NCBI RefSeq assembly: GCF_020667845.1
Contig: NZ_JAFMPQ010000019.1
Span: 32,842 to 96,841, forward strand
Length of the DNA: 64,000 bases
Origin: Cognatishimia sp. F0-27
GTDB lineage: Bacteria; Pseudomonadota; Alphaproteobacteria; Rhodobacterales; Rhodobacteraceae
Direction of reading: 5' to 3'
In this document: piece after piece, positions 1 through 64,000 of the stretch
Layout of the letters: each line of letters starts with the position of its first letter
How positions within the stretch are numbered: position 1 is the first letter of the stretch
Program-made: the position numbers and the translations under genes
Notes under the pieces: generated by a model
The model's database searches: none
What the model was told of the DNA's origin: nothing
Seen by the model: only the letters and a program-made list of their open reading frames with translations

Positions 1-390
1 ATAGGTGGAGGCTCCCGAGAGGATGGAGGCCGCACCCGCCCCAACGGTCCAGCCGATCACCGGGATCGATTGCGCAAGGGAGAACAATGGCAATGCACCT
101 GCCGCCGGCACGGAGCCACCGATCAGGGCGGCGATGATGCTGCGCGCGCGGCGCTGCGAATAGTCGATATCGTAGAGTTCGGCGAGGCGCTTGATCATGT
201 TGAGCTGCACCGCCGCAACCCCGGCAAGGTCCACAAGCGGAATGGGCACCAGCCCCACGCCGGACGCCGCGATCACATGGCGGTCGATGATGGCGCGCAC
301 CTCCATCGGGTTGACCTCGATCGCTTGCGTGCTGTCGTCGCTTTCGGTCGTTGTATCAGCGTCGGTCTTGGACGTTTTTGCAGTCGCCAT
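1..390 (-). CDS. DUF697-type membrane-associated protein (partial, C-terminus beyond window)
   Basis: The frame is open from the ATG at 390 down to base 1, giving 130 residues with the C-terminus missing. A GAGGAAA ribosome binding site lies about 8 bases before the start. The first 25 residues are polar (Thr/Asp/Ser rich). After them come amphipathic and hydrophobic helices rich in Gly/Ala/Pro (VGLVPIPLVDLAGVAAVQL, then a run of small residues ending near GWTVGAGAASIL). This pattern resembles the DUF697 domain (YcjF-like) found alone or fused to GTPases. Its function is unknown. It lies downstream of the exporter gene on the same strand, across a 129-base AT-rich gap, so it probably has its own promoter and marks the edge of the polyketide locus. 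Confidence 0.65.
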   Translation of the reverse strand, partial: MATAKTSKTDADTTTESDDSTQAIEVNPMEVRAIIDRHVIAASGVGLVPIPLVDLAGVAAVQLNMIKRLAELYDIDYSQRRARSIIAALIGGSVPAAGALPLFSLAQSIPVIGWTVGAGAASILSGASTY

Positions 391-519
391 TTTTGTGTTT
401 CCTCATCAAATCGCCTGGCCGAGACCGCAGCGAACCCAGTTATTTTCCTATCACACTCGCCCTTTGCGGGAAACAAATATCTCCCGAAACACTTAATAAT
501 TGTCACCCACAACCGTCGG

Positions 520-2154
520 TTATCCCGTCGCCGCCCGCGCGGCGACCATTTGGCCATAATCGAGGCGCAGGACCGCATCGGCGCAGTGCAGGTAGGCATC
601 ATCATGCGTGACCGCGATCACGGTTTTGCCCTCGGCGCGCAACTCCGCCATGAGCGTTTCGTAGAAATACCGCCGGAATTGTGGATCCTGATCGGCGGCC
701 CATTCGTCGAAGATGTAGACATCCCTGTCCTCCAGGATCGCAACGATCAGCGCCAGCCGCTTGCGCTGCCCCGTCGACAGCGTTTGGGTCGAAAAGCGCC
801 CATCGGCAAAGGACACCTTGTCGCCCAGTTGCATCTTGTCGATCAGTGCGTCCACCCGCGCCGGATCACTGTCGTGGTAGCCATAAAGCCTGTCGAAAAG
901 GTGAAAATCGCTCATGATCAGCGAAAAGCTGCGACGCAGACGCGGCAGGTCAGCGGTCTCCACCGACCGGCCATTGAGCGTCATGGCGCCGTCCGAGCGC
1001 TGGTAAAGGCCGCAGATCAGCTTGATCAGCGTCGATTTCCCGCTCCCGTTGCCCCCAACCACAAAAAGCACCCTGCCCTTTTCGATGCTCAGATCGATGG
1101 GCCCGATGGCAAAGCCCGCGCTGCCGTCGGGTTCGCGATAGGCGTAGCGCACCCGCGAAAGCGTGAGCCCGTCAAACGGTTCCGGCTCGGCCAAAGGCGC
1201 ACCGGTCACGCTTTCGGGCTCCGCCCCGGCATCGAGTTCGGCTTCGAGCTCGGACAGGCTGGTCAACGCGGCATTGGTCCGCCCGATCACGGGGATGATG
1301 TCCAGAAAACCGGCCAGATACCCGATGATGAACAGCACCACCGCGGTGATTTCCAGCACGTCGAAAGCATAGACATTGGTCATGCGCGGGATCACGAAGA
1401 CAATCGCCGCGATGATGATGTAGAACACCCCCTGGATGATCGCGCGCGACTGGATATAGACGCGGGTCGGGGCTTCGGCCATGGCGCTCGTCTCGGCCAC
1501 CAGCCGGTCATAGGCAGCATGCAGATCGGCGCGGCGCCGGTCGTTGAGCTTGACCTCCTTGAAGCCGAGAAAGGTCTCGGACACCATTTCGGAGATCTGG
1601 CTTTCGCGCGCAATCAGCGTGCGCGCGGCGTTGCGGCTGTCCTCGTTGCGCATGTGCCGGTAGACCGCCACCAGCACCAGCCCGACAAGCACGGAACCGA
1701 AGGCCGCCGGTGAGATGGTGAACAGGTAGGCAAAGCAGAACACCAGCATGAACATGGATTGCAGCCCGTAGACGATGGTGTCAGAGGCCTGGATCACCTG
1801 CCCGATATTGCGCGAACTGCGCGTGATCACGTCGCTCTCGCGCATGGTTTCCACGGAGGATACCCGCGCCTTGAGCAGCTTGTCGACAATGCGCAGCCGT
1901 TGCTCGGTCATGGCATCGTCAAACAGCATCTTGCCGCCGATTTCCGCATGCATCTTCGTATAGAGAAACAGGGTCAGGCACGCGATGAACAGCAGAAATT
2001 GCTGCGTCGCGCTCTCGCTCGAATAAACAGCGGCGGCACCGGCATTGATCAGAGCGACAAGCGCCGCGTTGGCCGCACCGGAAATCAGCGTCAGCACGAC
2101 GATCCACCGCAGCGTGGCGGCATCCTTGGTGCGCAGCAATTGGATCAGGGGCAC
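520..2154 (-). CDS. Cyclic-peptide-exporter-type ABC transporter (fused permease and ATPase)
   Basis: A protein of about 544 residues. The N-terminal half has a six-helix ABC transmembrane domain. The C-terminal half is an ATPase with Walker A GGNGSGKST, signature LSTGQRKRLAL and Walker B VYIFDEWAADQDP. The compact half-transporter, with an insertion between membrane and ATPase parts, resembles the PvdE/SyrD cyclic-peptide transporter family, which exports peptide or polyketide metabolites or their precursors to the periplasm. The frame is open upstream to 2403, but that would overlap the HAD gene. GTG at 2154 is preferred because AAAGGA lies about 10 bases before it and the protein then begins VPLIQLLRTKD, just ahead of the first membrane helix. 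It is the last gene of the PKS operon and the likely product exporter. Confidence 0.85.
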   Translation of the reverse strand: MPLIQLLRTKDAATLRWIVVLTLISGAANAALVALINAGAAAVYSSESATQQFLLFIACLTLFLYTKMHAEIGGKMLFDDAMTEQRLRIVDKLLKARVSSVETMRESDVITRSSRNIGQVIQASDTIVYGLQSMFMLVFCFAYLFTISPAAFGSVLVGLVLVAVYRHMRNEDSRNAARTLIARESQISEMVSETFLGFKEVKLNDRRRADLHAAYDRLVAETSAMAEAPTRVYIQSRAIIQGVFYIIIAAIVFVIPRMTNVYAFDVLEITAVVLFIIGYLAGFLDIIPVIGRTNAALTSLSELEAELDAGAEPESVTGAPLAEPEPFDGLTLSRVRYAYREPDGSAGFAIGPIDLSIEKGRVLFVVGGNGSGKSTLIKLICGLYQRSDGAMTLNGRSVETADLPRLRRSFSLIMSDFHLFDRLYGYHDSDPARVDALIDKMQLGDKVSFADGRFSTQTLSTGQRKRLALIVAILEDRDVYIFDEWAADQDPQFRRYFYETLMAELRAEGKTVIAVTHDDAYLHCADAVLRLDYGQMVAARAATG

Positions 2155-2296
2155 GCGGTTCGTCCTTTTCAGCAGACGCCACGGGGACCGTGCGCCGGGA
2201 GCGTCCTGCGCCGCCCCGGGCGAAGGATGCGGCGCTCGGCGCGGGAATGTGCCGACGCCTCGGGGCATCCGTCGGGCCTCGGTATCGGGCGGCGCT

Positions 2297-3004
2297 TCAC
2301 GCCATTGCCCAAAACTGACCGGTTTCCTGCATCCGATCAATGCTTTGCAGCATCGCGAGGTCAATCTGTGACGCGTCGCGCACGATAAACGGCAACCCGG
2401 CATCGGTCATCTCTGCCTTTTGCCAGCACCAGGGCTCCTGCGACGGCACGCCGATGAAGCCGGTGCCGACGGCCCGCGCATGGGTGGCGGCGAAGTTCAC
2501 ATCGTCGATGAAGAGCGCTTCGGTCGGGGCGACACCAGCGATGTCGTGCACGATTTCCTTCATTCCGGGGCGAAAATCATTGGTGCAGACATAGGCTTCG
2601 AACACATCGGCATGCGCGCCAAGCTCGCGCCGCATGTAATCTTCGTCGAGCCCGCCATAACAGAGCAGCCGGACGGGAAGTCGCGCGAGCAGCGCCAGAA
2701 GCGCCTCCGCCCCGTCAGACAGGCGCAGCGGGTTCTCCGCCAGATAGGCCTCGCGCAGGGCAAAATAGCTCGCCGCCATTTCCTGATGGGTCTTGCCCTG
2801 AAGATCGTCGGGCAGGTCACCATCGAATTGCGAGAGCATGAACTGCACCGCTTCGCGCCGGTTGCGCGAGAGCATCCCGCTTTCGAGCGTGCGGGTGTAT
2901 TCGAGGCCGTAATAGTCGCAGGATTTGCGCAGCAGCGGCGCAAAGGTATCAACCAGCAGCGGGCCGTCGAGGTCAACGGCGATCACCTTGAGCGTGCGAA
3001 GCAT
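2297..3004 (-). CDS. HAD-superfamily phosphatase at the end of the PKS operon
   Basis: 235 residues. HAD motif I is VDLDGPLL, with nucleophile and acid Asp at residues 11 and 13. A Lys lies in the RPGMKEIV segment and motif IV is FIDDVNFA, so the catalytic set is complete. It lacks the acyltransferase part of FkbH-type glyceryl-loading enzymes, so it looks like a small-molecule phosphatase. The start at 3004 has AAAGGA about 10 bases upstream, 15 bases after the PKS stop, so it is cotranscribed. The PKS ends in an AfsA-like domain, a family that condenses a beta-ketoacyl-ACP with dihydroxyacetone phosphate. A phosphatase here would fit removal of phosphate from the released butenolide. That role is inference; the HAD assignment is firm. 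Confidence 0.85.
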   Translation of the reverse strand: MLRTLKVIAVDLDGPLLVDTFAPLLRKSCDYYGLEYTRTLESGMLSRNRREAVQFMLSQFDGDLPDDLQGKTHQEMAASYFALREAYLAENPLRLSDGAEALLALLARLPVRLLCYGGLDEDYMRRELGAHADVFEAYVCTNDFRPGMKEIVHDIAGVAPTEALFIDDVNFAATHARAVGTGFIGVPSQEPWCWQKAEMTDAGLPFIVRDASQIDLAMLQSIDRMQETGQFWAMA

Positions 3005-3019
3005 GGCGGGCGGTCCTTT

Positions 3020-6000
3020 CTAAGTCGTTCGGTTCGGCTGGCGCTGGTCGTCCCAATGCGCCTTGAGCGTTTCGGTTACGCTGATGACACGGCTCGCGAA
3101 GGCGCCGAGCAGCGCGCCCGTATCTGCCCGTTCAAGCACCCCGCGCAGGTTCAGCATCGTGGCCCCGCCCAGCGAGACGGGCAGACAAGGCTCGGTGCGC
3201 AGGAGCACCGGTTCTGCGTCCGACACCGCGCGATCAAGCGAGAGGTCGATCTGTTTGAGCAGGCCAATGGCAGGCGCCTGCGGGCCGGTCTCCGGTGCCA
3301 GCGGCAGCAGCCTTGGCGCCGCTCGGGTGAGCTGGCGGACGGCTTCGGCAAGCACCAGCCCGTCGACACCGTTGCCCGGGCCATTGGCATAGAACGGTGC
3401 CTTGGCCGACAGGCTCAGACGCGCCAGCAGCCCACCCTCCTGCGCCCGCAGCCCCGCCAGCAGCACGTTGGCGGGGTTTGTCTTGTTGACCCAACGCCGG
3501 TTTGTCCTGCGCCCGGCAGGCCAGTCGCCTGATACCGGCGGGGCGACAAACGGGCCAAGCATGCAGACGAGCCGCGCCTCCGCCACCACGCGCCCGTCCT
3601 GGACGACGCGGGCGCGGTATTCGTTTTCGGGGTCGCCCGGAACCTGGCCCGTTTCGACCCGCGCCTGTGCGGACAAGCTGCACAGATTCGGAAACTTGAA
3701 CCGCAGGCTGGTCAGGTGGATCGCCTCCGGCGCCGCTTCGCGATGCCGAAAGAGATGCAGGGCCTTGGTCAGCTGGCACATCGCCTCGGAGAGATGCATG
3801 CCCGAGACATGATCGAGCGGATGGTCGAAGAAGAAAGGATGCGTCTCATCCACCACAAGCTCTGCCCGCGCGGCGAGCGGATCCCGCGTTGTCAGCTGCA
3901 ACCGCGTGATCACGCGGTCCGCCGGGTCGGCCCTGAGCGAGGCGCCATACATGTCGAGCCGCACGGTCGCCCGTTCCGGCTCGGGTTCCTGCGTGGGGCC
4001 CCGGTTTGGCGCGGCAGCGTTGCCCGGCGATGAAGCCGGGTCCGGCGCGTCGGAGACCGGGTTGCGCAGGGCGGCCGGGGCCGGCTCGCCCGCAGCGACG
4101 GGCGCGGGGCTCTCCGAGACAACCGCACAGAGCGCCGCGACGGTTGGCGCTTCGAGCATCGCATTCCCGCGCCCTTCAAGCCCCCTGTCGGGAAGCAGTG
4201 CCACGATCCGACTGGAAATTGTCAGAAGCCCGATGGAGTCGATGCCGATCTCGGCAAAGCCCGCATCCGGTGTGAGCGTGTCCGGTGCAACGGCGAGGAA
4301 ATCGGCGATCACGTCATGCACTGTCCGGTCGCAAGAGCTCAAGAGCTGCGCATGCGCCCCGCTCGGGGTTGGCGACGCCCCCGCCAAGGCGCGCTCGGTC
4401 TCGGCGCGCCCCGTGTCGGCAGGCGTTGTTTCAGTCTGCGCAGGGGCGGTCGGACCAAGGCCAGTCCGATCAAGAGCCCTCCGCTCCGTGTCCGTCTGAT
4501 CCGGGTCGGTGTCATGGAGAAGGGCCTGCTCGGGATCGGTCTGGTCCGAACCGGAGCGCATGCGCGGTGTGCCCTGCGCACCCGACGCGGCTGCGCGTGC
4601 GACCCAGTAGCGCTCCTTGGCGAAGGGATATGTGGGCAGCGCGATGCGACGGGGCGGCATTGGCCCATAAACCGTCTTGGACAGAGCGGACCAGTCAAGG
4701 TCCAGCCCCGACACCCAGGCCCCCAACGGACGCTCCAGCGCGCCGTCCTGCATCCACCCCGCCGCAAGGGTGGCCAGCGCGTCAGCGTCGAGCCAAGGCG
4801 CGACACGCGTCTCCACGGGATCCCCCCACGAGACCCGGTGCGCCTGCTTTCCGGCACGCAGCGCGCGCAGCGTGTCGAGAAAACCGCACCAGTCCTGCGC
4901 AACAAAGCCAACACGGAACGGATGGGCATCGCGCCCCACCTGCAGCGTATGGGCCACGCGGTGCAGCAAGCCGTGGTCGCCGCTCTCCGCCCGCTCCTCG
5001 GCCCAATCGCACAGCCGGGCAATTGCCGCGTCGCGCTGCTGGCGCGTGCGGGCAGAGAGCATGATCAACGCCGGGCCGACCGGCGCGGGGGCGACGGGAG
5101 GCGCGCTTGCCTCCTCGACCAGCACATGGGCGTTGACCCCGCCAAAGCCGAAGGAACTGACCCCCGCAAGGCGTGGCATGGGACTCCCATCCGCATCGGT
5201 GGGTTGGGACCAGGGCTGTGTCTCTTGCACGAGGAAGAAAGGCGAGTCTTCGAGATGGACAAGCGGGTTCACGCTGTCGCAATGCAGATTGCCGGCCAGG
5301 GTGGCATGGCGCAGCTGCAGCACCACCTTGATCAAGCCGGCGATCCCCGCCGCCAGTTCCAGATGACCGATATGCGATTTGAGCGCCCCGATGGCGCAGC
5401 GGTTCCGACTGGAGGCATCGGCCGGAATGCCAAAGGCGTCCTTCAGGGCATCGATCTCGATCGGATCGCCCAGCGCGGTGCCGGTGCCATGCGCTTCGAT
5501 GCAGGTGATGGTTTCGGCCCGGACACCGGCCTTCGCAAAGACCTCCTTGAGCAGGGCGGATTGAGAGGCCGGGTTGGGGGCGGTGAGCGAGGCCGCACGT
5601 CCGGCATGCCGCACCCCGGAGCCACGGATCACCGCGAGCACGTCATCGCCATCGGCCAGAGCGTCGGTCAGACGCTTGACCGCCACGAGGCCGATCCCCT
5701 CGCCGCGCGCATAGCCATCGGCACCGGCGGCAAAACTGCGGCAACGCCCGCCCCGGGACAACATGCCCGCAGCGGCAAAGGCCACATGCAGGGTTTCATC
5801 CGGCATGGCGTTGACCCCGCCTGCGATGACGAGGTCGCTTTCCCCCGTGCGCAGCGACTCCAATCCGCGATGCAGCGCAACCAGAGAACTGGAACAGGCG
5901 GTTTCGATCGGTTCGCTCGGGCCACGCAGATCGAGCATGTGGCTGATACGGTTCGGGCCGACGGAGGCGACATTGCCGGTCACCCAGCGCGGATCGGTGG

Positions 6001-9000
6001 TGCGCCCGGCGCGCGCAACCATGGCGCTGTAGGAGGAGGCGCTCAGTCCGACAAACAGGCCCGTCTTGCTGCCCGCAAGGCTGCGGGGGGCGTGGCCACT
6101 TGCTTCGAGAACGGACCAGACATGCACCATGAGAAGGCGTTGCTGCGGATCCATCACCTCGGCCTCGCCGGGAGAAAGACCGAAGAAGGCCGGATCAAAC
6201 GCATCGAGATCGTCGATGAACCCGCCCCAATGCACATTGGTGCGGCCGGGCTGCACGCGCGGATCGCCGTCGATCGCCTGCCAGTCCCAGCGGTCGGGCG
6301 GCGGCCGGGTGATGGCATCGCGCCCGCAACACAGATTGTCCCAGAACGCCTCCAGCGTCGGCGCGCCGGGAAAGGCCCCGCTCATCCCGATGATGGCAAA
6401 GCCGTCTGGCGCAGGGCGCTGCTGCGTCGCAGGCATGACAGCGGCCCGCGACAGTTGCGGATCGGGCCGGCGCTCTGCCCGCGCGGACGGCTCGGGCGCG
6501 GACGGTTGGGTGGCTGACGGTTGGGAGGCTGACGGATGAGGCGCGGAGGGATGGGGCGCGAAACGCCGGGGTTCGGACCCGGCGCCGACCCCGGAATCCG
6601 CTGGCGGTTCTTGAGGCGTGATAACAGCTACGGCCCGCGCTATGTGTTCGGCGATCTGGGAGATCGTGGGCATGGCGTAGAAGGCGCTGGCGGCGATATC
6701 GACACGGAAAGCCTGAGCGATGGCACCGGCAAGCTCGGTATAGCTGATGGAATCGAGACCAAACGCACTCAGCTCTTCGGTCGGGTCGATGTCATCGGGT
6801 GAGAGTTTCAGCAAATCCGCGATCATGCCGCAAAGCGCATCCGCTACGGCATCGGAATCGGGCGCCGCGGTCGGGCGCGAAGGCGTCGGCCTTGCGGCTT
6901 CTATCGGAGTCGCCACCGCACCCGCCGCGGCGTGGGTCACGGCCGGGGAAAGCCGTGCGGCCAGGGCGCCCAGTGTCGGACATTCGAAAAAGACGGTCGG
7001 GGAGAGGTCGACGGCAAGCGTGCCATGCACGCGCGTGGAAAACTCCACGAGGCTGATCGAATCGAGACCGTATTCGGCGAAATCGGCATCTGGATCGATC
7101 TCTTCGGGCGGAACGGCGGTGAGGTCGGCGACAATGGCGGTCAAGGCCTCGGTGACGGTGCGCCTATCGAGACGGGTGCCGGGTTCTGGCTGTTCGCTCG
7201 GTTCGGGCATCAGGCTCTGCGTCTGTTCCCTCGCGGTGCCCGACGCGTCTGTCGCCTGCGGCACCCATTGGGCAAGCCGATCCGGCGCTCCCTTGAGCAC
7301 GACCACCTGCGCGGCGCCAGTGGCCCAGGCGCGGTCCAGCGCATGGAACCCGTCCGCCGTTGCCAACGGGCTCAGCCCGAACCGGGTTTCCTGCATGCGC
7401 AAGGTCGGCCCATCGACCTGCATGCCACCCTGCGCCCAGAAAGGCCAATTGATGCTGAGCGCGCGGCCGGGGCGCCCGGCCGACGCGTTCCGTTGCGCGA
7501 CGAACCCGTCCATCCAGCCATTGGCGCAGGCATAGTCGGCCTGCCCGGGATTGCCGAACCGCGCGGCGACGGATGACAGGCAGAAAAAGAGCTTCAAGGG
7601 CATCGCGGCAGTGGCGGCATCGAGCGCGCGCGTGCCGGCAATCTTGGGGGCCAGCACGGCACGCATGGCCTTATCGCCGCGCGCGGTCAGCAACCCGTCA
7701 TCGGTCAGGCCGGCCGCGTGCACAACACCGGTGAGCACGCCAAACCGATCCGCGAGCCCGCCAATGGTGGCGTCGAGCGCGCCCTTGTCACAGACGTCGC
7801 AAGCGGCGTAGTGCGCCCGCGCGCCAAGCGCCTCAAGCTCCGCCAGAAGTGTCCGGTGGCCCTCACCGAGCTGCGCCCGCCCGAGGAGGAGGAGTGTCGC
7901 GCCTTGACTGCGCTGCGCGATATCGCGCGCAAAAAGCGCACCGAGACCGCCCGCCCCGCCCGTGATGAGGTAGACGCCAGCCTCATGCCACGGACACTGC
8001 CCGTCCGCCGTTGGCACCGTGTCAAACCGGACCGTTTCAAGCCCGCCCTGCCCGGCGCGCAGCGTACAAAGATCGGGGTGAGCGCGCGCGGCATTCAAAA
8101 GCGCCACGGCATCCGGTGTGGCCATGCCGGAGGGGATTTCCACGCATTGGGCGAGGGTTTGTGGCCATTCGGCACGCACCGTTTGCATCAAAGCGCCAAG
8201 CGCCTGCGTCAGGGCCGGGTCGTCCACATCCGTCACGATTTGCACCCCGCCGAGCGCGCGGCCGCCCTCGCGCACCGCGTCGCGCAACATGTCCCGCACA
8301 AGGCAGAGCATCGGCGCGGGATCGCTTGCCAGAGCGCCGGGGTCGGCGCGCGCGATATCGGTGCCCGCTTTTGCCGGACCGGAGAGCCCCGCGGCGGTCG
8401 CGTCAATCAGCCGATGGACGCCAGACGGTGCCTCGCTCCCCCGGAGAGGCACCCTGCACCAGACCGGACGATAGAGCGCAACGCCATGCGCGCGACGGAG
8501 ATCGGCATTGATCTGCTCCGACGGAAATCGGTGCCTGCCACTGAGCGCGGGCGCGGCAGGATGAGCGGCGGCACGCGGCGCAGAGCCGGGCAATGGCGCG
8601 GTCACAAACCCCGTGAGAGCCACGCATACACGGCCCGCGTCATCGCACAGGAACACATCGGCCCCGCCGCCCGCCCCGCGGGCGCGCACGATCACCGTGA
8701 CCTGCCGCGGGACGGGCGCAAAGATGTCGACCGCCCCGATGCGCACCGGAACGGACGGTTTGAGCGGACCCGCCCCGTCGGCAAAGCTCAGGGCGAGCGT
8801 GCTTTGCAAGGCCGCGTCAAGGATGTTTGGCGGCAGCGCCATATTCGGGCCAAGGCGCGCATCAGGCACCGATTGGCGCACCGTCGCCACCACCAGATCC
8901 GGGCTGACGGACGCGTCGGTGATGGCCTTGTGGGTTGGACCGTAATCCAGCCCGAGCGTTTCGAACCGCGCGTAGATCTGCTCGGGTGCAACGCTCTGGG

Positions 9001-12000
9001 TTGCCTCCGCCCGGAGCGCCTCAATCGGCATGGCTGGAGCCGCCGTGCCGGGCGCGCCCCTTACACCCTGGCCGCGCGCATGCACGATCCGCTTGCCGTG
9101 CTGCTCCGAAACGATCGCGAATTCCACACCCTCCGCTGCGGGAGACAGGCACACCCGCAATCCCGCCGCCAAGGCCTTCAGATCGACCAGGCGTTCGAAT
9201 GTCACGGCGCGCAGGGTAAGCCCGTCACCGCCGCCCTGTGCCGCGATGGCCGCCCGCGCCAGTTCAAGATGTGCGGCACCCGGCAGCACGGGCTGGCCCT
9301 GCAGCATATGGTCGGCCACGAAGAAAACCTCCGCATCGATGATGACCGGATAGACGGTGGTGCCCCCCTCCTGAACAGGCGTGCCCAGCAGCGTGAGCCC
9401 GGTCTCATGCGCCATTGTCTCCGAAGGCGCGTGGGTATCTGGTCCGGGTCTGGGCGCTGTGACGACTTCGGGAATGACCCAATGGCGATCAAGGCGCATG
9501 GCGCTGCCCGGCATGGCAAGCCGCCGTGGCAAGGGTCCCGACCGGTATGCCAACCATGCCACCGCCGCGCCCGCGCACCAGGCCCGTGCGAGGCTCTCGG
9601 GGGTCGCGCCCGGCGTCGGGGCGGCGGGGGCATCGCGGCGCGCGGCTTTCGCCTCGTAAACCGACGCGTCATCGCCTGCCAGCCAATCCGCCAGTTTGCG
9701 GCGCAGGTCATCGACATCCGTCGCGACAACGGCAAGGCGGTGACGGCGCGCTGCGCGTCCGGTCTGAAGCGTATGGGCAATGTCACGCAGTGCGGCGTTG
9801 CGCGCCTCCGCTCCATCGAGCCAATGGACGAGATCGGCAACACTCTGGCGCAACCGGTCGCGAGAGAGCGCCGAAACAACGACGGCCTCCGGCGTCGCGG
9901 GCTGATGCCGGGCAGGATCTTGCCCCCCAACGGGGGGTTCCTCAAGCACCACGTGGGCATTGACGCCTCCGAAACCAAAGGAGCTGACCCCCGCGCGGCG
10001 CGGCACCTCGTTGCCCCGCAGATCGTGCAGACGCGGCCATGATCGGGTGCTGTCGATCAAGACAAAGGGGCTGTTCGCGGTCTCGATGAGCGGGTTGACC
10101 CGCGTGCGGTGCAAGTCTCCGATCAGGGTGGCGTGCCGCATCTGCAGCACTGTCTTGACCAGACCGGCCAGACCAGCGGCCATTTCCGTGTGGCCGATAT
10201 GCGTCTTGACCGAGGACAGCGCGCAGCGATGTGGCGCGACGGTCCGGACGCGGCCCTCCGCGGCTTGCGCAAAGCCGCGGCACAGCCCGTCAAATTCCAC
10301 CGGATCGCCCAGCGGCGTACCGGTGCCATGCGCCTCGATGGCGGTGATCGTTGCCGGATCGACGCCCGACTGGCGCAGGGCGTCGGCAATGACCGCGCCC
10401 TGAGAGACGGCGTTCGGCGCAAAGAGCGACACGCTGCGCCCGCCGTGATTGATGGCCGAGCCCCGGATCACCGCCAACACGGGCTGCCGGTCGGCCTGCG
10501 CGGCGGCCAGCGGCCGCAGCAGCAGAGCGCCGGTGGCCTCGGCCCGGACATAGCCGCTTGCGCCATCGGAAAAAGCCATGCACCGGCCTTTTTCCGACAA
10601 CATGCCCGCGCGGGCAAAGCTGATATGCGCATTGGGTGTGAGGATCGTGTTCACGGCGCCGATGATCGCCGCGTGAGCGCCTGCGCGGATCGCCTCGACA
10701 GCCTTGTGCAAGGCGACGAGACTGCTTGAACAGGCGGTCTCGACCGGCTCGGAAGGCCCGTGCAGGTCGAGCAGCGCGCTGATCCGGTTCGGCGCAATGG
10801 AACCGACCATGCCATTGGCGGTGCGTTCCTCGAGCACGATCCCGGCCTGCGCGGCGCGCGCCGCATAGTCACTGGCCGCGGTGGCGAGATAGACGGCGGT
10901 GTTTGTCCCCGCAAGGCTCTCCGGTGACAGGCCGGAGGCCTCGATGGCCTTCCAGACATGGGTCATCAGCAGCCGCTGATGCGGGTCCATCAGCTCTGCA
11001 TCGCGGGGAGAGATCCCGAAGAACATCGGGTCAAACCCCGCAAGGTCGTCAAGAAAGCCGCCCCAGCGCACATTGGTCTTGCCCGGCTCAGTCCCGGGGT
11101 CGCCCGCGATGGCGCGCCAATCCCAGCGATCGGGCGGGATCTCGGAAATTCCGTCCCGGCCCCGCTGCAGGTTGGCCCAGAAACTGTCGATATCGGGCGC
11201 GCCGGGAAAAGCCGCGCTCATCCCGACAATCGCAACGCGCCCATCGTTTGACGGCGCGGCGGATCCGGCTACGATCGCAGGGGCGGCAAACGGCTCGGCA
11301 ATCGGTGCGGGAACGGGAGCGGCGGCAAGCGGCTCCGCAATTGATGCGGGATCGGGAGCGGCGGCAAACGGCTCCGCAATTGATGCGGGATCGGGAGCGG
11401 CGGCAAACGGCTCCGCAATTGATGCGGGATCGGGAGCGGCGGCGCGTGTCTGCGGCACCTGTGCGCCGAGGTGATCGGCAACCGCGTCCAGCGTGGCGAA
11501 AGAAAAGAAGATATCCGGCGTGACGGGGATTCCGAAGCGCCGGGTGCACTTCTCGGCCAGATCCGTGAAGGAGATCGAGTCGAAGCCGTAATCCACCATC
11601 GGCTGCTCTGCGGACACTTCGGCGGGATCGATACGCAGCGTCTGCGCCACGAGATCGAGGAGCCCATCGCGGATCGCGGATGCCTCTGCACTTTGTTTCT
11701 CCGCCTCAAACGGTGCTGTAACGGGCTGACCGCGGGGATTGTCCCGCGTTTCGCGCGAAGAGGCTGGCATCGGTGCAGCATCGCGCATTGGCCCCGAGAC
11801 CGCCCCGCCATCGAGAGTTTCCGCAATGCGCCGAGGGTCGCCAAACCCTACGATGGCCTGCGCACCACCGGAGGCGGCGATGGTCTCGAGCGCGTCCAGC
11901 CCCGCGCCCGCGGGCATCGGAGCCAGCCCGTAATCGCGCCACATCGCGGGGCCTGCGCCCTCCGGAAGCGCCATGCCGCCCTCCGCCCAGAAAGGCCAAT

Positions 12001-15000
12001 TGACGGACAGGCTACGCCCTGCGCGCCCTTGTGCCGCGCGGGCGGTCATCGCGCCGTCCAGCCAACCATTGGCAAATGCGTAATCGAGTTGACCGGCATT
12101 GCCGGTCAGTCCAGCCAGCGAAGACGTGCACAGGAACAGGGTCAGCGGATCTTTGGCGGTGACCGCATCGAGGGCTTCGAGACCGGCGATCTTGACGCCC
12201 AGCACGCGCGCCGCATCGGCGGGGGATTTGCGCAGCACGGATTGGTCGTTCAGCACGCCTGCGGCATGGATCACGCCGGTGATCGGACCATGCGCCCTGC
12301 GGATCTCGGCAACCACGCGGGCGAGCGCGTCGTGATCCGTCACATCCACGGCGTGATAGTCGAGGCGCCCGGCGACGCGGTCCGCCAGACGGTCGAGCCC
12401 CTTGGGCGCGGTCGAGCGCCCAAGCAGCGCCACCCGCGCCCCGGCCTGCAAAACAGCCTCTGCCAGCCGCTGTCCGACACCCCCGGCGCCACCGGAGACA
12501 AGGACGACGCCAGAGCCCGGCCAGAACGGCGCGGCTACAGCCTCAGAGCCGGGCACATCGAGCGCCGCGATGCGCCGTGTGGTGCGTTGACCGGCGCGAT
12601 ACCGGATGATCCGGTCGTCGCTTTGCGCGTCGGCTCTCAGGGTTTCGCCAGTGATGGCGTCATCGCTTTCGATGAGCTGGACGCGGCACCGGGGTAGGTC
12701 TTGTGCGATGGACCCGGCCGCACCGGCAAGCGCCGCAAGACAAGCCGGCGTGGCTCCACCGGAGAGCACAAGCTGGATCAGATCAGGCGGGTTTGGCGCC
12801 GCCCAGAGTGCCTGCACCTGCAAGATCAGCCGTCCGAGCAGCGTTGCGGCCTCGTCGGCCGTGCGCGGAGGGACAGCACTCAGCACATGGTCGGCCTCAA
12901 CGCCTGCCCCATCGCCGGGCACCCCCACCGTCAACACGGCGCTGCGCGGCGCGTCGTGCACGCGACGCCGCTCCGTCACAGGCCAGACCACATCAAACAG
13001 CGCCAGCCCATGCGACATGCCCGGCGCCTCTGGTGCGCCACCCGGCGCCGCGGGAACACCCCAGAAGCGCGTCCGCGCAAACGGGTAGAGCGGGAGCGCG
13101 ACGCGGCGCGGGGCAGCGCCGCTCGGCGCGGGCCAGACCACCGCCTCTCCGGCGCACCACCGGCGCGTGGCGTCCCCGAGCGTGTCTTCCGTCGGGACTG
13201 ACCCGTCCGCTTCTCCCGGCACCGGACGGCCCGCTGCGATGGCACGCAAACCGTCGACGGCATGGACACGGTCGCGGGCCACAAAGCCCGCGCGTTCGGA
13301 CAGGGCCTCGCGTCCGGCGCGCAGCGTGAACGCAATGTCACGAAGCGCGGCCGTCCCCGCCTCAAGACAGGCGGCAAGGTCACCCGCGATGGTCCTGAGC
13401 TGGTCCCGGGACGCGGCGGAAAGAACAAGCGCTTCCGGCTCCTGCACGGGCTCGCGCGCCGGATCGGCCCCGAGGCGCGCGGGGGCGTCTTCGAGCACCA
13501 CATGGGCATTGGCCCCACCGGCGCCAAAGGAACTGATCCCGGCGCGGCGGGGTGTGCCCTGCGCGGGCCACGCCACGCAGTCTTGCGGCACCTCGAACGG
13601 GGTGTCTTCGATACTCAAGCGCGGATTGAGAACGGCGGAATGCAGGCTTGGCACGATGGTCTCGCGCTTCATCTGCAAAAGCACCTTGGTCAGCCCGGCA
13701 ATGCCCGCCGCGCTCTCGCAATGGCCGAGGTTGGACTTGATCGAGCCGACGTGACAGCCCGGATTGCCCGCCAATGCCCGCGCAAGACCGGCAATCTCGA
13801 TCGGATCGCCCAGCGACGTGCCGGTGCCATGCGCCTCGACATAGCGCAGCGACGCCGGATCCACCGCCGCGTCACGCAATGCCGCGCTGATCACGGCGGC
13901 CTGTGCGGCAGGGTCCGGCACGGTATATCCATTGCTGCGCCCGCCATGATTGAGGGCCGACCCCTTGAGCACGGCCCAGATCGCATCGCCATCGGCGCGC
14001 GCCGCATCCAACGGTTTGAGCACCACCGCGCCCACCCCTTCGGAGGGCACGTAGCCATCCCCGCCCTCTCCAAAGCTGGTGCAACGCCCCGTGGTGGACT
14101 CGAAGCCTCCGCGGCCCATCATCAGGTATTTGTTGGGATGCAGCGTGAGATTGACGCCACCGGCAATCGCGGTGGTGCAGTCCCCGTTTCGGATTGCGCG
14201 CATGGCGAGATGCAGCGCCGAGAGCGAGGCAGAGCACATGCTGTCCACAGCGAGGCTGGGGCCGCGAAAGTCAAAGAGCCAGGACACCCGATTGGCGATG
14301 GAGGCAGGGCTTCCCGACAGGGCGACCGGGTTGCCCCGCAGCGTCTCTTCCACGCCAAGAAGCTGATATTCCTCATACATCACGCCAGCAAACACCCCAA
14401 CATCCCCCATCTCGCGGAGGGATTGCGGCGTGTGTCCTGCGTTTTGCATCGCGTGGTAGACGGTTTCGACAAAGAGCCGTTCCTGCGGATCGGCCTGCTC
14501 CGCGTCAGCGGGCAGAATCCCGAAGAACCCCGCATCGAAAGCATCCACATCATCGAGGAACCCGCCCCAGCGGCTGCGGGTCTTGCCCGGCGTGCGCGTG
14601 GGCGCGTAATGGGGCGCATGATCCCAGCGCGTGGACGGGATCTCGCTGACGCAATCCTCTCCGCGACGCAACACCTCCCAAAGGGCATCAAGATCGGGGG
14701 CCTGCGGATAGCGCCCCGCCACGCCGATGATCGCGATATCCTTCGACGGGGCGTCGCGACGCGCCGCCGCTTGAGCGGGTGCGACGGCGCGGTCCGTAGC
14801 GGTCCGGGACGCCGCAGCCGCTACGGCGGAGCGGGCGGCAGAAGGCGGCCCGGCAAAGGGCGGAGGGGTGTGGGGGGGCGCGAGATCCAGGCGGGGCAGC
14901 GTTTCGAGCTGCGCCGCCAGCGCCCGCAGCGAGCGGTGCTCGTAGAACAGCGTGGCTGAGAGCGTGCCGAACACCGGCGCGAGCCGATCACAAAGCCGCA

Positions 15001-18000
15001 GGATCATCACCGAGTCGAGCCCGTAGCCGTCAAGCGGCGCATCGAGATCGATCTGTGCGCGCTCCAGCTTGAGCGTCTCGCAGAGCGCCGCCGTGAGCAC
15101 CGCCTGCACGGTCTCCCGCCCATCCTCTGACGACGGCTCAGGGCGTGCATCGGGCGCAGCCTCACGCTCGGCAGTCGGGGCCGGTTTGCTCCATGCCTCG
15201 AAATCAGAGCGGGCATCGGCGCGGTCCACGGACAGCGCCGCCTCGGTGGTCACATCGGCCGTGTCTTCTCGCAACCAGAAACTGTCCTGCGCGAAGGGAT
15301 AGCCCGGCAAGGCCACGCGGCGCGGTTTGTCCGCCGCCCAGAACGCGGACCAGTCAGGATCGATCCCGCGCAACCAGAGATCGGCGACGCGCCGCCAGTC
15401 CCGAGCGGTGGCCCATCGCTGCATCATCGCCTGCATGTCGGCATCGGCTCCGGATGCTTGCACGGGCAGCGGCGCCTCGGCTTCTGCCCGCGCATGGACG
15501 CGCAGCTGTGCGCACGCATCCGCCAGCGTTTCGGCCACAAAAGCGAGGCGGCACGCCATGGGATCCCGACCGGTCTGCAGGCAAAAGGCCAGCGCGCGCA
15601 AGGATGGCGGATCGCTTTCCAGCGCAGCACACAGATCCGCTGCCCTGTCGCGCAGCGCCCGCCCGTCACGGGCCGACAGCACGATGAGTTCCGCCCCCAT
15701 CGGCGCGACAGGATCGTCCGGAAGCGCCGGCGGGTCGGACAGGATGACATGCGCATTGGCACCACCGGCGCCAAAGGAGCTGATACCGGCAAGGCGCGCG
15801 CCTGCATCGCTGCGAGGCCAGCGTTGCACGTTGCGCGCCAGAGAGACCGGCCCGTGCTCGAGGTCGATTTCGGGGTTGACCGCGTCCAGATGCAGCCCCG
15901 GCACGATCGTCTCATGACGCATTTGCAGCAAGACCTTGGTCAAACCGGCAATCCCCGCCGCGCTTTCGCAATGGCCGATATTGGATTTCACCGAACCCAC
16001 CGTCAGGCTTGGCGCCTTGCCAAAGGCGCGCGCCAGTCCTGCAATCTCGATGGGATCCCCAAGCGGCGTTCCCGTGCCATGCGCCTCGACATAGCTGACC
16101 GCTTCCGGCGACACCGCCGCATCGGACAGCGCAGCACCGATCACCTTGGCATGCGCCGCGGGGCTGGGGGCGGTATAGCTGCGGGTGCGTCCCCCGCTGT
16201 TGAGCGCCGTGCCGAGGATCACCCCGTGCACCGCATCGCCATCAGCGATGGCCCGGGACAGCGGTTTGAGCAGCACCGCCCCGACGCCTTCGCCGCTGAC
16301 CATGCCGTCCGCCATTTCCGCAAAGGGGCGCGCCCGTCCGGTCGGCGACAACATGCCCAGATCAGCGAGCGTTTCGAGGTGTCGGGGATGCGCAACCACA
16401 TTGACCCCACCGGCGATGGCGGTGTCGCAACGCCGCGCGCGCAAGGCCTCCACCGCAAGATGGATCGCGGTCAGCGAAGACGAACACGCCGTATCCACGG
16501 CGAGGCTCGGTCCCGTGAGATCGAGCAGGTAGGACACACGGTTGGCAATGGACCAGAAGGCCGCACGCGTCGGGTAGTGACCGTTCATGGCGCCAACGAA
16601 GACGCCGGTTTCCTGACCCTTGCCGAAGCGCTCGGGCGCGTAGCCGGCCTGTTCGATGACATTGTGCGCTATTTGCAGGAAAAGCCGCTCCTGCGGGTCC
16701 ATGCGTTCCGCATCCGCCGGGGCGATACGGAAGAACAGCGGGTCAAACCGGTCGACCCCGTCGAGAAAGCCCGCCGGGCGCGGAATGCCGTTGGACTCCG
16801 CGGGCCACGGGCGCCCGTCGCTCGGCGCATCGGAAACGCAATCACGCCCGGAACGAAGCGCATCCCAGAACGCGGGCAAATCCGCGGCGTCGGCATAGCG
16901 GCCAGCCAGCCCGATGATGGCGATGTCGCGGTCCTCGGCGGCGACCGCGCCCGCCTGAACAGGGCTGGCCATGGGCTCGAAGGACGCTTGGGCCTGTCCA
17001 GAGACCGGCACATGTTCAGCTTCGGCCGCGCTTGTGGCAGCGGGGGTCTCGGCGGCAGGCCCCTGCGTGATGTCCGGCGCCGGGGGCACGGGTGGCGCGC
17101 TTTGCGGCGCCGGGTCTTGCGGCGACGAACGGCCCAGCGCTTCGCGCAGATGCTCCGGCGCGGTTTCAAGAAGGTGATCTGCCAGCGCCCCGACGCTGTC
17201 CATTTCGAACAGGAGCGTTGAGTTGATCTGCGGGAAATCCGCACGCATCCGGTTGACGATCTGGAGCACGAGGATTGAATCGACGCCGTAGCGGGCAAGC
17301 GAGACGGACTCCTCCATACGGGATGCCGGCACGTCGATGGCCTCGGCGATCACACCGCGCAACCAGTCGCAGGCCTTGGCACGATCCACGGGTTGATCAG
17401 CAGCGTCCGCGGGCAACGGCCCTGACGACGGATGGGGCGGGGTTTCGTCAACCGGGACAGCGGTCACGGAAGGCATGGTCGCAGCGGGCATGGTCGCGGC
17501 AATCGCGGCGACCGGCTGGCGCGGCAGCACCGTCCGGTGAGGCGGCGCCGCGCGCGCTTGCCGGATCACCCCGTCACTGCGCGCGCCGATGATCTGCTGA
17601 CCAAGCGGAAGCGCGGCCCGTGTGGGAAAAGACACCGTGTCGAAGCCCTCGATCGCCAACGCGCTGCGCCACATCTCCGGCGAAAGCGCCGGCGTGCCCT
17701 GAAGCCGCATATCGGCGTCGTCAAAAGCCCACCAGCCATCAAGCAAGCCGAAGGTCACATGGCTGAACAGCACGTTTTCGGTCAACTCGTTGATCAGGAT
17801 CAGCCCGCCATGACCCAGCGTTGCCTTCACATGGCGCAGGCTCGTCAGGATATCCGGCGTGGCATGCAACACGTTGGTGGCAATCGCGATGTCGTAGGCG
17901 CCCTCTGCGATGCCCTGGCCGGCCGGGTCTCTCCCGATGTCGAACACCCCTGTCTCAAGATAGGGTGTCGTCGGACCAAAACGCTGCTTGGCATGGATGA

Positions 18001-21000
18001 GGAAGGAGCGTGACAGGTCGGTATACCTGTATTCGGCGATATGCGCGGCATAGGGTGCGAGCCGCGCAAAGACCCGGTTTGCTGTCCCTCCCGTGCCGGC
18101 GCCGATCTCGATCAGGCGCAGACGCACGCCGGGCTCCGCCGCCACGCGCTGCGTCACAGCCTGTTCCAACACGTCGCACAGCGCCGCGTTGAAATAGTCC
18201 ACGACACGATTGCCGTTATAGACCCCGCTCACGAGGTCGAGCGCGCCGCCCGGGAACATCACCGCCGTGGCCTCCGCCTGCCCGGTCAGAATGTCGGGCA
18301 ACGCCCGCAGCATCGCATCGGCAAGGGCAACATGGGGACCAAGGTCCGCATCCGCGCGCAGCGGCGCGACGGCCTGATCCCACCGGCCAAGCGCCGAGTC
18401 CAGGGACGGGATCGGCAGCGCGCCAAGCCGATACGCGCCGTCGAGATGGCCCGCGCGTTGCAGCGCGCGCCCGGTCTCTGCGATCCAGCGCGGATAAATC
18501 GCCGGGGCGCCCGCGGGGGCGGCATCGCGCAGCCCCGTGGCATCGATCACCCCGCATGCCTGCAACGAGGCTGCAACGATAGCCGCCATATCGGCATCGA
18601 ACCGCGTCATCTGCTGCCCCACATGTCCGACGATCTCGGCTACTCTGGTGTCCTGCGGCGGGAGGTGAAGTGCGTCGGTCATATCGGGCAGCGGCTTTGC
18701 CAGGTGGGCGGCAAGATCCGGCCATTCCCCGGTCAGGGCGCCGCTTTCATCGAGGCTGACAAGCGCGGCCTGACCGAAGTCTGACAGGAGCAGCGCATCT
18801 AGCGCCTGCATCGCCGATCGCGCGTCGAGCCCGGCGAGCCCATGTGCGGCCATTCGGTCGCGGTACGCCTCTTGCGCGACGATGCCCACGCTGTCCCAAT
18901 AGCCCCAGTTCACAATCGTGACCGGAACACCCATCCGCGCCCCTGCCTGACATGCGAAATGGTCCGCAAAGGTGCAGCCAGCGGCATAGTTGCCTTGACC
19001 CGGCATGCGCGCAAAAGACTGCACGGAAGAAAAGAACAGGACGAAATCGGGCTTGTCCTGCGCGAAGGTGTCAAAGAGCGCCACGGTGGTGTCGATCTTG
19101 GCCGATGCGGCGCGTTCCAGCGTATCGGCATCCATGCGCGCAACGGTGGCATCGGCAAGCGTGATCGCGGAATGCACCACGCCGGAAATGCGCCTGAACC
19201 GCGCAAGGATCTCGCCCCGCGCGGCTGCCATGGCAGCGGGATTGCGGGCATCGGCCTGAATGTAGACAGGTCTTGGACCGGTCGCGGCGATGCGGTCCTG
19301 TGCGGCGGCAATGGTGGCATCGACCGGACTGCGCCCGAGCCAGACAACCTGCGCGCCCGCGTTTTCCACGACATGCTCCGTCCAGATCTGGCCAACGCCA
19401 CCCGCACCGCCGATCACCACGTGCACACCACCCGGTGCCGTGGCACCCGACGGCGTGGCGAGGCGATCGAGGCTCAGCAGGCCCTGACAGAGCCAGACCC
19501 CGCCGCGATGAGCAAAGACCGGCGCGTCGAAGGGCGCGGGCAGCGCAAAAACGGTATCAAGCGGCAGAGGGGTTTCGCCGTCCCCATCGGCGATGCGTAC
19601 CGTCCAATGTGGGTATTCCCGCGCCAAAGCACCAAACAAGCCGGCCAGTCCCGCCGCCACCGCAGGACCGGTCTCGCCCCGGCCGGTCTCGAAGGTGCCA
19701 TCGGTCCAGATCAACCACGTGAGCGGCCGCGCCTCACCTCCTGCGCGGATGATGCCCTGAACGAGATCGAGCGCATCATGCAGCAAATGCTTTGCGCGCG
19801 TCGCGACATCCCGCGTTGTCAGGTCATCGTCTCCTGCGTCCGGGCGCAGCACGATCAACGGCGCGTCGGTCATGGCCTGCATCGGCTCGGCCAATCTGCG
19901 CGCGGCGGGCCATTGTGCCCGCAGCGCGTCCAGTACCTCGGCATCGCCCCCATGAAGGGACACGCTGTCAAAGCGCGGCGTAGCATCTACGGGTGTGAGC
20001 TTGCGCCAATGCGGGACAGCGCAGGTCAGCGGCGCGTCGTCCGGCAAAGCACGGGCGGTGACACCGCGGATCTGGACCAAAGGCGCGCCCGGACGGCTTT
20101 CCGCAAAGAGATCGGCATGCAGATGTGCCAGAGCGCCGTCGGCGAGCCTCCGGGGCGCGTGCAAAACGGCGCGCATGACACGGCACATCGGTCCGTGCAG
20201 GCGGATCAGATCTATGCTGAAAGGAACCGTGCCGGACTGGGTGGTTGCATCGAAACAGGCGGAGGCCTGAATGGCCGCGTCAAGCAAGACCGGATCAACG
20301 GGCATGACCGGGCCGTCAGGACGCGTGAGGTCAAACGCCGCTGCGGTTGTGTCGCCGCGCCCGGCGCCCAGCGCGCGCAGAGCGGGGCCATGGACGATCC
20401 CGACCACTTGCAAGCGCGCGTAGCAGGTCTCGGCTGTCATGGCTGCGCCCGCACCGGGCGGGACCAGCGGCGGAACAGCTGTCTGCGCTGCCGGTCCGAT
20501 CTCCCCCTGGGCGAGGCGCGTGCCATGCGCATGGACCGCAAAGTGGGCACCCCGGTCATGCCGGTCGAATTGCACGGTCAGCGCCGCCAGCGCAGCACTG
20601 TCAATCGGTTTGATCCACGTCAGGTCGGTGATGTCGAGCGGCTGGTCGGGATCGCTGCCCGACAGCGCTCGCCATGCAGCACTGGCGATCGCAGGCACGG
20701 TCATCCCCGGAAGCATCGCGGCACCCGCCACCTGATGGTCGCGCATCAAGGGGTTGTCTGCGGGGATGATCACCGCAAAGCGCGTTTCATCGAGCGGCGC
20801 AAGCGAGAAAAGCGCCGGCGCGGTTGCGTCCGTCGAGGGGATCGGTCGGGTGGCGTCCTGCGGCAGGGGAGCCGTGGCCCAATGCGTGTCGCGCTCGAAC
20901 GGCGTGCGCGGCAGCGGAATGCGCCTGGGCCTGTCGGCGGCGAAAACGCGGACTCCTTGCGGCATCCCGCCCGAGAGATACGCGCGCACCGCCTCGGCCC

Positions 21001-24000
21001 CGGCCTCATCCAGACCGGTTTCGTCCGGGCAAAGGCATCCCGTGTCCCCGAGAGACACGCCCGCAGACCGCCCCGACAGCCACTGCCGCAGATCGCCCAC
21101 AAGCGTTGAGACCTCCCGCGCGGCAAAGGCAATGCGCTTTTCAAGATGGGCGCGCCCGTCCATCAACGTGAAGGCAATATCGCCCAGCGCGGCCGAGGGT
21201 GTCGCCTCGCACCAATCCGCAAGCGCTTCGACCAGACGATGCAAGGCCGTGTCGCTGCGGGCGCTGATCAGGATCGGATAGCAGGGCCTTGTGTAATGTC
21301 CGGACGCCTGCGCTGGCGCATCCTCGATCAGCACATGGGCATTGGTGCCGCTTGCCCCGAAAGAGCTGATCGCGGCGCGGCGCAGAGGACCCTGTGGCCA
21401 ATCGGTGGTCCGTGACAGCACGCGGAAGGGGCTGCCTTTCAGGCCCACGCGGGCGTTGGCGCGGATGAAATTGCGGTTGCCGGGCAAGGCATTGTGCGAC
21501 AGCGCGAGCACCGCCTTGTGCAGCCCGGCGATCCCGGCAGCGAATTGCGCATGGCCAATCGCCGTCTTGACCGACCCAAGCGCGCAGCGCCCTTCCCCGG
21601 TCTTGCCGTAGACCGCGGACAGCGCCTCGAATTCGATCGGGTCCCCGAGTTGCGTGCCGGTGCCATGGGCCTCCAGCAAGCCGATTTCCGAGGGGTCGAC
21701 TCCGGCCCGCGCATAGACGCTGCGCATCAGCGCCGCCTGAGACGTTGCGCTCGGGGCGGTGATCCCATTTGTTTGGCCGTCGTGGTTGAGCCCGGTTTCG
21801 GTGATCACGGCATGGATCGTGTCGCCCGCCGCCAGCGCATCGGCCAATGGCCGCAAGAGCACCGCGCCTGCGCCTTCGCCCGGCACAAAACCGTCCGCGC
21901 GGGTATCGAAGCTGTGGCAGCGCCCCTCGGGAGACAGCATGCCCGCCTTGCTGGCCGACAGGTATAGCTTTGGCGTTGCCTGCACAAAGACGCCCCCCGC
22001 GAGCGCCATGTCGACCTCGCCTGCGCGCAAGGCGGCGCAGGCGGCATGGATTGCCACCAGCGAGCTGGAACAGGAGGTGTCCAGCGCCAGCGCCGGCCCC
22101 TTGAGATCGAGGTAATAGGCAATGCGCGCCGGGATCACCGACGCCATGTTACCCCAGAGCGATTGCGCCGTGGGCCGGGCGGGAAAGAGATCCTGGTAGT
22201 CGCCCGCACAGCAGCCGACATAAACGCCGCAACGGCTCCCGGCGATGCCGGCCCCCGCATGTCCGGCATGTTCCAACGCATGCCAGCACTCTTCGAGGAA
22301 GATCCGCTGTTGCGGGTCCATGTGGCGGGCCTCGGACCCGGAAATGTTGAAGAACAACGCGTCGAAATCCGCGATCCGGTCAAGAAAGCCGCCGCGGCGG
22401 CAACGCACGCTGTCAGGCAGCGGCCAGCGCGCCACATCGGTGGTCATGTCCTCGTCGGCACACAGCCTTTGCCAGAAGGTTTCGAGCGTGTCCGCACCGG
22501 GATAGCGGCCGCTCATGCCAATGATCGCAACCGGCATCGGCGCGTCGGGATTGGACCGGGCGGCTGGCAATGTGGACGGGGTGGATTGCTTGGACAGGTC
22601 GGCTGCCGCACGAGACGGGTCCGGTTCGGGCGGCCCCGTCGGATCGGGCTTGACCATGGGAGCGTGTTCGGCGGTGCTGGCCGCCTGCGCCGAAACGGGG
22701 GCCGGTTCCGGCGCGGGCATGCTGCTGGCAAGATGGGACGCGAGCCGCGCGATGGTGGCGTGCTCAAACACAACGGTCTGGTCAAGATCGGTGCCCAGCG
22801 CCTCGTTGAGTGCAAGAACGAAGCGCCCGCCGAGGATCGAGTCCAGCCCGTAATCGGCGAATGGCTGCGTGTCTGACACGTCACCGGGGTCAAGGTCCAT
22901 GACAGCGGTAAAAACGGTGCGGATTCTGTCCGGCAAGGCCCCCGGGTCGGTGCTGGTCGAGGCTTGGTTCTCGCTTTTGAGCGCCACGCCATGCGTTGGG
23001 TTTGGCGGTTCCAGCTGATCGCGCGCAGAGCGTGTTGGGGGACTGTCCGCGCGGTCGAGATCACCCATCCAGAGTCGCCGTTCCTGAAACGCGGTGCCGG
23101 GCATGGACAGCGGCGGCGACAGCGCGCCAAACGCGCTCCAGTCCACCGCAAGGCCTTGCGTCCAGAGCGCTGCGAGCCGGTCAAGATCGCGCGCTGCGAT
23201 CATCTCTGCCAGCGCGTCTTGCACCCCGGCATCGGCGTTGAGCGCACGCAGGGCCGAACGGTCTTCGGGGCTCTCGCCTGCAGAGGCCTGATCGGGGATG
23301 CGCCATGCTTCGAGCGCGTCTGCCAACTCCGCCAGCGTCGAGACGACAAAGGCTGCACGCTGTGCGAACGGCTCGCGCCCGGTGCGAAGCGTTGCGCAAA
23401 CGGCGTGGAGCGGCACGTCGCGGATCCCGGTCCCGGTCCGGTCTGCGTCCAAGGCATCGAGCGTGGTGGCCAGCGAAACCTGCCCCTCTGGCGCCAGTCG
23501 CCGCAGCTCCTGGGCACCGAGGCCCAATTCAGCCAGCGGCACGTCGCCGGGGATGTCATGCGGGTCCAGCCCGAGCATGGCCGCCACCTGTTCCCTGGCC
23601 CCCGGGCCCGCGCTGCGCAACCAATCGCGCATACGGCCGATCTGATCCGCAAGACCAGCCTGCGTGGGTGCAGAGAACACTGCAAGATCGCGCAGATCTG
23701 CGCCGGAGGACATCTGCAATGTCGCAGGCGGCGTCTCATCCGGACGCAGCAGAACACAGGCATTTGCGCCACCCGCCCCAAAGGAGCTGACCGTCGCCAT
23801 CATGGCACCCTGCCACGCATATCCATGCGACACCGGCAAAAACGGCGTCTGCGCAAAGTCGATTGCGGGGTTGGACGGCGCGCCATGCAGCGACGGCACG
23901 ATCCAGCGATGGCGCATCTGAAGCAGCGTCTTGATGATCCCGGCCACGCCGGCGGCGGCCTCCAGATGGCCGATATTGGTTTTGACCGAGCCCAGCGCAC

Positions 24001-26662
24001 AGGGGGCCTTGCGCGTCCCACGGGCAGTTTCGGCGAACGCGGCGGTGAGCCCTTCGACCTCGATCGGATCACCGAGCGGCGTGCCCGTGCCATGGGCCTC
24101 GACATAGCCGATCGCCTCCGATGTCACCCCGGCGCGATCGAGCACCGCTTGCACGACCTTGCGTTGTGCGCCCGGGTTGGGCACCGTGTAGCCGTTCGTG
24201 CTGCCGCCATGGTTGACGGCACTGGCGGCAATGATCCCGTCAATCCGGTCTCGCGCCGCACGCGCGACGTCCAGCGGCACGAGGACAAGGCAACCGACAC
24301 CCTCCCCCGGCACGAAACCATCCGCCGCAGCCCCGAAACTGTGACAGCGTCCGGTGAGCGACAGCATCCCGGCGCGGCAAAGCTCCGCGTAGGACGACGG
24401 GTGTTGATAAAGGTTCACACCGCCCACGATGGCCGCGTCGCACTGGCCCGTGCGCAAGGACTCGCAAGCCATGTGCACCGCGGAGAGCGAGGCCGAACAC
24501 ATGCTGTCGACCGGCAGGCTGGGACCGCAGAGATCGAGGAAGTAACTGACCTTGTTGGCCACCGAACTGAAGGAGCTGCGCGCATGCACCGTGCTGCCAT
24601 CCGCGTGGCGGCGCAACCCGAGGCGCCCGTGATCGGCCTTGGTCACACCGGCAAATACACCGACACGCCCGGCAAAGCGGGCGCTCAGATCCGCACGGGT
24701 GAGGCCGGCATCCTCGAGCGCGTGCCAGGCGGCTTGCAGGAAGAGCCTTTCTTGCGGGTCCATCTCGAGCGCGTCGCGCGGTGCAATGTTGAAAAAGAGC
24801 GGATCGAAATCCGCAAACCCATCGAGAAATCCGCCCTTGTCGCAATAGCTGCGCCCTTGGGCGATCGCGCGTTCGCGGTCGGGATCGTAAAACCCTTCGA
24901 TTGGCCAACGATCTGCCGGACAGGGACGGATCGCGTCGCGCCCGCCGCGCAGGCAGTCCCAGAAGGCCGCGAGATCGGCGCAATCGGCAAAGCGACCACT
25001 CATTCCTATGACGGCAATCTCTGCGTCCTGTTCGGGGGGTCGTTGGGTGTCGGGCACGGCGGGCCGCGCATGGGTTGGTGCGTGACGGGTGGAGGTGGGC
25101 TCGTTGTCCGGTGCGGCGGTGCCTGTCCAAAGCGTGCAGCGCACAGGATCGCGTTCTGCAAGATGCGCCGCAAGCGCCGCAACGCAGCGGTATTCGAAGA
25201 GCAGAGACCGGGGCAGCGCGCCGAAATCCGGCTCGAGCCGGCGGCAGATCTCGACAATGGCAAGCGAGTCGATCCCGTATCCCGAAAACGCTGCGTCGGG
25301 GTCGATCAGGCTCACGTCCTGCTTGATGACACCCGCGATGAGCGCCGTGAGCCGCCCGGTCAGCGCATCAAGGTCGACCGTCGGTGGCGGCGGCCGGCTC
25401 ATCGCCGCGTCCGCGCCGTCTCGCGTGTTGTGCTGCGGCAACGGGTCCGATGCGATGCCATCAAGATGGGTCAGGATCCGATCCGGCGCTCCACAGGCCA
25501 CCGCGATCTGTTCGATGGGGCGTTGTGCTTGCATGGCCGCGCGCAGGGCGCGGATCCCCTGCTCGGCAGAGAGCGGCAGCAAACCGGCGGCGCGCAGCCC
25601 GGCCAAGGCGCCTTGCGGCATGTCCATGCCACCCCGTGCCCAGAATGGCCAATTGAGCGAGAGCGATTGCCCGTGGCGGCGGCCCTCGGATACCGCGCGA
25701 TTTCGGTTTCGGATACGTGCATCGAGGAGCGCGTTTGCGAGCGCATAGTCGATCTGACCTTCATTCCCGGTGATTGCCGCGAGCGAGGAAAAGGCGATGA
25801 ACCGCGTCAGCGGGTCCTCCGCGGTCGCCGCATCAAGCGCGTCGAACCCGTCGAGCTTGGGCGCGAGCACCTCGGGCACGTCGCGGAGATCCTTGCGCTG
25901 CAACAGCGCATCGCGGGTCACGCCCGCCAGATGCAGGACCAGCGTCACGGGGCCGTTGCGCAGGCGCCAGGCATCGAGCCCCCGTGCAAGCCTTGCGTGA
26001 TCGCGCAGATCGCATTGCAAATACTCCAGTCCGAGCCCGCCATCGCGCCAGGGCGCAAGCGCGCTCTGCGCCACGGCACCGCGCCCGAAACACAAGACGC
26101 GCACCCCGGCACCGGCCTGCACCATGTCGTCGAGCAGCAGACGACCGATGCCGCCAAGCCCACCAGACATCACCACCCGCGCCCCCTGCGACCAGAGCGG
26201 GCGCGGCCCGGTCGCGCGCGGTTGCGTGAGGGGCTCAAAACGGCGCAGGCAAGGTTGCGATCCGCGACAGTCGACCAGCGGGGCAGCCGGCAGCGGCGCG
26301 TCGATCCAAGACGCAGGCGCGGTTTCGGAAACCAAAATGACCGAAACCATCAAATCGGGCGCCTCTGCGTCAAGTGAACGCATCATCGCCGTGGCCGCGA
26401 GGGCGAAATCCTCCTCCGCGGTGAGAATACGCAGCGACCATGGTTCGGGATGGACGCGCAGCGCCGATTGGCACCAGCGCATGAGCGACAGCGCGCGCGT
26501 TTCCGGGCACCGGTCACGAAGCCGGACAGTCTCCGCCGCGCTGTCCCACCTGTCGGCGGGCCCGTCGCAGAGCACCACGCGCGACGGCGCTCCGTTTTGC
26601 GGCGTTGCGGGCGCGGCGGCGCGCCAGACAGGGTGAAACAGCTGTGGACCATGCTCCGTCAT
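3020..26662 (-). CDS. Trans-AT polyketide synthase, 7880 aa, ending in an AfsA-like domain
   Basis: Visible domain order with approximate residues: KR 150-400, ACP (Ser466); KS (Cys722), ACP (Ser1275); KS (Cys1531), DH (His1976, Asp2128), KR (Tyr2559), C-methyltransferase (GAGTGG near 2850), ACP (Ser3129); KS (Cys3393), ACP (Ser3884); KS (Cys4143), KR (Tyr4861), ACP (Ser5029); KS (Cys5311), DH (His5785, Asp5949), KR (Tyr6377), tandem ACPs (Ser6535, Ser6638); KS (Cys6923), ACP (Ser7476), AfsA-type double hotdog (about 7575-7870). Every KS keeps the Cys-His-His set. There is no AT and no thioesterase, so malonyl units must come from the AT-AT-ER protein. The N-terminal KR-ACP completes a module whose KS ends the upstream PKS. 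Modules 4, 6 and 9 lack reductive domains and should leave beta-ketones. The ATG overlaps the preceding stop (ATGA). Confidence 0.95.
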   Translation of the reverse strand: MTEHGPQLFHPVWRAAAPATPQNGAPSRVVLCDGPADRWDSAAETVRLRDRCPETRALSLMRWCQSALRVHPEPWSLRILTAEEDFALAATAMMRSLDAEAPDLMVSVILVSETAPASWIDAPLPAAPLVDCRGSQPCLRRFEPLTQPRATGPRPLWSQGARVVMSGGLGGIGRLLLDDMVQAGAGVRVLCFGRGAVAQSALAPWRDGGLGLEYLQCDLRDHARLARGLDAWRLRNGPVTLVLHLAGVTRDALLQRKDLRDVPEVLAPKLDGFDALDAATAEDPLTRFIAFSSLAAITGNEGQIDYALANALLDARIRNRNRAVSEGRRHGQSLSLNWPFWARGGMDMPQGALAGLRAAGLLPLSAEQGIRALRAAMQAQRPIEQIAVACGAPDRILTHLDGIASDPLPQHNTRDGADAAMSRPPPPTVDLDALTGRLTALIAGVIKQDVSLIDPDAAFSGYGIDSLAIVEICRRLEPDFGALPRSLLFEYRCVAALAAHLAERDPVRCTLWTGTAAPDNEPTSTRHAPTHARPAVPDTQRPPEQDAEIAVIGMSGRFADCADLAAFWDCLRGGRDAIRPCPADRWPIEGFYDPDRERAIAQGRSYCDKGGFLDGFADFDPLFFNIAPRDALEMDPQERLFLQAAWHALEDAGLTRADLSARFAGRVGVFAGVTKADHGRLGLRRHADGSTVHARSSFSSVANKVSYFLDLCGPSLPVDSMCSASLSAVHMACESLRTGQCDAAIVGGVNLYQHPSSYAELCRAGMLSLTGRCHSFGAAADGFVPGEGVGCLVLVPLDVARAARDRIDGIIAASAVNHGGSTNGYTVPNPGAQRKVVQAVLDRAGVTSEAIGYVEAHGTGTPLGDPIEVEGLTAAFAETARGTRKAPCALGSVKTNIGHLEAAAGVAGIIKTLLQMRHRWIVPSLHGAPSNPAIDFAQTPFLPVSHGYAWQGAMMATVSSFGAGGANACVLLRPDETPPATLQMSSGADLRDLAVFSAPTQAGLADQIGRMRDWLRSAGPGAREQVAAMLGLDPHDIPGDVPLAELGLGAQELRRLAPEGQVSLATTLDALDADRTGTGIRDVPLHAVCATLRTGREPFAQRAAFVVSTLAELADALEAWRIPDQASAGESPEDRSALRALNADAGVQDALAEMIAARDLDRLAALWTQGLAVDWSAFGALSPPLSMPGTAFQERRLWMGDLDRADSPPTRSARDQLEPPNPTHGVALKSENQASTSTDPGALPDRIRTVFTAVMDLDPGDVSDTQPFADYGLDSILGGRFVLALNEALGTDLDQTVVFEHATIARLASHLASSMPAPEPAPVSAQAASTAEHAPMVKPDPTGPPEPDPSRAAADLSKQSTPSTLPAARSNPDAPMPVAIIGMSGRYPGADTLETFWQRLCADEDMTTDVARWPLPDSVRCRRGGFLDRIADFDALFFNISGSEARHMDPQQRIFLEECWHALEHAGHAGAGIAGSRCGVYVGCCAGDYQDLFPARPTAQSLWGNMASVIPARIAYYLDLKGPALALDTSCSSSLVAIHAACAALRAGEVDMALAGGVFVQATPKLYLSASKAGMLSPEGRCHSFDTRADGFVPGEGAGAVLLRPLADALAAGDTIHAVITETGLNHDGQTNGITAPSATSQAALMRSVYARAGVDPSEIGLLEAHGTGTQLGDPIEFEALSAVYGKTGEGRCALGSVKTAIGHAQFAAGIAGLHKAVLALSHNALPGNRNFIRANARVGLKGSPFRVLSRTTDWPQGPLRRAAISSFGASGTNAHVLIEDAPAQASGHYTRPCYPILISARSDTALHRLVEALADWCEATPSAALGDIAFTLMDGRAHLEKRIAFAAREVSTLVGDLRQWLSGRSAGVSLGDTGCLCPDETGLDEAGAEAVRAYLSGGMPQGVRVFAADRPRRIPLPRTPFERDTHWATAPLPQDATRPIPSTDATAPALFSLAPLDETRFAVIIPADNPLMRDHQVAGAAMLPGMTVPAIASAAWRALSGSDPDQPLDITDLTWIKPIDSAALAALTVQFDRHDRGAHFAVHAHGTRLAQGEIGPAAQTAVPPLVPPGAGAAMTAETCYARLQVVGIVHGPALRALGAGRGDTTAAAFDLTRPDGPVMPVDPVLLDAAIQASACFDATTQSGTVPFSIDLIRLHGPMCRVMRAVLHAPRRLADGALAHLHADLFAESRPGAPLVQIRGVTARALPDDAPLTCAVPHWRKLTPVDATPRFDSVSLHGGDAEVLDALRAQWPAARRLAEPMQAMTDAPLIVLRPDAGDDDLTTRDVATRAKHLLHDALDLVQGIIRAGGEARPLTWLIWTDGTFETGRGETGPAVAAGLAGLFGALAREYPHWTVRIADGDGETPLPLDTVFALPAPFDAPVFAHRGGVWLCQGLLSLDRLATPSGATAPGGVHVVIGGAGGVGQIWTEHVVENAGAQVVWLGRSPVDATIAAAQDRIAATGPRPVYIQADARNPAAMAAARGEILARFRRISGVVHSAITLADATVARMDADTLERAASAKIDTTVALFDTFAQDKPDFVLFFSSVQSFARMPGQGNYAAGCTFADHFACQAGARMGVPVTIVNWGYWDSVGIVAQEAYRDRMAAHGLAGLDARSAMQALDALLLSDFGQAALVSLDESGALTGEWPDLAAHLAKPLPDMTDALHLPPQDTRVAEIVGHVGQQMTRFDADMAAIVAASLQACGVIDATGLRDAAPAGAPAIYPRWIAETGRALQRAGHLDGAYRLGALPIPSLDSALGRWDQAVAPLRADADLGPHVALADAMLRALPDILTGQAEATAVMFPGGALDLVSGVYNGNRVVDYFNAALCDVLEQAVTQRVAAEPGVRLRLIEIGAGTGGTANRVFARLAPYAAHIAEYRYTDLSRSFLIHAKQRFGPTTPYLETGVFDIGRDPAGQGIAEGAYDIAIATNVLHATPDILTSLRHVKATLGHGGLILINELTENVLFSHVTFGLLDGWWAFDDADMRLQGTPALSPEMWRSALAIEGFDTVSFPTRAALPLGQQIIGARSDGVIRQARAAPPHRTVLPRQPVAAIAATMPAATMPSVTAVPVDETPPHPSSGPLPADAADQPVDRAKACDWLRGVIAEAIDVPASRMEESVSLARYGVDSILVLQIVNRMRADFPQINSTLLFEMDSVGALADHLLETAPEHLREALGRSSPQDPAPQSAPPVPPAPDITQGPAAETPAATSAAEAEHVPVSGQAQASFEPMASPVQAGAVAAEDRDIAIIGLAGRYADAADLPAFWDALRSGRDCVSDAPSDGRPWPAESNGIPRPAGFLDGVDRFDPLFFRIAPADAERMDPQERLFLQIAHNVIEQAGYAPERFGKGQETGVFVGAMNGHYPTRAAFWSIANRVSYLLDLTGPSLAVDTACSSSLTAIHLAVEALRARRCDTAIAGGVNVVAHPRHLETLADLGMLSPTGRARPFAEMADGMVSGEGVGAVLLKPLSRAIADGDAVHGVILGTALNSGGRTRSYTAPSPAAHAKVIGAALSDAAVSPEAVSYVEAHGTGTPLGDPIEIAGLARAFGKAPSLTVGSVKSNIGHCESAAGIAGLTKVLLQMRHETIVPGLHLDAVNPEIDLEHGPVSLARNVQRWPRSDAGARLAGISSFGAGGANAHVILSDPPALPDDPVAPMGAELIVLSARDGRALRDRAADLCAALESDPPSLRALAFCLQTGRDPMACRLAFVAETLADACAQLRVHARAEAEAPLPVQASGADADMQAMMQRWATARDWRRVADLWLRGIDPDWSAFWAADKPRRVALPGYPFAQDSFWLREDTADVTTEAALSVDRADARSDFEAWSKPAPTAEREAAPDARPEPSSEDGRETVQAVLTAALCETLKLERAQIDLDAPLDGYGLDSVMILRLCDRLAPVFGTLSATLFYEHRSLRALAAQLETLPRLDLAPPHTPPPFAGPPSAARSAVAAAASRTATDRAVAPAQAAARRDAPSKDIAIIGVAGRYPQAPDLDALWEVLRRGEDCVSEIPSTRWDHAPHYAPTRTPGKTRSRWGGFLDDVDAFDAGFFGILPADAEQADPQERLFVETVYHAMQNAGHTPQSLREMGDVGVFAGVMYEEYQLLGVEETLRGNPVALSGSPASIANRVSWLFDFRGPSLAVDSMCSASLSALHLAMRAIRNGDCTTAIAGGVNLTLHPNKYLMMGRGGFESTTGRCTSFGEGGDGYVPSEGVGAVVLKPLDAARADGDAIWAVLKGSALNHGGRSNGYTVPDPAAQAAVISAALRDAAVDPASLRYVEAHGTGTSLGDPIEIAGLARALAGNPGCHVGSIKSNLGHCESAAGIAGLTKVLLQMKRETIVPSLHSAVLNPRLSIEDTPFEVPQDCVAWPAQGTPRRAGISSFGAGGANAHVVLEDAPARLGADPAREPVQEPEALVLSAASRDQLRTIAGDLAACLEAGTAALRDIAFTLRAGREALSERAGFVARDRVHAVDGLRAIAAGRPVPGEADGSVPTEDTLGDATRRWCAGEAVVWPAPSGAAPRRVALPLYPFARTRFWGVPAAPGGAPEAPGMSHGLALFDVVWPVTERRRVHDAPRSAVLTVGVPGDGAGVEADHVLSAVPPRTADEAATLLGRLILQVQALWAAPNPPDLIQLVLSGGATPACLAALAGAAGSIAQDLPRCRVQLIESDDAITGETLRADAQSDDRIIRYRAGQRTTRRIAALDVPGSEAVAAPFWPGSGVVLVSGGAGGVGQRLAEAVLQAGARVALLGRSTAPKGLDRLADRVAGRLDYHAVDVTDHDALARVVAEIRRAHGPITGVIHAAGVLNDQSVLRKSPADAARVLGVKIAGLEALDAVTAKDPLTLFLCTSSLAGLTGNAGQLDYAFANGWLDGAMTARAAQGRAGRSLSVNWPFWAEGGMALPEGAGPAMWRDYGLAPMPAGAGLDALETIAASGGAQAIVGFGDPRRIAETLDGGAVSGPMRDAAPMPASSRETRDNPRGQPVTAPFEAEKQSAEASAIRDGLLDLVAQTLRIDPAEVSAEQPMVDYGFDSISFTDLAEKCTRRFGIPVTPDIFFSFATLDAVADHLGAQVPQTRAAAPDPASIAEPFAAAPDPASIAEPFAAAPDPASIAEPLAAAPVPAPIAEPFAAPAIVAGSAAPSNDGRVAIVGMSAAFPGAPDIDSFWANLQRGRDGISEIPPDRWDWRAIAGDPGTEPGKTNVRWGGFLDDLAGFDPMFFGISPRDAELMDPHQRLLMTHVWKAIEASGLSPESLAGTNTAVYLATAASDYAARAAQAGIVLEERTANGMVGSIAPNRISALLDLHGPSEPVETACSSSLVALHKAVEAIRAGAHAAIIGAVNTILTPNAHISFARAGMLSEKGRCMAFSDGASGYVRAEATGALLLRPLAAAQADRQPVLAVIRGSAINHGGRSVSLFAPNAVSQGAVIADALRQSGVDPATITAIEAHGTGTPLGDPVEFDGLCRGFAQAAEGRVRTVAPHRCALSSVKTHIGHTEMAAGLAGLVKTVLQMRHATLIGDLHRTRVNPLIETANSPFVLIDSTRSWPRLHDLRGNEVPRRAGVSSFGFGGVNAHVVLEEPPVGGQDPARHQPATPEAVVVSALSRDRLRQSVADLVHWLDGAEARNAALRDIAHTLQTGRAARRHRLAVVATDVDDLRRKLADWLAGDDASVYEAKAARRDAPAAPTPGATPESLARAWCAGAAVAWLAYRSGPLPRRLAMPGSAMRLDRHWVIPEVVTAPRPGPDTHAPSETMAHETGLTLLGTPVQEGGTTVYPVIIDAEVFFVADHMLQGQPVLPGAAHLELARAAIAAQGGGDGLTLRAVTFERLVDLKALAAGLRVCLSPAAEGVEFAIVSEQHGKRIVHARGQGVRGAPGTAAPAMPIEALRAEATQSVAPEQIYARFETLGLDYGPTHKAITDASVSPDLVVATVRQSVPDARLGPNMALPPNILDAALQSTLALSFADGAGPLKPSVPVRIGAVDIFAPVPRQVTVIVRARGAGGGADVFLCDDAGRVCVALTGFVTAPLPGSAPRAAAHPAAPALSGRHRFPSEQINADLRRAHGVALYRPVWCRVPLRGSEAPSGVHRLIDATAAGLSGPAKAGTDIARADPGALASDPAPMLCLVRDMLRDAVREGGRALGGVQIVTDVDDPALTQALGALMQTVRAEWPQTLAQCVEIPSGMATPDAVALLNAARAHPDLCTLRAGQGGLETVRFDTVPTADGQCPWHEAGVYLITGGAGGLGALFARDIAQRSQGATLLLLGRAQLGEGHRTLLAELEALGARAHYAACDVCDKGALDATIGGLADRFGVLTGVVHAAGLTDDGLLTARGDKAMRAVLAPKIAGTRALDAATAAMPLKLFFCLSSVAARFGNPGQADYACANGWMDGFVAQRNASAGRPGRALSINWPFWAQGGMQVDGPTLRMQETRFGLSPLATADGFHALDRAWATGAAQVVVLKGAPDRLAQWVPQATDASGTAREQTQSLMPEPSEQPEPGTRLDRRTVTEALTAIVADLTAVPPEEIDPDADFAEYGLDSISLVEFSTRVHGTLAVDLSPTVFFECPTLGALAARLSPAVTHAAAGAVATPIEAARPTPSRPTAAPDSDAVADALCGMIADLLKLSPDDIDPTEELSAFGLDSISYTELAGAIAQAFRVDIAASAFYAMPTISQIAEHIARAVAVITPQEPPADSGVGAGSEPRRFAPHPSAPHPSASQPSATQPSAPEPSARAERRPDPQLSRAAVMPATQQRPAPDGFAIIGMSGAFPGAPTLEAFWDNLCCGRDAITRPPPDRWDWQAIDGDPRVQPGRTNVHWGGFIDDLDAFDPAFFGLSPGEAEVMDPQQRLLMVHVWSVLEASGHAPRSLAGSKTGLFVGLSASSYSAMVARAGRTTDPRWVTGNVASVGPNRISHMLDLRGPSEPIETACSSSLVALHRGLESLRTGESDLVIAGGVNAMPDETLHVAFAAAGMLSRGGRCRSFAAGADGYARGEGIGLVAVKRLTDALADGDDVLAVIRGSGVRHAGRAASLTAPNPASQSALLKEVFAKAGVRAETITCIEAHGTGTALGDPIEIDALKDAFGIPADASSRNRCAIGALKSHIGHLELAAGIAGLIKVVLQLRHATLAGNLHCDSVNPLVHLEDSPFFLVQETQPWSQPTDADGSPMPRLAGVSSFGFGGVNAHVLVEEASAPPVAPAPVGPALIMLSARTRQQRDAAIARLCDWAEERAESGDHGLLHRVAHTLQVGRDAHPFRVGFVAQDWCGFLDTLRALRAGKQAHRVSWGDPVETRVAPWLDADALATLAAGWMQDGALERPLGAWVSGLDLDWSALSKTVYGPMPPRRIALPTYPFAKERYWVARAAASGAQGTPRMRSGSDQTDPEQALLHDTDPDQTDTERRALDRTGLGPTAPAQTETTPADTGRAETERALAGASPTPSGAHAQLLSSCDRTVHDVIADFLAVAPDTLTPDAGFAEIGIDSIGLLTISSRIVALLPDRGLEGRGNAMLEAPTVAALCAVVSESPAPVAAGEPAPAALRNPVSDAPDPASSPGNAAAPNRGPTQEPEPERATVRLDMYGASLRADPADRVITRLQLTTRDPLAARAELVVDETHPFFFDHPLDHVSGMHLSEAMCQLTKALHLFRHREAAPEAIHLTSLRFKFPNLCSLSAQARVETGQVPGDPENEYRARVVQDGRVVAEARLVCMLGPFVAPPVSGDWPAGRRTNRRWVNKTNPANVLLAGLRAQEGGLLARLSLSAKAPFYANGPGNGVDGLVLAEAVRQLTRAAPRLLPLAPETGPQAPAIGLLKQIDLSLDRAVSDAEPVLLRTEPCLPVSLGGATMLNLRGVLERADTGALLGAFASRVISVTETLKAHWDDQRQPNRTT
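11283..11438. repeat. 39-bp tandem repeats encoding a PKS linker
   Basis: Four units start at 11283, 11322, 11361 and 11400. Two are identical and the others differ by a few bases. They encode 13-residue Ala/Pro/Asp repeats (AAAPDPASIAEPF) in the flexible linker between the ACP of module 7 (Ser5029) and the next KS. The repeat keeps frame, so length changes would be tolerated. Confidence 0.9.
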
Positions 26663-29600
26663 CTGCAGGACCTTTCCTGGGCAAGACGCCTGCCGGTTTC
26701 CGCAAGCGAGGCGCGGCCGCTCGCCAGCGCGTCGAGCGCGTCAACAACCGCGCTGCGCGTGGCCCCGACTTCGGGGGCGGGCGGTGTGCTGGCCATGCCG
26801 CTCGCGCCGCATTCGGTGATTGGGTCCGGGAACCAATAGGGCTGATGCTCGAACGGGTATCCGGGCAAGGCCAGCCGCGGCCATGTCCGGGACGTTTTGG
26901 CCTGCCAATCGACGCCTACGCCATCGGCCCAGGCTTGCGCCAGCGCTTCGGGATCGCTCTGCGCTGTCTCGATCGCCTCGCCAGGGAGGGGCCTTGGCCG
27001 AGCAAACACACCGGTGCGACGCTGAACGCCGCGCCAGACAGGCAGCGGCCCGGTGCGGCCATCGCCGATCTGGGTCAGGCCTGCCCGCAACGACATGTGG
27101 TCCGATACGACAAAGGCGGCCCGCGCCTCCATCGGTTCGCGCCCTGTCTGCAAGCTCCAGGCAAGGGGGGCCAGCGCCACAGGCGGGCGCGCATCCAGCC
27201 AAGCCAGAAGATCGCGCGCCCTTTGGCACAACGCCGCCTCGCTGCGCGCGGAGAGGACGATAACCTGGGGTCCTTGCGCGTCGTCATCCGGATCCGGTTC
27301 GCGGCGCCGCGGCGCCTCTTCAAGCAGCACATGCGCATTGGCACCGCCGAAGCCGAAGCTGCTGACGGCCCCGCGCCGGGGTGCGCCGCGCCAAGGCTCG
27401 GGCTGCTCCACGAGCCGGAACGGGCTCTCTTCCAACGCGAGGAACGGGTTGACAGGCCGATCAATGCGGCTGGGCAGGATCGTCCCGCTGCGCAAGCCGA
27501 GCACGACCTTGAGCAACCCTGCGATGCCCGCGGCCGCTTCGAGATGGCCGATATTGGTCTTGACCGACCCGATGCCGATCGCGCCGAGCGGCAGGGTCGT
27601 GCCGTGGGCTGTAGTGAGCGCCTCGTAAGCCTGTCGCAGCGCGTTCACCTCGACCGGATCGCCGAGCGGCGTGCCCGTCCCATGCAGTTCGATATAGTGA
27701 ACCGAAGCGGGATCGTGGCCCGCCATGGCGCTTTGCACCAATGCCGATTGCGCCGAGGTGCGCGGTGCGGTGAGTGAGCTGGAGCGTCCGCCATGATTGC
27801 AGGCGCTGGCCTTGATCACCGCGTGGATCACATCGCCATCGGACAGCGCATCGGCCAGAGGCCGCAGGAGCACGGCTCCCACCCCTTCGCCACGCACATA
27901 CCCGTCTGCGCGCTCCGAAAAGCTGTGGCACCGGGCTGTCGGGCTGAGCATCCCCGCCCCAAGCGGCCCGGCGAAAGGCTCCAGGCTGAGCGCGATGTTA
28001 ACGCCCCCGGCCATCGCCATGGAGCATTCCCCGGCGCGCAAGGCCTGCACCGCGCGATGCACCGCGACGAGCGAGCTTGAACAGGCCGTGTCAATGGCTT
28101 CGGACGGGCCCTGAATGTCGAGTAGATGCGACACCCGGTTGGCCAACATGGCATGGGACGTCCCCGTGGACATATAGCCCGAGGGCGGCACCTGCTCATC
28201 GAGCATGAGATCCTTGTAATCCTGACCGGAGATGCCGAGGTAGACGGCCGTGTCCCTTGGCAGGGCGGCGGGCGGTCGCCCTGCGTCCTCAAGCACCTGC
28301 CAGATGGTCTCGAGCATGAGCCGGTGCTGCGGGTCTGTCACTTCGGCTTCCGCGCGCGACATCTGGAAGAAGGCTGCATCAAAGCCCGCCAGATCAGACA
28401 GGAACCCGCCTTGGGACGGCAGACCGGCGGACCGCATACGCTCCGCATAGCGCGCGGTGTAGCGCTCCAACGGGAGGTCTGTCAGGCCCAGACCGCCGGA
28501 TCCAAGGAGGGATTGAAACTCTTCGAGATCCGCTGCCCCCGGCAGTTGCGCGGCCATGCCAATGATAGCGATATCGGCGCTGTTGGCGCTATTGGCCGTT
28601 GCCGGCACGGAAGGATCGGGGAGCGGTCCCTGTGCGCGCGGCCCTGTGCGTGCTGCGCGCACCGCAACGGGTGCTTCGGGGGTCGGCGCGCGCGCATCGG
28701 GTTCCGGGATTGGCGCGATCACCGGTGCGGGACCTGTGCGCTCCGCGAGCGCAGGCACCGGACCCGCCGGGACGGGGCCAGCAGAGACCGGACTGACAGG
28801 GTCCGGACTCACAGGGTCGGGACCAGAAGGGACCGAACCCGCAGGGGTGGGACCGAGGCTCTCGGCGAGTGCGGAAATACATTCCACATCGTAAAACGCC
28901 GCCGGTGTGAGCGCGACACCAAACCGGGCATTGACCTTGTCCGTCAGCGCCGCAAGGCCAATGCTGTCAAAGCCCAGCGCGTGAAAGCTCGTGTGCGTAT
29001 CGACGTCATCAAGGTCGAATTTCTGCATCTCCGCCACGATCTTGCGCAGCACAAACACGGTCTCTTCGCTCTGTTGCTCCGCCCCCGGCTGAGCCAGCCC
29101 GGCGGTGGCTTCCACGCCGTCGAGGTGACACACGCAGGCCCCCGCCTCATCGAACAGCCGCAGCCAGCCGTTCAGGCCCGCCTCGGTCACGATGAACGCG
29201 GCGGCCAGATGGCGTGCGCTGTTGGCATCGGAGGTGCAATCGAACAGCCCCGCTGCGGTGAGGCCAAGCGTTGCCCAGTCTTTCCGGCCCAGTTGACGCG
29301 CCGCGCACCAGATCACTTGCGTGATCGCAAACAGAGCTTCCGGGGGCAGCGTGGTGTTGCGCCGCGCATGATCCTGAACGAATTGCGGCGGGGCAATCGT
29401 CGCCTCAACGCGGCCGGTGGCGTCGCAGGCGAACCGCTCCAGCACGCATCCATAGGGCGCGGGGTCAATCTGTTGCGCGGCCAGCCATTGAGCGATTTCA
29501 TCCGACCCTGCCGCGTCGGCACGGATGTTTCGGGGCATCGTCGCGTCCGGTTGCACCGCGGAAGGCGGGCGCAAACTGGCACTGAAGACGCGTGACCCGT

Positions 29601-32600
29601 CCCCGGTTATGTCCACCGTGCCTGCGCCGCGCTCACCGCGTGCCAGCCGGATCTTCAGCCCGGATAGCGGCGCGAGATCCAGACAGAAGAGCCGCAGATC
29701 CGCCAGAGGACCGTCCCCTGCCCCGCCGATGCGGGCCGCAGCCCGCGCCGCGTCCAGAAGGGCCGTCGCCGGCAATACGGTTTGCCCCGCGCGGCGATGC
29801 GCGTAATCCAGAAGATCCTCTGGCCGGATCCGGGTGTGGAACCGCACTGCTTCGAGATCCGACCGGTTTTCGCCCAAGAACGGGTGCAACCGCCGCCGGA
29901 ACGCTTCCGGGCGCAACACGCTCGGCGCATCCTCGAACAGTTCAACCCAGCAGCGCGTCTTCTGAAACGGATAGGTGGGAAGGGATATGCGCATGGGCGG
30001 ATCGGGCCAGAGCGCATCCCACGCGACCGGCTGTCCGGCAAGCCACGCGCTGGCTGCGGTTTCTGCATCCCGGGGCGCGTCCGTGGCCGGGCTTTCGGGC
30101 AGGCTCAGGATATCGTCGACCACGGCCCAGCGCTCCGGCACGGTCTTGCAAAACGCTTCGAGACTGGCGGTCAATGCGCTCACATCGGAGACAACCACCG
30201 CAAAACGGCAGCGCAGCGCGGTGCGGCCCACCGCAAGCGTGTAAGCCAGCGCGTCCAAGTCTGTGTCCGGGCGGTCGCGCAGAAAGCCGAGAAGCCGTTC
30301 CCCGAGCGCATCCAGCGCCGCACGGGTCATTGCCGAGAAGACCACCGCCCTTGGCTGACCCGTGGCGCGCGCAGGAGCGGGTCGCTGGTATTCCTCAAGG
30401 ATCATATGCGCGTTCATGCCGCCGGCCCCGATGGACGTCAGCCCGGCCCGGCGCGGCACGTCCACCCCGCGCGCATCCACCGGACGGGACCAGGCGCTCA
30501 GGGTCTGTTGCACGGTAAAGGGGGAGCGATCGAAGGGAATGGCCGCATTCAGCGTATCGGAATGCAGCGATGGTGCGATTTCGCCATGTCGCATCTGCAG
30601 GAGAACCTTGGTGAAGCCGACGATACCGGCGGCTGCGAGGAGATGTGCGATATTGGATTTGACCGAGCCGATACGGCAGGCTCCGTCGCGTCCGAAGACG
30701 TCGTGCAAAGCCGCGATTTCGATCGGATCACCAAGCTTCGTTCCCGACCCGTGCGTCTCGATATAGCTGATCGTGTCGGCCGAGACGCCGGCATCGCTGA
30801 GCGCATCGCGCACCGCCTTGGCCTGCAAGCCCGGCCGCGGCACGGTGAAGCCGTTGCGCACGCCTGCGTTGGTCATGGCGGTGCCGAGGATCACCGCCTG
30901 AATGTTGTCGCCGTCGCGCTCGGCCGCATCGAGCGGTTTGAGAAGCGCAGTCCCGACCCCTTCGCCGAGGATCGTGCCATCGGCCCCCTCACCGAAGCTG
31001 CGGATCACGTCCGCGCGGTTGGTGGTAAAGTGCTCCTGCGAGGAGGAGATCATGTTGAACGGGTGCAGCAACAGGTTCACGCCGCCGGCAAGGGCCATCC
31101 GGCATTGACCTTCGCGCAACAGCCGCACCGCGAGATCGAGGGCGGTCAGCGAGGCCGAACACATGGTATCCACAAAGAGCGACGGACCGGTCAGCCCATA
31201 AAAGTAAGAGATCATGTTGGGCATCGTGCCGGTATAGCTGCCTGACGCCCTCACGCCCCGGGTGAGCATGTTTTGCACGCCGTAGAGCCCGTAATGATTG
31301 CTCATCGTGCCCACGAGCACCCCAACATCGCCATCGGCCTTTTCAAGAAGGGTTTCGCGCGAATACCCGGCGTCTTCGAAGGTCTGCACCGCGGTTTCAA
31401 GAAGCAGCCGCACTTCCGGAGACATCATCTCCGCATCGGCTTGCGAGATATTGAAATAGCGCGGGTCGAACTGGTCGATCCCATCAAGAAAGCTGCCGGT
31501 CCGGATCGTGGACTTGCCCGCCACGCTGCGTTCCGGGAAATAGATCTCCTCATGCGGCCAGCGCTCCGGCGGAACAGGCCGGAAGGCGTGCCGCCCTTCG
31601 CGCAGTTGCTGCCAGAACCCGTCGAGGTCATCGGCACCGGGGTAGCGTCCGCCGATGCCCACCACGGCAATGTCACGCGGGCGGCGACTGGTCTGCACCG
31701 TGGGTGCCGCCAGCAGAGCGCGGGTCTCATGCCTTCCGGAGCGGTCCGATTCCGGCATCGTGGTTCTGGAGTCGGCTGATATGACAGAGGACGGGGGCGG
31801 CTCTTGGCCTGCAGCGGCGCCAAGCGCGGCGGCAATCGCATCGGGGCACTCTGCGAGCAGCGCATTGCCGATGCCGTCAAGATCCACATGTTCGAAGAAC
31901 AGGGTCCGCGACAGGTCAACCGACAACCACAATTCGAGCCGCTCGATCATGTCCACGGCAATGATCGAGTCGAACCCGTAGGTGTCAAAGGGCATGTCAG
32001 CGCGGATCTGGTCCGGCTCGAGCCCCAGAACCTCCCCGAACAGGCTGCGGATTTTCGACAGGAGCGCCGGCTTCAGAGACGTATCTGGCGGGGCGAGCGG
32101 TTGCGAACCAGTCTCTGCCAAGGGTTGGGCCATCCGGCGGTCGCCCTGTTCCAGAAATTCGGTGATCGCCGCACGATCGCCATAGGCGACAGCGACCTGC
32201 TCGGGCCATTGTCCATCGGCAACATGGTCAAGCACCGCAAACCCGGCCTCTTTCGGCAACGGTTTTACACCCATACGCGCGGTCATGGCCTTGCGCGCCC
32301 GGTCATCAACCTGCATGCCGCCGTCGGCCCAGAGCGGCCAGTTGATACTCAGGCTCTTGCCATGGCGCAGGCCACGGTCACAGGCTGCTACCCGTCCGGC
32401 CATCCAGCCATCCATGAACGCGTTTGCTGCCGCATAATCGGATTGCCCAAGCGCGCCGTGAACCGCCGCGATGGATGAAAACGCGCAGAACAGGTCCAGT
32501 CGGCATTTGCGCGTCGCCGCATCAAGCGCCTCCAGCCCGGCGGTCTTCGGTGCCAGAACAGAGGCCAGAACGTCCTCTGTCTTGGTGCTGACAAGGCCAT

Positions 32601-35600
32601 CCCGGAGCACCCCCGCGGCATGGATCACGCCGCGCAGCGGGCCGTGCCGCGTTTCGATCCGCTTGCGGATCTTGCGCAGGGCCTTGGCGTTGGTCACGTC
32701 GCAGGGCCAATCGACGATGCGCTGGTCGTGTTGCGCGGTCTCTGGCGCGGAGCGGCTCGACAGCACGACTGTCGATGCGCCCATGTCCAACAGGCGCGCC
32801 GCAAGCATGCCGCCCAAGCCGCCAGCCCCGCCGGTCACCCAGTATACCCCGCGCGGTGCCCAGGCCCGGAGTGCAGCCGCGGCCGGCAGCGCCCGCACCT
32901 CCAGACGTCGCACCAGGCGCACCCCGTCGGAGGTCATGCGTGCGTCCTCTGCGCCGCTGATCCCCGTCTCTCTCTGCACGAGCGCCTCGAGATCGCGTTC
33001 CTGGCTCTCGATGACGCGGAAGGACAGCCTTGGGTTTTCTCGCGCGATGCTCTGAAGGAAGGCCGATACCCCGCGCGCGACCGCATCGTCGACCGGCAGA
33101 ATCACCAGGCTGCGGGCCGGTGCCTGCGCCGGATTCGCGAACCGCCCGAGAAGCGCCTGGCACAGGCGCGAAAGCCGCTTCGCCGCACTCACATCCACAC
33201 CCGTGACCAGCGGGATCACCGGAACGCCAAGCACGGCCTTGCGAGCGGCGCGCGTGGTTTGCCAGTCGACGTCAAGACCGGGGGATGGACCGGGCACGGC
33301 GCAGAAGACCGCGTCAAACGGCGGCATCCCGCTCTGCCTTTCAGCGGGATCGGCCTCCCAGCGCGGCACAGCGAGGACAATCTGGTCATCCTGCTGACGC
33401 GTCTGGTCAATCTCTCGGGTGTGCAGCCCTCGAAGCGCGGCGGCGACGCGCCCGTCGGTGCACAGAATGTCGATGTCAAAGCACTGCGGTCCCCGCCGCA
33501 CGATCACCGCGCGGGCCGGTTCGGACAGGGGCACCCGGTAAAACACGCGATCCACCGAGAAGGGCACGCCCAGAGCCTCCCCGGTTTCGAGCGCCGCAAC
33601 TCCCTGAATGGCCGCGTCGAGCAAGATCGCCTGCCCCGCGCGGCTCTGTGCTGGACCCGCGATTGTCGGCAGCGACAGGGTGACCTCTGCGCGCTCCGCC
33701 TCCGCTTGCCCGCCGGACAAGGCCAGAAATGCCGCACCATGGACGATGCCTGCGGCCTGCAATCGGCGATAGCAGCGCGGAATATCGATCTCGGAGGTCG
33801 TGGGGCCGGGCCCCGCAAGCGGTTCGGGCATCGCGTCTTGGCGCGCCAACCGGCCCTTAGCACAAACTGCGCCATCGCCGGTGCGGAGCTCGAAGGCCGG
33901 TGCCGGAGACTGCTCCGAGACGTCGATATCGAGCATGATACCCTGCTTGTCCGCGACCACGGCGCGTTGCCAGATCACCGTCTCAAGCATCACCGGATTG
34001 TCACCCGGAAGCGCGTCTTCCGTGACGCGGCGCATGGCTTCGAGGATGGCCGTCCCGGGCAACACGGCCTGACCGCCGATCTGGTGATCGCGCAAAAGCG
34101 GATGGCTGCGCGGCACCGAGACAGTGAAGCGTGCATGGCGCATGGACGAGCGGTTGGTGACGGCAAGATCCGGCTCGGCCGGTCCGGCATCAAACCAGTG
34201 GCGCTGACGGTCGAACGTGTAGCCGGGCAGATGCAGCCGGGGTGCGGCGGGTCCGAACAGGGTCCAGTCAATCACGGCTCCGCCTGCCCAGACCCGCGCG
34301 AGCTTGGCGATTTTGCCCTTTTCCAACCATTTGGCGCATTTCTTGACGTCTGGCGCGGCCACGGCCTCATCCGCCACATCCGCGTGGACATGCGGATTGG
34401 CGCGCCCTTCGGCGATGTCGTTCAGGGCAGTGACAAGTGTGCCCATGTCGGCGCACAGGATCGCGGCCCGATGCGGCATCGCCTCGCGACCGGTCTGAAG
34501 CGTCCAGGCCACCGCCCGCAGCGCGCGGGCCGGCAAATCGTCGAGCGCGGTCGCAAGCGCCGCGGCCCGCGCCCGGAGCGCGCGTTCGTCACGGGCCGAA
34601 ATCGGCACGATCTGGGATGCGCGCGCCTTCGGCAGTCTGGCGCGCGGCGGTCGGTCTTCAAGAACCGCATGGGCGTTGGTGCCACCAAATCCGAACGAGC
34701 TGACAGCGGCACGCCGCGCCCGGCCCCTGTCGGGCCAGCCCTGCGCCTTGTCCGCAATGCGGATCGGCGCGCCGGCGAGACGCAACAGCGGGTTTGGCCG
34801 ATCAAACCCTGCGTTGGCGGGGATGCGTCCGGCCTTGAACGCGGCGATGATCTTGGCCAGCCCGGCAAGCCCCGCCGCCCCTTCGAGATGCCCGATATTG
34901 GTCTTGATCGATCCGACGCAGACATGACCTTCCGGGAGCGGCGCGGTGTTGGTCCCCGTCATCGCCGCAAGCGCGCGCTTGAGCCCGACGATCTCGATCG
35001 GATCACCGACCGGGGTGCCGGTGCCATGCGCCTCGACGAAATCCACGACATCCGGACCAAGACCGGCGCGCGTCCAGACATCGGCCATGAGATCGGCCTG
35101 TGCCTGCGGGTTGGTCACCGTCAGCCCGCCTGAACGCCCGCCATGGTTGATGCCCGTGGCGCGGATCAGGGCGTGGATCGGATCGCCATCCGCCTGCGCA
35201 TCGCGGACCCTCTTGAGCAGCACGACCACCGCGCCTTCGCCGCGCACATAGCCGTTTGCCGCCGCATCGAACGCCCGCGACTGGCCGGTCTTCGACAACA
35301 TGCCGTTGCGGGTGAACGCTTCGAAGTGGTCCGGCGACCAGATCAGGTTGGCCGCGCCTGCAAGAGCCGCATCGCATTGCCCGTGCTGAAGCGCCTGCGT
35401 TGCCTGGTGCAGCGCGACCAGAGCGCTTGAACAAGCGGTATCATTAACCACGCTCGGCCCGGAAAAATCGAATTGGTACGACACCCGGTTGGCGAGGATC
35501 GAAGGCGCGATACCGGTGGGCATGTAGGGGTCAGCGGGTGCGGCCCGCCGTCCCATCATCTCCATGTAGTCCCAGTGACAACAGCCCATGAACACGCCGG

Positions 35601-35931
35601 TGCGCGGTCCTTTGAGCTGTGCCGGCGTGAGACCCGCATCCTCGATCGCGTTCCAGGACAGGTCCAGCAGGAACCGCTGCTGCGGGTCCATCGCCTTGGC
35701 TTCGCGCGGCGAAATCCCAAAGAATGCAGGGTCGAACCCGTCCGCCTCGTCGACAAAACCACCCCAGTATTGCGTGTCCGGGTCAAACCCGGCGCTGCGC
35801 CGCATCTCGGGCAGCGGCGTGATCATCGACCTGCCGGAGGACAGGATCGACCAGAGAGCATCGAGCGTTTCCGCGCCGGGAAGCCGCAATGCGAGCCCGA
35901 TGACGGCAACAGGCTCTGCGCGCGCGCTCAT
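26659..35931 (-). CDS. Trans-AT polyketide synthase, 3090 aa: glutarimide-forming first modules
   Basis: Domain order with approximate residues: KS (8-430, Cys167), DH (His616, Asp772), KR (Tyr1166), ACP (Ser1322); KS (1415-1840, Cys1591), DH-like branching domain (2010-2260), ACP (Ser2323); KS (2450-2870, Cys2617). The C-terminal helix pair at about 3055-3085 (ALDALASGRASLAETG) resembles a four-helix-bundle docking element. There is no AT and no loading ACP, so the first KS must take its starter from the free ACP encoded upstream. In the second module the KS has HGSGT and NIAH in place of HGTGT and NIGH. Its DH-like domain keeps HxxxGxxxxP (His2045) but has Phe where the catalytic Asp should be. 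This is the pattern of a KS-B-ACP branching module. ATG 35931 overlaps the asnB stop as ATGA; an in-frame GTG at 35940 is less likely. Confidence 0.93.
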   Translation of the reverse strand: MSARAEPVAVIGLALRLPGAETLDALWSILSSGRSMITPLPEMRRSAGFDPDTQYWGGFVDEADGFDPAFFGISPREAKAMDPQQRFLLDLSWNAIEDAGLTPAQLKGPRTGVFMGCCHWDYMEMMGRRAAPADPYMPTGIAPSILANRVSYQFDFSGPSVVNDTACSSALVALHQATQALQHGQCDAALAGAANLIWSPDHFEAFTRNGMLSKTGQSRAFDAAANGYVRGEGAVVVLLKRVRDAQADGDPIHALIRATGINHGGRSGGLTVTNPQAQADLMADVWTRAGLGPDVVDFVEAHGTGTPVGDPIEIVGLKRALAAMTGTNTAPLPEGHVCVGSIKTNIGHLEGAAGLAGLAKIIAAFKAGRIPANAGFDRPNPLLRLAGAPIRIADKAQGWPDRGRARRAAVSSFGFGGTNAHAVLEDRPPRARLPKARASQIVPISARDERALRARAAALATALDDLPARALRAVAWTLQTGREAMPHRAAILCADMGTLVTALNDIAEGRANPHVHADVADEAVAAPDVKKCAKWLEKGKIAKLARVWAGGAVIDWTLFGPAAPRLHLPGYTFDRQRHWFDAGPAEPDLAVTNRSSMRHARFTVSVPRSHPLLRDHQIGGQAVLPGTAILEAMRRVTEDALPGDNPVMLETVIWQRAVVADKQGIMLDIDVSEQSPAPAFELRTGDGAVCAKGRLARQDAMPEPLAGPGPTTSEIDIPRCYRRLQAAGIVHGAAFLALSGGQAEAERAEVTLSLPTIAGPAQSRAGQAILLDAAIQGVAALETGEALGVPFSVDRVFYRVPLSEPARAVIVRRGPQCFDIDILCTDGRVAAALRGLHTREIDQTRQQDDQIVLAVPRWEADPAERQSGMPPFDAVFCAVPGPSPGLDVDWQTTRAARKAVLGVPVIPLVTGVDVSAAKRLSRLCQALLGRFANPAQAPARSLVILPVDDAVARGVSAFLQSIARENPRLSFRVIESQERDLEALVQRETGISGAEDARMTSDGVRLVRRLEVRALPAAAALRAWAPRGVYWVTGGAGGLGGMLAARLLDMGASTVVLSSRSAPETAQHDQRIVDWPCDVTNAKALRKIRKRIETRHGPLRGVIHAAGVLRDGLVSTKTEDVLASVLAPKTAGLEALDAATRKCRLDLFCAFSSIAAVHGALGQSDYAAANAFMDGWMAGRVAACDRGLRHGKSLSINWPLWADGGMQVDDRARKAMTARMGVKPLPKEAGFAVLDHVADGQWPEQVAVAYGDRAAITEFLEQGDRRMAQPLAETGSQPLAPPDTSLKPALLSKIRSLFGEVLGLEPDQIRADMPFDTYGFDSIIAVDMIERLELWLSVDLSRTLFFEHVDLDGIGNALLAECPDAIAAALGAAAGQEPPPSSVISADSRTTMPESDRSGRHETRALLAAPTVQTSRRPRDIAVVGIGGRYPGADDLDGFWQQLREGRHAFRPVPPERWPHEEIYFPERSVAGKSTIRTGSFLDGIDQFDPRYFNISQADAEMMSPEVRLLLETAVQTFEDAGYSRETLLEKADGDVGVLVGTMSNHYGLYGVQNMLTRGVRASGSYTGTMPNMISYFYGLTGPSLFVDTMCSASLTALDLAVRLLREGQCRMALAGGVNLLLHPFNMISSSQEHFTTNRADVIRSFGEGADGTILGEGVGTALLKPLDAAERDGDNIQAVILGTAMTNAGVRNGFTVPRPGLQAKAVRDALSDAGVSADTISYIETHGSGTKLGDPIEIAALHDVFGRDGACRIGSVKSNIAHLLAAAGIVGFTKVLLQMRHGEIAPSLHSDTLNAAIPFDRSPFTVQQTLSAWSRPVDARGVDVPRRAGLTSIGAGGMNAHMILEEYQRPAPARATGQPRAVVFSAMTRAALDALGERLLGFLRDRPDTDLDALAYTLAVGRTALRCRFAVVVSDVSALTASLEAFCKTVPERWAVVDDILSLPESPATDAPRDAETAASAWLAGQPVAWDALWPDPPMRISLPTYPFQKTRCWVELFEDAPSVLRPEAFRRRLHPFLGENRSDLEAVRFHTRIRPEDLLDYAHRRAGQTVLPATALLDAARAAARIGGAGDGPLADLRLFCLDLAPLSGLKIRLARGERGAGTVDITGDGSRVFSASLRPPSAVQPDATMPRNIRADAAGSDEIAQWLAAQQIDPAPYGCVLERFACDATGRVEATIAPPQFVQDHARRNTTLPPEALFAITQVIWCAARQLGRKDWATLGLTAAGLFDCTSDANSARHLAAAFIVTEAGLNGWLRLFDEAGACVCHLDGVEATAGLAQPGAEQQSEETVFVLRKIVAEMQKFDLDDVDTHTSFHALGFDSIGLAALTDKVNARFGVALTPAAFYDVECISALAESLGPTPAGSVPSGPDPVSPDPVSPVSAGPVPAGPVPALAERTGPAPVIAPIPEPDARAPTPEAPVAVRAARTGPRAQGPLPDPSVPATANSANSADIAIIGMAAQLPGAADLEEFQSLLGSGGLGLTDLPLERYTARYAERMRSAGLPSQGGFLSDLAGFDAAFFQMSRAEAEVTDPQHRLMLETIWQVLEDAGRPPAALPRDTAVYLGISGQDYKDLMLDEQVPPSGYMSTGTSHAMLANRVSHLLDIQGPSEAIDTACSSSLVAVHRAVQALRAGECSMAMAGGVNIALSLEPFAGPLGAGMLSPTARCHSFSERADGYVRGEGVGAVLLRPLADALSDGDVIHAVIKASACNHGGRSSSLTAPRTSAQSALVQSAMAGHDPASVHYIELHGTGTPLGDPVEVNALRQAYEALTTAHGTTLPLGAIGIGSVKTNIGHLEAAAGIAGLLKVVLGLRSGTILPSRIDRPVNPFLALEESPFRLVEQPEPWRGAPRRGAVSSFGFGGANAHVLLEEAPRRREPDPDDDAQGPQVIVLSARSEAALCQRARDLLAWLDARPPVALAPLAWSLQTGREPMEARAAFVVSDHMSLRAGLTQIGDGRTGPLPVWRGVQRRTGVFARPRPLPGEAIETAQSDPEALAQAWADGVGVDWQAKTSRTWPRLALPGYPFEHQPYWFPDPITECGASGMASTPPAPEVGATRSAVVDALDALASGRASLAETGRRLAQERSCR

Positions 35932-37898
35932 GCCATGCACCGCTCGTCGCGGGCCACAGTCAAGCGCGCCCGCACGTCCGAGGTCACTGCCACCGGGCGT
36001 GCGCTGCGTTCGGCGAACTGGCGTTGCAGCAGGCTGTGCGAGAGAAGGTAGACGAAGGCCTGGTTTTCGCGCACGCTGATCCGCTCGGGTGGCTGCGTCG
36101 TGATCTTGCGCACCAGCGCGGTGGCAAACCGCGTATCGATCAGCGGATCCTTGGCAAGCTCGGCCTCGGACAGCAAAAGCTCCATGTAGTCGGGTCGTTC
36201 GGCAACAAAGGACGCGGAATCCGGCGCGCGATACGGGTGCTTGTGCCGGTTCAGGATTTCGGTGGGCACCTCTGGGAAAGCCTGCTTGAGCAACCCTTTT
36301 TCCGTCCAGCCCCCGTCAAAACGCAGGTTCACCGCCCGGGCCAGCCGCACCACGGAGGGATCGAGGAACGGGCAGCGGTTTTCAACGCTGTGAGCCAGCC
36401 CCATGCGCTCTCCCTGGGTCGACAGCAGATAGCCCGACAGCAGTGTCTTGAATTCCAGCCACTGGGCCTTTTCCACCGGGGTCAGACCGTCAAATTCCGG
36501 CGCATCGGCGGCCAGCGCCACAAGCGGCGCGAACGCGTCTTCGGTTTCACCCGCCAGAAGGCGCAAGGCGAACCGGCCGTTCTGAAACCGGATCTCGTGC
36601 GAGAACAGTCCCGGCAGGCTTTCCTTGAGATAGTTCTGATAGAGTCCCATGAGCGGGCCATGGGTCGCGTCGCTGAAATGCCCCAGATAGGGGTTCAGAC
36701 CGGCGATCCTTGTCTTGCGCTCTTCGGGTGAAAGCGTGTCCCATGTGCGGCGCAACAAGACCTCGCGAAACAGGCTGTAGCCAAGGAATACCTCGTCGGC
36801 GCCCTCGCCGCTCAGAACGGTCTTGATCCCGGCGCCCTGCACGCGGCGCGACAACAGATACATCGGGACAAAAGCCGTGCGGAAAACCGGAACCTCGGCG
36901 TGATAGAGCGCGGCGGGAAAGGCATCGCAGACATCCCGCGGCGTGATGCGCAGGGCTTCATGGGTGCTGTCCAGCCGGTCCGACATCAGCTTCTGGTATG
37001 GTGCCTCGTCGAGATGGGCATCCTCGAATTCCACCGAAAAGGTCGAGAGCGGATAGCCGCTGTGTTCTGCGGCGATCTGCGCAACGATGGCACTGTCCAG
37101 ACCACCGCTGAGATAGACCCCAACCGGCACATCACTGCGCAGCCGCATGGTCACGGCCTGCCGCACCCGCGCGCGGATCAGCGCAACCGCGTCGTCGACA
37201 TGCGCCACCGTTGCATCGGTTTCGAAATCGAGCGCGGCATAGGGTTCACAGGTGACTTGCGCATCCGGGCGCAGGCGCATGACATGCCCCATCGGCAAGG
37301 CCCGCACGCCTTGCCACGCTGTCTGTTCGGGCAGCGGGGTCCAGCAGGCAAGGATTGATGCGATCTGGGCGCGGTCCGGAGAGAAACGGAACCCCGGCAC
37401 CTCGAGAAAGGCTTTCATTTCTGACGCAAACCAGAGCCGCCCGTGATGGCGCATCCAGAACAGAGGACGCTTGCCGAACCGGTCGCGCGCCAGCACAAGC
37501 TCGCGGGTTTCACGGTCCCACAGGGCAAAGGCAAAAGAGCCGTTCAACCGCGACAGGCAGTCCACGCCCCAATGGCGCCAGGCGGCCAGAAGCACCTCCG
37601 TGTCACATGTGGTGCGGAAACGCGCGCCCTCATCAATGAGCGCATCGCGCAGTTCGATGTAATTGTAGATCTCGCCATTATAGGTGATCCAGAAGCGGTC
37701 CTGCGCATCCGCCATGGGCTGTTGGCCATGGGCCAGATCGAGGATGCTGAGCCGGACATTTCCAAGCGCCGCGCCGTCGTCGATGGCGTATCCAGCCTCA
37801 TCCGGGCCGCGATGCCCGATCCGTCCAAGCATCGCCACGAGCGTTTCGGGATCCGGCGTGGGTTGTGACAATGAAAGCGATCCAACGATCCCGCACAT
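35928..37898 (-). CDS. Asparagine-synthetase-like amidotransferase (predicted malonyl-ACP amidotransferase)
   Basis: 656 residues. The N-terminal class II glutaminase domain begins MCGIVG, with Cys2 as nucleophile and HRGPDE and NGEIYN as family motifs. The C-terminal synthetase domain carries the ATP PP-loop SGGLDS and LSGEGADEVFLGY. Both half-reactions look intact. It lies 3 bases after the free ACP and overlaps the PKS start by ATGA. That position, inside a trans-AT PKS operon, argues against a housekeeping AsnB. In glutarimide polyketide pathways (cycloheximide, isomigrastatin and lactimidomycin types) an AsnB homologue amidates malonyl-ACP to malonamyl-ACP, whose amide nitrogen becomes the imide nitrogen. 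I infer the same job here; true asparagine synthesis is the alternative. Confidence 0.88.
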   Translation of the reverse strand: MCGIVGSLSLSQPTPDPETLVAMLGRIGHRGPDEAGYAIDDGAALGNVRLSILDLAHGQQPMADAQDRFWITYNGEIYNYIELRDALIDEGARFRTTCDTEVLLAAWRHWGVDCLSRLNGSFAFALWDRETRELVLARDRFGKRPLFWMRHHGRLWFASEMKAFLEVPGFRFSPDRAQIASILACWTPLPEQTAWQGVRALPMGHVMRLRPDAQVTCEPYAALDFETDATVAHVDDAVALIRARVRQAVTMRLRSDVPVGVYLSGGLDSAIVAQIAAEHSGYPLSTFSVEFEDAHLDEAPYQKLMSDRLDSTHEALRITPRDVCDAFPAALYHAEVPVFRTAFVPMYLLSRRVQGAGIKTVLSGEGADEVFLGYSLFREVLLRRTWDTLSPEERKTRIAGLNPYLGHFSDATHGPLMGLYQNYLKESLPGLFSHEIRFQNGRFALRLLAGETEDAFAPLVALAADAPEFDGLTPVEKAQWLEFKTLLSGYLLSTQGERMGLAHSVENRCPFLDPSVVRLARAVNLRFDGGWTEKGLLKQAFPEVPTEILNRHKHPYRAPDSASFVAERPDYMELLLSEAELAKDPLIDTRFATALVRKITTQPPERISVRENQAFVYLLSHSLLQRQFAERSARPVAVTSDVRARLTVARDERCMA

Positions 37899-37901
37899 GG
37901 C

Positions 37902-38174
37902 TCAGCCAGTCACGGGCATGGTGCCAGCACTCTGTTGCAGGCACTCAACCATGCGCTCCAGAGACACCATGACGTTGCCGAGGATGGCATCATCATCAAA
38001 CGCGACGCCGAACTCGGTTTGCAGGAACTCCACAAGCTGCACATAGCCGAAACTGTCCATGATACCGGCTTCGAACAGGTTGGTGTCATCCTCGAAATCA
38101 ACGCCATGCTGAACAAGGAACTGGTCTTCGACATAGGCGCGGATCTTGAGGGCTTGGGGCGAGGCATCAGGCAT
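37902..38174 (-). CDS. Free-standing acyl carrier protein
   Basis: 90 residues, four-helix ACP type, with phosphopantetheine site GIMDSFGYVQL (DSF rather than the usual DSL) and acidic helix II (EFLQTEFGVAFDDD). The ATG overlaps the end of the AT-AT-ER gene by 8 bases and asnB follows after 3 bases. The first KS of the PKS has no loading ACP, so this protein is the natural carrier of the malonamyl starter, made by AT loading followed by the amidotransferase. The longer open frame up to 38447 is the reverse-frame shadow of the ER domain. Confidence 0.9.
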   Translation of the reverse strand: MPDASPQALKIRAYVEDQFLVQHGVDFEDDTNLFEAGIMDSFGYVQLVEFLQTEFGVAFDDDAILGNVMVSLERMVECLQQSAGTMPVTG

Positions 38175-41100
38175 GGGCAGGCTCCGGAATGAGGCGGGTA
38201 ATCGCGGTTTCGAGTTTCTGTGCAGTGCCTTCGAGCAGCCGAAGGGTGACCGCCGAGACCGTTCGGGCCCGCCAGTCTTCCAGCGGCTCGCCACGGATCC
38301 ACTGGTTGAACGCGCCCATGGACCGGCCGCAGTGGATCTGGAAATCGACTTTGCGCGCCGCGACGCCTTGCAGGGCGAGGCGCCCCGAGAGGCCAAAATA
38401 CCACCGGAAGACATAGGCCATCTTCTGTTTCGGCACGCGCTCGGCATGGGCTATGGCCTCCGGTGGCCAGTAGTCGCAGCATTCCTTCCAGACCGAGTCG
38501 AAACTGCGCTGGAAATACTTGTCCTCGATCTGCTGACGCGAGCGGGCGTCGATATCCTCAAGACAGTCGTGGCGCATGTAGAGTTCGAACAGGCGGTTGG
38601 CGCGCGCCGGAAAGAACACCCCGCGGCGCAGAACCTGTACCCGCGCGCCGATCTCGAACATGTCACCGGCTGGCGCATAGGCGGTGTCCTGCACCTCCGC
38701 TTCTGCCAGCATCTGTTTGACGAGATCCGAGGTTCCGGCCTCGCGTGTGCATTGGTTGATGGAGCCGGTCACCAGATATTCGGCGCCCAGCATCAGCGCG
38801 GATGCCGCCGCCTCGGGCGTGCCGATCCCGCCACCGGCCCCGATGCGCACAGAGGCGGCGTAGCCCTGTTCGCTGCGGATGCGATCACGCAGGCGACAGA
38901 TCGCGGGGATCAACACCGCGGCAACCCCCTGATCCGTATGTCCTCCGGAATCGGCTTCCACGGTGATGTCGTCAGCCATCGGGATATGCGCGGCCAAGGC
39001 CGCCTCCTCCGGGCCGATCCCGCCCTCCCGCAGAAGCTCGGCCACAAGCTCCGCCGGGGGCGGGCTGAGAAACGCGATGGCCACTTCGGGTCGCGAGAGC
39101 TTGGCCACGATGCGGTTGACGATGTGGATGGCGCCACCGTCGCGCTGAAGTCCGCTGAGGCGGTAGCGCACAAGGTCCTTCGAAATGCGCACATAGGCGG
39201 AAGCCTCGATCCGGCGCACACCGTGTTTGAGAAACAGCGCGACATTGGCCGCCTCGTTGGATCCGTTCAGCAGGTTCATGCCCCAGGGCGCGTCGCGATC
39301 CAGCTGTTTTTGCAGATCGAGAATGGCCTGTTCGACGCGCTCCGGAGACAGCCCGCCCGAGCCAAAGAAGGACAGGATGCCCGCTCTGGCGCAGGCCACC
39401 ACCCAGGGCACGCTCGCAATACCATGCACCATCGCCCCGCAGATATGCGCGTAGCGGGTGTTATGCGCCGTTCGGAATGCGGCTGACCCAAGCGTTTCCG
39501 CTGCGAAGCCAAGGCCCCGACGGATTGCCGGGGCGGGGCTGATGGCGACGCGCTCGGCCACGGGCTGCGCCGGAGCGGGGGCCGTTTTGTCAGCATCCTC
39601 AGCAAGCGCCAGTGGCGCCGCGCGGCTTGCGTCTGACGGTGCGGGATTGGGCGGCGTTGCGGCTTCAGCTTCATCGACGCGCACCGTTGCCGTCGAGGGC
39701 GTCTCTGGCCGATCCCGCTTCGCGGGGCGCGGGGTCCAGCTTGCGCGGGTCTCCGCAATCATGTTCGCAAGAACAGGCTTGGGCGCGATTTCGGTGAACG
39801 TATCGACGCCGGCTTCGAGCATGTGCTCCACGCAGCCGACCCAATCCACCGGGCGCGAAACCAGCCGCACCATGCCAAAGGCGACGCTGTCCGGGCCATG
39901 CGGACGACCGGTGACATTGGACAGAACCGGGATCACCGGGGCGCCGATCCGATGGCTGGCCACAGCCTGCGCAAAAGCTTCTTCCGCCGGACGCATCAGC
40001 CGCGAATGGAACGCGCCCCCCACCGGAAGCGCAATGACGGCCTTGGCCCCGGCACGCTCGAGAGGGTCTCGGGCGGCGGCGACCTGGGCCGCGTCGCCGG
40101 AAATCACCAGCTGGGATGGGGTGTTGATATTTGCGAGGTCCACCGCATCGAGACCCTGCGCTGCCAGAACCTGCGTGATGACATCGCGGCCCAGACCGAG
40201 AACGGCGGACATCGCGCCCGCCGGCGCATCGCCCATCAGCGCGCCACGGGTTTTCACGATCTTCAACCCGGTCGCAAAATCAAACGCGCCGCCGGCCACA
40301 AGCGCATTCAACTCGCCGAGGGAATGCCCCGCGAGCATGTCCGGCGGATCGGCGCTTTCGAGATGTGCGCGATAGGCCAGAGCGTTGACCACAAAGAGCG
40401 CGGGCTGGGTATAACGCGTGTCGCGCAGGCGCCCATCGGGATCGTCGCGGCAAAGCGCGGCGATGGAATATCCCAGAATGTCGTCGGCCTCGGCCGTCTG
40501 CTCCTGGTAGCGTGCAAACAATGCCTCGCCCATACCCCGGATCTGCGCCCCTTGCCCGGCGAAAACCACCGCGCGCCTCTTTGCGGGCGCTGGTTCGTCG
40601 ACACGTGGCGCGGCGGGGGCCGCAAGCGGCACGGATGCGCTCGCGTCGGTGGTCATGGTGAGTGCGGTCTCTACACGGCGCAGATTGTGAAGTTCCGCAT
40701 CCCCGGACGCGTAGGGAGAGAGAATGGCATGGCCGACCACGGTGGCCGGCAACGCTACCGCCTGCCGCACCAAAGTGGCCTGGCTCCCCGATGGCCCAAG
40801 GTCGACGAGCGCCTGTAGCCCCGGCAGCTCCGTCAATTGCGTGGCAGCCTCGACAAATCGGATCCTGTCGCGTCCGACCGCTGCAAAATGCCCGGGCGTG
40901 ACGCGGGTGACAACGCGCCCTGTCCGGCAGGAAATCCACGGGATCTTCGGAGCGGCAAACGACTTGGCGGCAAAGATGGCGTCGATCTCCGCCGCAGCGC
41001 GATCCATGCCGGGGCCGTGAAAGGCATGTGTCACCGGCAAGGCAATGGCGGCGATGCGGGAGGTCGCGGCTTGTCCTGCGAGTTCTGCAATCGCATCGGG

Positions 41101-41655
41101 CGACCCGGACACAACCACATTGTCCGGCCCGTGGACGCCGGCAAGCGTCAACGCGCCACTGCATTCCCGACAAAGCCGCTCCACGCGCGCCTCGCCTGCC
41201 ATGACCGCGAGCATGCGTCCGGGCGGACAGGCTTTGGCCACCGCCTGCGCGGCTCCGGCGACGCAATCAAGCATATCCTCTGCACCGATCGTTCCGGCGA
41301 CAACGGCGGCGGCGCATTCGCCGAGCGAACTGCCAAGGACGGCCTGCGGAACAACGCCGGCGGCGATCAGTCTTTCGGCCAGCGCAATCTCGAGCATGAA
41401 GATCGCGGGATGGGTGAGGACGGTCTGATCAAAAGGCGCATCCTTGCCGAGGGCATCGTCGTAAAGACGCTCCAGAACCGATTGGTGCCCGCCGGACGTG
41501 AGATGCGCGTCGAGCCGCTCCATCGTCCGACGGAATCCCGGCTCCCCATCATACAGCGCGCGGCCCATCTGGGCGTATTGGAACCCCTGTCCCGGAAAGA
41601 GAAAGGCCACCCCATCGCCCACTGGCGCCGTGTATCGGGATGGCCGGACATTCAT
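38167..41655 (-). CDS. Trans-acting AT-AT-ER protein of the PKS
   Basis: 1162 residues in three parts. AT1 (about 10-300) has GQGFQYAQM and the serine motif GSSLGE near residue 108, with AFHGPGM later. AT2 (about 360-660) has canonical GHSLGE near 445 and GAFHSRLM and is the likely malonyl transferase. A PfaD-type FMN-dependent enoyl reductase (about 720-1150) has GGIGTPEAAASALMLGA and CTREAGTS. AT1 lacks the His of the usual GHSxGE motif and may be a proofreading acyl hydrolase. The ER acts in trans on enoyl intermediates, because the PKSs have no ER domain. ATG 41655 is preferred over the in-frame GTG at 41676 because a GAGG lies about 10 bases before it and none precedes the GTG. It is the first gene of the operon. 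Confidence 0.92.
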   Translation of the reverse strand: MNVRPSRYTAPVGDGVAFLFPGQGFQYAQMGRALYDGEPGFRRTMERLDAHLTSGGHQSVLERLYDDALGKDAPFDQTVLTHPAIFMLEIALAERLIAAGVVPQAVLGSSLGECAAAVVAGTIGAEDMLDCVAGAAQAVAKACPPGRMLAVMAGEARVERLCRECSGALTLAGVHGPDNVVVSGSPDAIAELAGQAATSRIAAIALPVTHAFHGPGMDRAAAEIDAIFAAKSFAAPKIPWISCRTGRVVTRVTPGHFAAVGRDRIRFVEAATQLTELPGLQALVDLGPSGSQATLVRQAVALPATVVGHAILSPYASGDAELHNLRRVETALTMTTDASASVPLAAPAAPRVDEPAPAKRRAVVFAGQGAQIRGMGEALFARYQEQTAEADDILGYSIAALCRDDPDGRLRDTRYTQPALFVVNALAYRAHLESADPPDMLAGHSLGELNALVAGGAFDFATGLKIVKTRGALMGDAPAGAMSAVLGLGRDVITQVLAAQGLDAVDLANINTPSQLVISGDAAQVAAARDPLERAGAKAVIALPVGGAFHSRLMRPAEEAFAQAVASHRIGAPVIPVLSNVTGRPHGPDSVAFGMVRLVSRPVDWVGCVEHMLEAGVDTFTEIAPKPVLANMIAETRASWTPRPAKRDRPETPSTATVRVDEAEAATPPNPAPSDASRAAPLALAEDADKTAPAPAQPVAERVAISPAPAIRRGLGFAAETLGSAAFRTAHNTRYAHICGAMVHGIASVPWVVACARAGILSFFGSGGLSPERVEQAILDLQKQLDRDAPWGMNLLNGSNEAANVALFLKHGVRRIEASAYVRISKDLVRYRLSGLQRDGGAIHIVNRIVAKLSRPEVAIAFLSPPPAELVAELLREGGIGPEEAALAAHIPMADDITVEADSGGHTDQGVAAVLIPAICRLRDRIRSEQGYAASVRIGAGGGIGTPEAAASALMLGAEYLVTGSINQCTREAGTSDLVKQMLAEAEVQDTAYAPAGDMFEIGARVQVLRRGVFFPARANRLFELYMRHDCLEDIDARSRQQIEDKYFQRSFDSVWKECCDYWPPEAIAHAERVPKQKMAYVFRWYFGLSGRLALQGVAARKVDFQIHCGRSMGAFNQWIRGEPLEDWRARTVSAVTLRLLEGTAQKLETAITRLIPEPAHA

Positions 41656-42161
41656 GACAGCGGCACCTCGATACACGTAAAACGTGCAAGTGCGGAGGGT
41701 TCAGCCATCTCGGAGAAAGGCCGGGGGCAAGAGATCGAGCCGGGGAGAGAATCGGGAAAAAACATACAACACCGTCAATTACTTAGACCACGCAAGCGCT
41801 ATTCGAACGTCGGCAAGCACGTCATCCACGTTTAGAGACGCACAACCTTAACGTCAATTTTTATTCACTTATACTCGCTAAGTTTGTTCATTCTCTACCT
41901 GTGGCGGCCAGATATTAATCATCCTAAAATTGTGGACTCTTCATTGACAGAAGGCCGCACAACCCCGTAGCGTTGACCCAAAGTCACCCGGTTTGCCTGA
42001 GACCGGGTCGAAAAGATCGGGATGATCGAAAATCCCACAGCGCTCTGGCGGATCGGCATCGCAAAAGCGGCTTTCGACATTCAGGTGCCAAGGCAGGTCA
42101 AAAAGCGGATCAACAAAACACCCTGCGGGTCCCCACGCAAAGGTCAGACAAGGGAACGACC
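41656..42161. other. Divergent intergenic region between PKS operon and methyltransferase gene
   Basis: 506 bases without a convincing gene. The centre (about 41760-41945) is clearly AT-rich compared with the flanks, as expected for a control region serving the leftward PKS operon and the rightward methyltransferase gene. The long frame starting at 41973 is only an upstream extension of the methyltransferase. No palindrome strong enough to name an operator was seen. Confidence 0.7.
41829..41857 (-). promoter_or_regulatory. Possible sigma70-type promoter of the PKS operon
   Basis: Read on the minus strand, TTGACG (41857-41852) and TAAACG (41834-41829) are separated by 17 bases, inside the AT-rich part of the divergent region and about 175 bases before the AT-AT-ER start. 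The -35 match is good and the -10 match is weak. Other hexamer pairs in this AT-rich stretch are possible. Confidence 0.3.
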
Positions 42162-43280
42162 ATGGATGCACCGACAAGCAAGGCCCGTGAATTCCGCATC
42201 AACCTTATGGATGCCCTGCAGCGACGCGTGACCGGGGACGCGCTTCCCGACGGGTTCAAGCCGGATAACTGGCTCTGGCAATGCTTTCCGAAACGGACAT
42301 GGGCGCTGGAGTTTCTTGCCCTGCGGACGCTTGTCGCCCTGGCGCTTTGCGTGGTGCTTTGGGGCCACGGGTGGGCGGTTGCCGCGGTTCTGGCGCTGCA
42401 TTTCCTGCCGACGCTGTACCAGCTCACGCGCATGACCGTGTCGCGCACCTTTGGCTCCAATGTCATGATGCCGGTCGTGTTTTTGGGCATGATGCTGGTG
42501 GCACTCGCACAAAAAGCCGTGCAATTCGGCCTGCTGATCGGTGGTGCGGCGCTGCTTCTTCTGGCCGAAGGTATTTGGTGGCAAGCGCTCGGCTTGCTGA
42601 TGATCTATGGTTTTCTGATGGATCTGGAGGTCGACCGCTGGTTCCGTGCGCGCCAGCATTTCAACCCCGAGATCCAGAAAGGATTCAGCCGCCGTCCCTT
42701 GAGCCGAGCAATCGCGCAATCCGCCGTTGCCCATCCCGCACCCAAGGTGCTCGACGTGGCATGCGGGGATGGCAGCAGCTTTCTGGCCCATATCAGCGAT
42801 GCTATCGCGGAGGCCGGCGGTCAAACCGTCGGGGTTGATTCCAATCCGAACGGGATCGCCGCAGGCCGCGCGAAATTCCCCGGGCTGGACCTGCATGTCG
42901 GCGACGCCGTCGCCCTGCCCTTCGAGGACGAGAGCTTTGACGTGGTCACCAGTTTTGGCGGCGTCAACCAGCAAGCCATGGGCAGCAAGGCGCTGGCCGA
43001 GCTGTTCCGCGTTTGCAAAACCGGGGGCACCGTGTTCCTGCTCGATGAGCAACTCGCACGGGGAAGTTCATGGATCGAGCGACAGCATTTCTATCGCACG
43101 ATTACCTCCACGAGTTCGAATTCATGGATGCTCGATGAAGCGCCGGTGAATTACCTGCCGCCCGAAGCCGGCAATCTCAGGGTTGTTCAAGCGGGGAGTT
43201 CCTACTACATCCTGCGGGCCGACAAGATGAAGCGCGACATCTCTGTTGCGACCGCTGCCCCGGAGGCGCTGCGCGCGTGA
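42162..43280 (+). CDS. Membrane-anchored class I SAM-dependent methyltransferase
   Basis: 372 residues. The N-terminal part has about four hydrophobic helices in two blocks (roughly residues 45-90 and 105-150), for example ALALCVVLWGHGWAVAAVLAL and LLIGGAALLLLAEGIWW. The C-terminal half is a Methyltransf_11/UbiE-like domain with SAM motif I VLDVACGDGSS near residue 195, an acidic residue after GVDSN, and VVTSFGGVNQ. ATG 42162 is chosen because AAGGGA lies about 8 bases before it; the open frame reaches 41973 without a recognisable start. It faces away from the PKS operon across the shared AT-rich region and could methylate the polyketide at the membrane, or a quinone or lipid. The substrate cannot be read from the sequence. 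Confidence 0.8.
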   Translation: MDAPTSKAREFRINLMDALQRRVTGDALPDGFKPDNWLWQCFPKRTWALEFLALRTLVALALCVVLWGHGWAVAAVLALHFLPTLYQLTRMTVSRTFGSNVMMPVVFLGMMLVALAQKAVQFGLLIGGAALLLLAEGIWWQALGLLMIYGFLMDLEVDRWFRARQHFNPEIQKGFSRRPLSRAIAQSAVAHPAPKVLDVACGDGSSFLAHISDAIAEAGGQTVGVDSNPNGIAAGRAKFPGLDLHVGDAVALPFEDESFDVVTSFGGVNQQAMGSKALAELFRVCKTGGTVFLLDEQLARGSSWIERQHFYRTITSTSSNSWMLDEAPVNYLPPEAGNLRVVQAGSSYYILRADKMKRDISVATAAPEALRA

Positions 43281-43347
43281 TCCGAGGGCGTGGCCCCCTC
43301 ACGGCGACCGGGTCCGGGGGTTCCCTCCCGCAGGCAGCGCATGCTCG

Positions 43348-45090
43348 TCAAAGAAAGTCGAAATCGCTTTCGGACAGGCGCGACACGTCGACCCCCTCCA
43401 GCATCACCGCATAGCGGTAAGAGCTCGCCGCCCAATCGTTCGCGCTGACCTGCTCGTGTCCGATCAGGACACCGCTGGCGGTTTGCAGAATGGTCAGCGC
43501 GTCAAGCGCCACCCCTTCGAGCACAAGCCGATCTTCGCCCGGCACAAAATCCGCAACGAGGTCATGGCCGGGATCACGGTTGAAGCGAAAGACAAAGGCA
43601 TCGGCCTCCGCACCGCCTGTCAGGCTGTCATTGCCATCACCCCCCGCCAGCGTATCGCGCCCCGCACCGCCGTCCAGCGTATCGTTGCCACGATCCCCGA
43701 AGAGCCGATCGGAGCCATCGCCCCCGAAAAGCCGGTCGTTGTTGTTGTTGCCGCTCAGGCTGTCATTGCCATCGCCGCCCGACAGGGTATCGCTGCCATC
43801 GCCACCCTGAACAGTGTCGGCACCTTCGCCCGCATCGATCCAGTCGCTGCCGGCCCCGCCGTAAAGGGTATCCTGCCCGAAACCGCCAATCAGCCTGTCC
43901 GCGCCCTGCCCGCCAAAGACAAGGTCGTGACCGCCGCCGGCATCGACGCTGTCATCATCCGCACCGGCCCAGATGCTGTCCGCACCCCAGCCGCCCAGAA
44001 CGCTGTCGGCCCCGGTGCCGCCAAACAGACGGTCGTTGCCAAATCCACCATCGACCGTATCGGCCCCGTCACTCCCGTAAAGCGTGTCGGACGCACTGCC
44101 GCCGGTCAGCAGGTCGCGCCCGTTTCCGCCGGTGAGGCTGTCCGCGCCACCGCCCCCGGCAACGGTGTCGTCGCCGTCGCTGCCGTGCAGGGTGTCGGAG
44201 CCGCCCCCCCCCTCCAGAAGGTCGTTACCGTCCCCCCCTGAAGACAGGTCATCGCCGCTCCCGGCATCCACACTGTCATTGCCGGACCCGGCCCAGATCG
44301 TATCGTCGCCGGAATTGGCGCGCATCCGGTCGTCACCATCGCCGCCCGCGATCCGGTCGTGACCGGCCCCGCCGCTCACCGTATCGTTGCCGGTGCCGGA
44401 TTCGATCCGGTCATCTCCGGCATTGCCGCTGACGCTGTCATCACCGTCTCCACCGGTCACCCAATCATCACCCGGACCGCCGCTGACCGTATCCGCTCCG
44501 GTGCCCCCGGAGATCCGGTCGATTCCGGCGCCGCCGATCACGAGGTCATTGCCCGCGCCACCGGCCATCCAGTCATTGCCATCGCCGCCGAAAAGCCGGT
44601 CATGGTCATGGCCGCCGGTCATGCGGTCATTGCCATCGTCTCCGAAAATCAGATCGTTGCCCGGTCCGCCATTGACCCAATCGTTGCCGAGATCACCCTT
44701 GATCGTGTCGTTGCCATGGCCGCCATCGGCGCGGTCATCGCCGCCGCCTGCGTCAAGCGAGTCGTTGCCTTCACCGCCCGCCAGAACATCGCCCGCGTCG
44801 TGCCCGGCAAGCCGGTCGTCACCATCGCCGCCCGCAAGCCTGTCCCGGTCGGAACCGCCTTCGATCACATCGTTCCCGGCACCACCGTTCAGGATGCCGA
44901 TCCCCTCGCCGCCAAGGAGCGTGTCGTTTCCGTCGCCGCCATTGAGCTTGTCGATCCCGGCAAGCCCGAGCAGCAGGTCATCGCCCGCGAGACCGTTGAT
45001 GATCTCTTCACCGTCCGTGCCGGTGAGTGTGTCGGAGGTCTCCTGCCCCGTCAAAACACGGGGCGACCAGCTATCGGGGATCTGGAACAT
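43348..45090 (-). CDS. RTX calcium-binding repeat protein with no separate effector domain
   Basis: 580 residues. From about residue 32 to 500 it is an almost unbroken run of about 52 nonapeptides of the GGxGxDxLx type, which bind calcium in parallel beta-rolls. The last 80 residues include GGAEADAFVFRF, DLVADFVPGEDRLVLEG and a hydrophobic end (SDFDFL), as in RTX proteins exported by type I secretion. There is no Sec signal peptide, consistent with a C-terminal type I signal. No protease or lipase domain is visible, so it may be a surface or matrix protein. No type I secretion genes lie in the window. It converges with the methyltransferase gene. No good ribosome binding site was seen before ATG 45090, so the start is less certain than the rest. 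Confidence 0.88.
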   Translation of the reverse strand: MFQIPDSWSPRVLTGQETSDTLTGTDGEEIINGLAGDDLLLGLAGIDKLNGGDGNDTLLGGEGIGILNGGAGNDVIEGGSDRDRLAGGDGDDRLAGHDAGDVLAGGEGNDSLDAGGGDDRADGGHGNDTIKGDLGNDWVNGGPGNDLIFGDDGNDRMTGGHDHDRLFGGDGNDWMAGGAGNDLVIGGAGIDRISGGTGADTVSGGPGDDWVTGGDGDDSVSGNAGDDRIESGTGNDTVSGGAGHDRIAGGDGDDRMRANSGDDTIWAGSGNDSVDAGSGDDLSSGGDGNDLLEGGGGSDTLHGSDGDDTVAGGGGADSLTGGNGRDLLTGGSASDTLYGSDGADTVDGGFGNDRLFGGTGADSVLGGWGADSIWAGADDDSVDAGGGHDLVFGGQGADRLIGGFGQDTLYGGAGSDWIDAGEGADTVQGGDGSDTLSGGDGNDSLSGNNNNDRLFGGDGSDRLFGDRGNDTLDGGAGRDTLAGGDGNDSLTGGAEADAFVFRFNRDPGHDLVADFVPGEDRLVLEGVALDALTILQTASGVLIGHEQVSANDWAASSYRYAVMLEGVDVSRLSESDFDFL

Positions 45091-45205
45091 GATCTGCTGC
45101 GCACTCGTCTTCTATTTTCCGAAAACGAAGAACCTCAAAATCGCGGCATAATTAAGTCATGGTTAACCGGATTTTTCATGCATCGACAGCCACTGTGGCC
45201 ACGGT

Positions 45206-45261
45206 GTCACAAACACCACGTCACAAGCACCACGTCACAAGCACCGTGTCACAAGCACCGT
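45206..45261. repeat. Four tandem 14-bp repeats upstream of the RTX gene
   Basis: Units start at 45206, 45220, 45234 and 45248. Each is GTCACAARCACC followed by AC or GT, with only small changes between copies. They lie 115-171 bases before the RTX start and about 65 bases past the stop of the OmpA-like gene. A partial palindrome (CACTGTGGCCACGGTG) adjoins them on the left. They could be an operator array or just simple repeat expansion. Confidence 0.75.
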
Positions 45262-45326
45262 GTGATAGCTCCGGGTCGGGTAGCCCGGCGGCGGAACAGG
45301 CCCGACCGGGCCCCCGCGATCCTGTT

Positions 45327-46559
45327 TCACCCCGTGCAGGAGATTTCCACCCGCCGGTTCAGTGACCGGCCCGCCTCGTCCGCGTTGCTGGCAATCGGTG
45401 CGTCCTCCCCCCGCCCCGAGGCGGAGAGGCGCGCGGCATCGAGACCCAGCGCCACCAACGCAGCCACAACCGATTGTGCCCGGCGTTCGGACAGGGCACG
45501 ATTGTACGCCGCGTCCCCCTCGCTGGAGGAGTGTCCGATAATCTCGATCCGGGTCGCATCGTTTGCCCGCAATCCTGCATGAAGATCGGCAAGGATCTGG
45601 TTCGATTCCGGCCGGATGGCGGCGCTGTCGAAGTCAAAGCCGATCCCGTGCACGACGGAGCCACATCCCAGGGTCGGAACCTCTGGCTCCAGACATTTGG
45701 GTGGCTGCTCGGAGCGTGTGCCATCATAGGGTTTGAACGGAGCGCCATTGCTGGACCGCAAACCGCGGAATCCGCCTTCGGCATCGGCAATCAGGATGAA
45801 TTGCGACGGCACCCCGGCGCTGTCCGCCCCCAAGGCACGCAGAATCGGCCCCGTAACCGTGCCGGTCAGCGTGGCGTTGCCATCATAACAACCGCTGACC
45901 GTGGCGCCATTCTGTGCAAGTTCCATTTTCACGCCGCGCCCGCCCCACACACCGCCAAACGTCTCGGACAGGGGGGCCGCGCGCTGGGTTCCGGTCCCGA
46001 TGATCTCGGAAAACTCCATGAATGTCTGGTCGCGCTGGATGTCGATCCCGCCCCGCAACCGAAGGCGCACCCATTGCACCTCAGGCCTTTCAGAACGCAT
46101 CTCGAGCGCGGTGAACTGCCCCTTCTCGTCATGGGTCGCGAGCACTGCACCGGCCAACGGAACAAACGGCCCCTCCGGCCCCTCGGAGGCACCCAACACC
46201 GTGACCTCCCGGAAAAAGGTCTGAGAGGGACTGGGGGTTTCCAGAATGTTGGGCACCGCGAACCCGTCAAACACGGTGGGGGCCGGCAACGAGACGGTGA
46301 TCTCCAGCACGTCCTCCGGCGTGGCGGGTTTGCGCAGCGCCACAAAGCCGGAATGGTCCCCGTCGATCATGGCAAGGGCCTGATCCATCCCGACGCGCAT
46401 ATCCGTCCCGGTGGAGGTGATCGCAATGGGAAGCGCGCCTTGCGCAAATGACAAAAGATCGGCCCGCGTTTCGTCCTGGGCCGACGCGCTGTTCGAGCCC
46501 CCCAGGACAGCGAGGGCAATGGCGAGGCTCGCAAAAATAGTCCGAGAACGGTGCGGCAT
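45327..46559 (-). CDS. OmpA-family outer membrane protein with signal peptide
   Basis: 410 residues. The signal peptide spans residues 1-27 and ends ASA before Gln. The middle contains a discoidin-like beta segment (about residues 80-170, with VQWVRLRLRGG) and a second beta-rich domain (GATVSGCYDGNATLTGTV). The C-terminal OmpA-like peptidoglycan-binding domain has GIGFDFDSAAIRPES, the IEIIGHSSSEGD core and NRRVEI. ATG 46559 is preferred because GGAGG lies 6 bases before it and the signal peptide then begins MPHRSR; the frame extends 7 codons further upstream. The protein probably links the outer membrane to peptidoglycan. Confidence 0.85.
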   Translation of the reverse strand: MPHRSRTIFASLAIALAVLGGSNSASAQDETRADLLSFAQGALPIAITSTGTDMRVGMDQALAMIDGDHSGFVALRKPATPEDVLEITVSLPAPTVFDGFAVPNILETPSPSQTFFREVTVLGASEGPEGPFVPLAGAVLATHDEKGQFTALEMRSERPEVQWVRLRLRGGIDIQRDQTFMEFSEIIGTGTQRAAPLSETFGGVWGGRGVKMELAQNGATVSGCYDGNATLTGTVTGPILRALGADSAGVPSQFILIADAEGGFRGLRSSNGAPFKPYDGTRSEQPPKCLEPEVPTLGCGSVVHGIGFDFDSAAIRPESNQILADLHAGLRANDATRIEIIGHSSSEGDAAYNRALSERRAQSVVAALVALGLDAARLSASGRGEDAPIASNADEAGRSLNRRVEISCTG

Positions 46560-46747
46560 GTAATCCTCCGCGATAGGCATGAATGCGGTCAGGGTAACGC
46601 AAATCGGTGCCTTCTGTCACCTGTCCACACAAATGGCACGCCGCACCGCCTGCGCGGCCGCCGCCATGCGCGGGAGTATCAGCCATGACAGGATGTCGAA
46701 TGTCGGCGAGACCGGGGACCGAACAGAGCCGCTCCACCCTGCTCGGG

Positions 46748-47512
46748 TCAGAAAAATACGCTGCCCCGCCGGCGCAGCACCGCCTGCAACACCACGCCGA
46801 GATAGAGCATGTTGAGCACCACCAGCAAAAGCCAAGGGCGGGTAAAGAGCAGTCCGATCACGATCACCGTGGCACAGAGGATCAGGACCGCGAGCCTGCG
46901 CGGAACCTTGATGGCCCGTGGCGACGGTGTCCGCAGACGCGAAATCATCAACACGCCGACAAAGCACAGCCAGACCATCACGCCAAACGGTGCCGATCCG
47001 GCCTCGAAAACACCGGCAAGTGTCAGGAACACCGGCAAGAGCGCCAAAGACGCACCCGACGGCGCAGGCACGCCGACAAAATACATTTTCGGGGCGGGTT
47101 CGCGATCGGCTTCGCCCTTGGCGACGTTGAAGCGCGCCAGCCGCAAACAGGCGGCGGCCGAGAAGAGCAGCACAGTCACCCAGCCAATCCCGGATCCCTG
47201 CGAAAGATGCATCTGGTAGACGACAAGGGCGGGTGCCACACCAAAGCAAAGGAAATCCGAAAGCGAATCGAGCTGCGCGCCCATCGGCGATTCCGCACCA
47301 AGCCGCCGCGCCACCAGACCGTCGAGCCCATCGACAAGCGCGGCGAGCAATATCAGAAAGACAGCCAGTGCAAAGCGCCCCTCGATGGCAAACCGAATGG
47401 CGGTCAGCCCGAGACTCATGCCAAGCAGCGTCACCATGTTCGGCAAGAGCAGGAGCAGCGAAACCGATCGATGCTCCGAACCGATCTCCGTGTCGCGCGG
47501 CTCTTGCGTCAT
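46748..47512 (-). CDS. pssA: CDP-diacylglycerol-serine O-phosphatidyltransferase
   Basis: 254 residues, a polytopic membrane protein with the CDP-alcohol phosphotransferase signature spread over DGLDGLVARRLGAESPMGAQ and the following LDSLSD. It makes phosphatidylserine from CDP-diacylglycerol and serine at the inner membrane. It starts 2 bases after the psd stop, so the two genes form an operon that supplies phosphatidylethanolamine. The pairing and order are usual in alphaproteobacteria. Confidence 0.93.
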   Translation of the reverse strand: MTQEPRDTEIGSEHRSVSLLLLLPNMVTLLGMSLGLTAIRFAIEGRFALAVFLILLAALVDGLDGLVARRLGAESPMGAQLDSLSDFLCFGVAPALVVYQMHLSQGSGIGWVTVLLFSAAACLRLARFNVAKGEADREPAPKMYFVGVPAPSGASLALLPVFLTLAGVFEAGSAPFGVMVWLCFVGVLMISRLRTPSPRAIKVPRRLAVLILCATVIVIGLLFTRPWLLLVVLNMLYLGVVLQAVLRRRGSVFF

Positions 47513-47514
47513 GC

Positions 47515-48198
47515 TTACGCCTCGTTCTGCTGGCCGGAGAGGTCGGCAATCACCGTTTCGCCGGCAACCATCGTCTGGCCGATGCGCACCGTGGTCGTCG
47601 CGCCGTCAGGCAAATAGACATCGAGCCGCGAGCCAAAGCGGATCAGGCCAAAACGCTCTCCCCGCGACAGGGTTTGCCCCGCCTCGGACCAGCACAGGAT
47701 CCGGCGTGCGACCAGCCCGGCGATCTGAACGACGCCGTAGTTTCGCCCGTCAGGCAGGACCACATGAAGGCCATTGCGCTCGTTGTCTTCGGAAGCCTTG
47801 TCGAGCGACGCGTTGAGGAATTTGCCCGGACGGTAGGCCACGGTCTCGATCCGGCCCTCGGTGGGCAGGCGGTTCACATGGCAGTTGAAGACCGACATGA
47901 AGACCGAGATGCGCAAGCGCGGCTCCGGCCCAAGCCCGAGCTCTGCCGGCGGCACGGCGGGTTCCAGAAGCGAGACCACCCCGTCAGCGGGCGACACCAT
48001 CACATCGGCACGGGTCGGCGAGACCCGTTCTGGATCGCGGAAGAAGTAATAGACCCAGACCGTCAGGCCTGCGCCCAGCCAGCCCAGCGGCTCCCAGACC
48101 CAGAACAGGGCAAGGGTCAACACGGCAGCAATGGCAACGAAACGCCGACCCTCGGGATGCATGGGTTTGACGAAGGTGGAAAGCATTGAAACGGACAT
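47515..48198 (-). CDS. psd: Phosphatidylserine decarboxylase proenzyme
   Basis: 227 residues, the short proteobacterial form. An N-terminal membrane anchor (about residues 22-50) is followed by the conserved [15 protein letters not shown] and [11 protein letters not shown] segments. The self-cleavage site is [12 protein letters not shown], where the Gly-Ser bond is cut and the Ser becomes the pyruvoyl group. It converts phosphatidylserine to phosphatidylethanolamine. ATG 48198 is chosen because CCGAGG lies about 5 bases before it; the frame runs on to 48270 without family similarity. pssA follows after 2 bases. Confidence 0.93.
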
Positions 48199-48698
48199 GG
48201 GACCTCGGAGCAGGAAAACAGCACTGTAGTAAACGAGCGTGGCGCGGATGCAATGCTCACGGCCCGTCACCTTCTGTCACACGCTCGCCCCTTGCCGGAG
48301 CCCGCGGCACGGCTCGCGCCTGAAAGCCGGGCAGTGCCGATGCGCCTCGGTCACGGGATACGCGGCGCCCATGGCTTCGGGTTCGGCAAAAAAGGAGATG
48401 GGCGCTGGGACAGCGAACAGCCCCATGCCTGGCGGGGTCTGCCACACACGACCGACAGCACAGCCGCGATCCCATGCTGGACAATTGCATGGCGGGCTGG
48501 CACATCCAGCCAAAGTGGCCCGGCAGCGCCCGCGTGACCCACCGGGCGACGCCGCATTCCGACGACGGCGCGCGATGAACGCGGTCACGCATGGCCCGTC
48601 CCGCAGAGGCCCGCCGAACGCCGGGCGCATGGGGACGCGGGCCCGGACATGCAGACGGCCACCCCGGCCACAGTCGTTTTGATCGAGGATAACAGCGC
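48199..48698. other. 500-base intergenic region without a recognised gene
   Basis: It lies between the divergent psd and epimerase genes. Open frames on both strands are rich in Arg, Pro and Cys, look like GC-rich chance frames and show no domain. Apart from the GAGGAT ribosome binding site just before the epimerase, I see no clear element. Confidence 0.6.
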
Positions 48699-49712
48699 TT
48701 GAAAAAGGTCCTTATCACCGGCACGGCCGGCTTCATCGGTTTCCACCTTGCGCGGCAACTCCTGCGCGATGGCTTTTCCGTGCACGGTTTCGACGGGATG
48801 ACAGACTACTACGATGTCCGTCTCAAACAGCGCCGCACCCAGATCCTGCTGCAATCCGAAGGGTTTGCATTCACCGAAGGCATGCTTGAGGATGACGCGC
48901 TCCTGCGCCGTGTGGCGGACGACGTCCAGCCGGACATGATCGTGCATCTCGCCGCGCAGGCCGGGGTTCGGTACTCTTTGGAGAACCCGCGCGCCTATAT
49001 CGACAGCAACGTGGTCGGCACCTTCAACGTCATGGAAATCGCGCGCGAATACGCGGTCCAGCATCTGCTGATGGCGTCGACCTCCTCCGTCTACGGCGCG
49101 AACGAGCAGATGCCCTTCCGGGAGACAGACAAGGCAGATGCGCAGCTGACGATCTATGCCGCCACCAAAAAGGCGAATGAGAGCATGGCGCATTCCTATG
49201 CGCATCTGTGGGATATCCCGACGACGATGTTCCGCTTCTTCACGGTCTATGGAAGCTGGGGGCGGCCTGATCTTGCGCTGTTCAAATTCGTCGATGCGAT
49301 CCTCGAAGGCAGGCCAATCGATATCTACAACCATGGCGAGATGTATCGCGATTTCACCCATATCGACGACCTTGTGCGCGGCATTCGCCTGCTGATGGAT
49401 GCGGTGCCCGAGCGCCCGGCCTCGCCCGACAACATCGCCGAGAACGACACGCTGTCCCCGGTGGCCCCGTTCCGCGTGGTCAATATCGGCAATTCGGAGA
49501 AGGTGCGGCTGCTCGATTTCGTCGAGGCGATCGAGGCGGAGCTGGGGATCGAGGCAAAGCGCAACTACATGGATATGCAACCCGGCGATGTGCCTGCGAC
49601 CTGGGCCGATACAAGCCTGCTGCAATCGCTCACCGGGTATCGCCCCTCGACGAATGTGCGCGACGGGATTGCTGAATTCGTCGCTTGGTTCCGGGACTAT
49701 TACGGCAAGTGA
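48699..49712 (+). CDS. NAD-dependent sugar epimerase, UDP-glucuronate 4-epimerase-like
   Basis: 337 residues, extended SDR family. The NAD-binding site is GTAGFIG at residues 8-14, followed by [16 protein letters not shown], the Ser in STSSVYG, and catalytic YAATKKANE (Tyr and Lys). The segments [20 protein letters not shown] and YRDFTHIDD are typical of the CapI/LspL UDP-glucuronate epimerases that feed exopolysaccharide or LPS synthesis. The start is TTG, supported by GAGGAT about 10 bases upstream and by the glycine motif beginning only 7 residues later. No other polysaccharide genes are nearby. Confidence 0.88.
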
Positions 49713-49818
49713 TCCGGCCCGACGGGCGCCATCTGGCGCGGAAGCGGCGCAAAGCTGAGCCGCCGACCGATGCGCCCCGGCGACGCAGGTCCCGCAGATC
49801 TTGAAGCGGCAAAGCCTG

Positions 49819-50751
49819 TCACATCCGAGGCGGCGCCAGGTCCAGTGCCCGCAGTTTGAGCGCCTGACGGTCCGCAAGCGCGTCAATCTCTGCCATGGCC
49901 GCCCGCGATAGCCCGGCACCGGGTTTGCGCAGCGTCGGATGGGCAATAACCCCCTGCCGCGCAAGCGAATACTTCCGGATCGCCAGACCGAGACCGGGCT
50001 GCGCCTCGTAGCGGATCATGGGCATGTACGCGTCGAAAACGTCACGCGCGCGGGTTTCTTCGCCCGCGGTGTAAGCCTGCACAACCTGCGCCATCATCTC
50101 CGGATACCCGAAACCGGTCATCGCCCCATCGGCGCCGCGCATCAGCTCTTCGAGCAGATACAGGCCCCCGTTGCCGCACAGGATCGAGATCCGGCGCGCA
50201 CCGTCGTTGGAAGCTGCGCGCAAGGTCGAGATTTTCTCCAGCCCCGGCCAGTCTTCATGCTTGAGCATCACGCAAGTCGGGCAATCCTCGACGATCTTGA
50301 GGATGACCGACGGCGCGATCTGCACCCCCGTGGCCAAGGGGAAGTCCTGTAACACGAAGGGCACCGGCCCCAGCGTTTCGGCAGTGTCGTGGTAGTAGGA
50401 GAGGATCTGCGCATCGGTCTTCAGGCCGGAGGGCGGCGCCACCATCACTCCCGCGGCCCCTACGTCCATCGCAGCGGCGCTGAGCGCGCGCATGGCCGCA
50501 AATCCCGGCGCGGATACCCCGACCACCACCGGAACCGTGGCGCGCGCGGTCACCCGGCGCACAACAGCCACCGCCTCATCTGCCGAGAGCTTGCCGGCTT
50601 CTCCCATCATGCCCAGAATGGTCAGTCCCGTGGCGCCGCGCGCGCCATAGGCATCCACCATACGGTCGATGCTGTCGAAATCGAGCGCCCCGTCGGGCAG
50701 GAACGGCGTCACCGCGATGGTAAAGACGCCCTTGGCGGTTTCATCAAGCAT
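49819..50751 (-). CDS. Dihydrodipicolinate synthase/N-acetylneuraminate lyase family protein
   Basis: 310 residues, a TIM barrel of the DapA family. The Schiff-base Lys is in CVMLKHED and the pyruvate-binding GMMGEAG loop is near residue 47. The tyrosine of the usual YNxP motif is replaced (VLQDFP), so it is not a housekeeping DapA. Such relatives act as aldolases, hydratases or lyases in catabolism. The start overlaps the racemase stop by 8 bases, making it the last gene of the four-gene cassette with the hydantoinase, VOC protein and racemase. The substrate is unknown. Confidence 0.85.
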   Translation of the reverse strand: MLDETAKGVFTIAVTPFLPDGALDFDSIDRMVDAYGARGATGLTILGMMGEAGKLSADEAVAVVRRVTARATVPVVVGVSAPGFAAMRALSAAAMDVGAAGVMVAPPSGLKTDAQILSYYHDTAETLGPVPFVLQDFPLATGVQIAPSVILKIVEDCPTCVMLKHEDWPGLEKISTLRAASNDGARRISILCGNGGLYLLEELMRGADGAMTGFGYPEMMAQVVQAYTAGEETRARDVFDAYMPMIRYEAQPGLGLAIRKYSLARQGVIAHPTLRKPGAGLSRAAMAEIDALADRQALKLRALDLAPPRM

Positions 50752-51424
50752 CGTTGTTCCTTTCCGTGCGGTGCGACAGCCCGGTTGCCATCAGGCTCAG
50801 CGCCTGCCCGACGGCCGCCTGACAAGGCTCGACCACCGGCAAACCGATCGCGTCTTCAAGCCGGTCACGGAAATGCGCCATCCCGGCACAGCCCATGATC
50901 AGCACATTGGCGCCGTCCTCATCGCGCAGGCGCTTGCCGGTCGCGATCATTGCGGCCAGGCTCCTCTCCGCATCCGCAAGCGCGGCAACCGGCAGTCCAA
51001 GCGCGCGATCCCCGGCCAGCCGATCGCGCACCCCCATCGCTCCGAATGCCCGCAAATGCCGTGGGATGGACGCGGCAAGGATCGCAATGACACCGAACCG
51101 CTGGCCCAGCGTCAGGGCGGTCATCACCGCCGCCTCCTGAATGCCCACCACCGGCAGCCGCGTCTGATCGCGCAGCGCGTGCAGCCCCGGATCCCCGAAA
51201 CAGGCGATGACGTAGCCCCCCGCATCGGTCTGGTCCGCCGCCAGCCGCAGCATCGGCGCAATGGTCAGATCCGCCTGTTTCTGGCTCTCGATCCCCGGCG
51301 GCCCCTCGGCCAGCGTCAGACAACGCAACGGCACGCCGAAACGCTCGAAGGGTGCAATGGAGGCCGCGATCCCGTCGGTCACGGTCTGCGATGAGTTGGG
51401 ATTGAGGATCACCAGCGGCTTCAT
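50744..51424 (-). CDS. Asp/Glu/hydantoin racemase family protein
   Basis: 226 residues. It starts MKPLVILNPNSSQTVTDG, the typical nucleotide-like N-terminus of hydantoin racemases. One active-site Cys is in VIACFGDPG and the second in LIMGCAGMAHF, so both catalytic Cys are present. ATG 51424 overlaps the VOC stop as ATGA; the frame upstream of it is a shadow. In the cassette it would interconvert enantiomers of a five-ring ureide or a related acid for the hydantoinase-like enzyme. Confidence 0.87.
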   Translation of the reverse strand: MKPLVILNPNSSQTVTDGIAASIAPFERFGVPLRCLTLAEGPPGIESQKQADLTIAPMLRLAADQTDAGGYVIACFGDPGLHALRDQTRLPVVGIQEAAVMTALTLGQRFGVIAILAASIPRHLRAFGAMGVRDRLAGDRALGLPVAALADAERSLAAMIATGKRLRDEDGANVLIMGCAGMAHFRDRLEDAIGLPVVEPCQAAVGQALSLMATGLSHRTERNNDA

Positions 51425-51810
51425 GCGCCCGGCCTCGTCGCGGACTGGATCTCGATCTGATAGCCCTCCGGGTCGTTGAACACAAAAGCGCGGATCCCGA
51501 TCGCCTCGTTCACGAAGAGCTCCGACAGCGCATCCAGCCCGCGCTCCTTGGCATAGGCATGCCATGCATCCACATCCGGCACGCGGATGCACAGCTGCAC
51601 GGGTTTGACGGCGGCCCATTTGTGCATGCCATGCGCCTCGTCCACCAGCCCCACATGAGCCCCGTCACAGATGGCATAGATCTTGCACCACCCCTGATCG
51701 ATGGCGAGTGTCAGCCCCAGAACATCCTCGTAAAAGCGCATCGCCCGGTCGAGGTCACGGCAATAGAAGAACGTGATGGCAAGCTGGTTGCCCAAAGCAG
51801 GACGGCTCAT
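51421..51810 (-). CDS. VOC/glyoxalase-fold protein
   Basis: 129 residues, a vicinal-oxygen-chelate fold with paired beta-alpha-beta-beta-beta halves. The first half has FFYCRDLDRAMRFYEDVLGL and the second ends FNDPEGYQIEIQS, with the metal-ligand Glu in the usual place. Such proteins are lyases, epimerases, dioxygenases or binding proteins. ATG 51810 overlaps the amidohydrolase stop (ATGA) and its own stop overlaps the racemase start, so it is cotranslated with both. Substrate unknown. Confidence 0.85.
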   Translation of the reverse strand: MSRPALGNQLAITFFYCRDLDRAMRFYEDVLGLTLAIDQGWCKIYAICDGAHVGLVDEAHGMHKWAAVKPVQLCIRVPDVDAWHAYAKERGLDALSELFVNEAIGIRAFVFNDPEGYQIEIQSATRPGA

Positions 51811-53231
51811 GCGCGGGCCTCCGGTGGCTGCGGGCGGGCGGGCGCTTCGGCACGCGGGACCCACCGGCCCTGCCCCGGCCTGCCGTGGAACGCACCCTCG
51901 GCCATGATCGTTTCTCCGCGCAGAATAACCTGCGCGGGCCAGCCGACGACTGTCCGCCCCTCCCAGGGGTTGTAGCCGACATTGTCATGCAGATCGTTCG
52001 GGCCGTATCTCACCTCCCGGTCCGGATCCCAGATCACAAGATCTGCATCCATACCCGGCGCGATCGCGCCCTTGCCCGAGAGACCGTATATGGCGGCGGG
52101 TTGCGTGGCCGTCAGCGCCGCGAAGGCCTCCGGCCCCGCCCCGCCCGGCCGACTGACCATGGCGTCAAAAAGCACCGGCAGGCGTGTCTCCAATCCTGGC
52201 AAGCCGTTTGCAATCTCCGGAAATCCCGGCGTCGGTCCGGCGGCGAGTTTGCCGGTCTCATCGAAGCGATAAGGCGCATGATCGGAGGAGACGAGGTGCA
52301 GCACCCCGTCAGACAGCGCCTGCCACAGCGCCCCCTGGTCGGCGCGTGTGCGTTGCGGCGGCGAGCACATCCATTTCGCGCCCGCCATCCCCGGCTGATC
52401 AAGAATGTCCTCTGTCATCAGAAGGTAATGCGGACAGGTCTCTGCCCAGACCGGAACGCGACGCGCCTGCGCCGCCCGGATCACCGCCACGGCCTCCGCT
52501 GTCGAGATGTGGAAAAGCATGATCGGTTGATCGAGATACTCGGCAAAATGGCACAGGCGGGTGACGGCTTCGATCTCTGCCTCGCGCGGTCGGGAGCGGG
52601 CGTGATCGCGCGGGCTCAGACGCCCCTCTGCGATGAGCGCCGCGCGCGCATGGGCGATGATCGCGTCGTTTTCCGCATGCACGCACATCAAGGCGCCATG
52701 CGCGCGCGCGGCCCCCAGAACCCGCAGCAAATCCGCATCGTCGAGTTGGATGTTGTAGGTCGTGAAAACCTTGAGCGATCGATGACCCGAGGCGATGAGC
52801 CGCGCAAGATCCGCTTCGAACTCTGCCACAGACGTGTCGGTGATCGTGATATGGAACGCGTGGTCGATCATCGCGCCGCGTTGCGCCCGCGCGGTGTAGT
52901 CGGCCACCGCGTCGCCAAGCGACTGCCCGCTGGCTTGCGCGGCAAAGGAGATCACCGTGGTGGTTCCTCCCATGGCGGCGGAACGGGTGGCCGTCTCGAA
53001 CGTGTCGGCGTTCCAGAGCCCCATGCCCGACATCTGTTCGATATGGGCATGGGTGTCCACACCACCGGGCATGACCCAGCGGCCCTGCGCGGCGATCTCC
53101 GTGACAGCGATGGTGCCCACCGCGCCGAGTGCGACGATCTTCCCGTCGCGGATGCCGAGATCGCCGGTGACGATACCCTCGGGCGTCACGATCCGGCCGC
53201 CGCGAATGGCCATGTCGAGCGTTTCTGTCAT
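51807..53231 (-). CDS. Hydantoinase/dihydropyrimidinase-like cyclic amidohydrolase
   Basis: 474 residues of the amidohydrolase superfamily. Metal ligands are visible: His61 and His63 (DTHAHIEQ), the Lys154 likely to be carbamylated (RSLKVFTTY), His185 (CVHAEN), His241 (LFHIST) and Asp317 (SSDHAPY), so a binuclear metal site is intact. The family hydrolyses cyclic amides such as hydantoins, dihydropyrimidines or allantoin. ATG 53231 is used, with AAGGTG about 8 bases upstream; the open frame reaches 53402 without similarity. It is the first gene of a tight cassette with a VOC protein, a racemase and a DapA-like protein. No transporter or regulator is adjacent. Confidence 0.88.
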   Translation of the reverse strand: MTETLDMAIRGGRIVTPEGIVTGDLGIRDGKIVALGAVGTIAVTEIAAQGRWVMPGGVDTHAHIEQMSGMGLWNADTFETATRSAAMGGTTTVISFAAQASGQSLGDAVADYTARAQRGAMIDHAFHITITDTSVAEFEADLARLIASGHRSLKVFTTYNIQLDDADLLRVLGAARAHGALMCVHAENDAIIAHARAALIAEGRLSPRDHARSRPREAEIEAVTRLCHFAEYLDQPIMLFHISTAEAVAVIRAAQARRVPVWAETCPHYLLMTEDILDQPGMAGAKWMCSPPQRTRADQGALWQALSDGVLHLVSSDHAPYRFDETGKLAAGPTPGFPEIANGLPGLETRLPVLFDAMVSRPGGAGPEAFAALTATQPAAIYGLSGKGAIAPGMDADLVIWDPDREVRYGPNDLHDNVGYNPWEGRTVVGWPAQVILRGETIMAEGAFHGRPGQGRWVPRAEAPARPQPPEARA

Positions 53232-53419
53232 GCCGCGCACCTTGCCCTGTTTTCCGGATTGCCCCGGACAGGATGCGCGGTTTTCGCTGTCATGCAAGGG
53301 CTTGGCGCGGGAAAGGCGCGTGCCGCGACGGGTCGCCCCCGTGCGGGCGCTGAAGAGATCGGGGCGCCTTGCGCAGACCCAGGCCGCTCCGCACCCCCGC
53401 AATTCCGCTCAGATCCGCC

Positions 53420-54436
53420 TCAGGCGTCGGACACACCCGCTTCGGCAAAGGTCGCCATACCATTGTGACAGGCAAGCGCCGCACGCAGCACGCCGAGCGC
53501 GAGCGCAGCCCCCGACCCTTCGCCCAGCGCCATGTCCAGCGACAGGATCGGGTCCATCTGCATGGCCTCGACCAGCTTCTGATGGCCCGGCTCGCGGCTG
53601 GCATGGCCGACCACACAGTGAAACAGCGCCGTGGGATCGGCATCTTGCAGCGGCGCCACAGCGGCGGTGCAGATGAACCCATCAAGGATCACGGGGATGC
53701 GCCGCGCGCGCGCCTCGAGCACGGCGCCACAGATCGCCGCCTGTTCGCGCCCACCCAACGCCGCGAGCATCTCCAGGCCGCGGCGCCCTTCGGCCCGCGC
53801 GACCGCGCGCGCAACCACATCGGCCTTGCGCGCCACACCCGCATCATCGGATCCGGTGCCCCGACCGACCCAGTCGGCGGCCGTGCCGCCAAAGGCTGCA
53901 AGCCCCAGCGCGGCCGCGATGGTGGAATTGCCGATCCCCATCTCGCCCAACACAATGACCTGCGCCGTGGGCGATACCGCCTCGGCCCCCCGGCGCATCG
54001 CGTCGAGCGTGTCTTCGGCAGACATGGCATCGGCCTCGGTGATATCGGCGGTCGGCCTGTCGAGATCCAGCGCGATGACGGACAAGGCTGCACCGGACAC
54101 CGCGCAGAGCTGGTTGATGGCGGCACCGCCCGCTTCGAAATTGGCCACCATCTGGGCCGTCACCGCCTGTGGAAACGGGTTCACGCCCTGGGCGCAAACG
54201 CCGTGGTTTCCCGCAAAGACGAGCGCCTGCGCCTCCGTGATCTGCGGCCGGTCCGTGCCCTGCCAGGACGCCATGAACACGGCGAGGTCTTCGAGGCGCC
54301 CCAATGCGCCGGGCGGTTTGGTCAGGCTCATCTGGCGGTCGGTGGCCGCCTGGGCAGCCTGCATGTCCGCAGCGGGCAAGGACGCCGTCAGCGCGGCCAC
54401 ATCCGCCAGAGAGGTGCAATCAGAAAGAAGGGTCAT
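53420..54436 (-). CDS. cobT: Nicotinate-nucleotide-dimethylbenzimidazole phosphoribosyltransferase
   Basis: 338 residues, full length for the family. Family segments include MSLTKPPGALGRLEDLAVF, FAGNHGVCAQGVNPFPQ, LGEMGIGNSTIAAAL and, near the C-terminus, DMALGEGSGAALAL with the catalytic Glu. It makes alpha-ribazole 5-phosphate, the lower-ligand precursor of cobalamin. The gene overlaps the end of cobU by 17 bases, so cobU-cobT form an operon. Confidence 0.95.
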   Translation of the reverse strand: MTLLSDCTSLADVAALTASLPAADMQAAQAATDRQMSLTKPPGALGRLEDLAVFMASWQGTDRPQITEAQALVFAGNHGVCAQGVNPFPQAVTAQMVANFEAGGAAINQLCAVSGAALSVIALDLDRPTADITEADAMSAEDTLDAMRRGAEAVSPTAQVIVLGEMGIGNSTIAAALGLAAFGGTAADWVGRGTGSDDAGVARKADVVARAVARAEGRRGLEMLAALGGREQAAICGAVLEARARRIPVILDGFICTAAVAPLQDADPTALFHCVVGHASREPGHQKLVEAMQMDPILSLDMALGEGSGAALALGVLRAALACHNGMATFAEAGVSDA

Positions 54437-54956
54437 CGGGTTTCACCTTGAGAGGATGGCCAGCCACCGCGAGCCAGATTTCGTCACAACGGGCGCCAAC
54501 GGTCTGGTTCATCCATCCCGCCGCATCCCGGAATTCACGGGCAAGCCGGTTCTCCGGCACGATCCCGGAACCGACCTCGTTCGTCACAAAAAGCACCAGA
54601 CTGTTCTGCGCCGCCAGCGTGGTCAAAAGCCGCTCGGTTTCGGCGCGCCAGTCCTGATCCGCCAGCATGAGATTTGTCAGCCACAGAGTTAGGCAATCAA
54701 CCAGCCGCGGGTCTCCCTCGTCCGTCGCGTTCAGCGCGCCACTGAGATCGATCGGCGCGGCCACGCTGCGCCATTCCGGTCCTCGCCGCGCCTGATGGGC
54801 GGCAATCCGGTTGGTCATCTCGGGGTCGGTGCCGTAATCCTGCGCCGTTGCGATATATACCGCACGTCCCGTCGCCCGAAGCGCTCTGCGTTCGGCAAGC
54901 GCGGACTTGCCTGACCGCGCGCCCCCGGTGATGAGTATCGACTTTACCATTGCCAT
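54420..54956 (-). CDS. cobU: Adenosylcobinamide kinase / adenosylcobinamide-phosphate guanylyltransferase
   Basis: 178 residues. P-loop GGARSGKS lies at residues 11-18. Family segments include VYIATAQ, DEMTNRI-like PEMTNRIAAHQARR, VDCLTLWLTNLM and FVTNEVGSGIVPENRLAREFRD. It phosphorylates adenosylcobinamide and then attaches GMP. Length and motif spacing favour the ATG at 54956 (or 54950) over the longer frame to 55013. It is followed by cobT with a 17-base overlap. Confidence 0.94.
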   Translation of the reverse strand: MAMVKSILITGGARSGKSALAERRALRATGRAVYIATAQDYGTDPEMTNRIAAHQARRGPEWRSVAAPIDLSGALNATDEGDPRLVDCLTLWLTNLMLADQDWRAETERLLTTLAAQNSLVLFVTNEVGSGIVPENRLAREFRDAAGWMNQTVGARCDEIWLAVAGHPLKVKPDDPSF

Positions 54957-55294
54957 GTGGGAGACCATTTTCTGCCGGGAAAGAAAAGTGGAAAGCGAAG
55001 CGAATGTCGCCAAAAAGGTCGTCTAATCAGCGTGATGCGGCTCCTTGCCGCGCCCGGATTTCCGCGCGCGATGTGCGATGAGCCTCCCCTTCCCGCGCCC
55101 CGCCAGCGGACCGCGCGCCGCGTGATGCCGCAAAAACGCAGGCTAGAAACGCAGCCCCCAAGGCCCAGACGCCCGTTCGCGCTCGCAAGCGCCGGGCACC
55201 GCCAAGCACAGCCGAACGTGGGGCGGCCCCATATGCACCTATCGCGCGACGCGGCGCGAACGGCGCTGCGACCGACGCGGCGGGGTCGGTCATC
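54957..55294. other. Divergent intergenic region between cobU and cobD
   Basis: 338 GC-rich bases. A minus-strand frame at 55027-55296 could encode 89 residues with one hydrophobic stretch, but it is Ala/Arg-rich, lacks a clear ribosome binding site and resembles no family I know. It is therefore not called. No B12 box was seen here. Confidence 0.55.
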
Positions 55295-56233
55295 ATGAAC
55301 TTCGCTCTGGTGATGCTGGGGGCCGCCTGTCTCGATGGGGTGATCGGCTGGCCCTCCCGGCTCTATGCGCGGATCGGCCATCCCGTTACGTGGATCGGCG
55401 CCCTGATCGCGGGGCTGGAGCGGCGCTGGAACCACGGATCGCGACGCGCGCGCCTCATAGGCGGTGCGGCCACGACGCTGGTTGTGCTGGCCACGGCGCT
55501 GCTGCCGCTTTGGGCGATACAGAGCGTGTTGCCAAGCACCTGGACAGGGCATGTGCTGGCCATCATCCTGGCCTGGCCGCTCATCGCAGTGCGCGCGATG
55601 CATGACCACGTGGCCGCGGTCGCCAAACCGCTGATGGCAGGAGATCTGCCGGCGGCGCGGCACGCGGTGAGCATGATCGTGGGGCGCGATCCTGCCCGGC
55701 TCGACGATGCCGGTGTCGCCCGCGCGGCCATCGAAAGCCTCGCCGAGAATACCTCCGACGGCATCATCGCGCCGCTTTTCTGGGGCGTCGTGGCGGGGTT
55801 GCCGGGCTTGGCCGGGTACAAGGCGATCAACACGCTCGATTCGATGATCGGTCACCGCTCGGACCGCTATGAGGCGTTCGGAAAAGCCGCGGCCCGGCTC
55901 GACGATCTTGCCAACTGGCTGCCCGCGCGCCTGACCGGTCTGCTTTTTGCACTCGCCTCGGGGCGCAGGATGCGCCACGCGGTCACGGTCATGCGCCGGG
56001 ACGCGCCGCGACATCGCTCCCCCAATGCGGGCTGGCCGGAAGGCGCGATGGCCGCAGGGCTCGGCATCCGCCTTTCCGGGCCCCGGCTTTATGGCGATAC
56101 GATCGCCAACGAGCCATGGCTTCACGGTGAGGCGCCCGACCCCAAGCCACGCGATATTGACCGGGCGCTGGCGCTTTACCGGCGCACAATGGCGATTTGT
56201 GCCCTTGCGCTGGCCGCGCTCGCGTTGTTCTAA
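55295..56233 (+). CDS. cobD: Adenosylcobinamide-phosphate synthase (CbiB/CobD), membrane protein
   Basis: 312 residues, a polytopic membrane protein. Family segments: GWPSRLYARIGHPVTWIG at the N-terminus, VGRDPARLDDAGVARAAIES, ENTSDGIIAPLFW and LPGLAGYKAINTLDSMIGHR. It joins the aminopropanol (phosphate) arm to adenosylcobyric acid. cobC follows after 6 bases on the same strand and makes the aminopropanol-type substrate, so the pair is a functional operon. Confidence 0.94.
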   Translation: MNFALVMLGAACLDGVIGWPSRLYARIGHPVTWIGALIAGLERRWNHGSRRARLIGGAATTLVVLATALLPLWAIQSVLPSTWTGHVLAIILAWPLIAVRAMHDHVAAVAKPLMAGDLPAARHAVSMIVGRDPARLDDAGVARAAIESLAENTSDGIIAPLFWGVVAGLPGLAGYKAINTLDSMIGHRSDRYEAFGKAAARLDDLANWLPARLTGLLFALASGRRMRHAVTVMRRDAPRHRSPNAGWPEGAMAAGLGIRLSGPRLYGDTIANEPWLHGEAPDPKPRDIDRALALYRRTMAICALALAALALF

Positions 56234-56239
56234 ACCGCC

Positions 56240-57226
56240 ATGACAACCATGGAAAAAGATCACGGCGGCAATCTCGACGAGGCGATGCAGCGCTATGGCG
56301 GCACCGCGGCGGACTGGCTGGACCTGTCGACCGGCATCAACCCGCAGCCCTATCCCGTGCCCGAGATCCCGCAGAGCGCATGGGCAGATCTGCCAACAAG
56401 AACCGCCATGGCCGGGCTGATCGACGCCGCCCGCCGCGCTTACCGCACCAAGGCCGCGATTGTTGCCACCCATGGCGCGCAAGGCGCGATCCAGATGGTG
56501 CCCTTCCTGCGCCCGGCAACCGGGCGTGCGGTTGTGCTTGGACCCACCTACAACGAGCATGCCGCCTGTCTGCGCATGGCAGGATGGCCGGTTGACGAGG
56601 TGGCGCAGCCCGATGCCTGCGCCGGAGCGGAGATCGCGGTGATTGTGACGCCGAACAATCCCGATGGCCGGCTCTACACGGCCGATGCGCTGCGCAGGCT
56701 GGCGGCGACGGTGGGGCTGCTGGTGGTGGACGAGAGTTTCATGGACCCGACCGAGCCGCACTCGCTTGCGCCTTTGCTCGGAGACGCATTGCCCAACGTG
56801 GTCGTGCTGCGCTCCTTCGGAAAATTCTACGGGCTTGCCGGGGTCCGGCTCGGTTTCGCGCTGGCGCGACCGGCGCTTGCGGACCGGCTCGCGGGGCTTG
56901 CCGGACCGTGGCCCGTCTCGGGACCGGCTATCGCGATTGCGCAGCATGCACTTGCAGATGGCGATTGGCAGCGCGCCACCATCGCGCGGCTGGAGCGCGA
57001 CAGCGCCCGTCTGGATGCGCTGGCAGAGGCGTGCGGGTGGCGGCTCGTGGGCGGCACGACGCTCTTTCGCACCTATGACACGCCCGACGCCGCCGCAGCA
57101 CAGGACGCGTTGGCGCATGGGCGCGTCTGGAGCCGGATCTTCCCCTATTCGACCAGCTGGATCCGCCTTGGCATGCCGCCGTCAGACCGCTGGCCACAGC
57201 TCGTCGACGCGATGTCGGCGCGGTGA
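56240..57226 (+). CDS. cobC: Threonine-phosphate decarboxylase-like PLP enzyme of cobalamin synthesis
   Basis: 328 residues, fold-type I aminotransferase family. The N-terminus DHGGNLDEAMQRYGG and LDLSTGINPQPYP are typical of CobC/CobD decarboxylases. VTPNNPDGRLY binds the substrate carboxylate, VVDESFMDP carries the PLP-pairing Asp, and SFGKFYGLAGVRLGF contains the PLP Lys. It is predicted to produce (R)-1-amino-2-propanol phosphate from threonine phosphate. It lies 6 bases after cobD and converges with cobQ, leaving a 4-base gap. Confidence 0.92.
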   Translation: MTTMEKDHGGNLDEAMQRYGGTAADWLDLSTGINPQPYPVPEIPQSAWADLPTRTAMAGLIDAARRAYRTKAAIVATHGAQGAIQMVPFLRPATGRAVVLGPTYNEHAACLRMAGWPVDEVAQPDACAGAEIAVIVTPNNPDGRLYTADALRRLAATVGLLVVDESFMDPTEPHSLAPLLGDALPNVVVLRSFGKFYGLAGVRLGFALARPALADRLAGLAGPWPVSGPAIAIAQHALADGDWQRATIARLERDSARLDALAEACGWRLVGGTTLFRTYDTPDAAAAQDALAHGRVWSRIFPYSTSWIRLGMPPSDRWPQLVDAMSAR

Positions 57227-57230
57227 GCGA

Positions 57231-58679
57231 TCAGCGCGCGACAGAGAGGATGCCCGCAACGTCGAGATGCGTCTCCAGATGGTCCGCCAGCGCATCCAGG
57301 GCGGTCTCGACACCAACCTCATAGGCCAAGTCGGAGACCGGCGCGCGCATCTGCGTCAGCCACGCGGTGCGAAAGCGGTCATCCGCGAACATGCCGTGCA
57401 GGTAGCTCCCAGCGACGCGCCCATCGGGCGAAACCGCGCCATCGGCGGCGTCGCCAACAAAGGCAAAGGGGCGCGCGCAATCGGGTCCGGTCGTGCGCCC
57501 GATATGGATTTCATACCCCTCAAAAGGGCAATCGAGCCCGACATGACGGGCGGCCACCGCGCGCAGGCTCTTGTCTCCGCCCATGACGGTGGCGACATCA
57601 AGCAACCCAAGCCCCGCGGTCTCTCCAGCCGGGCCCTCGATCCCCTCCGGGTCGGCAACGGAGGTGCCAAGCATCTGATACCCCCCGCAGATTCCCAAAA
57701 CACGCCCGCCGCGCCGATGATGGGCCAAGAGGTCGATATCCCAGCCCTGCGCGCGCAAGAACGCCAGATCCCCCCGCGTGGATTTGGAGCCCGGCAGGAT
57801 CACGAGATCCGCATCGGCGGGGATTGGGTGGCCGGGGGCGAGCATCGTCACGCGCAGGCCCGGCTCTTGAGCGAGCGGATCGAGATCGTCGAAATTCGCG
57901 ATCCGCGACAGGCGCAGACAGACGATGTGGAACGCCCCACGATTCGGGCCGGTGGCGATGTCGAGCGCGTCTTCGGCGGGCAACCGCCAGGCATCTGCGA
58001 ACCACGGGGCGACGCCGAATCCGGGCCAGCCGGTTCTGGCCTCGATCATCTTGTAGCCATCATCAAAGAGTGTGGGATCGCCACGGAACTTATTGATCAG
58101 AAAACCTTTTATCCGCGCAGCATCATCGGGCGGGAGCACCGCCTGGGTGCCGACGATCTGCGCAATGACCCCGCCGCGGTCGATGTCACCACACAGGATC
58201 ACAGGCACATTCGCGGCCTCCGCAAAGCCCATATTGGCAATGTCGCCCGCGCGCAGATTGACCTCGGCCGGGCTGCCCGCGCCTTCGACGATCACCAGAT
58301 CATGGCGTGATTTCAAGCGGTTGAAGCTTTCCAGAACTGCGCCCATGAGTGTGGGTTTGAGCCGCGCATACTCGCGCGCGCGCACGGTCGCCAGACGCTT
58401 GCCCTGCACCACAACCTGCGAGCCGATATCGGTTTCGGGCTTGAGCAGGATCGGGTTCATGTCCACATTCGGCGCAAGGCCGCAGGCACGCGCCTGAAGC
58501 GCCTGCGCGCGGCCGATCTCGGCGCCGTCGGGGGTGACGGCGGCGTTGTTCGACATGTTCTGTGGCTTGAACGGCGCGACCGACAGTCCCCGCCGCCGCA
58601 CCGCCCGACAGAGCCCGGCGACGAGCATGGATTTGCCCACATTGGAGCCTGTGCCCTGAAGCATCACCGCGCGACTCAT
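57231..58679 (-). CDS. cobQ: Adenosylcobyric acid synthase
   Basis: 482 residues. The N-terminal dethiobiotin-synthetase-like ATP domain has [20 protein letters not shown] and [13 protein letters not shown]. The C-terminal class I glutaminase-like domain has nucleophile Cys in [15 protein letters not shown], and LHGMF near the end supplies the His. It amidates four side chains of the corrin ring. ATG 58679 is preceded by GAGGAG about 9 bases upstream; the frame extension to 58763 is not family-like. The upstream 145-base gap carries phased ATGCACA repeats. Confidence 0.95.
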
Positions 58680-58757
58680 GGGGTGCTCCTCTTGTGGAAA
58701 TTTGTGAACGCGTGCACTGAAGCGCAGCTCAAAGCGGCTTCTTGTGCAAAAATGCGG

Positions 58758-58797
58758 ATGCACAAATCATGCACATTCCATGCACAACCCATGCGCA
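58758..58797. repeat. Four ATGCRCA motifs spaced exactly 11 bp, upstream of cobQ
   Basis: ATGCACA begins at 58758, 58769 and 58780, and ATGCGCA at 58791. The 11-bp spacing puts the motifs on nearly the same face of the helix. They lie about 80-120 bases before the cobQ start and just after the stop of the metallophosphoesterase gene, where a cobQ promoter would be expected. This may be an operator array, but no known regulator consensus is matched with confidence. Confidence 0.6.
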
Positions 58798-58824
58798 TGC
58801 GCGATGCAAAAGGGATGCGGCGGC

Positions 58825-59667
58825 TCACGTCTGCGCCTCCGCCGCGCCGACCGCCGACCCGGCGATGTCCAGCAGCGTGATTTCAGGCGGGCGACCGATC
58901 CGCACCGGAATATCGGTGTAGCCCAGACCGCCGGACACGACCATCTGCCGCGTGCCGGACACAAACCGCCCATACGCGTAGCGCGTGCCGAACCGCGACG
59001 GCACCACGAGCGGTTTGCCAAATGGCGCGATCTGGCCGCCATGGGTATGGCCGCAGACGGTGAGGTCCACATGACCGGGCAGTTCGGGGAAAATGTCGGG
59101 CTCATGCGCCATCAGAAGGGTGAAGCGCTCCGGATCAAGCGCGGCGGCAACCGCCGGCAGATCGTCGGCCCCGGTCCATTCCTTGCCCCAGAACGGCTTG
59201 GCGACGCGCTGGCTGTCAAGACCGGCGAGGGTGAAGGGGATGCCGTCATGCGTGAGCGCCGTGGTGGCATTGTTCAGCGTGGCAATCCCCGCCGCGTCAA
59301 AAGCGGAATGCCAGACGGTCGGGCTGAGCGTTGCAATCGCGCCGGGGTCGTCACGCCAGTCGTGATTGCCGAAAACTGCGAACACCCCCGAAGGGGCGGT
59401 GAGCCGGGCCAGCCGCGCGGCCACATCCGCAGGCTCCAGCGGTTTGCACCCGAAGAGATGCCCGGAATAGTCCCCCAACAGCAAGATCATATCCGCGCCG
59501 AGCGCGTTGGTCTGGTCCACCAGCGCGTCGATGCGCGGCCCTTCCATGACGCGGGTGCAGGCGTGCAGATCGGTGAACAGCGCGATACGCAAGCGCGGCA
59601 CAGCCACTGCGCGGCGCGGAGTGATGCGGTAGGTGACGAGGGTTGCGGGTTGCGACGGCTTACTCAT
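58825..59667 (-). CDS. Calcineurin-like metallophosphoesterase (YkuE/YaeI type)
   Basis: 280 residues. Metallophosphoesterase motifs appear in order: FTDLHA (Asp and His), LGDYSG (Asp), GNHDW (Asn, His, Asp), LMAHEPD (His) and CGHTHGGQ (His pair), so the two-metal site is complete. It resembles UDP-2,3-diacylglucosamine or phosphodiester hydrolases of the YkuE/YaeI group, but has no twin-arginine signal and little hydrophobic N-terminus. ATG 59667 overlaps the stop of the upstream membrane protein gene as ATGA, so the two are translationally coupled. No direct link to B12 is visible. Confidence 0.87.
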   Translation of the reverse strand: MSKPSQPATLVTYRITPRRAVAVPRLRIALFTDLHACTRVMEGPRIDALVDQTNALGADMILLLGDYSGHLFGCKPLEPADVAARLARLTAPSGVFAVFGNHDWRDDPGAIATLSPTVWHSAFDAAGIATLNNATTALTHDGIPFTLAGLDSQRVAKPFWGKEWTGADDLPAVAAALDPERFTLLMAHEPDIFPELPGHVDLTVCGHTHGGQIAPFGKPLVVPSRFGTRYAYGRFVSGTRQMVVSGGLGYTDIPVRIGRPPEITLLDIAGSAVGAAEAQT

Positions 59668-60122
59668 CGGACCCGTCTTCGACTGATGAACACAAGGGCA
59701 GCGCAAGCCAATACCACAAGCTCCACCAGAAAGGTCCAGTGGAACAGGAACGACAGAATCCAGTGATTCTGGGTGGCAGGCACAATGACAAGCGGCCATG
59801 TCGCATCGGAGATCGGCCAGGCCCAAGCGATTTCACCGACGATGCTGTCGAGCAGCAAATGGAAGAGAGCGCCGACGCCCGCGCCCGCAATAAAGCGGTT
59901 GCGCGTCACCACTCCGGCCAGCAGCACAAACAACCAGAATGCAGGACGGTGGGTGATGTATCCGTGATGGTGCGACGCGCCCTGATCGACGAAAAAGAAC
60001 CACAGCATATCCAGATCGGGCGCGATGCTTCCAAAAAGAACACCCCAGAACGCAAGGGTCGCGACGCGGCCATCAAGCCCAGTGGCAAGGAGATACCCGG
60101 CGGGGAGATGTGCAATCATCAT
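59664..60122 (-). CDS. YdjM/DUF457-type membrane-bound metal-dependent hydrolase family protein
   Basis: 152 residues, four or five hydrophobic helices with conserved polar residues: IAHLPAGYLL at the start, GSIAPDLDMLWFFF, HHHGYITHRPAFW and GALFHLLLDSIVGEI. The His and Asp pattern is that of the LexA-regulated YdjM/DUF457 family, annotated as membrane-bound metal-dependent hydrolases of unknown substrate. No strong ribosome binding site is seen and ATG 60119 is equally possible. It is coupled to the metallophosphoesterase by a 4-base overlap. Confidence 0.8.
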   Translation of the reverse strand: MMIAHLPAGYLLATGLDGRVATLAFWGVLFGSIAPDLDMLWFFFVDQGASHHHGYITHRPAFWLFVLLAGVVTRNRFIAGAGVGALFHLLLDSIVGEIAWAWPISDATWPLVIVPATQNHWILSFLFHWTFLVELVVLACAALVFISRRRVR

Positions 60123-60212
60123 GGAGCTGTCCGGTTTTTCGGCTTGGTCTTGCGCAACATAGGGCGGGTCAGCTGCGGCGGTTCGGGGTGGCAGGGGCGC
60201 GGGTCATGTGGG

Positions 60213-60491
60213 TCATGAGGGGTCCTTGTCCGGATCGGCGTCGCCGGGCAGCGGAAGACGCGCGAGGTGGTATTCGCGCGCGAAGCGCGAGGCCGGGCGC
60301 GCGGCGAAGAACACGGAGCCGATGAGGAAGAACCACGTGGCCGGGATCTGGAGGCTTTCATAAAAGAACATCCAAGAGCCGACCACGAAACAGAGGGCTG
60401 CGACAAGGTCGATCGCCGTGTAGAGCTTCTCGTAGAAACCGTAGACTTCGCGGTGACGCTCCGTCGCCGCATTCAGGTCGGCGTTGAACAT
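60213..60491 (-). CDS. YrhK-like small membrane protein
   Basis: 92 residues with two hydrophobic helices (AIDLVAALCFVVGSWMFFY and IPATWFFLIGSVFFAA), followed by a basic segment and an acidic tail (PGDADPDKD). It resembles the YrhK domain, a helical-hairpin family of unknown function. The start shares one base with the cobO stop (TGATG), so it is translated with cobO. Whether it helps B12 metabolism is unknown. Confidence 0.75.
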   Translation of the reverse strand: MFNADLNAATERHREVYGFYEKLYTAIDLVAALCFVVGSWMFFYESLQIPATWFFLIGSVFFAARPASRFAREYHLARLPLPGDADPDKDPS

Positions 60492-61102
60492 CACATCTCG
60501 ACCCCTTTCTGGGCCTTGATTCCGTCGCGGAACGGGTGCTTGATCAGCGTCATCTCGGTCACGAGATCGGCGGCTTCGATCAGCTCGGGCTTGGCGTTGC
60601 GCCCGGTCAGGCAGACATGGGTCATGGCCGGTTTCTGCGTCAGCAGGAAGTCCACCACCTCGTCGATATCGAGATAATCGTAGCGCAGCGCGATGTTGAT
60701 CTCGTCGAGCAGCACGAACTGGATGTCCGGGTCGAGGATCTGTTCGCGGGCGATCTTCCAGCCGTTCTGCGCCGCGGCGATGTCGCGCTCGCGGTCTTGC
60801 GTCTCCCATGTGAAGCCTTCGCCGGACACGAAAAACCGGCATTCCTCGGCGAAACGGTCGCGCAGGAACATCTTTTCGCCCGTGACCCAGTTGCCCTTGA
60901 TGAACTGCACCACCGCGCAGGGCATGCCATGGGCGATGCAGCGCATGATCATGCCGAAGCCGGAGGAGGATTTGCCCTTCCCCGATCCGGTATGCACCAT
61001 GATGAGGCCTTTTTCCTCGGTCTTGGTTTCCATCATCTTGTCGCGCGCGGCCTTGATCTTGCGCATTTTCTCCGCGTGGCGGGCGTTGATATCCTCGGTC
61101 AT
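60491..61102 (-). CDS. cobO: Cob(I)yrinic acid a,c-diamide adenosyltransferase
   Basis: 203 residues, CobA/CobO/BtuR family. The P-loop-like HTGSGKGKSSSGFG is followed by VVQFIKGNW, FTWETQDRERD and VLLDEINIALRYDYLD. It transfers the adenosyl group of ATP to Co(I) corrinoids. ATG 61102 has GAGGAA about 6 bases before it; the longer frame to 61456 overlaps the riboswitch and is rejected. It diverges from the riboswitch-controlled DUF1636-cobW-cobN unit. Confidence 0.95.
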   Translation of the reverse strand: MTEDINARHAEKMRKIKAARDKMMETKTEEKGLIMVHTGSGKGKSSSGFGMIMRCIAHGMPCAVVQFIKGNWVTGEKMFLRDRFAEECRFFVSGEGFTWETQDRERDIAAAQNGWKIAREQILDPDIQFVLLDEINIALRYDYLDIDEVVDFLLTQKPAMTHVCLTGRNAKPELIEAADLVTEMTLIKHPFRDGIKAQKGVEM

Positions 61103-61156
61103 GTGACATTCCTCTGTCTTGACAAGGTTTCGGATTTCGGACGAGGGTTTGCCCGA

Positions 61157-61340
61157 GCTGGTGCCTGTGTAAACAGGTGAAAAGGGAATGTGCAGCCGTG
61201 AATTCACGGTCAAGCGCAGCCGCCCCCGCGACCGTGACCGAAAAGGACGCTCAGGGCCACTGATCCAACCGGGTCGGGAAGGCAGGGCGGCCGCCGGGCA
61301 TCCGCCCGAGATTCGGAAGCCGGGAGACCTGCCAGCGCGA
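61157..61340 (+). promoter_or_regulatory. Cobalamin riboswitch
   Basis: On the + strand the conserved blocks appear in order: GGTGCC, AAAAGGGAA, the core GCAGCCGCCCCCGCGACCGT, GCCACTG, GGTCGGGAAGG, and the B12 box AGCCGGGAGACCTGCC near the 3' end. The last block ends about 110 bases before the DUF1636 start. It should repress DUF1636-cobW-cobN when adenosylcobalamin is abundant. cobO, read from the other strand, is not downstream of it. Outer limits are approximate. Confidence 0.93.
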
Positions 61341-61445
61341 GAGAAATGCGACCGGGCGGGGTGTCCCGGTGTCGGATTGCGCGCCGCGGGATGCGGCGTT
61401 GCCCCGCCATCGGACCCACGCGCCATGCCAGATGGGACCGAAGCC

Positions 61446-61862
61446 ATGACCACCACCCGCGCGCCCGCGCAAGAGCAGACCGAGCTGTTGGTCTGTGTGA
61501 AATGCAGACGCGGACGCGAGATCCCCGAGGACGATCGCCGCCCCGGCGCGGCGCTTTACGAGGCGCTGACCGGGATCGGCACACCGGACGGTTTGCGGAT
61601 CACGCCGGTGGAATGCCTGCAGAACTGCGATTTCGGGTGCACCGTAGCGCTGCGCGGCGGAGATCGGAAGTGGACCTATGTGTTCGCCAATGTGGACGAA
61701 ACAGCGCATGCGCAGATGATCCTTGACGGCGCGGTGCAATACCATGACACCGCCGATGGCATCATCCCGTGGCGCCAGCGCCCGGAGCATTTCAAGCGCA
61801 ATTGTGCGGCGCGGCTGCCGCCGGTCACCCCCCCTGCCCCCAACCTGTTCGAGGACTCCTGA
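61446..61862 (+). CDS. DUF1636 family Cys-containing metal-binding protein
   Basis: 138 residues. Cysteines in CVKCRRG and CLQNCDFGC give a thioredoxin-like [2Fe-2S] ferredoxin-type pattern seen in DUF1636 proteins, which recur beside cobW and cobN. The gene starts after the B12 riboswitch and its TGA is one base before the cobW ATG, so it is part of the B12-controlled operon. A role in cobalt handling or electron supply for corrin synthesis is inference. ATG 61446 is used; an in-frame ATG at 61425 is possible. Confidence 0.85.
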   Translation: MTTTRAPAQEQTELLVCVKCRRGREIPEDDRRPGAALYEALTGIGTPDGLRITPVECLQNCDFGCTVALRGGDRKWTYVFANVDETAHAQMILDGAVQYHDTADGIIPWRQRPEHFKRNCAARLPPVTPPAPNLFEDS

Positions 61863-61863
61863 T

Positions 61864-62919
61864 ATGAGCGATCTTGCCAAGCTTCCCGTCACCGTCGTCA
61901 CCGGCTTTCTCGGCTCGGGCAAGACCACGCTGATCCGCCACCTGATGCAGAACCCCGGCGGCAAGCGGCTCGCGATCGTGGTCAACGAATTCGGCGATGT
62001 GGGCGTCGACGGGGAGATCCTCAAGAGCTGCGCGATCCCGGATTGCCCGGCGGAGAACATCATGGAGCTGGCCAATGGCTGCATCTGCTGCACGGTGGCG
62101 GATGATTTCATCCCGACCATCGAGGCGCTGATGGCGCTGGAGCCGCGCCCCGACCATATCCTGATCGAGACCTCGGGGCTGGCCCTGCCGAAGCCGCTGC
62201 TGAAGGCGTTCGACTGGCCCGATATCCGCTCGAAGATCACCGTCGATGGCGTGATCGCGCTGGCCGATGCCGAAGCGGTCGCGGCCGGGCGGTTTGCGCC
62301 GAACGTGGCGGCGGTGGATGCGCAGCGTCTGGCAGACGAGAGCCTCGATCACGAGACGCCGCTGTCGGAGGTGTTCGAGGACCAGATCAGCTGTGCCGAT
62401 ATCATCCTGCTCACCAAGCCCGACCTGGCGGGGCCGGAGGGCGTTGCCAAGGCGCGCTCGGTGATCGCCGCGGAAGCGCCGCGCCCGCTGCCGGTGGTGG
62501 AAGTGGCCGAAGGGATTGTGGATCCGCGCGTGATCCTCGGGCTGGAGGCCGCGGCGGAGGACGACATGGAGGCGCGTCCGAGCCACCATGACGGCCCGCA
62601 TGACCACGATCACGAGGATTTCGAGAGCATCGTCGTCGACATTCCCGCGCTGGCGGATCCCGCCGATCTTGTGGCCGCGATCGAGCGGCTGGCCAATGAG
62701 CACAACATCCTGCGCGTGAAGGGCTACGCCGCCGTGCAGGGCAAGCCGATGCGGCTCCTGGTGCAGGCGGTCGGGGCGCGGGTGCGCCACCAGTTCGACC
62801 GGCTCTGGCAGCCTGACGAGCCGCGCCAAGGCCGTCTGGTGGTGATTGCCGAGCATGACGACATCGACACGCAGACCATCCGTGCGGTGCTTGGCGTGGT
62901 CGCGGAGGCGGCCGAGTAG
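61864..62919 (+). CDS. cobW: CobW GTPase, metal chaperone of cobalamin synthesis
   Basis: 351 residues, COG0523 GTPase. Walker A GFLGSGKTT, the metal-binding CICC motif (NGCICCTVAD), the LTKPDL guanine-specificity motif, and a His-rich stretch (HHDGPHDHDHED) before the CobW C-terminal domain are all present. It is proposed to deliver cobalt to the CobN-containing chelatase. ATG 61864 follows the DUF1636 stop by one base, and the operon is under the B12 riboswitch. Confidence 0.95.
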   Translation: MSDLAKLPVTVVTGFLGSGKTTLIRHLMQNPGGKRLAIVVNEFGDVGVDGEILKSCAIPDCPAENIMELANGCICCTVADDFIPTIEALMALEPRPDHILIETSGLALPKPLLKAFDWPDIRSKITVDGVIALADAEAVAAGRFAPNVAAVDAQRLADESLDHETPLSEVFEDQISCADIILLTKPDLAGPEGVAKARSVIAAEAPRPLPVVEVAEGIVDPRVILGLEAAAEDDMEARPSHHDGPHDHDHEDFESIVVDIPALADPADLVAAIERLANEHNILRVKGYAAVQGKPMRLLVQAVGARVRHQFDRLWQPDEPRQGRLVVIAEHDDIDTQTIRAVLGVVAEAAE

Positions 62920-62934
62920 ACAGAGCGCAACACG

Positions 62935-62970
62935 CCGCGGCGCGTGCCCTTCGTGGCACCCGCGCCGCGG
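62935..62970 (+). other. Strong intercistronic hairpin between cobW and cobN
   Basis: CCGCGGCGCG (62935-62944) pairs perfectly with CGCGCCGCGG (62961-62970). Inside it TGCC pairs with GGCA around a CTTCGT loop. There is no T-run after it, so it is more likely an mRNA stability or processing element, or a partial attenuator, than a classic terminator. It fills most of the 73-base cobW-cobN gap. Confidence 0.6.
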
Positions 62971-62992
62971 CCAGCCGGACCGGACCACGCTT

Positions 62993-64000
62993 ATGCATGT
63001 GATCTTCCGCGAGAGCCACGGTCTGGACGAGACCGAGACCCCGACCGACCTCGGACAGAGTCCGGCGGATCTTGTGGTGCTGTCGTTTTCGGATAGCGAT
63101 CTCGGGGCGTTTGGCGCGGGCTGGCACAGGGGGGGCGGGCCAGACGGGCGGATGCCGAGCCTGCGGCTGGCCAATCTTGCCGCGCTGCGCCATCCGTTAT
63201 CCGTCGACACCTATGTGGAAAACACGCTCTCGGGCGCGAAGGGGATCCTGATCCGGTTGATCGGCGGGGTGCCTTACTGGGAGTACGGGTTGCAGCAGGT
63301 GCGGGCGCTGGCCGAGCGCAAGGGCATAGCGCTGGCGGTGCTGCCGGCGGACGGCCGGGCCGACACGCGGCTCGATGCGGTGTCGACCCTGCCGGTTTCG
63401 ACACTGCGGCGGCTGGCGCATCTGTGTGACAATGGCGGGGCGGTGGCGGCACAAGGCGCGCTGGCCCAGATGGCCTTGGCCGCGGGGCTCTATGCCGCGC
63501 CGGTGCGCGGATCGAAAGCGCTTCCGGGCGTGGGCGCGTGGAGCCCCGTGCACGGGGTCTGTTGCCCGGCTGTGGCGCTTTGGTCGGCGATTGAGGAGGC
63601 CGCGGCGGCGCCCTGTGCCGAGGCCGGGTCACGCAAGGATCAACGGCCCGGCTGGGATGCGGCGCGCGCCCCGGCCCCGGGCAGCGGAGTCGCCGACGGC
63701 CCGGAGCACGGGCCTGCTGCGGCAGATGGGCATCGGAGCCGCCCGGGGCCGGAGCGTGACGCGGTCGGTGCCGGTCAGGAACACGGTGGGCTGCATGGTG
63801 CTGCGGCGCGCGCGGGTCAGGGCCGCGCAGGGCGCGCTCACGGCGCAGCTGACGCAGGTCACGACAGCGGGGGGCCTGCCCCTCATGCCGAAGGCGGGCG
63901 TTACGACAGCGGGGGGTTTGCCCGTCACGCCGAAGGCGGGTCTCAGCACAGCGGGGGGCCTGCCCGTCACGCCGAAGGCGGGTCTCAGCACAGCGGGGGG
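62993..64000 (+). CDS. cobN: Cobaltochelatase subunit CobN (partial, truncated by window end)
   Basis: The frame is open from ATG 62993 to base 64000, giving 336 residues of a protein usually well over 1000. The first 190 residues match the CobN N-terminus: HVIFRESHGLDETETPTDLG, VVLSFSDSDLGAFGAGW, LRLANLAALRHPLSVDTYVE, RLIGGVPYWEYGLQQV and LAVLPADGR. It is the large ATP-dependent subunit that inserts cobalt into hydrogenobyrinic diamide, with CobS and CobT-type partners. After about residue 205 the sequence becomes Gly/Ala/His-rich and ends in 14-residue repeats, unlike the family. This may be an insertion or a frame disturbance. The cobW-cobN order supports the call. Confidence 0.85.
   Translation, partial: MHVIFRESHGLDETETPTDLGQSPADLVVLSFSDSDLGAFGAGWHRGGGPDGRMPSLRLANLAALRHPLSVDTYVENTLSGAKGILIRLIGGVPYWEYGLQQVRALAERKGIALAVLPADGRADTRLDAVSTLPVSTLRRLAHLCDNGGAVAAQGALAQMALAAGLYAAPVRGSKALPGVGAWSPVHGVCCPAVALWSAIEEAAAAPCAEAGSRKDQRPGWDAARAPAPGSGVADGPEHGPAAADGHRSRPGPERDAVGAGQEHGGLHGAAARAGQGRAGRAHGAADAGHDSGGPAPHAEGGRYDSGGFARHAEGGSQHSGGPARHAEGGSQHSGG
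63864..64000. repeat. 42-bp tandem repeat inside cobN at the window edge
   Basis: Units begin at 63864, 63906, 63948 and 63990 (the last cut by the window end). The later units are almost identical and carry the core ACAGCGGGGGG, then CCGAAGGCGGG. The period is a multiple of three, so in the cobN frame it gives 14-residue units built around SGGPARHAEGG. The true copy number lies beyond the window. Confidence 0.9.

What the first reader, a model, noticed from the sequence alone, without database searches (positions are those of the whole stretch)
3020..4150. PKS ends in an AfsA-type double hotdog domain instead of a thioesterase
The C-terminal 300 residues hold two hotdog repeats. The first contains HPFFFDHPLDHVSGMHLSEA and the second NKTNPANVLL, both matching AfsA (PF03756-type) proteins that condense a beta-ketoacyl-ACP with dihydroxyacetone phosphate. 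The preceding KS-ACP module has no reductive domain and would present exactly a beta-ketoacyl thioester. A terminal AfsA domain has, to my recollection, been described for the Burkholderia glutarimide-butenolide gladiofungin/gladiostatin. The same ending here on a differently composed assembly line suggests a new butenolide-terminated polyketide.
Basis: partly seen in the sequence, partly recalled or inferred. Interest (0 to 1): 0.93.

Follow-up and report, generated by a model that had tools for sequence, protein, structure and literature searches.

The report
Shortened gladiofungin-type butenolide assembly line
This giant bacterial enzyme ends in an AfsA-type domain, has no detected thioesterase, and is predicted to cut its product loose by fusing it to a small sugar phosphate; the gene cluster is a shortened relative of the one that makes the antifungal gladiofungin and would likely make a new, smaller version of it.

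Summary
The last 310 residues of the 7,880-aa PKS (window 3023-3952, minus) are an AfsA double hotdog (PF03756, E=3.1e-22, two repeats) behind a KS-ACP module without reductive domains. Pfam shows no thioesterase in either PKS. The line is not independent of gladiofungin/gladiostatin: the starter genes, the glutarimide module and the KSs of modules 1-6 pair one to one with those of a B. gladioli genome. It differs in layout: one KS-DH-KR-ACP module fewer than the published line, no DH in module 5, tandem ACPs in module 7, and no GdsA- or GlaG-type gene on its contig. Four other lines, seen only in part, share the short layout. Counting modules gives a C25 glutarimide-butenolide, an inference with a caveat. 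New here: an unusual HAD protein is the next gene after the AfsA domain in 4 of 4 loci read, including a Paenibacillus PKS, which makes it the better candidate for the dephosphorylation left open in print. All chemistry is inferred; nothing was assayed.

The parts
3023..3952 (-). AfsA-type double hotdog release domain (residues 7571-7880 of the PKS)
   Evidence: PF03756 E=3.1e-22, two stretches; repeats at 3566-3931 and 3320-3490; double hotdog model
4124..4318 (-). ACP of terminal module 8
   Evidence: own ACP HMM, motif IDSIGLL
5276..6400 (-). KS of terminal module 8; no reductive domain found between it and the ACP
   Evidence: Cys-His-His present
6644..11242 (-). module 7: KS-DH-KR-ACP-ACP
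11471..14743 (-). module 6: KS-KR-ACP
   Evidence: KS groups with gla module 6
14912..16933 (-). module 5: KS-ACP; lacks the DH that B. gladioli module 5 has
17174..22534 (-). module 4: KS-DH-KR-MT-ACP
22733..25027 (-). module 3: KS-ACP
25163..28578 (-). module 2: KS (end of the first PKS) then KR-ACP (start of the second)
   Evidence: same split as in gla
28861..35916 (-). glutarimide module 1: KS-DH-KR-ACP-KS-B-ACP
   Evidence: KS-B segment 53% identical to the B. gladioli protein
35928..37898 (-). asparagine-synthase-type amidotransferase (malonamyl starter)
   Evidence: PF00733/PF13537; 57% to gla
37902..38165 (-). discrete starter ACP (true start inferred to be inside the longer ORF 37902-38447)
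   Evidence: PF00550; 41% to gla
38167..41676 (-). trans-acting AT-AT-ER protein
   Evidence: PF00698 and TIGR02814 PfaD above cut-off; 48% to gla
2297..3004 (-). HAD-fold protein directly after the AfsA domain; predicted phosphobutenolide phosphatase
   Evidence: homologs; PF00702 below cut-off; beta-phosphoglucomutase-like model pLDDT 90; next gene after AfsA in 4 of 4 loci (window)
520..2403 (-). ABC exporter, also next to the G1177 cluster; true start probably inside the ORF
   Evidence: TIGR01194 332 bits, cut-off 286; 53% to L015:4402-6051

Best explanation
The PKS ends in an AfsA-type double hotdog domain that is predicted to release the finished chain by condensing its beta-ketoacyl-ACP with dihydroxyacetone phosphate, and the line as a whole is an eight-module relative of the gladiofungin/gladiostatin synthase that would likely make a smaller glutarimide-butenolide. 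Shown by sequence: the AT-AT-ER, ACP and amidotransferase starter genes; the KS-DH-KR-ACP-KS-B-ACP glutarimide block; one-to-one KS pairing with B. gladioli through module 6; a bare KS-ACP before AfsA; and a HAD-type gene directly downstream. Inferred: malonamate is loaded, extended and branched to a glutarimide; modules 2-8 add seven C2 units with one methyl; module 8 leaves a beta-keto thioester; AfsA transfers the chain to DHAP and an intramolecular condensation closes a phosphorylated butenolide; the HAD protein removes the phosphate. By the carbon rule that returns C27 for the published eight extension modules the product would be C25, for example C25H35NO8 ([M-H]- 476.229) if modules 5-7 are fully reduced, or a keto or hydroxy form if module 5 is not.
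For: AfsA match far above cut-off with two repeats. Double hotdog fold. About 31% identity over the ACP-AfsA end to the B. gladioli domain, with FFDHPLDHVSG, NK....NVLL and EA.RQ kept in 6 of 6 PKS ends aligned. The gladiostatin ACP-AfsA didomain condenses 3-ketothioesters with DHAP in vitro (PMC7756379, parts 1-3 of 4 read), and deletion within the AfsA domain abolishes gladiofungin (PMC7756420, parts 1-2 of 3 read). Same gene order and strand as in the B. gladioli genome G790. KS tree with position-matched groups for modules 1-6. HAD gene next to AfsA in 4 of 4 loci (window). The carbon rule gives C27 for eight extension modules.
Against: No product or activity data. AfsA identity to the assayed kind is low (31%). 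The double hotdog fold is shared with thioesterases and dehydratases, and thioesterases lead the Foldseek list. The domain misses the ScbA/BarX equivalog cut-off (78 against 200 bits). The carbon rule has a counter-example if the G790 assembly is right: that cluster shows nine extension KSs, which gives C29, while B. gladioli makes C27; I treat its near-identical extra module as recent or artefact, but module number alone may not fix the length. Module 5 has neither DH nor KR and the contig lacks a GlaG-type reductase, so the oxidation pattern is uncertain. The EAMxQ motif of the first repeat is not kept in the B. gladioli domain. The HAD lacks the usual motif II Ser/Thr.
Confidence: 0.8

Rival explanations
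1. The terminal double hotdog acts as a hydrolytic thioesterase and the line releases a beta-keto acid (then a methyl ketone).
For: Thioesterases are among the closest solved folds. A methyl ketone is described as a likely gladiostatin degradation product (PMC7756379).
Against: The only Pfam match of the 380-aa end is AfsA, and it aligns along its length with the B. gladioli AfsA end, a type shown in vitro to use DHAP. A conserved HAD gene next door would have no evident job in plain hydrolysis.
Confidence: 0.07
2. The cluster makes gladiofungin itself or another chain length than the module count predicts: one module acts twice, or one is skipped.
For: The line is otherwise orthologous; the gladiostatin paper describes non-linear programming; tandem ACPs in module 7 could support iteration; G790 as assembled has one extension KS more than its C27 product needs.
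Against: The short layout recurs in four other lines as far as they are seen. Module 5 also lacks its DH and no GlaG-type gene is on the contig.
Confidence: 0.18
3. The cluster is silent or degenerate and makes nothing.
For: Such clusters are often silent (the B. gladioli ATCC 10248 one was, PMC10574677, passages). It is rare: only the window's own genome among 385 of the class sample.
Against: The 7,880-aa and 3,093-aa frames are open. KS Cys-His-His residues are present in 9 of 9 KSs. Divergent homologs keep the same layout, which speaks for selection.
Confidence: 0.08
4. The HAD protein is not a phosphatase of the released butenolide but works on the C3 unit or rearranges the ring.
For: Invariant YGG at the motif II position and Arg-Pro at motif III in 71 of 71 proteins; Asn for the nucleophile Asp in 13 of 70. 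Gladiostatin needs rearrangement as well as dephosphorylation (PMC7756379).
Against: Motif I DxD and motif IV DD are present here, and the fold is that of phosphatases and beta-phosphoglucomutase.
Confidence: 0.3

Closest known systems
Gladiofungin / gladiostatin PKS (gla/gds) of Burkholderia gladioli
   Same: Starter genes, glutarimide block, module 2-4 and 6 core domains, terminal KS-ACP-AfsA, the HAD gene, and gene order
   Different: One KS-DH-KR-ACP module fewer than published (7 against 8 extension modules after module 1); module 5 without DH; module 7 with two ACPs; no upstream histidine phosphatase and no GlaG-type reductase on the contig; AfsA end only 31% identical
PKS of Antarctobacter jejuensis (P0003) and unnamed P0004, P0005
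   Same: The same order of KS, KR, DH, MT, ACP and AfsA domains in the second PKS protein; AfsA end 57%, 40% and 40% identical
   Different: Only the second PKS protein was seen; the module-7 DH of P0004 and P0005 lacks the HxxxGxxxxP motif; no product named in the searches made
Stand-alone AfsA / ScbA-type proteins of Streptomyces
   Same: PF03756; conserved FFFDHP and DHV
   Different: Here fused to a PKS; below the ScbA/BarX equivalog cut-off; apart from the 3 short proteins in the tree (support 100/99)
AfsA-terminated PKS of Paenibacillus maysiensis (L003)
   Same: AfsA end followed directly by the same HAD family (38% identity)
   Different: No significant amidotransferase or AT-ER match on the 14.6 kb held of a 23.3-kb contig; a different, unidentified line

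Membership tests
AfsA family (PF03756) | Pfam match above the curated cut-off, two repeats | tested here: met
   79.5 bits against 24, two stretches
AfsA family (PF03756) | double hotdog fold | tested here: met
AfsA family (PF03756) | condensation of a beta-ketoacyl thioester with DHAP | not testable with these tools
   no assay possible; shown for the gladiostatin domain (PMC7756379)
ScbA/BarX gamma-butyrolactone synthases (NF041195) | NCBIfam equivalog cut-off | tested here: not met
   78 bits against 200
Glutarimide trans-AT PKS | amidotransferase, discrete ACP and AT-ER starter genes | tested here: met
Glutarimide trans-AT PKS | KS-DH-KR-ACP-KS-B-ACP first module | tested here: met
Gladiofungin/gladiostatin-type line | glutarimide block plus terminal KS-ACP-AfsA | tested here: met
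Gladiofungin/gladiostatin-type line | position-matched KS domains | tested here: met
   modules 1-6 one to one; modules 7-8 as a group
Gladiofungin/gladiostatin cluster proper | published nine-module layout with module-5 DH | tested here: not met
   eight modules, module 5 KS-ACP
Gladiofungin/gladiostatin cluster proper | GdsA-type phosphatase and GlaG-type reductase in the cluster | tested here: not met
   no match on contig C45; best genome hits 31% on C65 and 45% on C79
Gladiofungin/gladiostatin cluster proper | glutarimide-butenolide product | not testable with these tools
   needs chemistry
HAD phosphatases (window 2297-3004) | PF00702 cut-off | tested here: not met
   18 bits against 26.4
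HAD phosphatases (window 2297-3004) | HAD core fold with helical cap | tested here: met
HAD phosphatases (window 2297-3004) | motif II Ser/Thr (motif definition recalled) | tested here: not met
   Tyr-Gly-Gly in 71 of 71 aligned; the strand before it ends there in the model

The most novel reading that the evidence does not exclude
AfsA plus this HAD is a portable two-part release cassette used by PKSs in more than one phylum: AfsA hands the chain to DHAP, and the HAD, with its altered motif II, expels the phosphate by elimination and so turns the 3-hydroxymethyl intermediate into the 4-hydroxy-3-methylbutenolide warhead. This roseobacter-type lineage uses it on a shortened line to make an undescribed C25 glutarimide-butenolide.
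Probability: 0.25. Interest if true: 0.7.

Novelty: new variant of a known kind. Interest (0 to 1): 0.52.

Why it matters
AfsA-type release of a modular PKS was reported in 2020 and, in the papers I saw, its characterised products come from one species. This is a divergent, rearranged version with a predicted different chain length. The comparison also points to which enzyme finishes the butenolide: the gladiostatin paper left two phosphatase candidates, and only the HAD gene is kept here and in the other loci read. That makes the step directly testable with two small proteins, and it gives a search handle for further AfsA-terminated lines.

Tried and rejected
An independent, new assembly line with a borrowed AfsA end: rejected, because the KSs pair position by position with B. 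gladioli.

Thioesterase release: Foldseek ranks thioesterases first, but sequence homology and Pfam favour AfsA.

A canonical gamma-butyrolactone synthase: below the ScbA/BarX cut-off.

Solved structures for AfsA by sequence: nothing significant (one row, E=0.93).

Plasmids: no match to the ACP-AfsA end. Genome contigs by peptide patterns: one confirmed locus, Paenibacillus L003; the B. gladioli genome was missed by that route and was reached. The protein search scored only the 642 candidates sharing most words, so it may have missed distant ends.

AfsA tree: ten rows (eight of them known PKS ends, two unnamed) separate from three short proteins, but branching inside is mostly unresolved, so a single recruitment of AfsA is not shown.

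ScbA active-site residues are recalled only. PMC5735094 was searched for them and gave no residue list (passages), so they are not used as evidence.

A second Burkholderia-genus hit (G841, L006; E=1.8e-4, one stop inside the match) was left out of every count except the 2 of 65 and not read further.

HAD relatives outside the four loci (for example in Streptomyces, Streptococcus mutans and Teredinibacter) were not checked for an AfsA neighbour, so the pairing may not be exclusive.

Full report
OBSERVATION. The window holds a minus-strand run of genes ending in a 7,880-aa PKS (3020-26662) preceded by a 3,093-aa PKS (26659-35940). The last 310 residues of the larger protein match PF03756 (AfsA) with 79.5 bits against a cut-off of 24, E=3.1e-22, in two stretches. 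They are the only PF03756 matches in the 4.9-Mb genome. The quoted motifs are there. The AlphaFold model (9 sequences, mean pLDDT 78) shows two hotdog units. Among solved structures, VIA-align puts a trypanosome mitoribosome-assembly protein first, then double hotdog thioesterases and PKS dehydratases; Foldseek puts thioesterases first. This supports the fold but does not decide the chemistry. In a control, the B. gladioli ACP-AfsA end matches the real C-terminus at E=5.8e-47 and none of 200 shuffled versions at E<=10.

ARCHITECTURE. HMMs seeded with the window's own domains and iterated over the window's two PKSs and three homologs give: first PKS KS-DH-KR-ACP / KS-B-ACP / KS; second PKS KR-ACP / KS-ACP / KS-DH-KR-MT-ACP / KS-ACP / KS-KR-ACP / KS-DH-KR-ACP-ACP / KS-ACP-AfsA. 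The B domain is seen as a partial DH-type match and by 53% identity of the KS-B segment to the B. gladioli protein. Nine of nine KSs keep Cys-His-His. No thioesterase is among the Pfam matches. Upstream lie an asparagine-synthase-type amidotransferase, a discrete ACP and an AT-AT-ER protein: the glutarimide starter set described in PMC7756379.

COMPARISON WITH GLADIOFUNGIN. The protein search returned no protein named Burkholderia and the genome-contig scan only a Paenibacillus locus. I reached the genus through a 16S pattern and searched 65 genomes: 2 matched, G790 strongly and G841 weakly. Its cluster has the same order and strand. Best-segment identities to the window are 57% amidotransferase, 41% ACP, 48% AT-AT-ER and 53% KS-B, and 31% for the ACP-AfsA end. 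In a tree of 38 KSs each window KS of modules 1a, 1b, 2, 3, 4, 5 and 6 falls in a starred group with the G790 KS of the same position; two window KSs (of modules 1a and 2) have long branches. The KSs of modules 7 and 8 fall with the group of late G790 modules. Differences: G790 module 5 has a DH (584 aa between KS and ACP), the window has none (264 aa). The window has one KS-DH-KR module before the end. From the text of PMC7756379 (figures not held) I read two in the published line (modules 7 and 8). G790 shows three, two of them 99.8% identical over 1,086 aa, with a frame break between the two ORFs. The published GlaE residue number E10080 in the AfsA region (PMC7756420) fits a protein about one module shorter than the G790 frames together, so I use the published count; that is inference.

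HOW COMMON. The window's ACP-AfsA end finds only the window's own genome: 1 of 61 in the relatives search and 1 of 385 in the class sample (in the rows shown at most 4 candidates per genome were scored). The protein search gave, besides the window's own protein, Antarctobacter jejuensis (57%) and two unnamed proteins (39%); these three second PKS proteins have the short layout, their first PKS was not seen, and the module-7 DH of the two unnamed ones lacks the HxxxGxxxxP motif. A family-wide search with the HAD protein found 2 of 394 genomes, the own one and G1177. G1177 also has an AfsA PKS; its visible part is module 4 end / KS-ACP / KS-KR-ACP / KS-DH-ACP-ACP-ACP / KS-ACP-AfsA, the contig ending there. 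So four further lines, each seen in part, share the short run of modules; one of them has no module-7 KR. The tool groups it in the phylum but not the class of G712, the genome I take for Burkholderia, and its nearest named PKS relative is in Roseobacteraceae. That it is a roseobacter is inference.

PRODUCT. The rule 7 + 2 x modules + 1 methyl + 3 (DHAP) gives C27 for eight extension modules, the carbon number of gladiofungin, and C25 for the seven here. Against it: G790 as assembled has nine extension KSs, which gives C29. Gladiofungin B, enriched in the glaG mutant, keeps a double bond at C14-C15 (PMC7756420). The window lacks both the module-5 DH and a GlaG-type gene on the contig (best genome hit 45% on another contig), so that part of the chain may be keto or hydroxy instead of saturated. 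This is inference.

KNOWN OR NEW. AfsA release is known (PMC7756420, PMC7756379). AfsA-ended PKSs were already noted in Gloeobacter, Paenibacillus and Ruminiclostridium (PMC7756420), and a partial gladiofungin-like cluster in Massilia (PMC10213415, passages). Searches (listings, capped at 8 to 30 papers) showed me no paper on such a cluster in a roseobacter, nor on the AfsA-HAD pairing across lines; papers outside the open library and supplements were not searched. PMC7930024 (passages) reports glutarimide blocks in several genera and does not mention AfsA in its main text.

VERDICT. A real, well supported AfsA ending on a shortened gladiofungin-type line: a new variant of a known kind. The added value is the conserved HAD partner and the layout comparison.

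Noticed in passing
G790:C4 (L007, L008), ORFs 2659406-2685910 and 2650776-2659916: Two PKS module stretches of 1,086 aa are 99.8% identical and a frame break lies between the two ORFs; one KS more than the published line, possibly recent duplication or assembly artefact. Left as it is.
   Followed up: partly
window 1-2403 and contig positions before the window (L011:17501-19705): ABC exporter (TIGR01194), DUF697, Band_7 and Peripla_BP_6 genes follow the HAD gene, and homologs in the same order lie next to the G1177 AfsA PKS; a Band_7 homolog was found in only 2 of 41 relatives, own included. Role unknown.
   Followed up: partly
P0064-P0067, P0069, P0073-P0077, P0079-P0081: 13 of 70 relatives of the HAD protein have Asn in place of the nucleophile Asp, many of them named Streptomyces.
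   Followed up: no
P0071 (Streptococcus mutans), P0070 (Teredinibacter haidensis): HAD relatives with the YGG and FRPG motifs in bacteria not known to me for AfsA PKSs; neighbours not checked.
   Followed up: no
L015 (G1177:C75) residues 2040-3197 of the PKS: Module 7 there is KS-DH-ACP-ACP-ACP, without a detected KR.
   Followed up: no
P0004 and P0005, module 7: The DH match of module 7 lacks the HxxxGxxxxP motif in both.
   Followed up: no
window 41973-43280 (+): A methyltransferase-domain ORF divergent from the AT-AT-ER gene, with an N-terminal half that has no Pfam match.
   Followed up: no
window 43348-45090 (-): A 580-aa protein with 19 RTX calcium-binding repeat stretches.
   Followed up: no
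window 53420-58763 (-): Cobalamin-type genes (PF02277 phosphoribosyltransferase, CobB/CobQ-like PF07685) to the right of the cluster.
   Followed up: no
G841:C3:1299695-1300087 (L006): A weak partial AfsA match (E=1.8e-4, 29%) with one in-frame stop in another genome of the Burkholderia-type genus; not read further.
   Followed up: no
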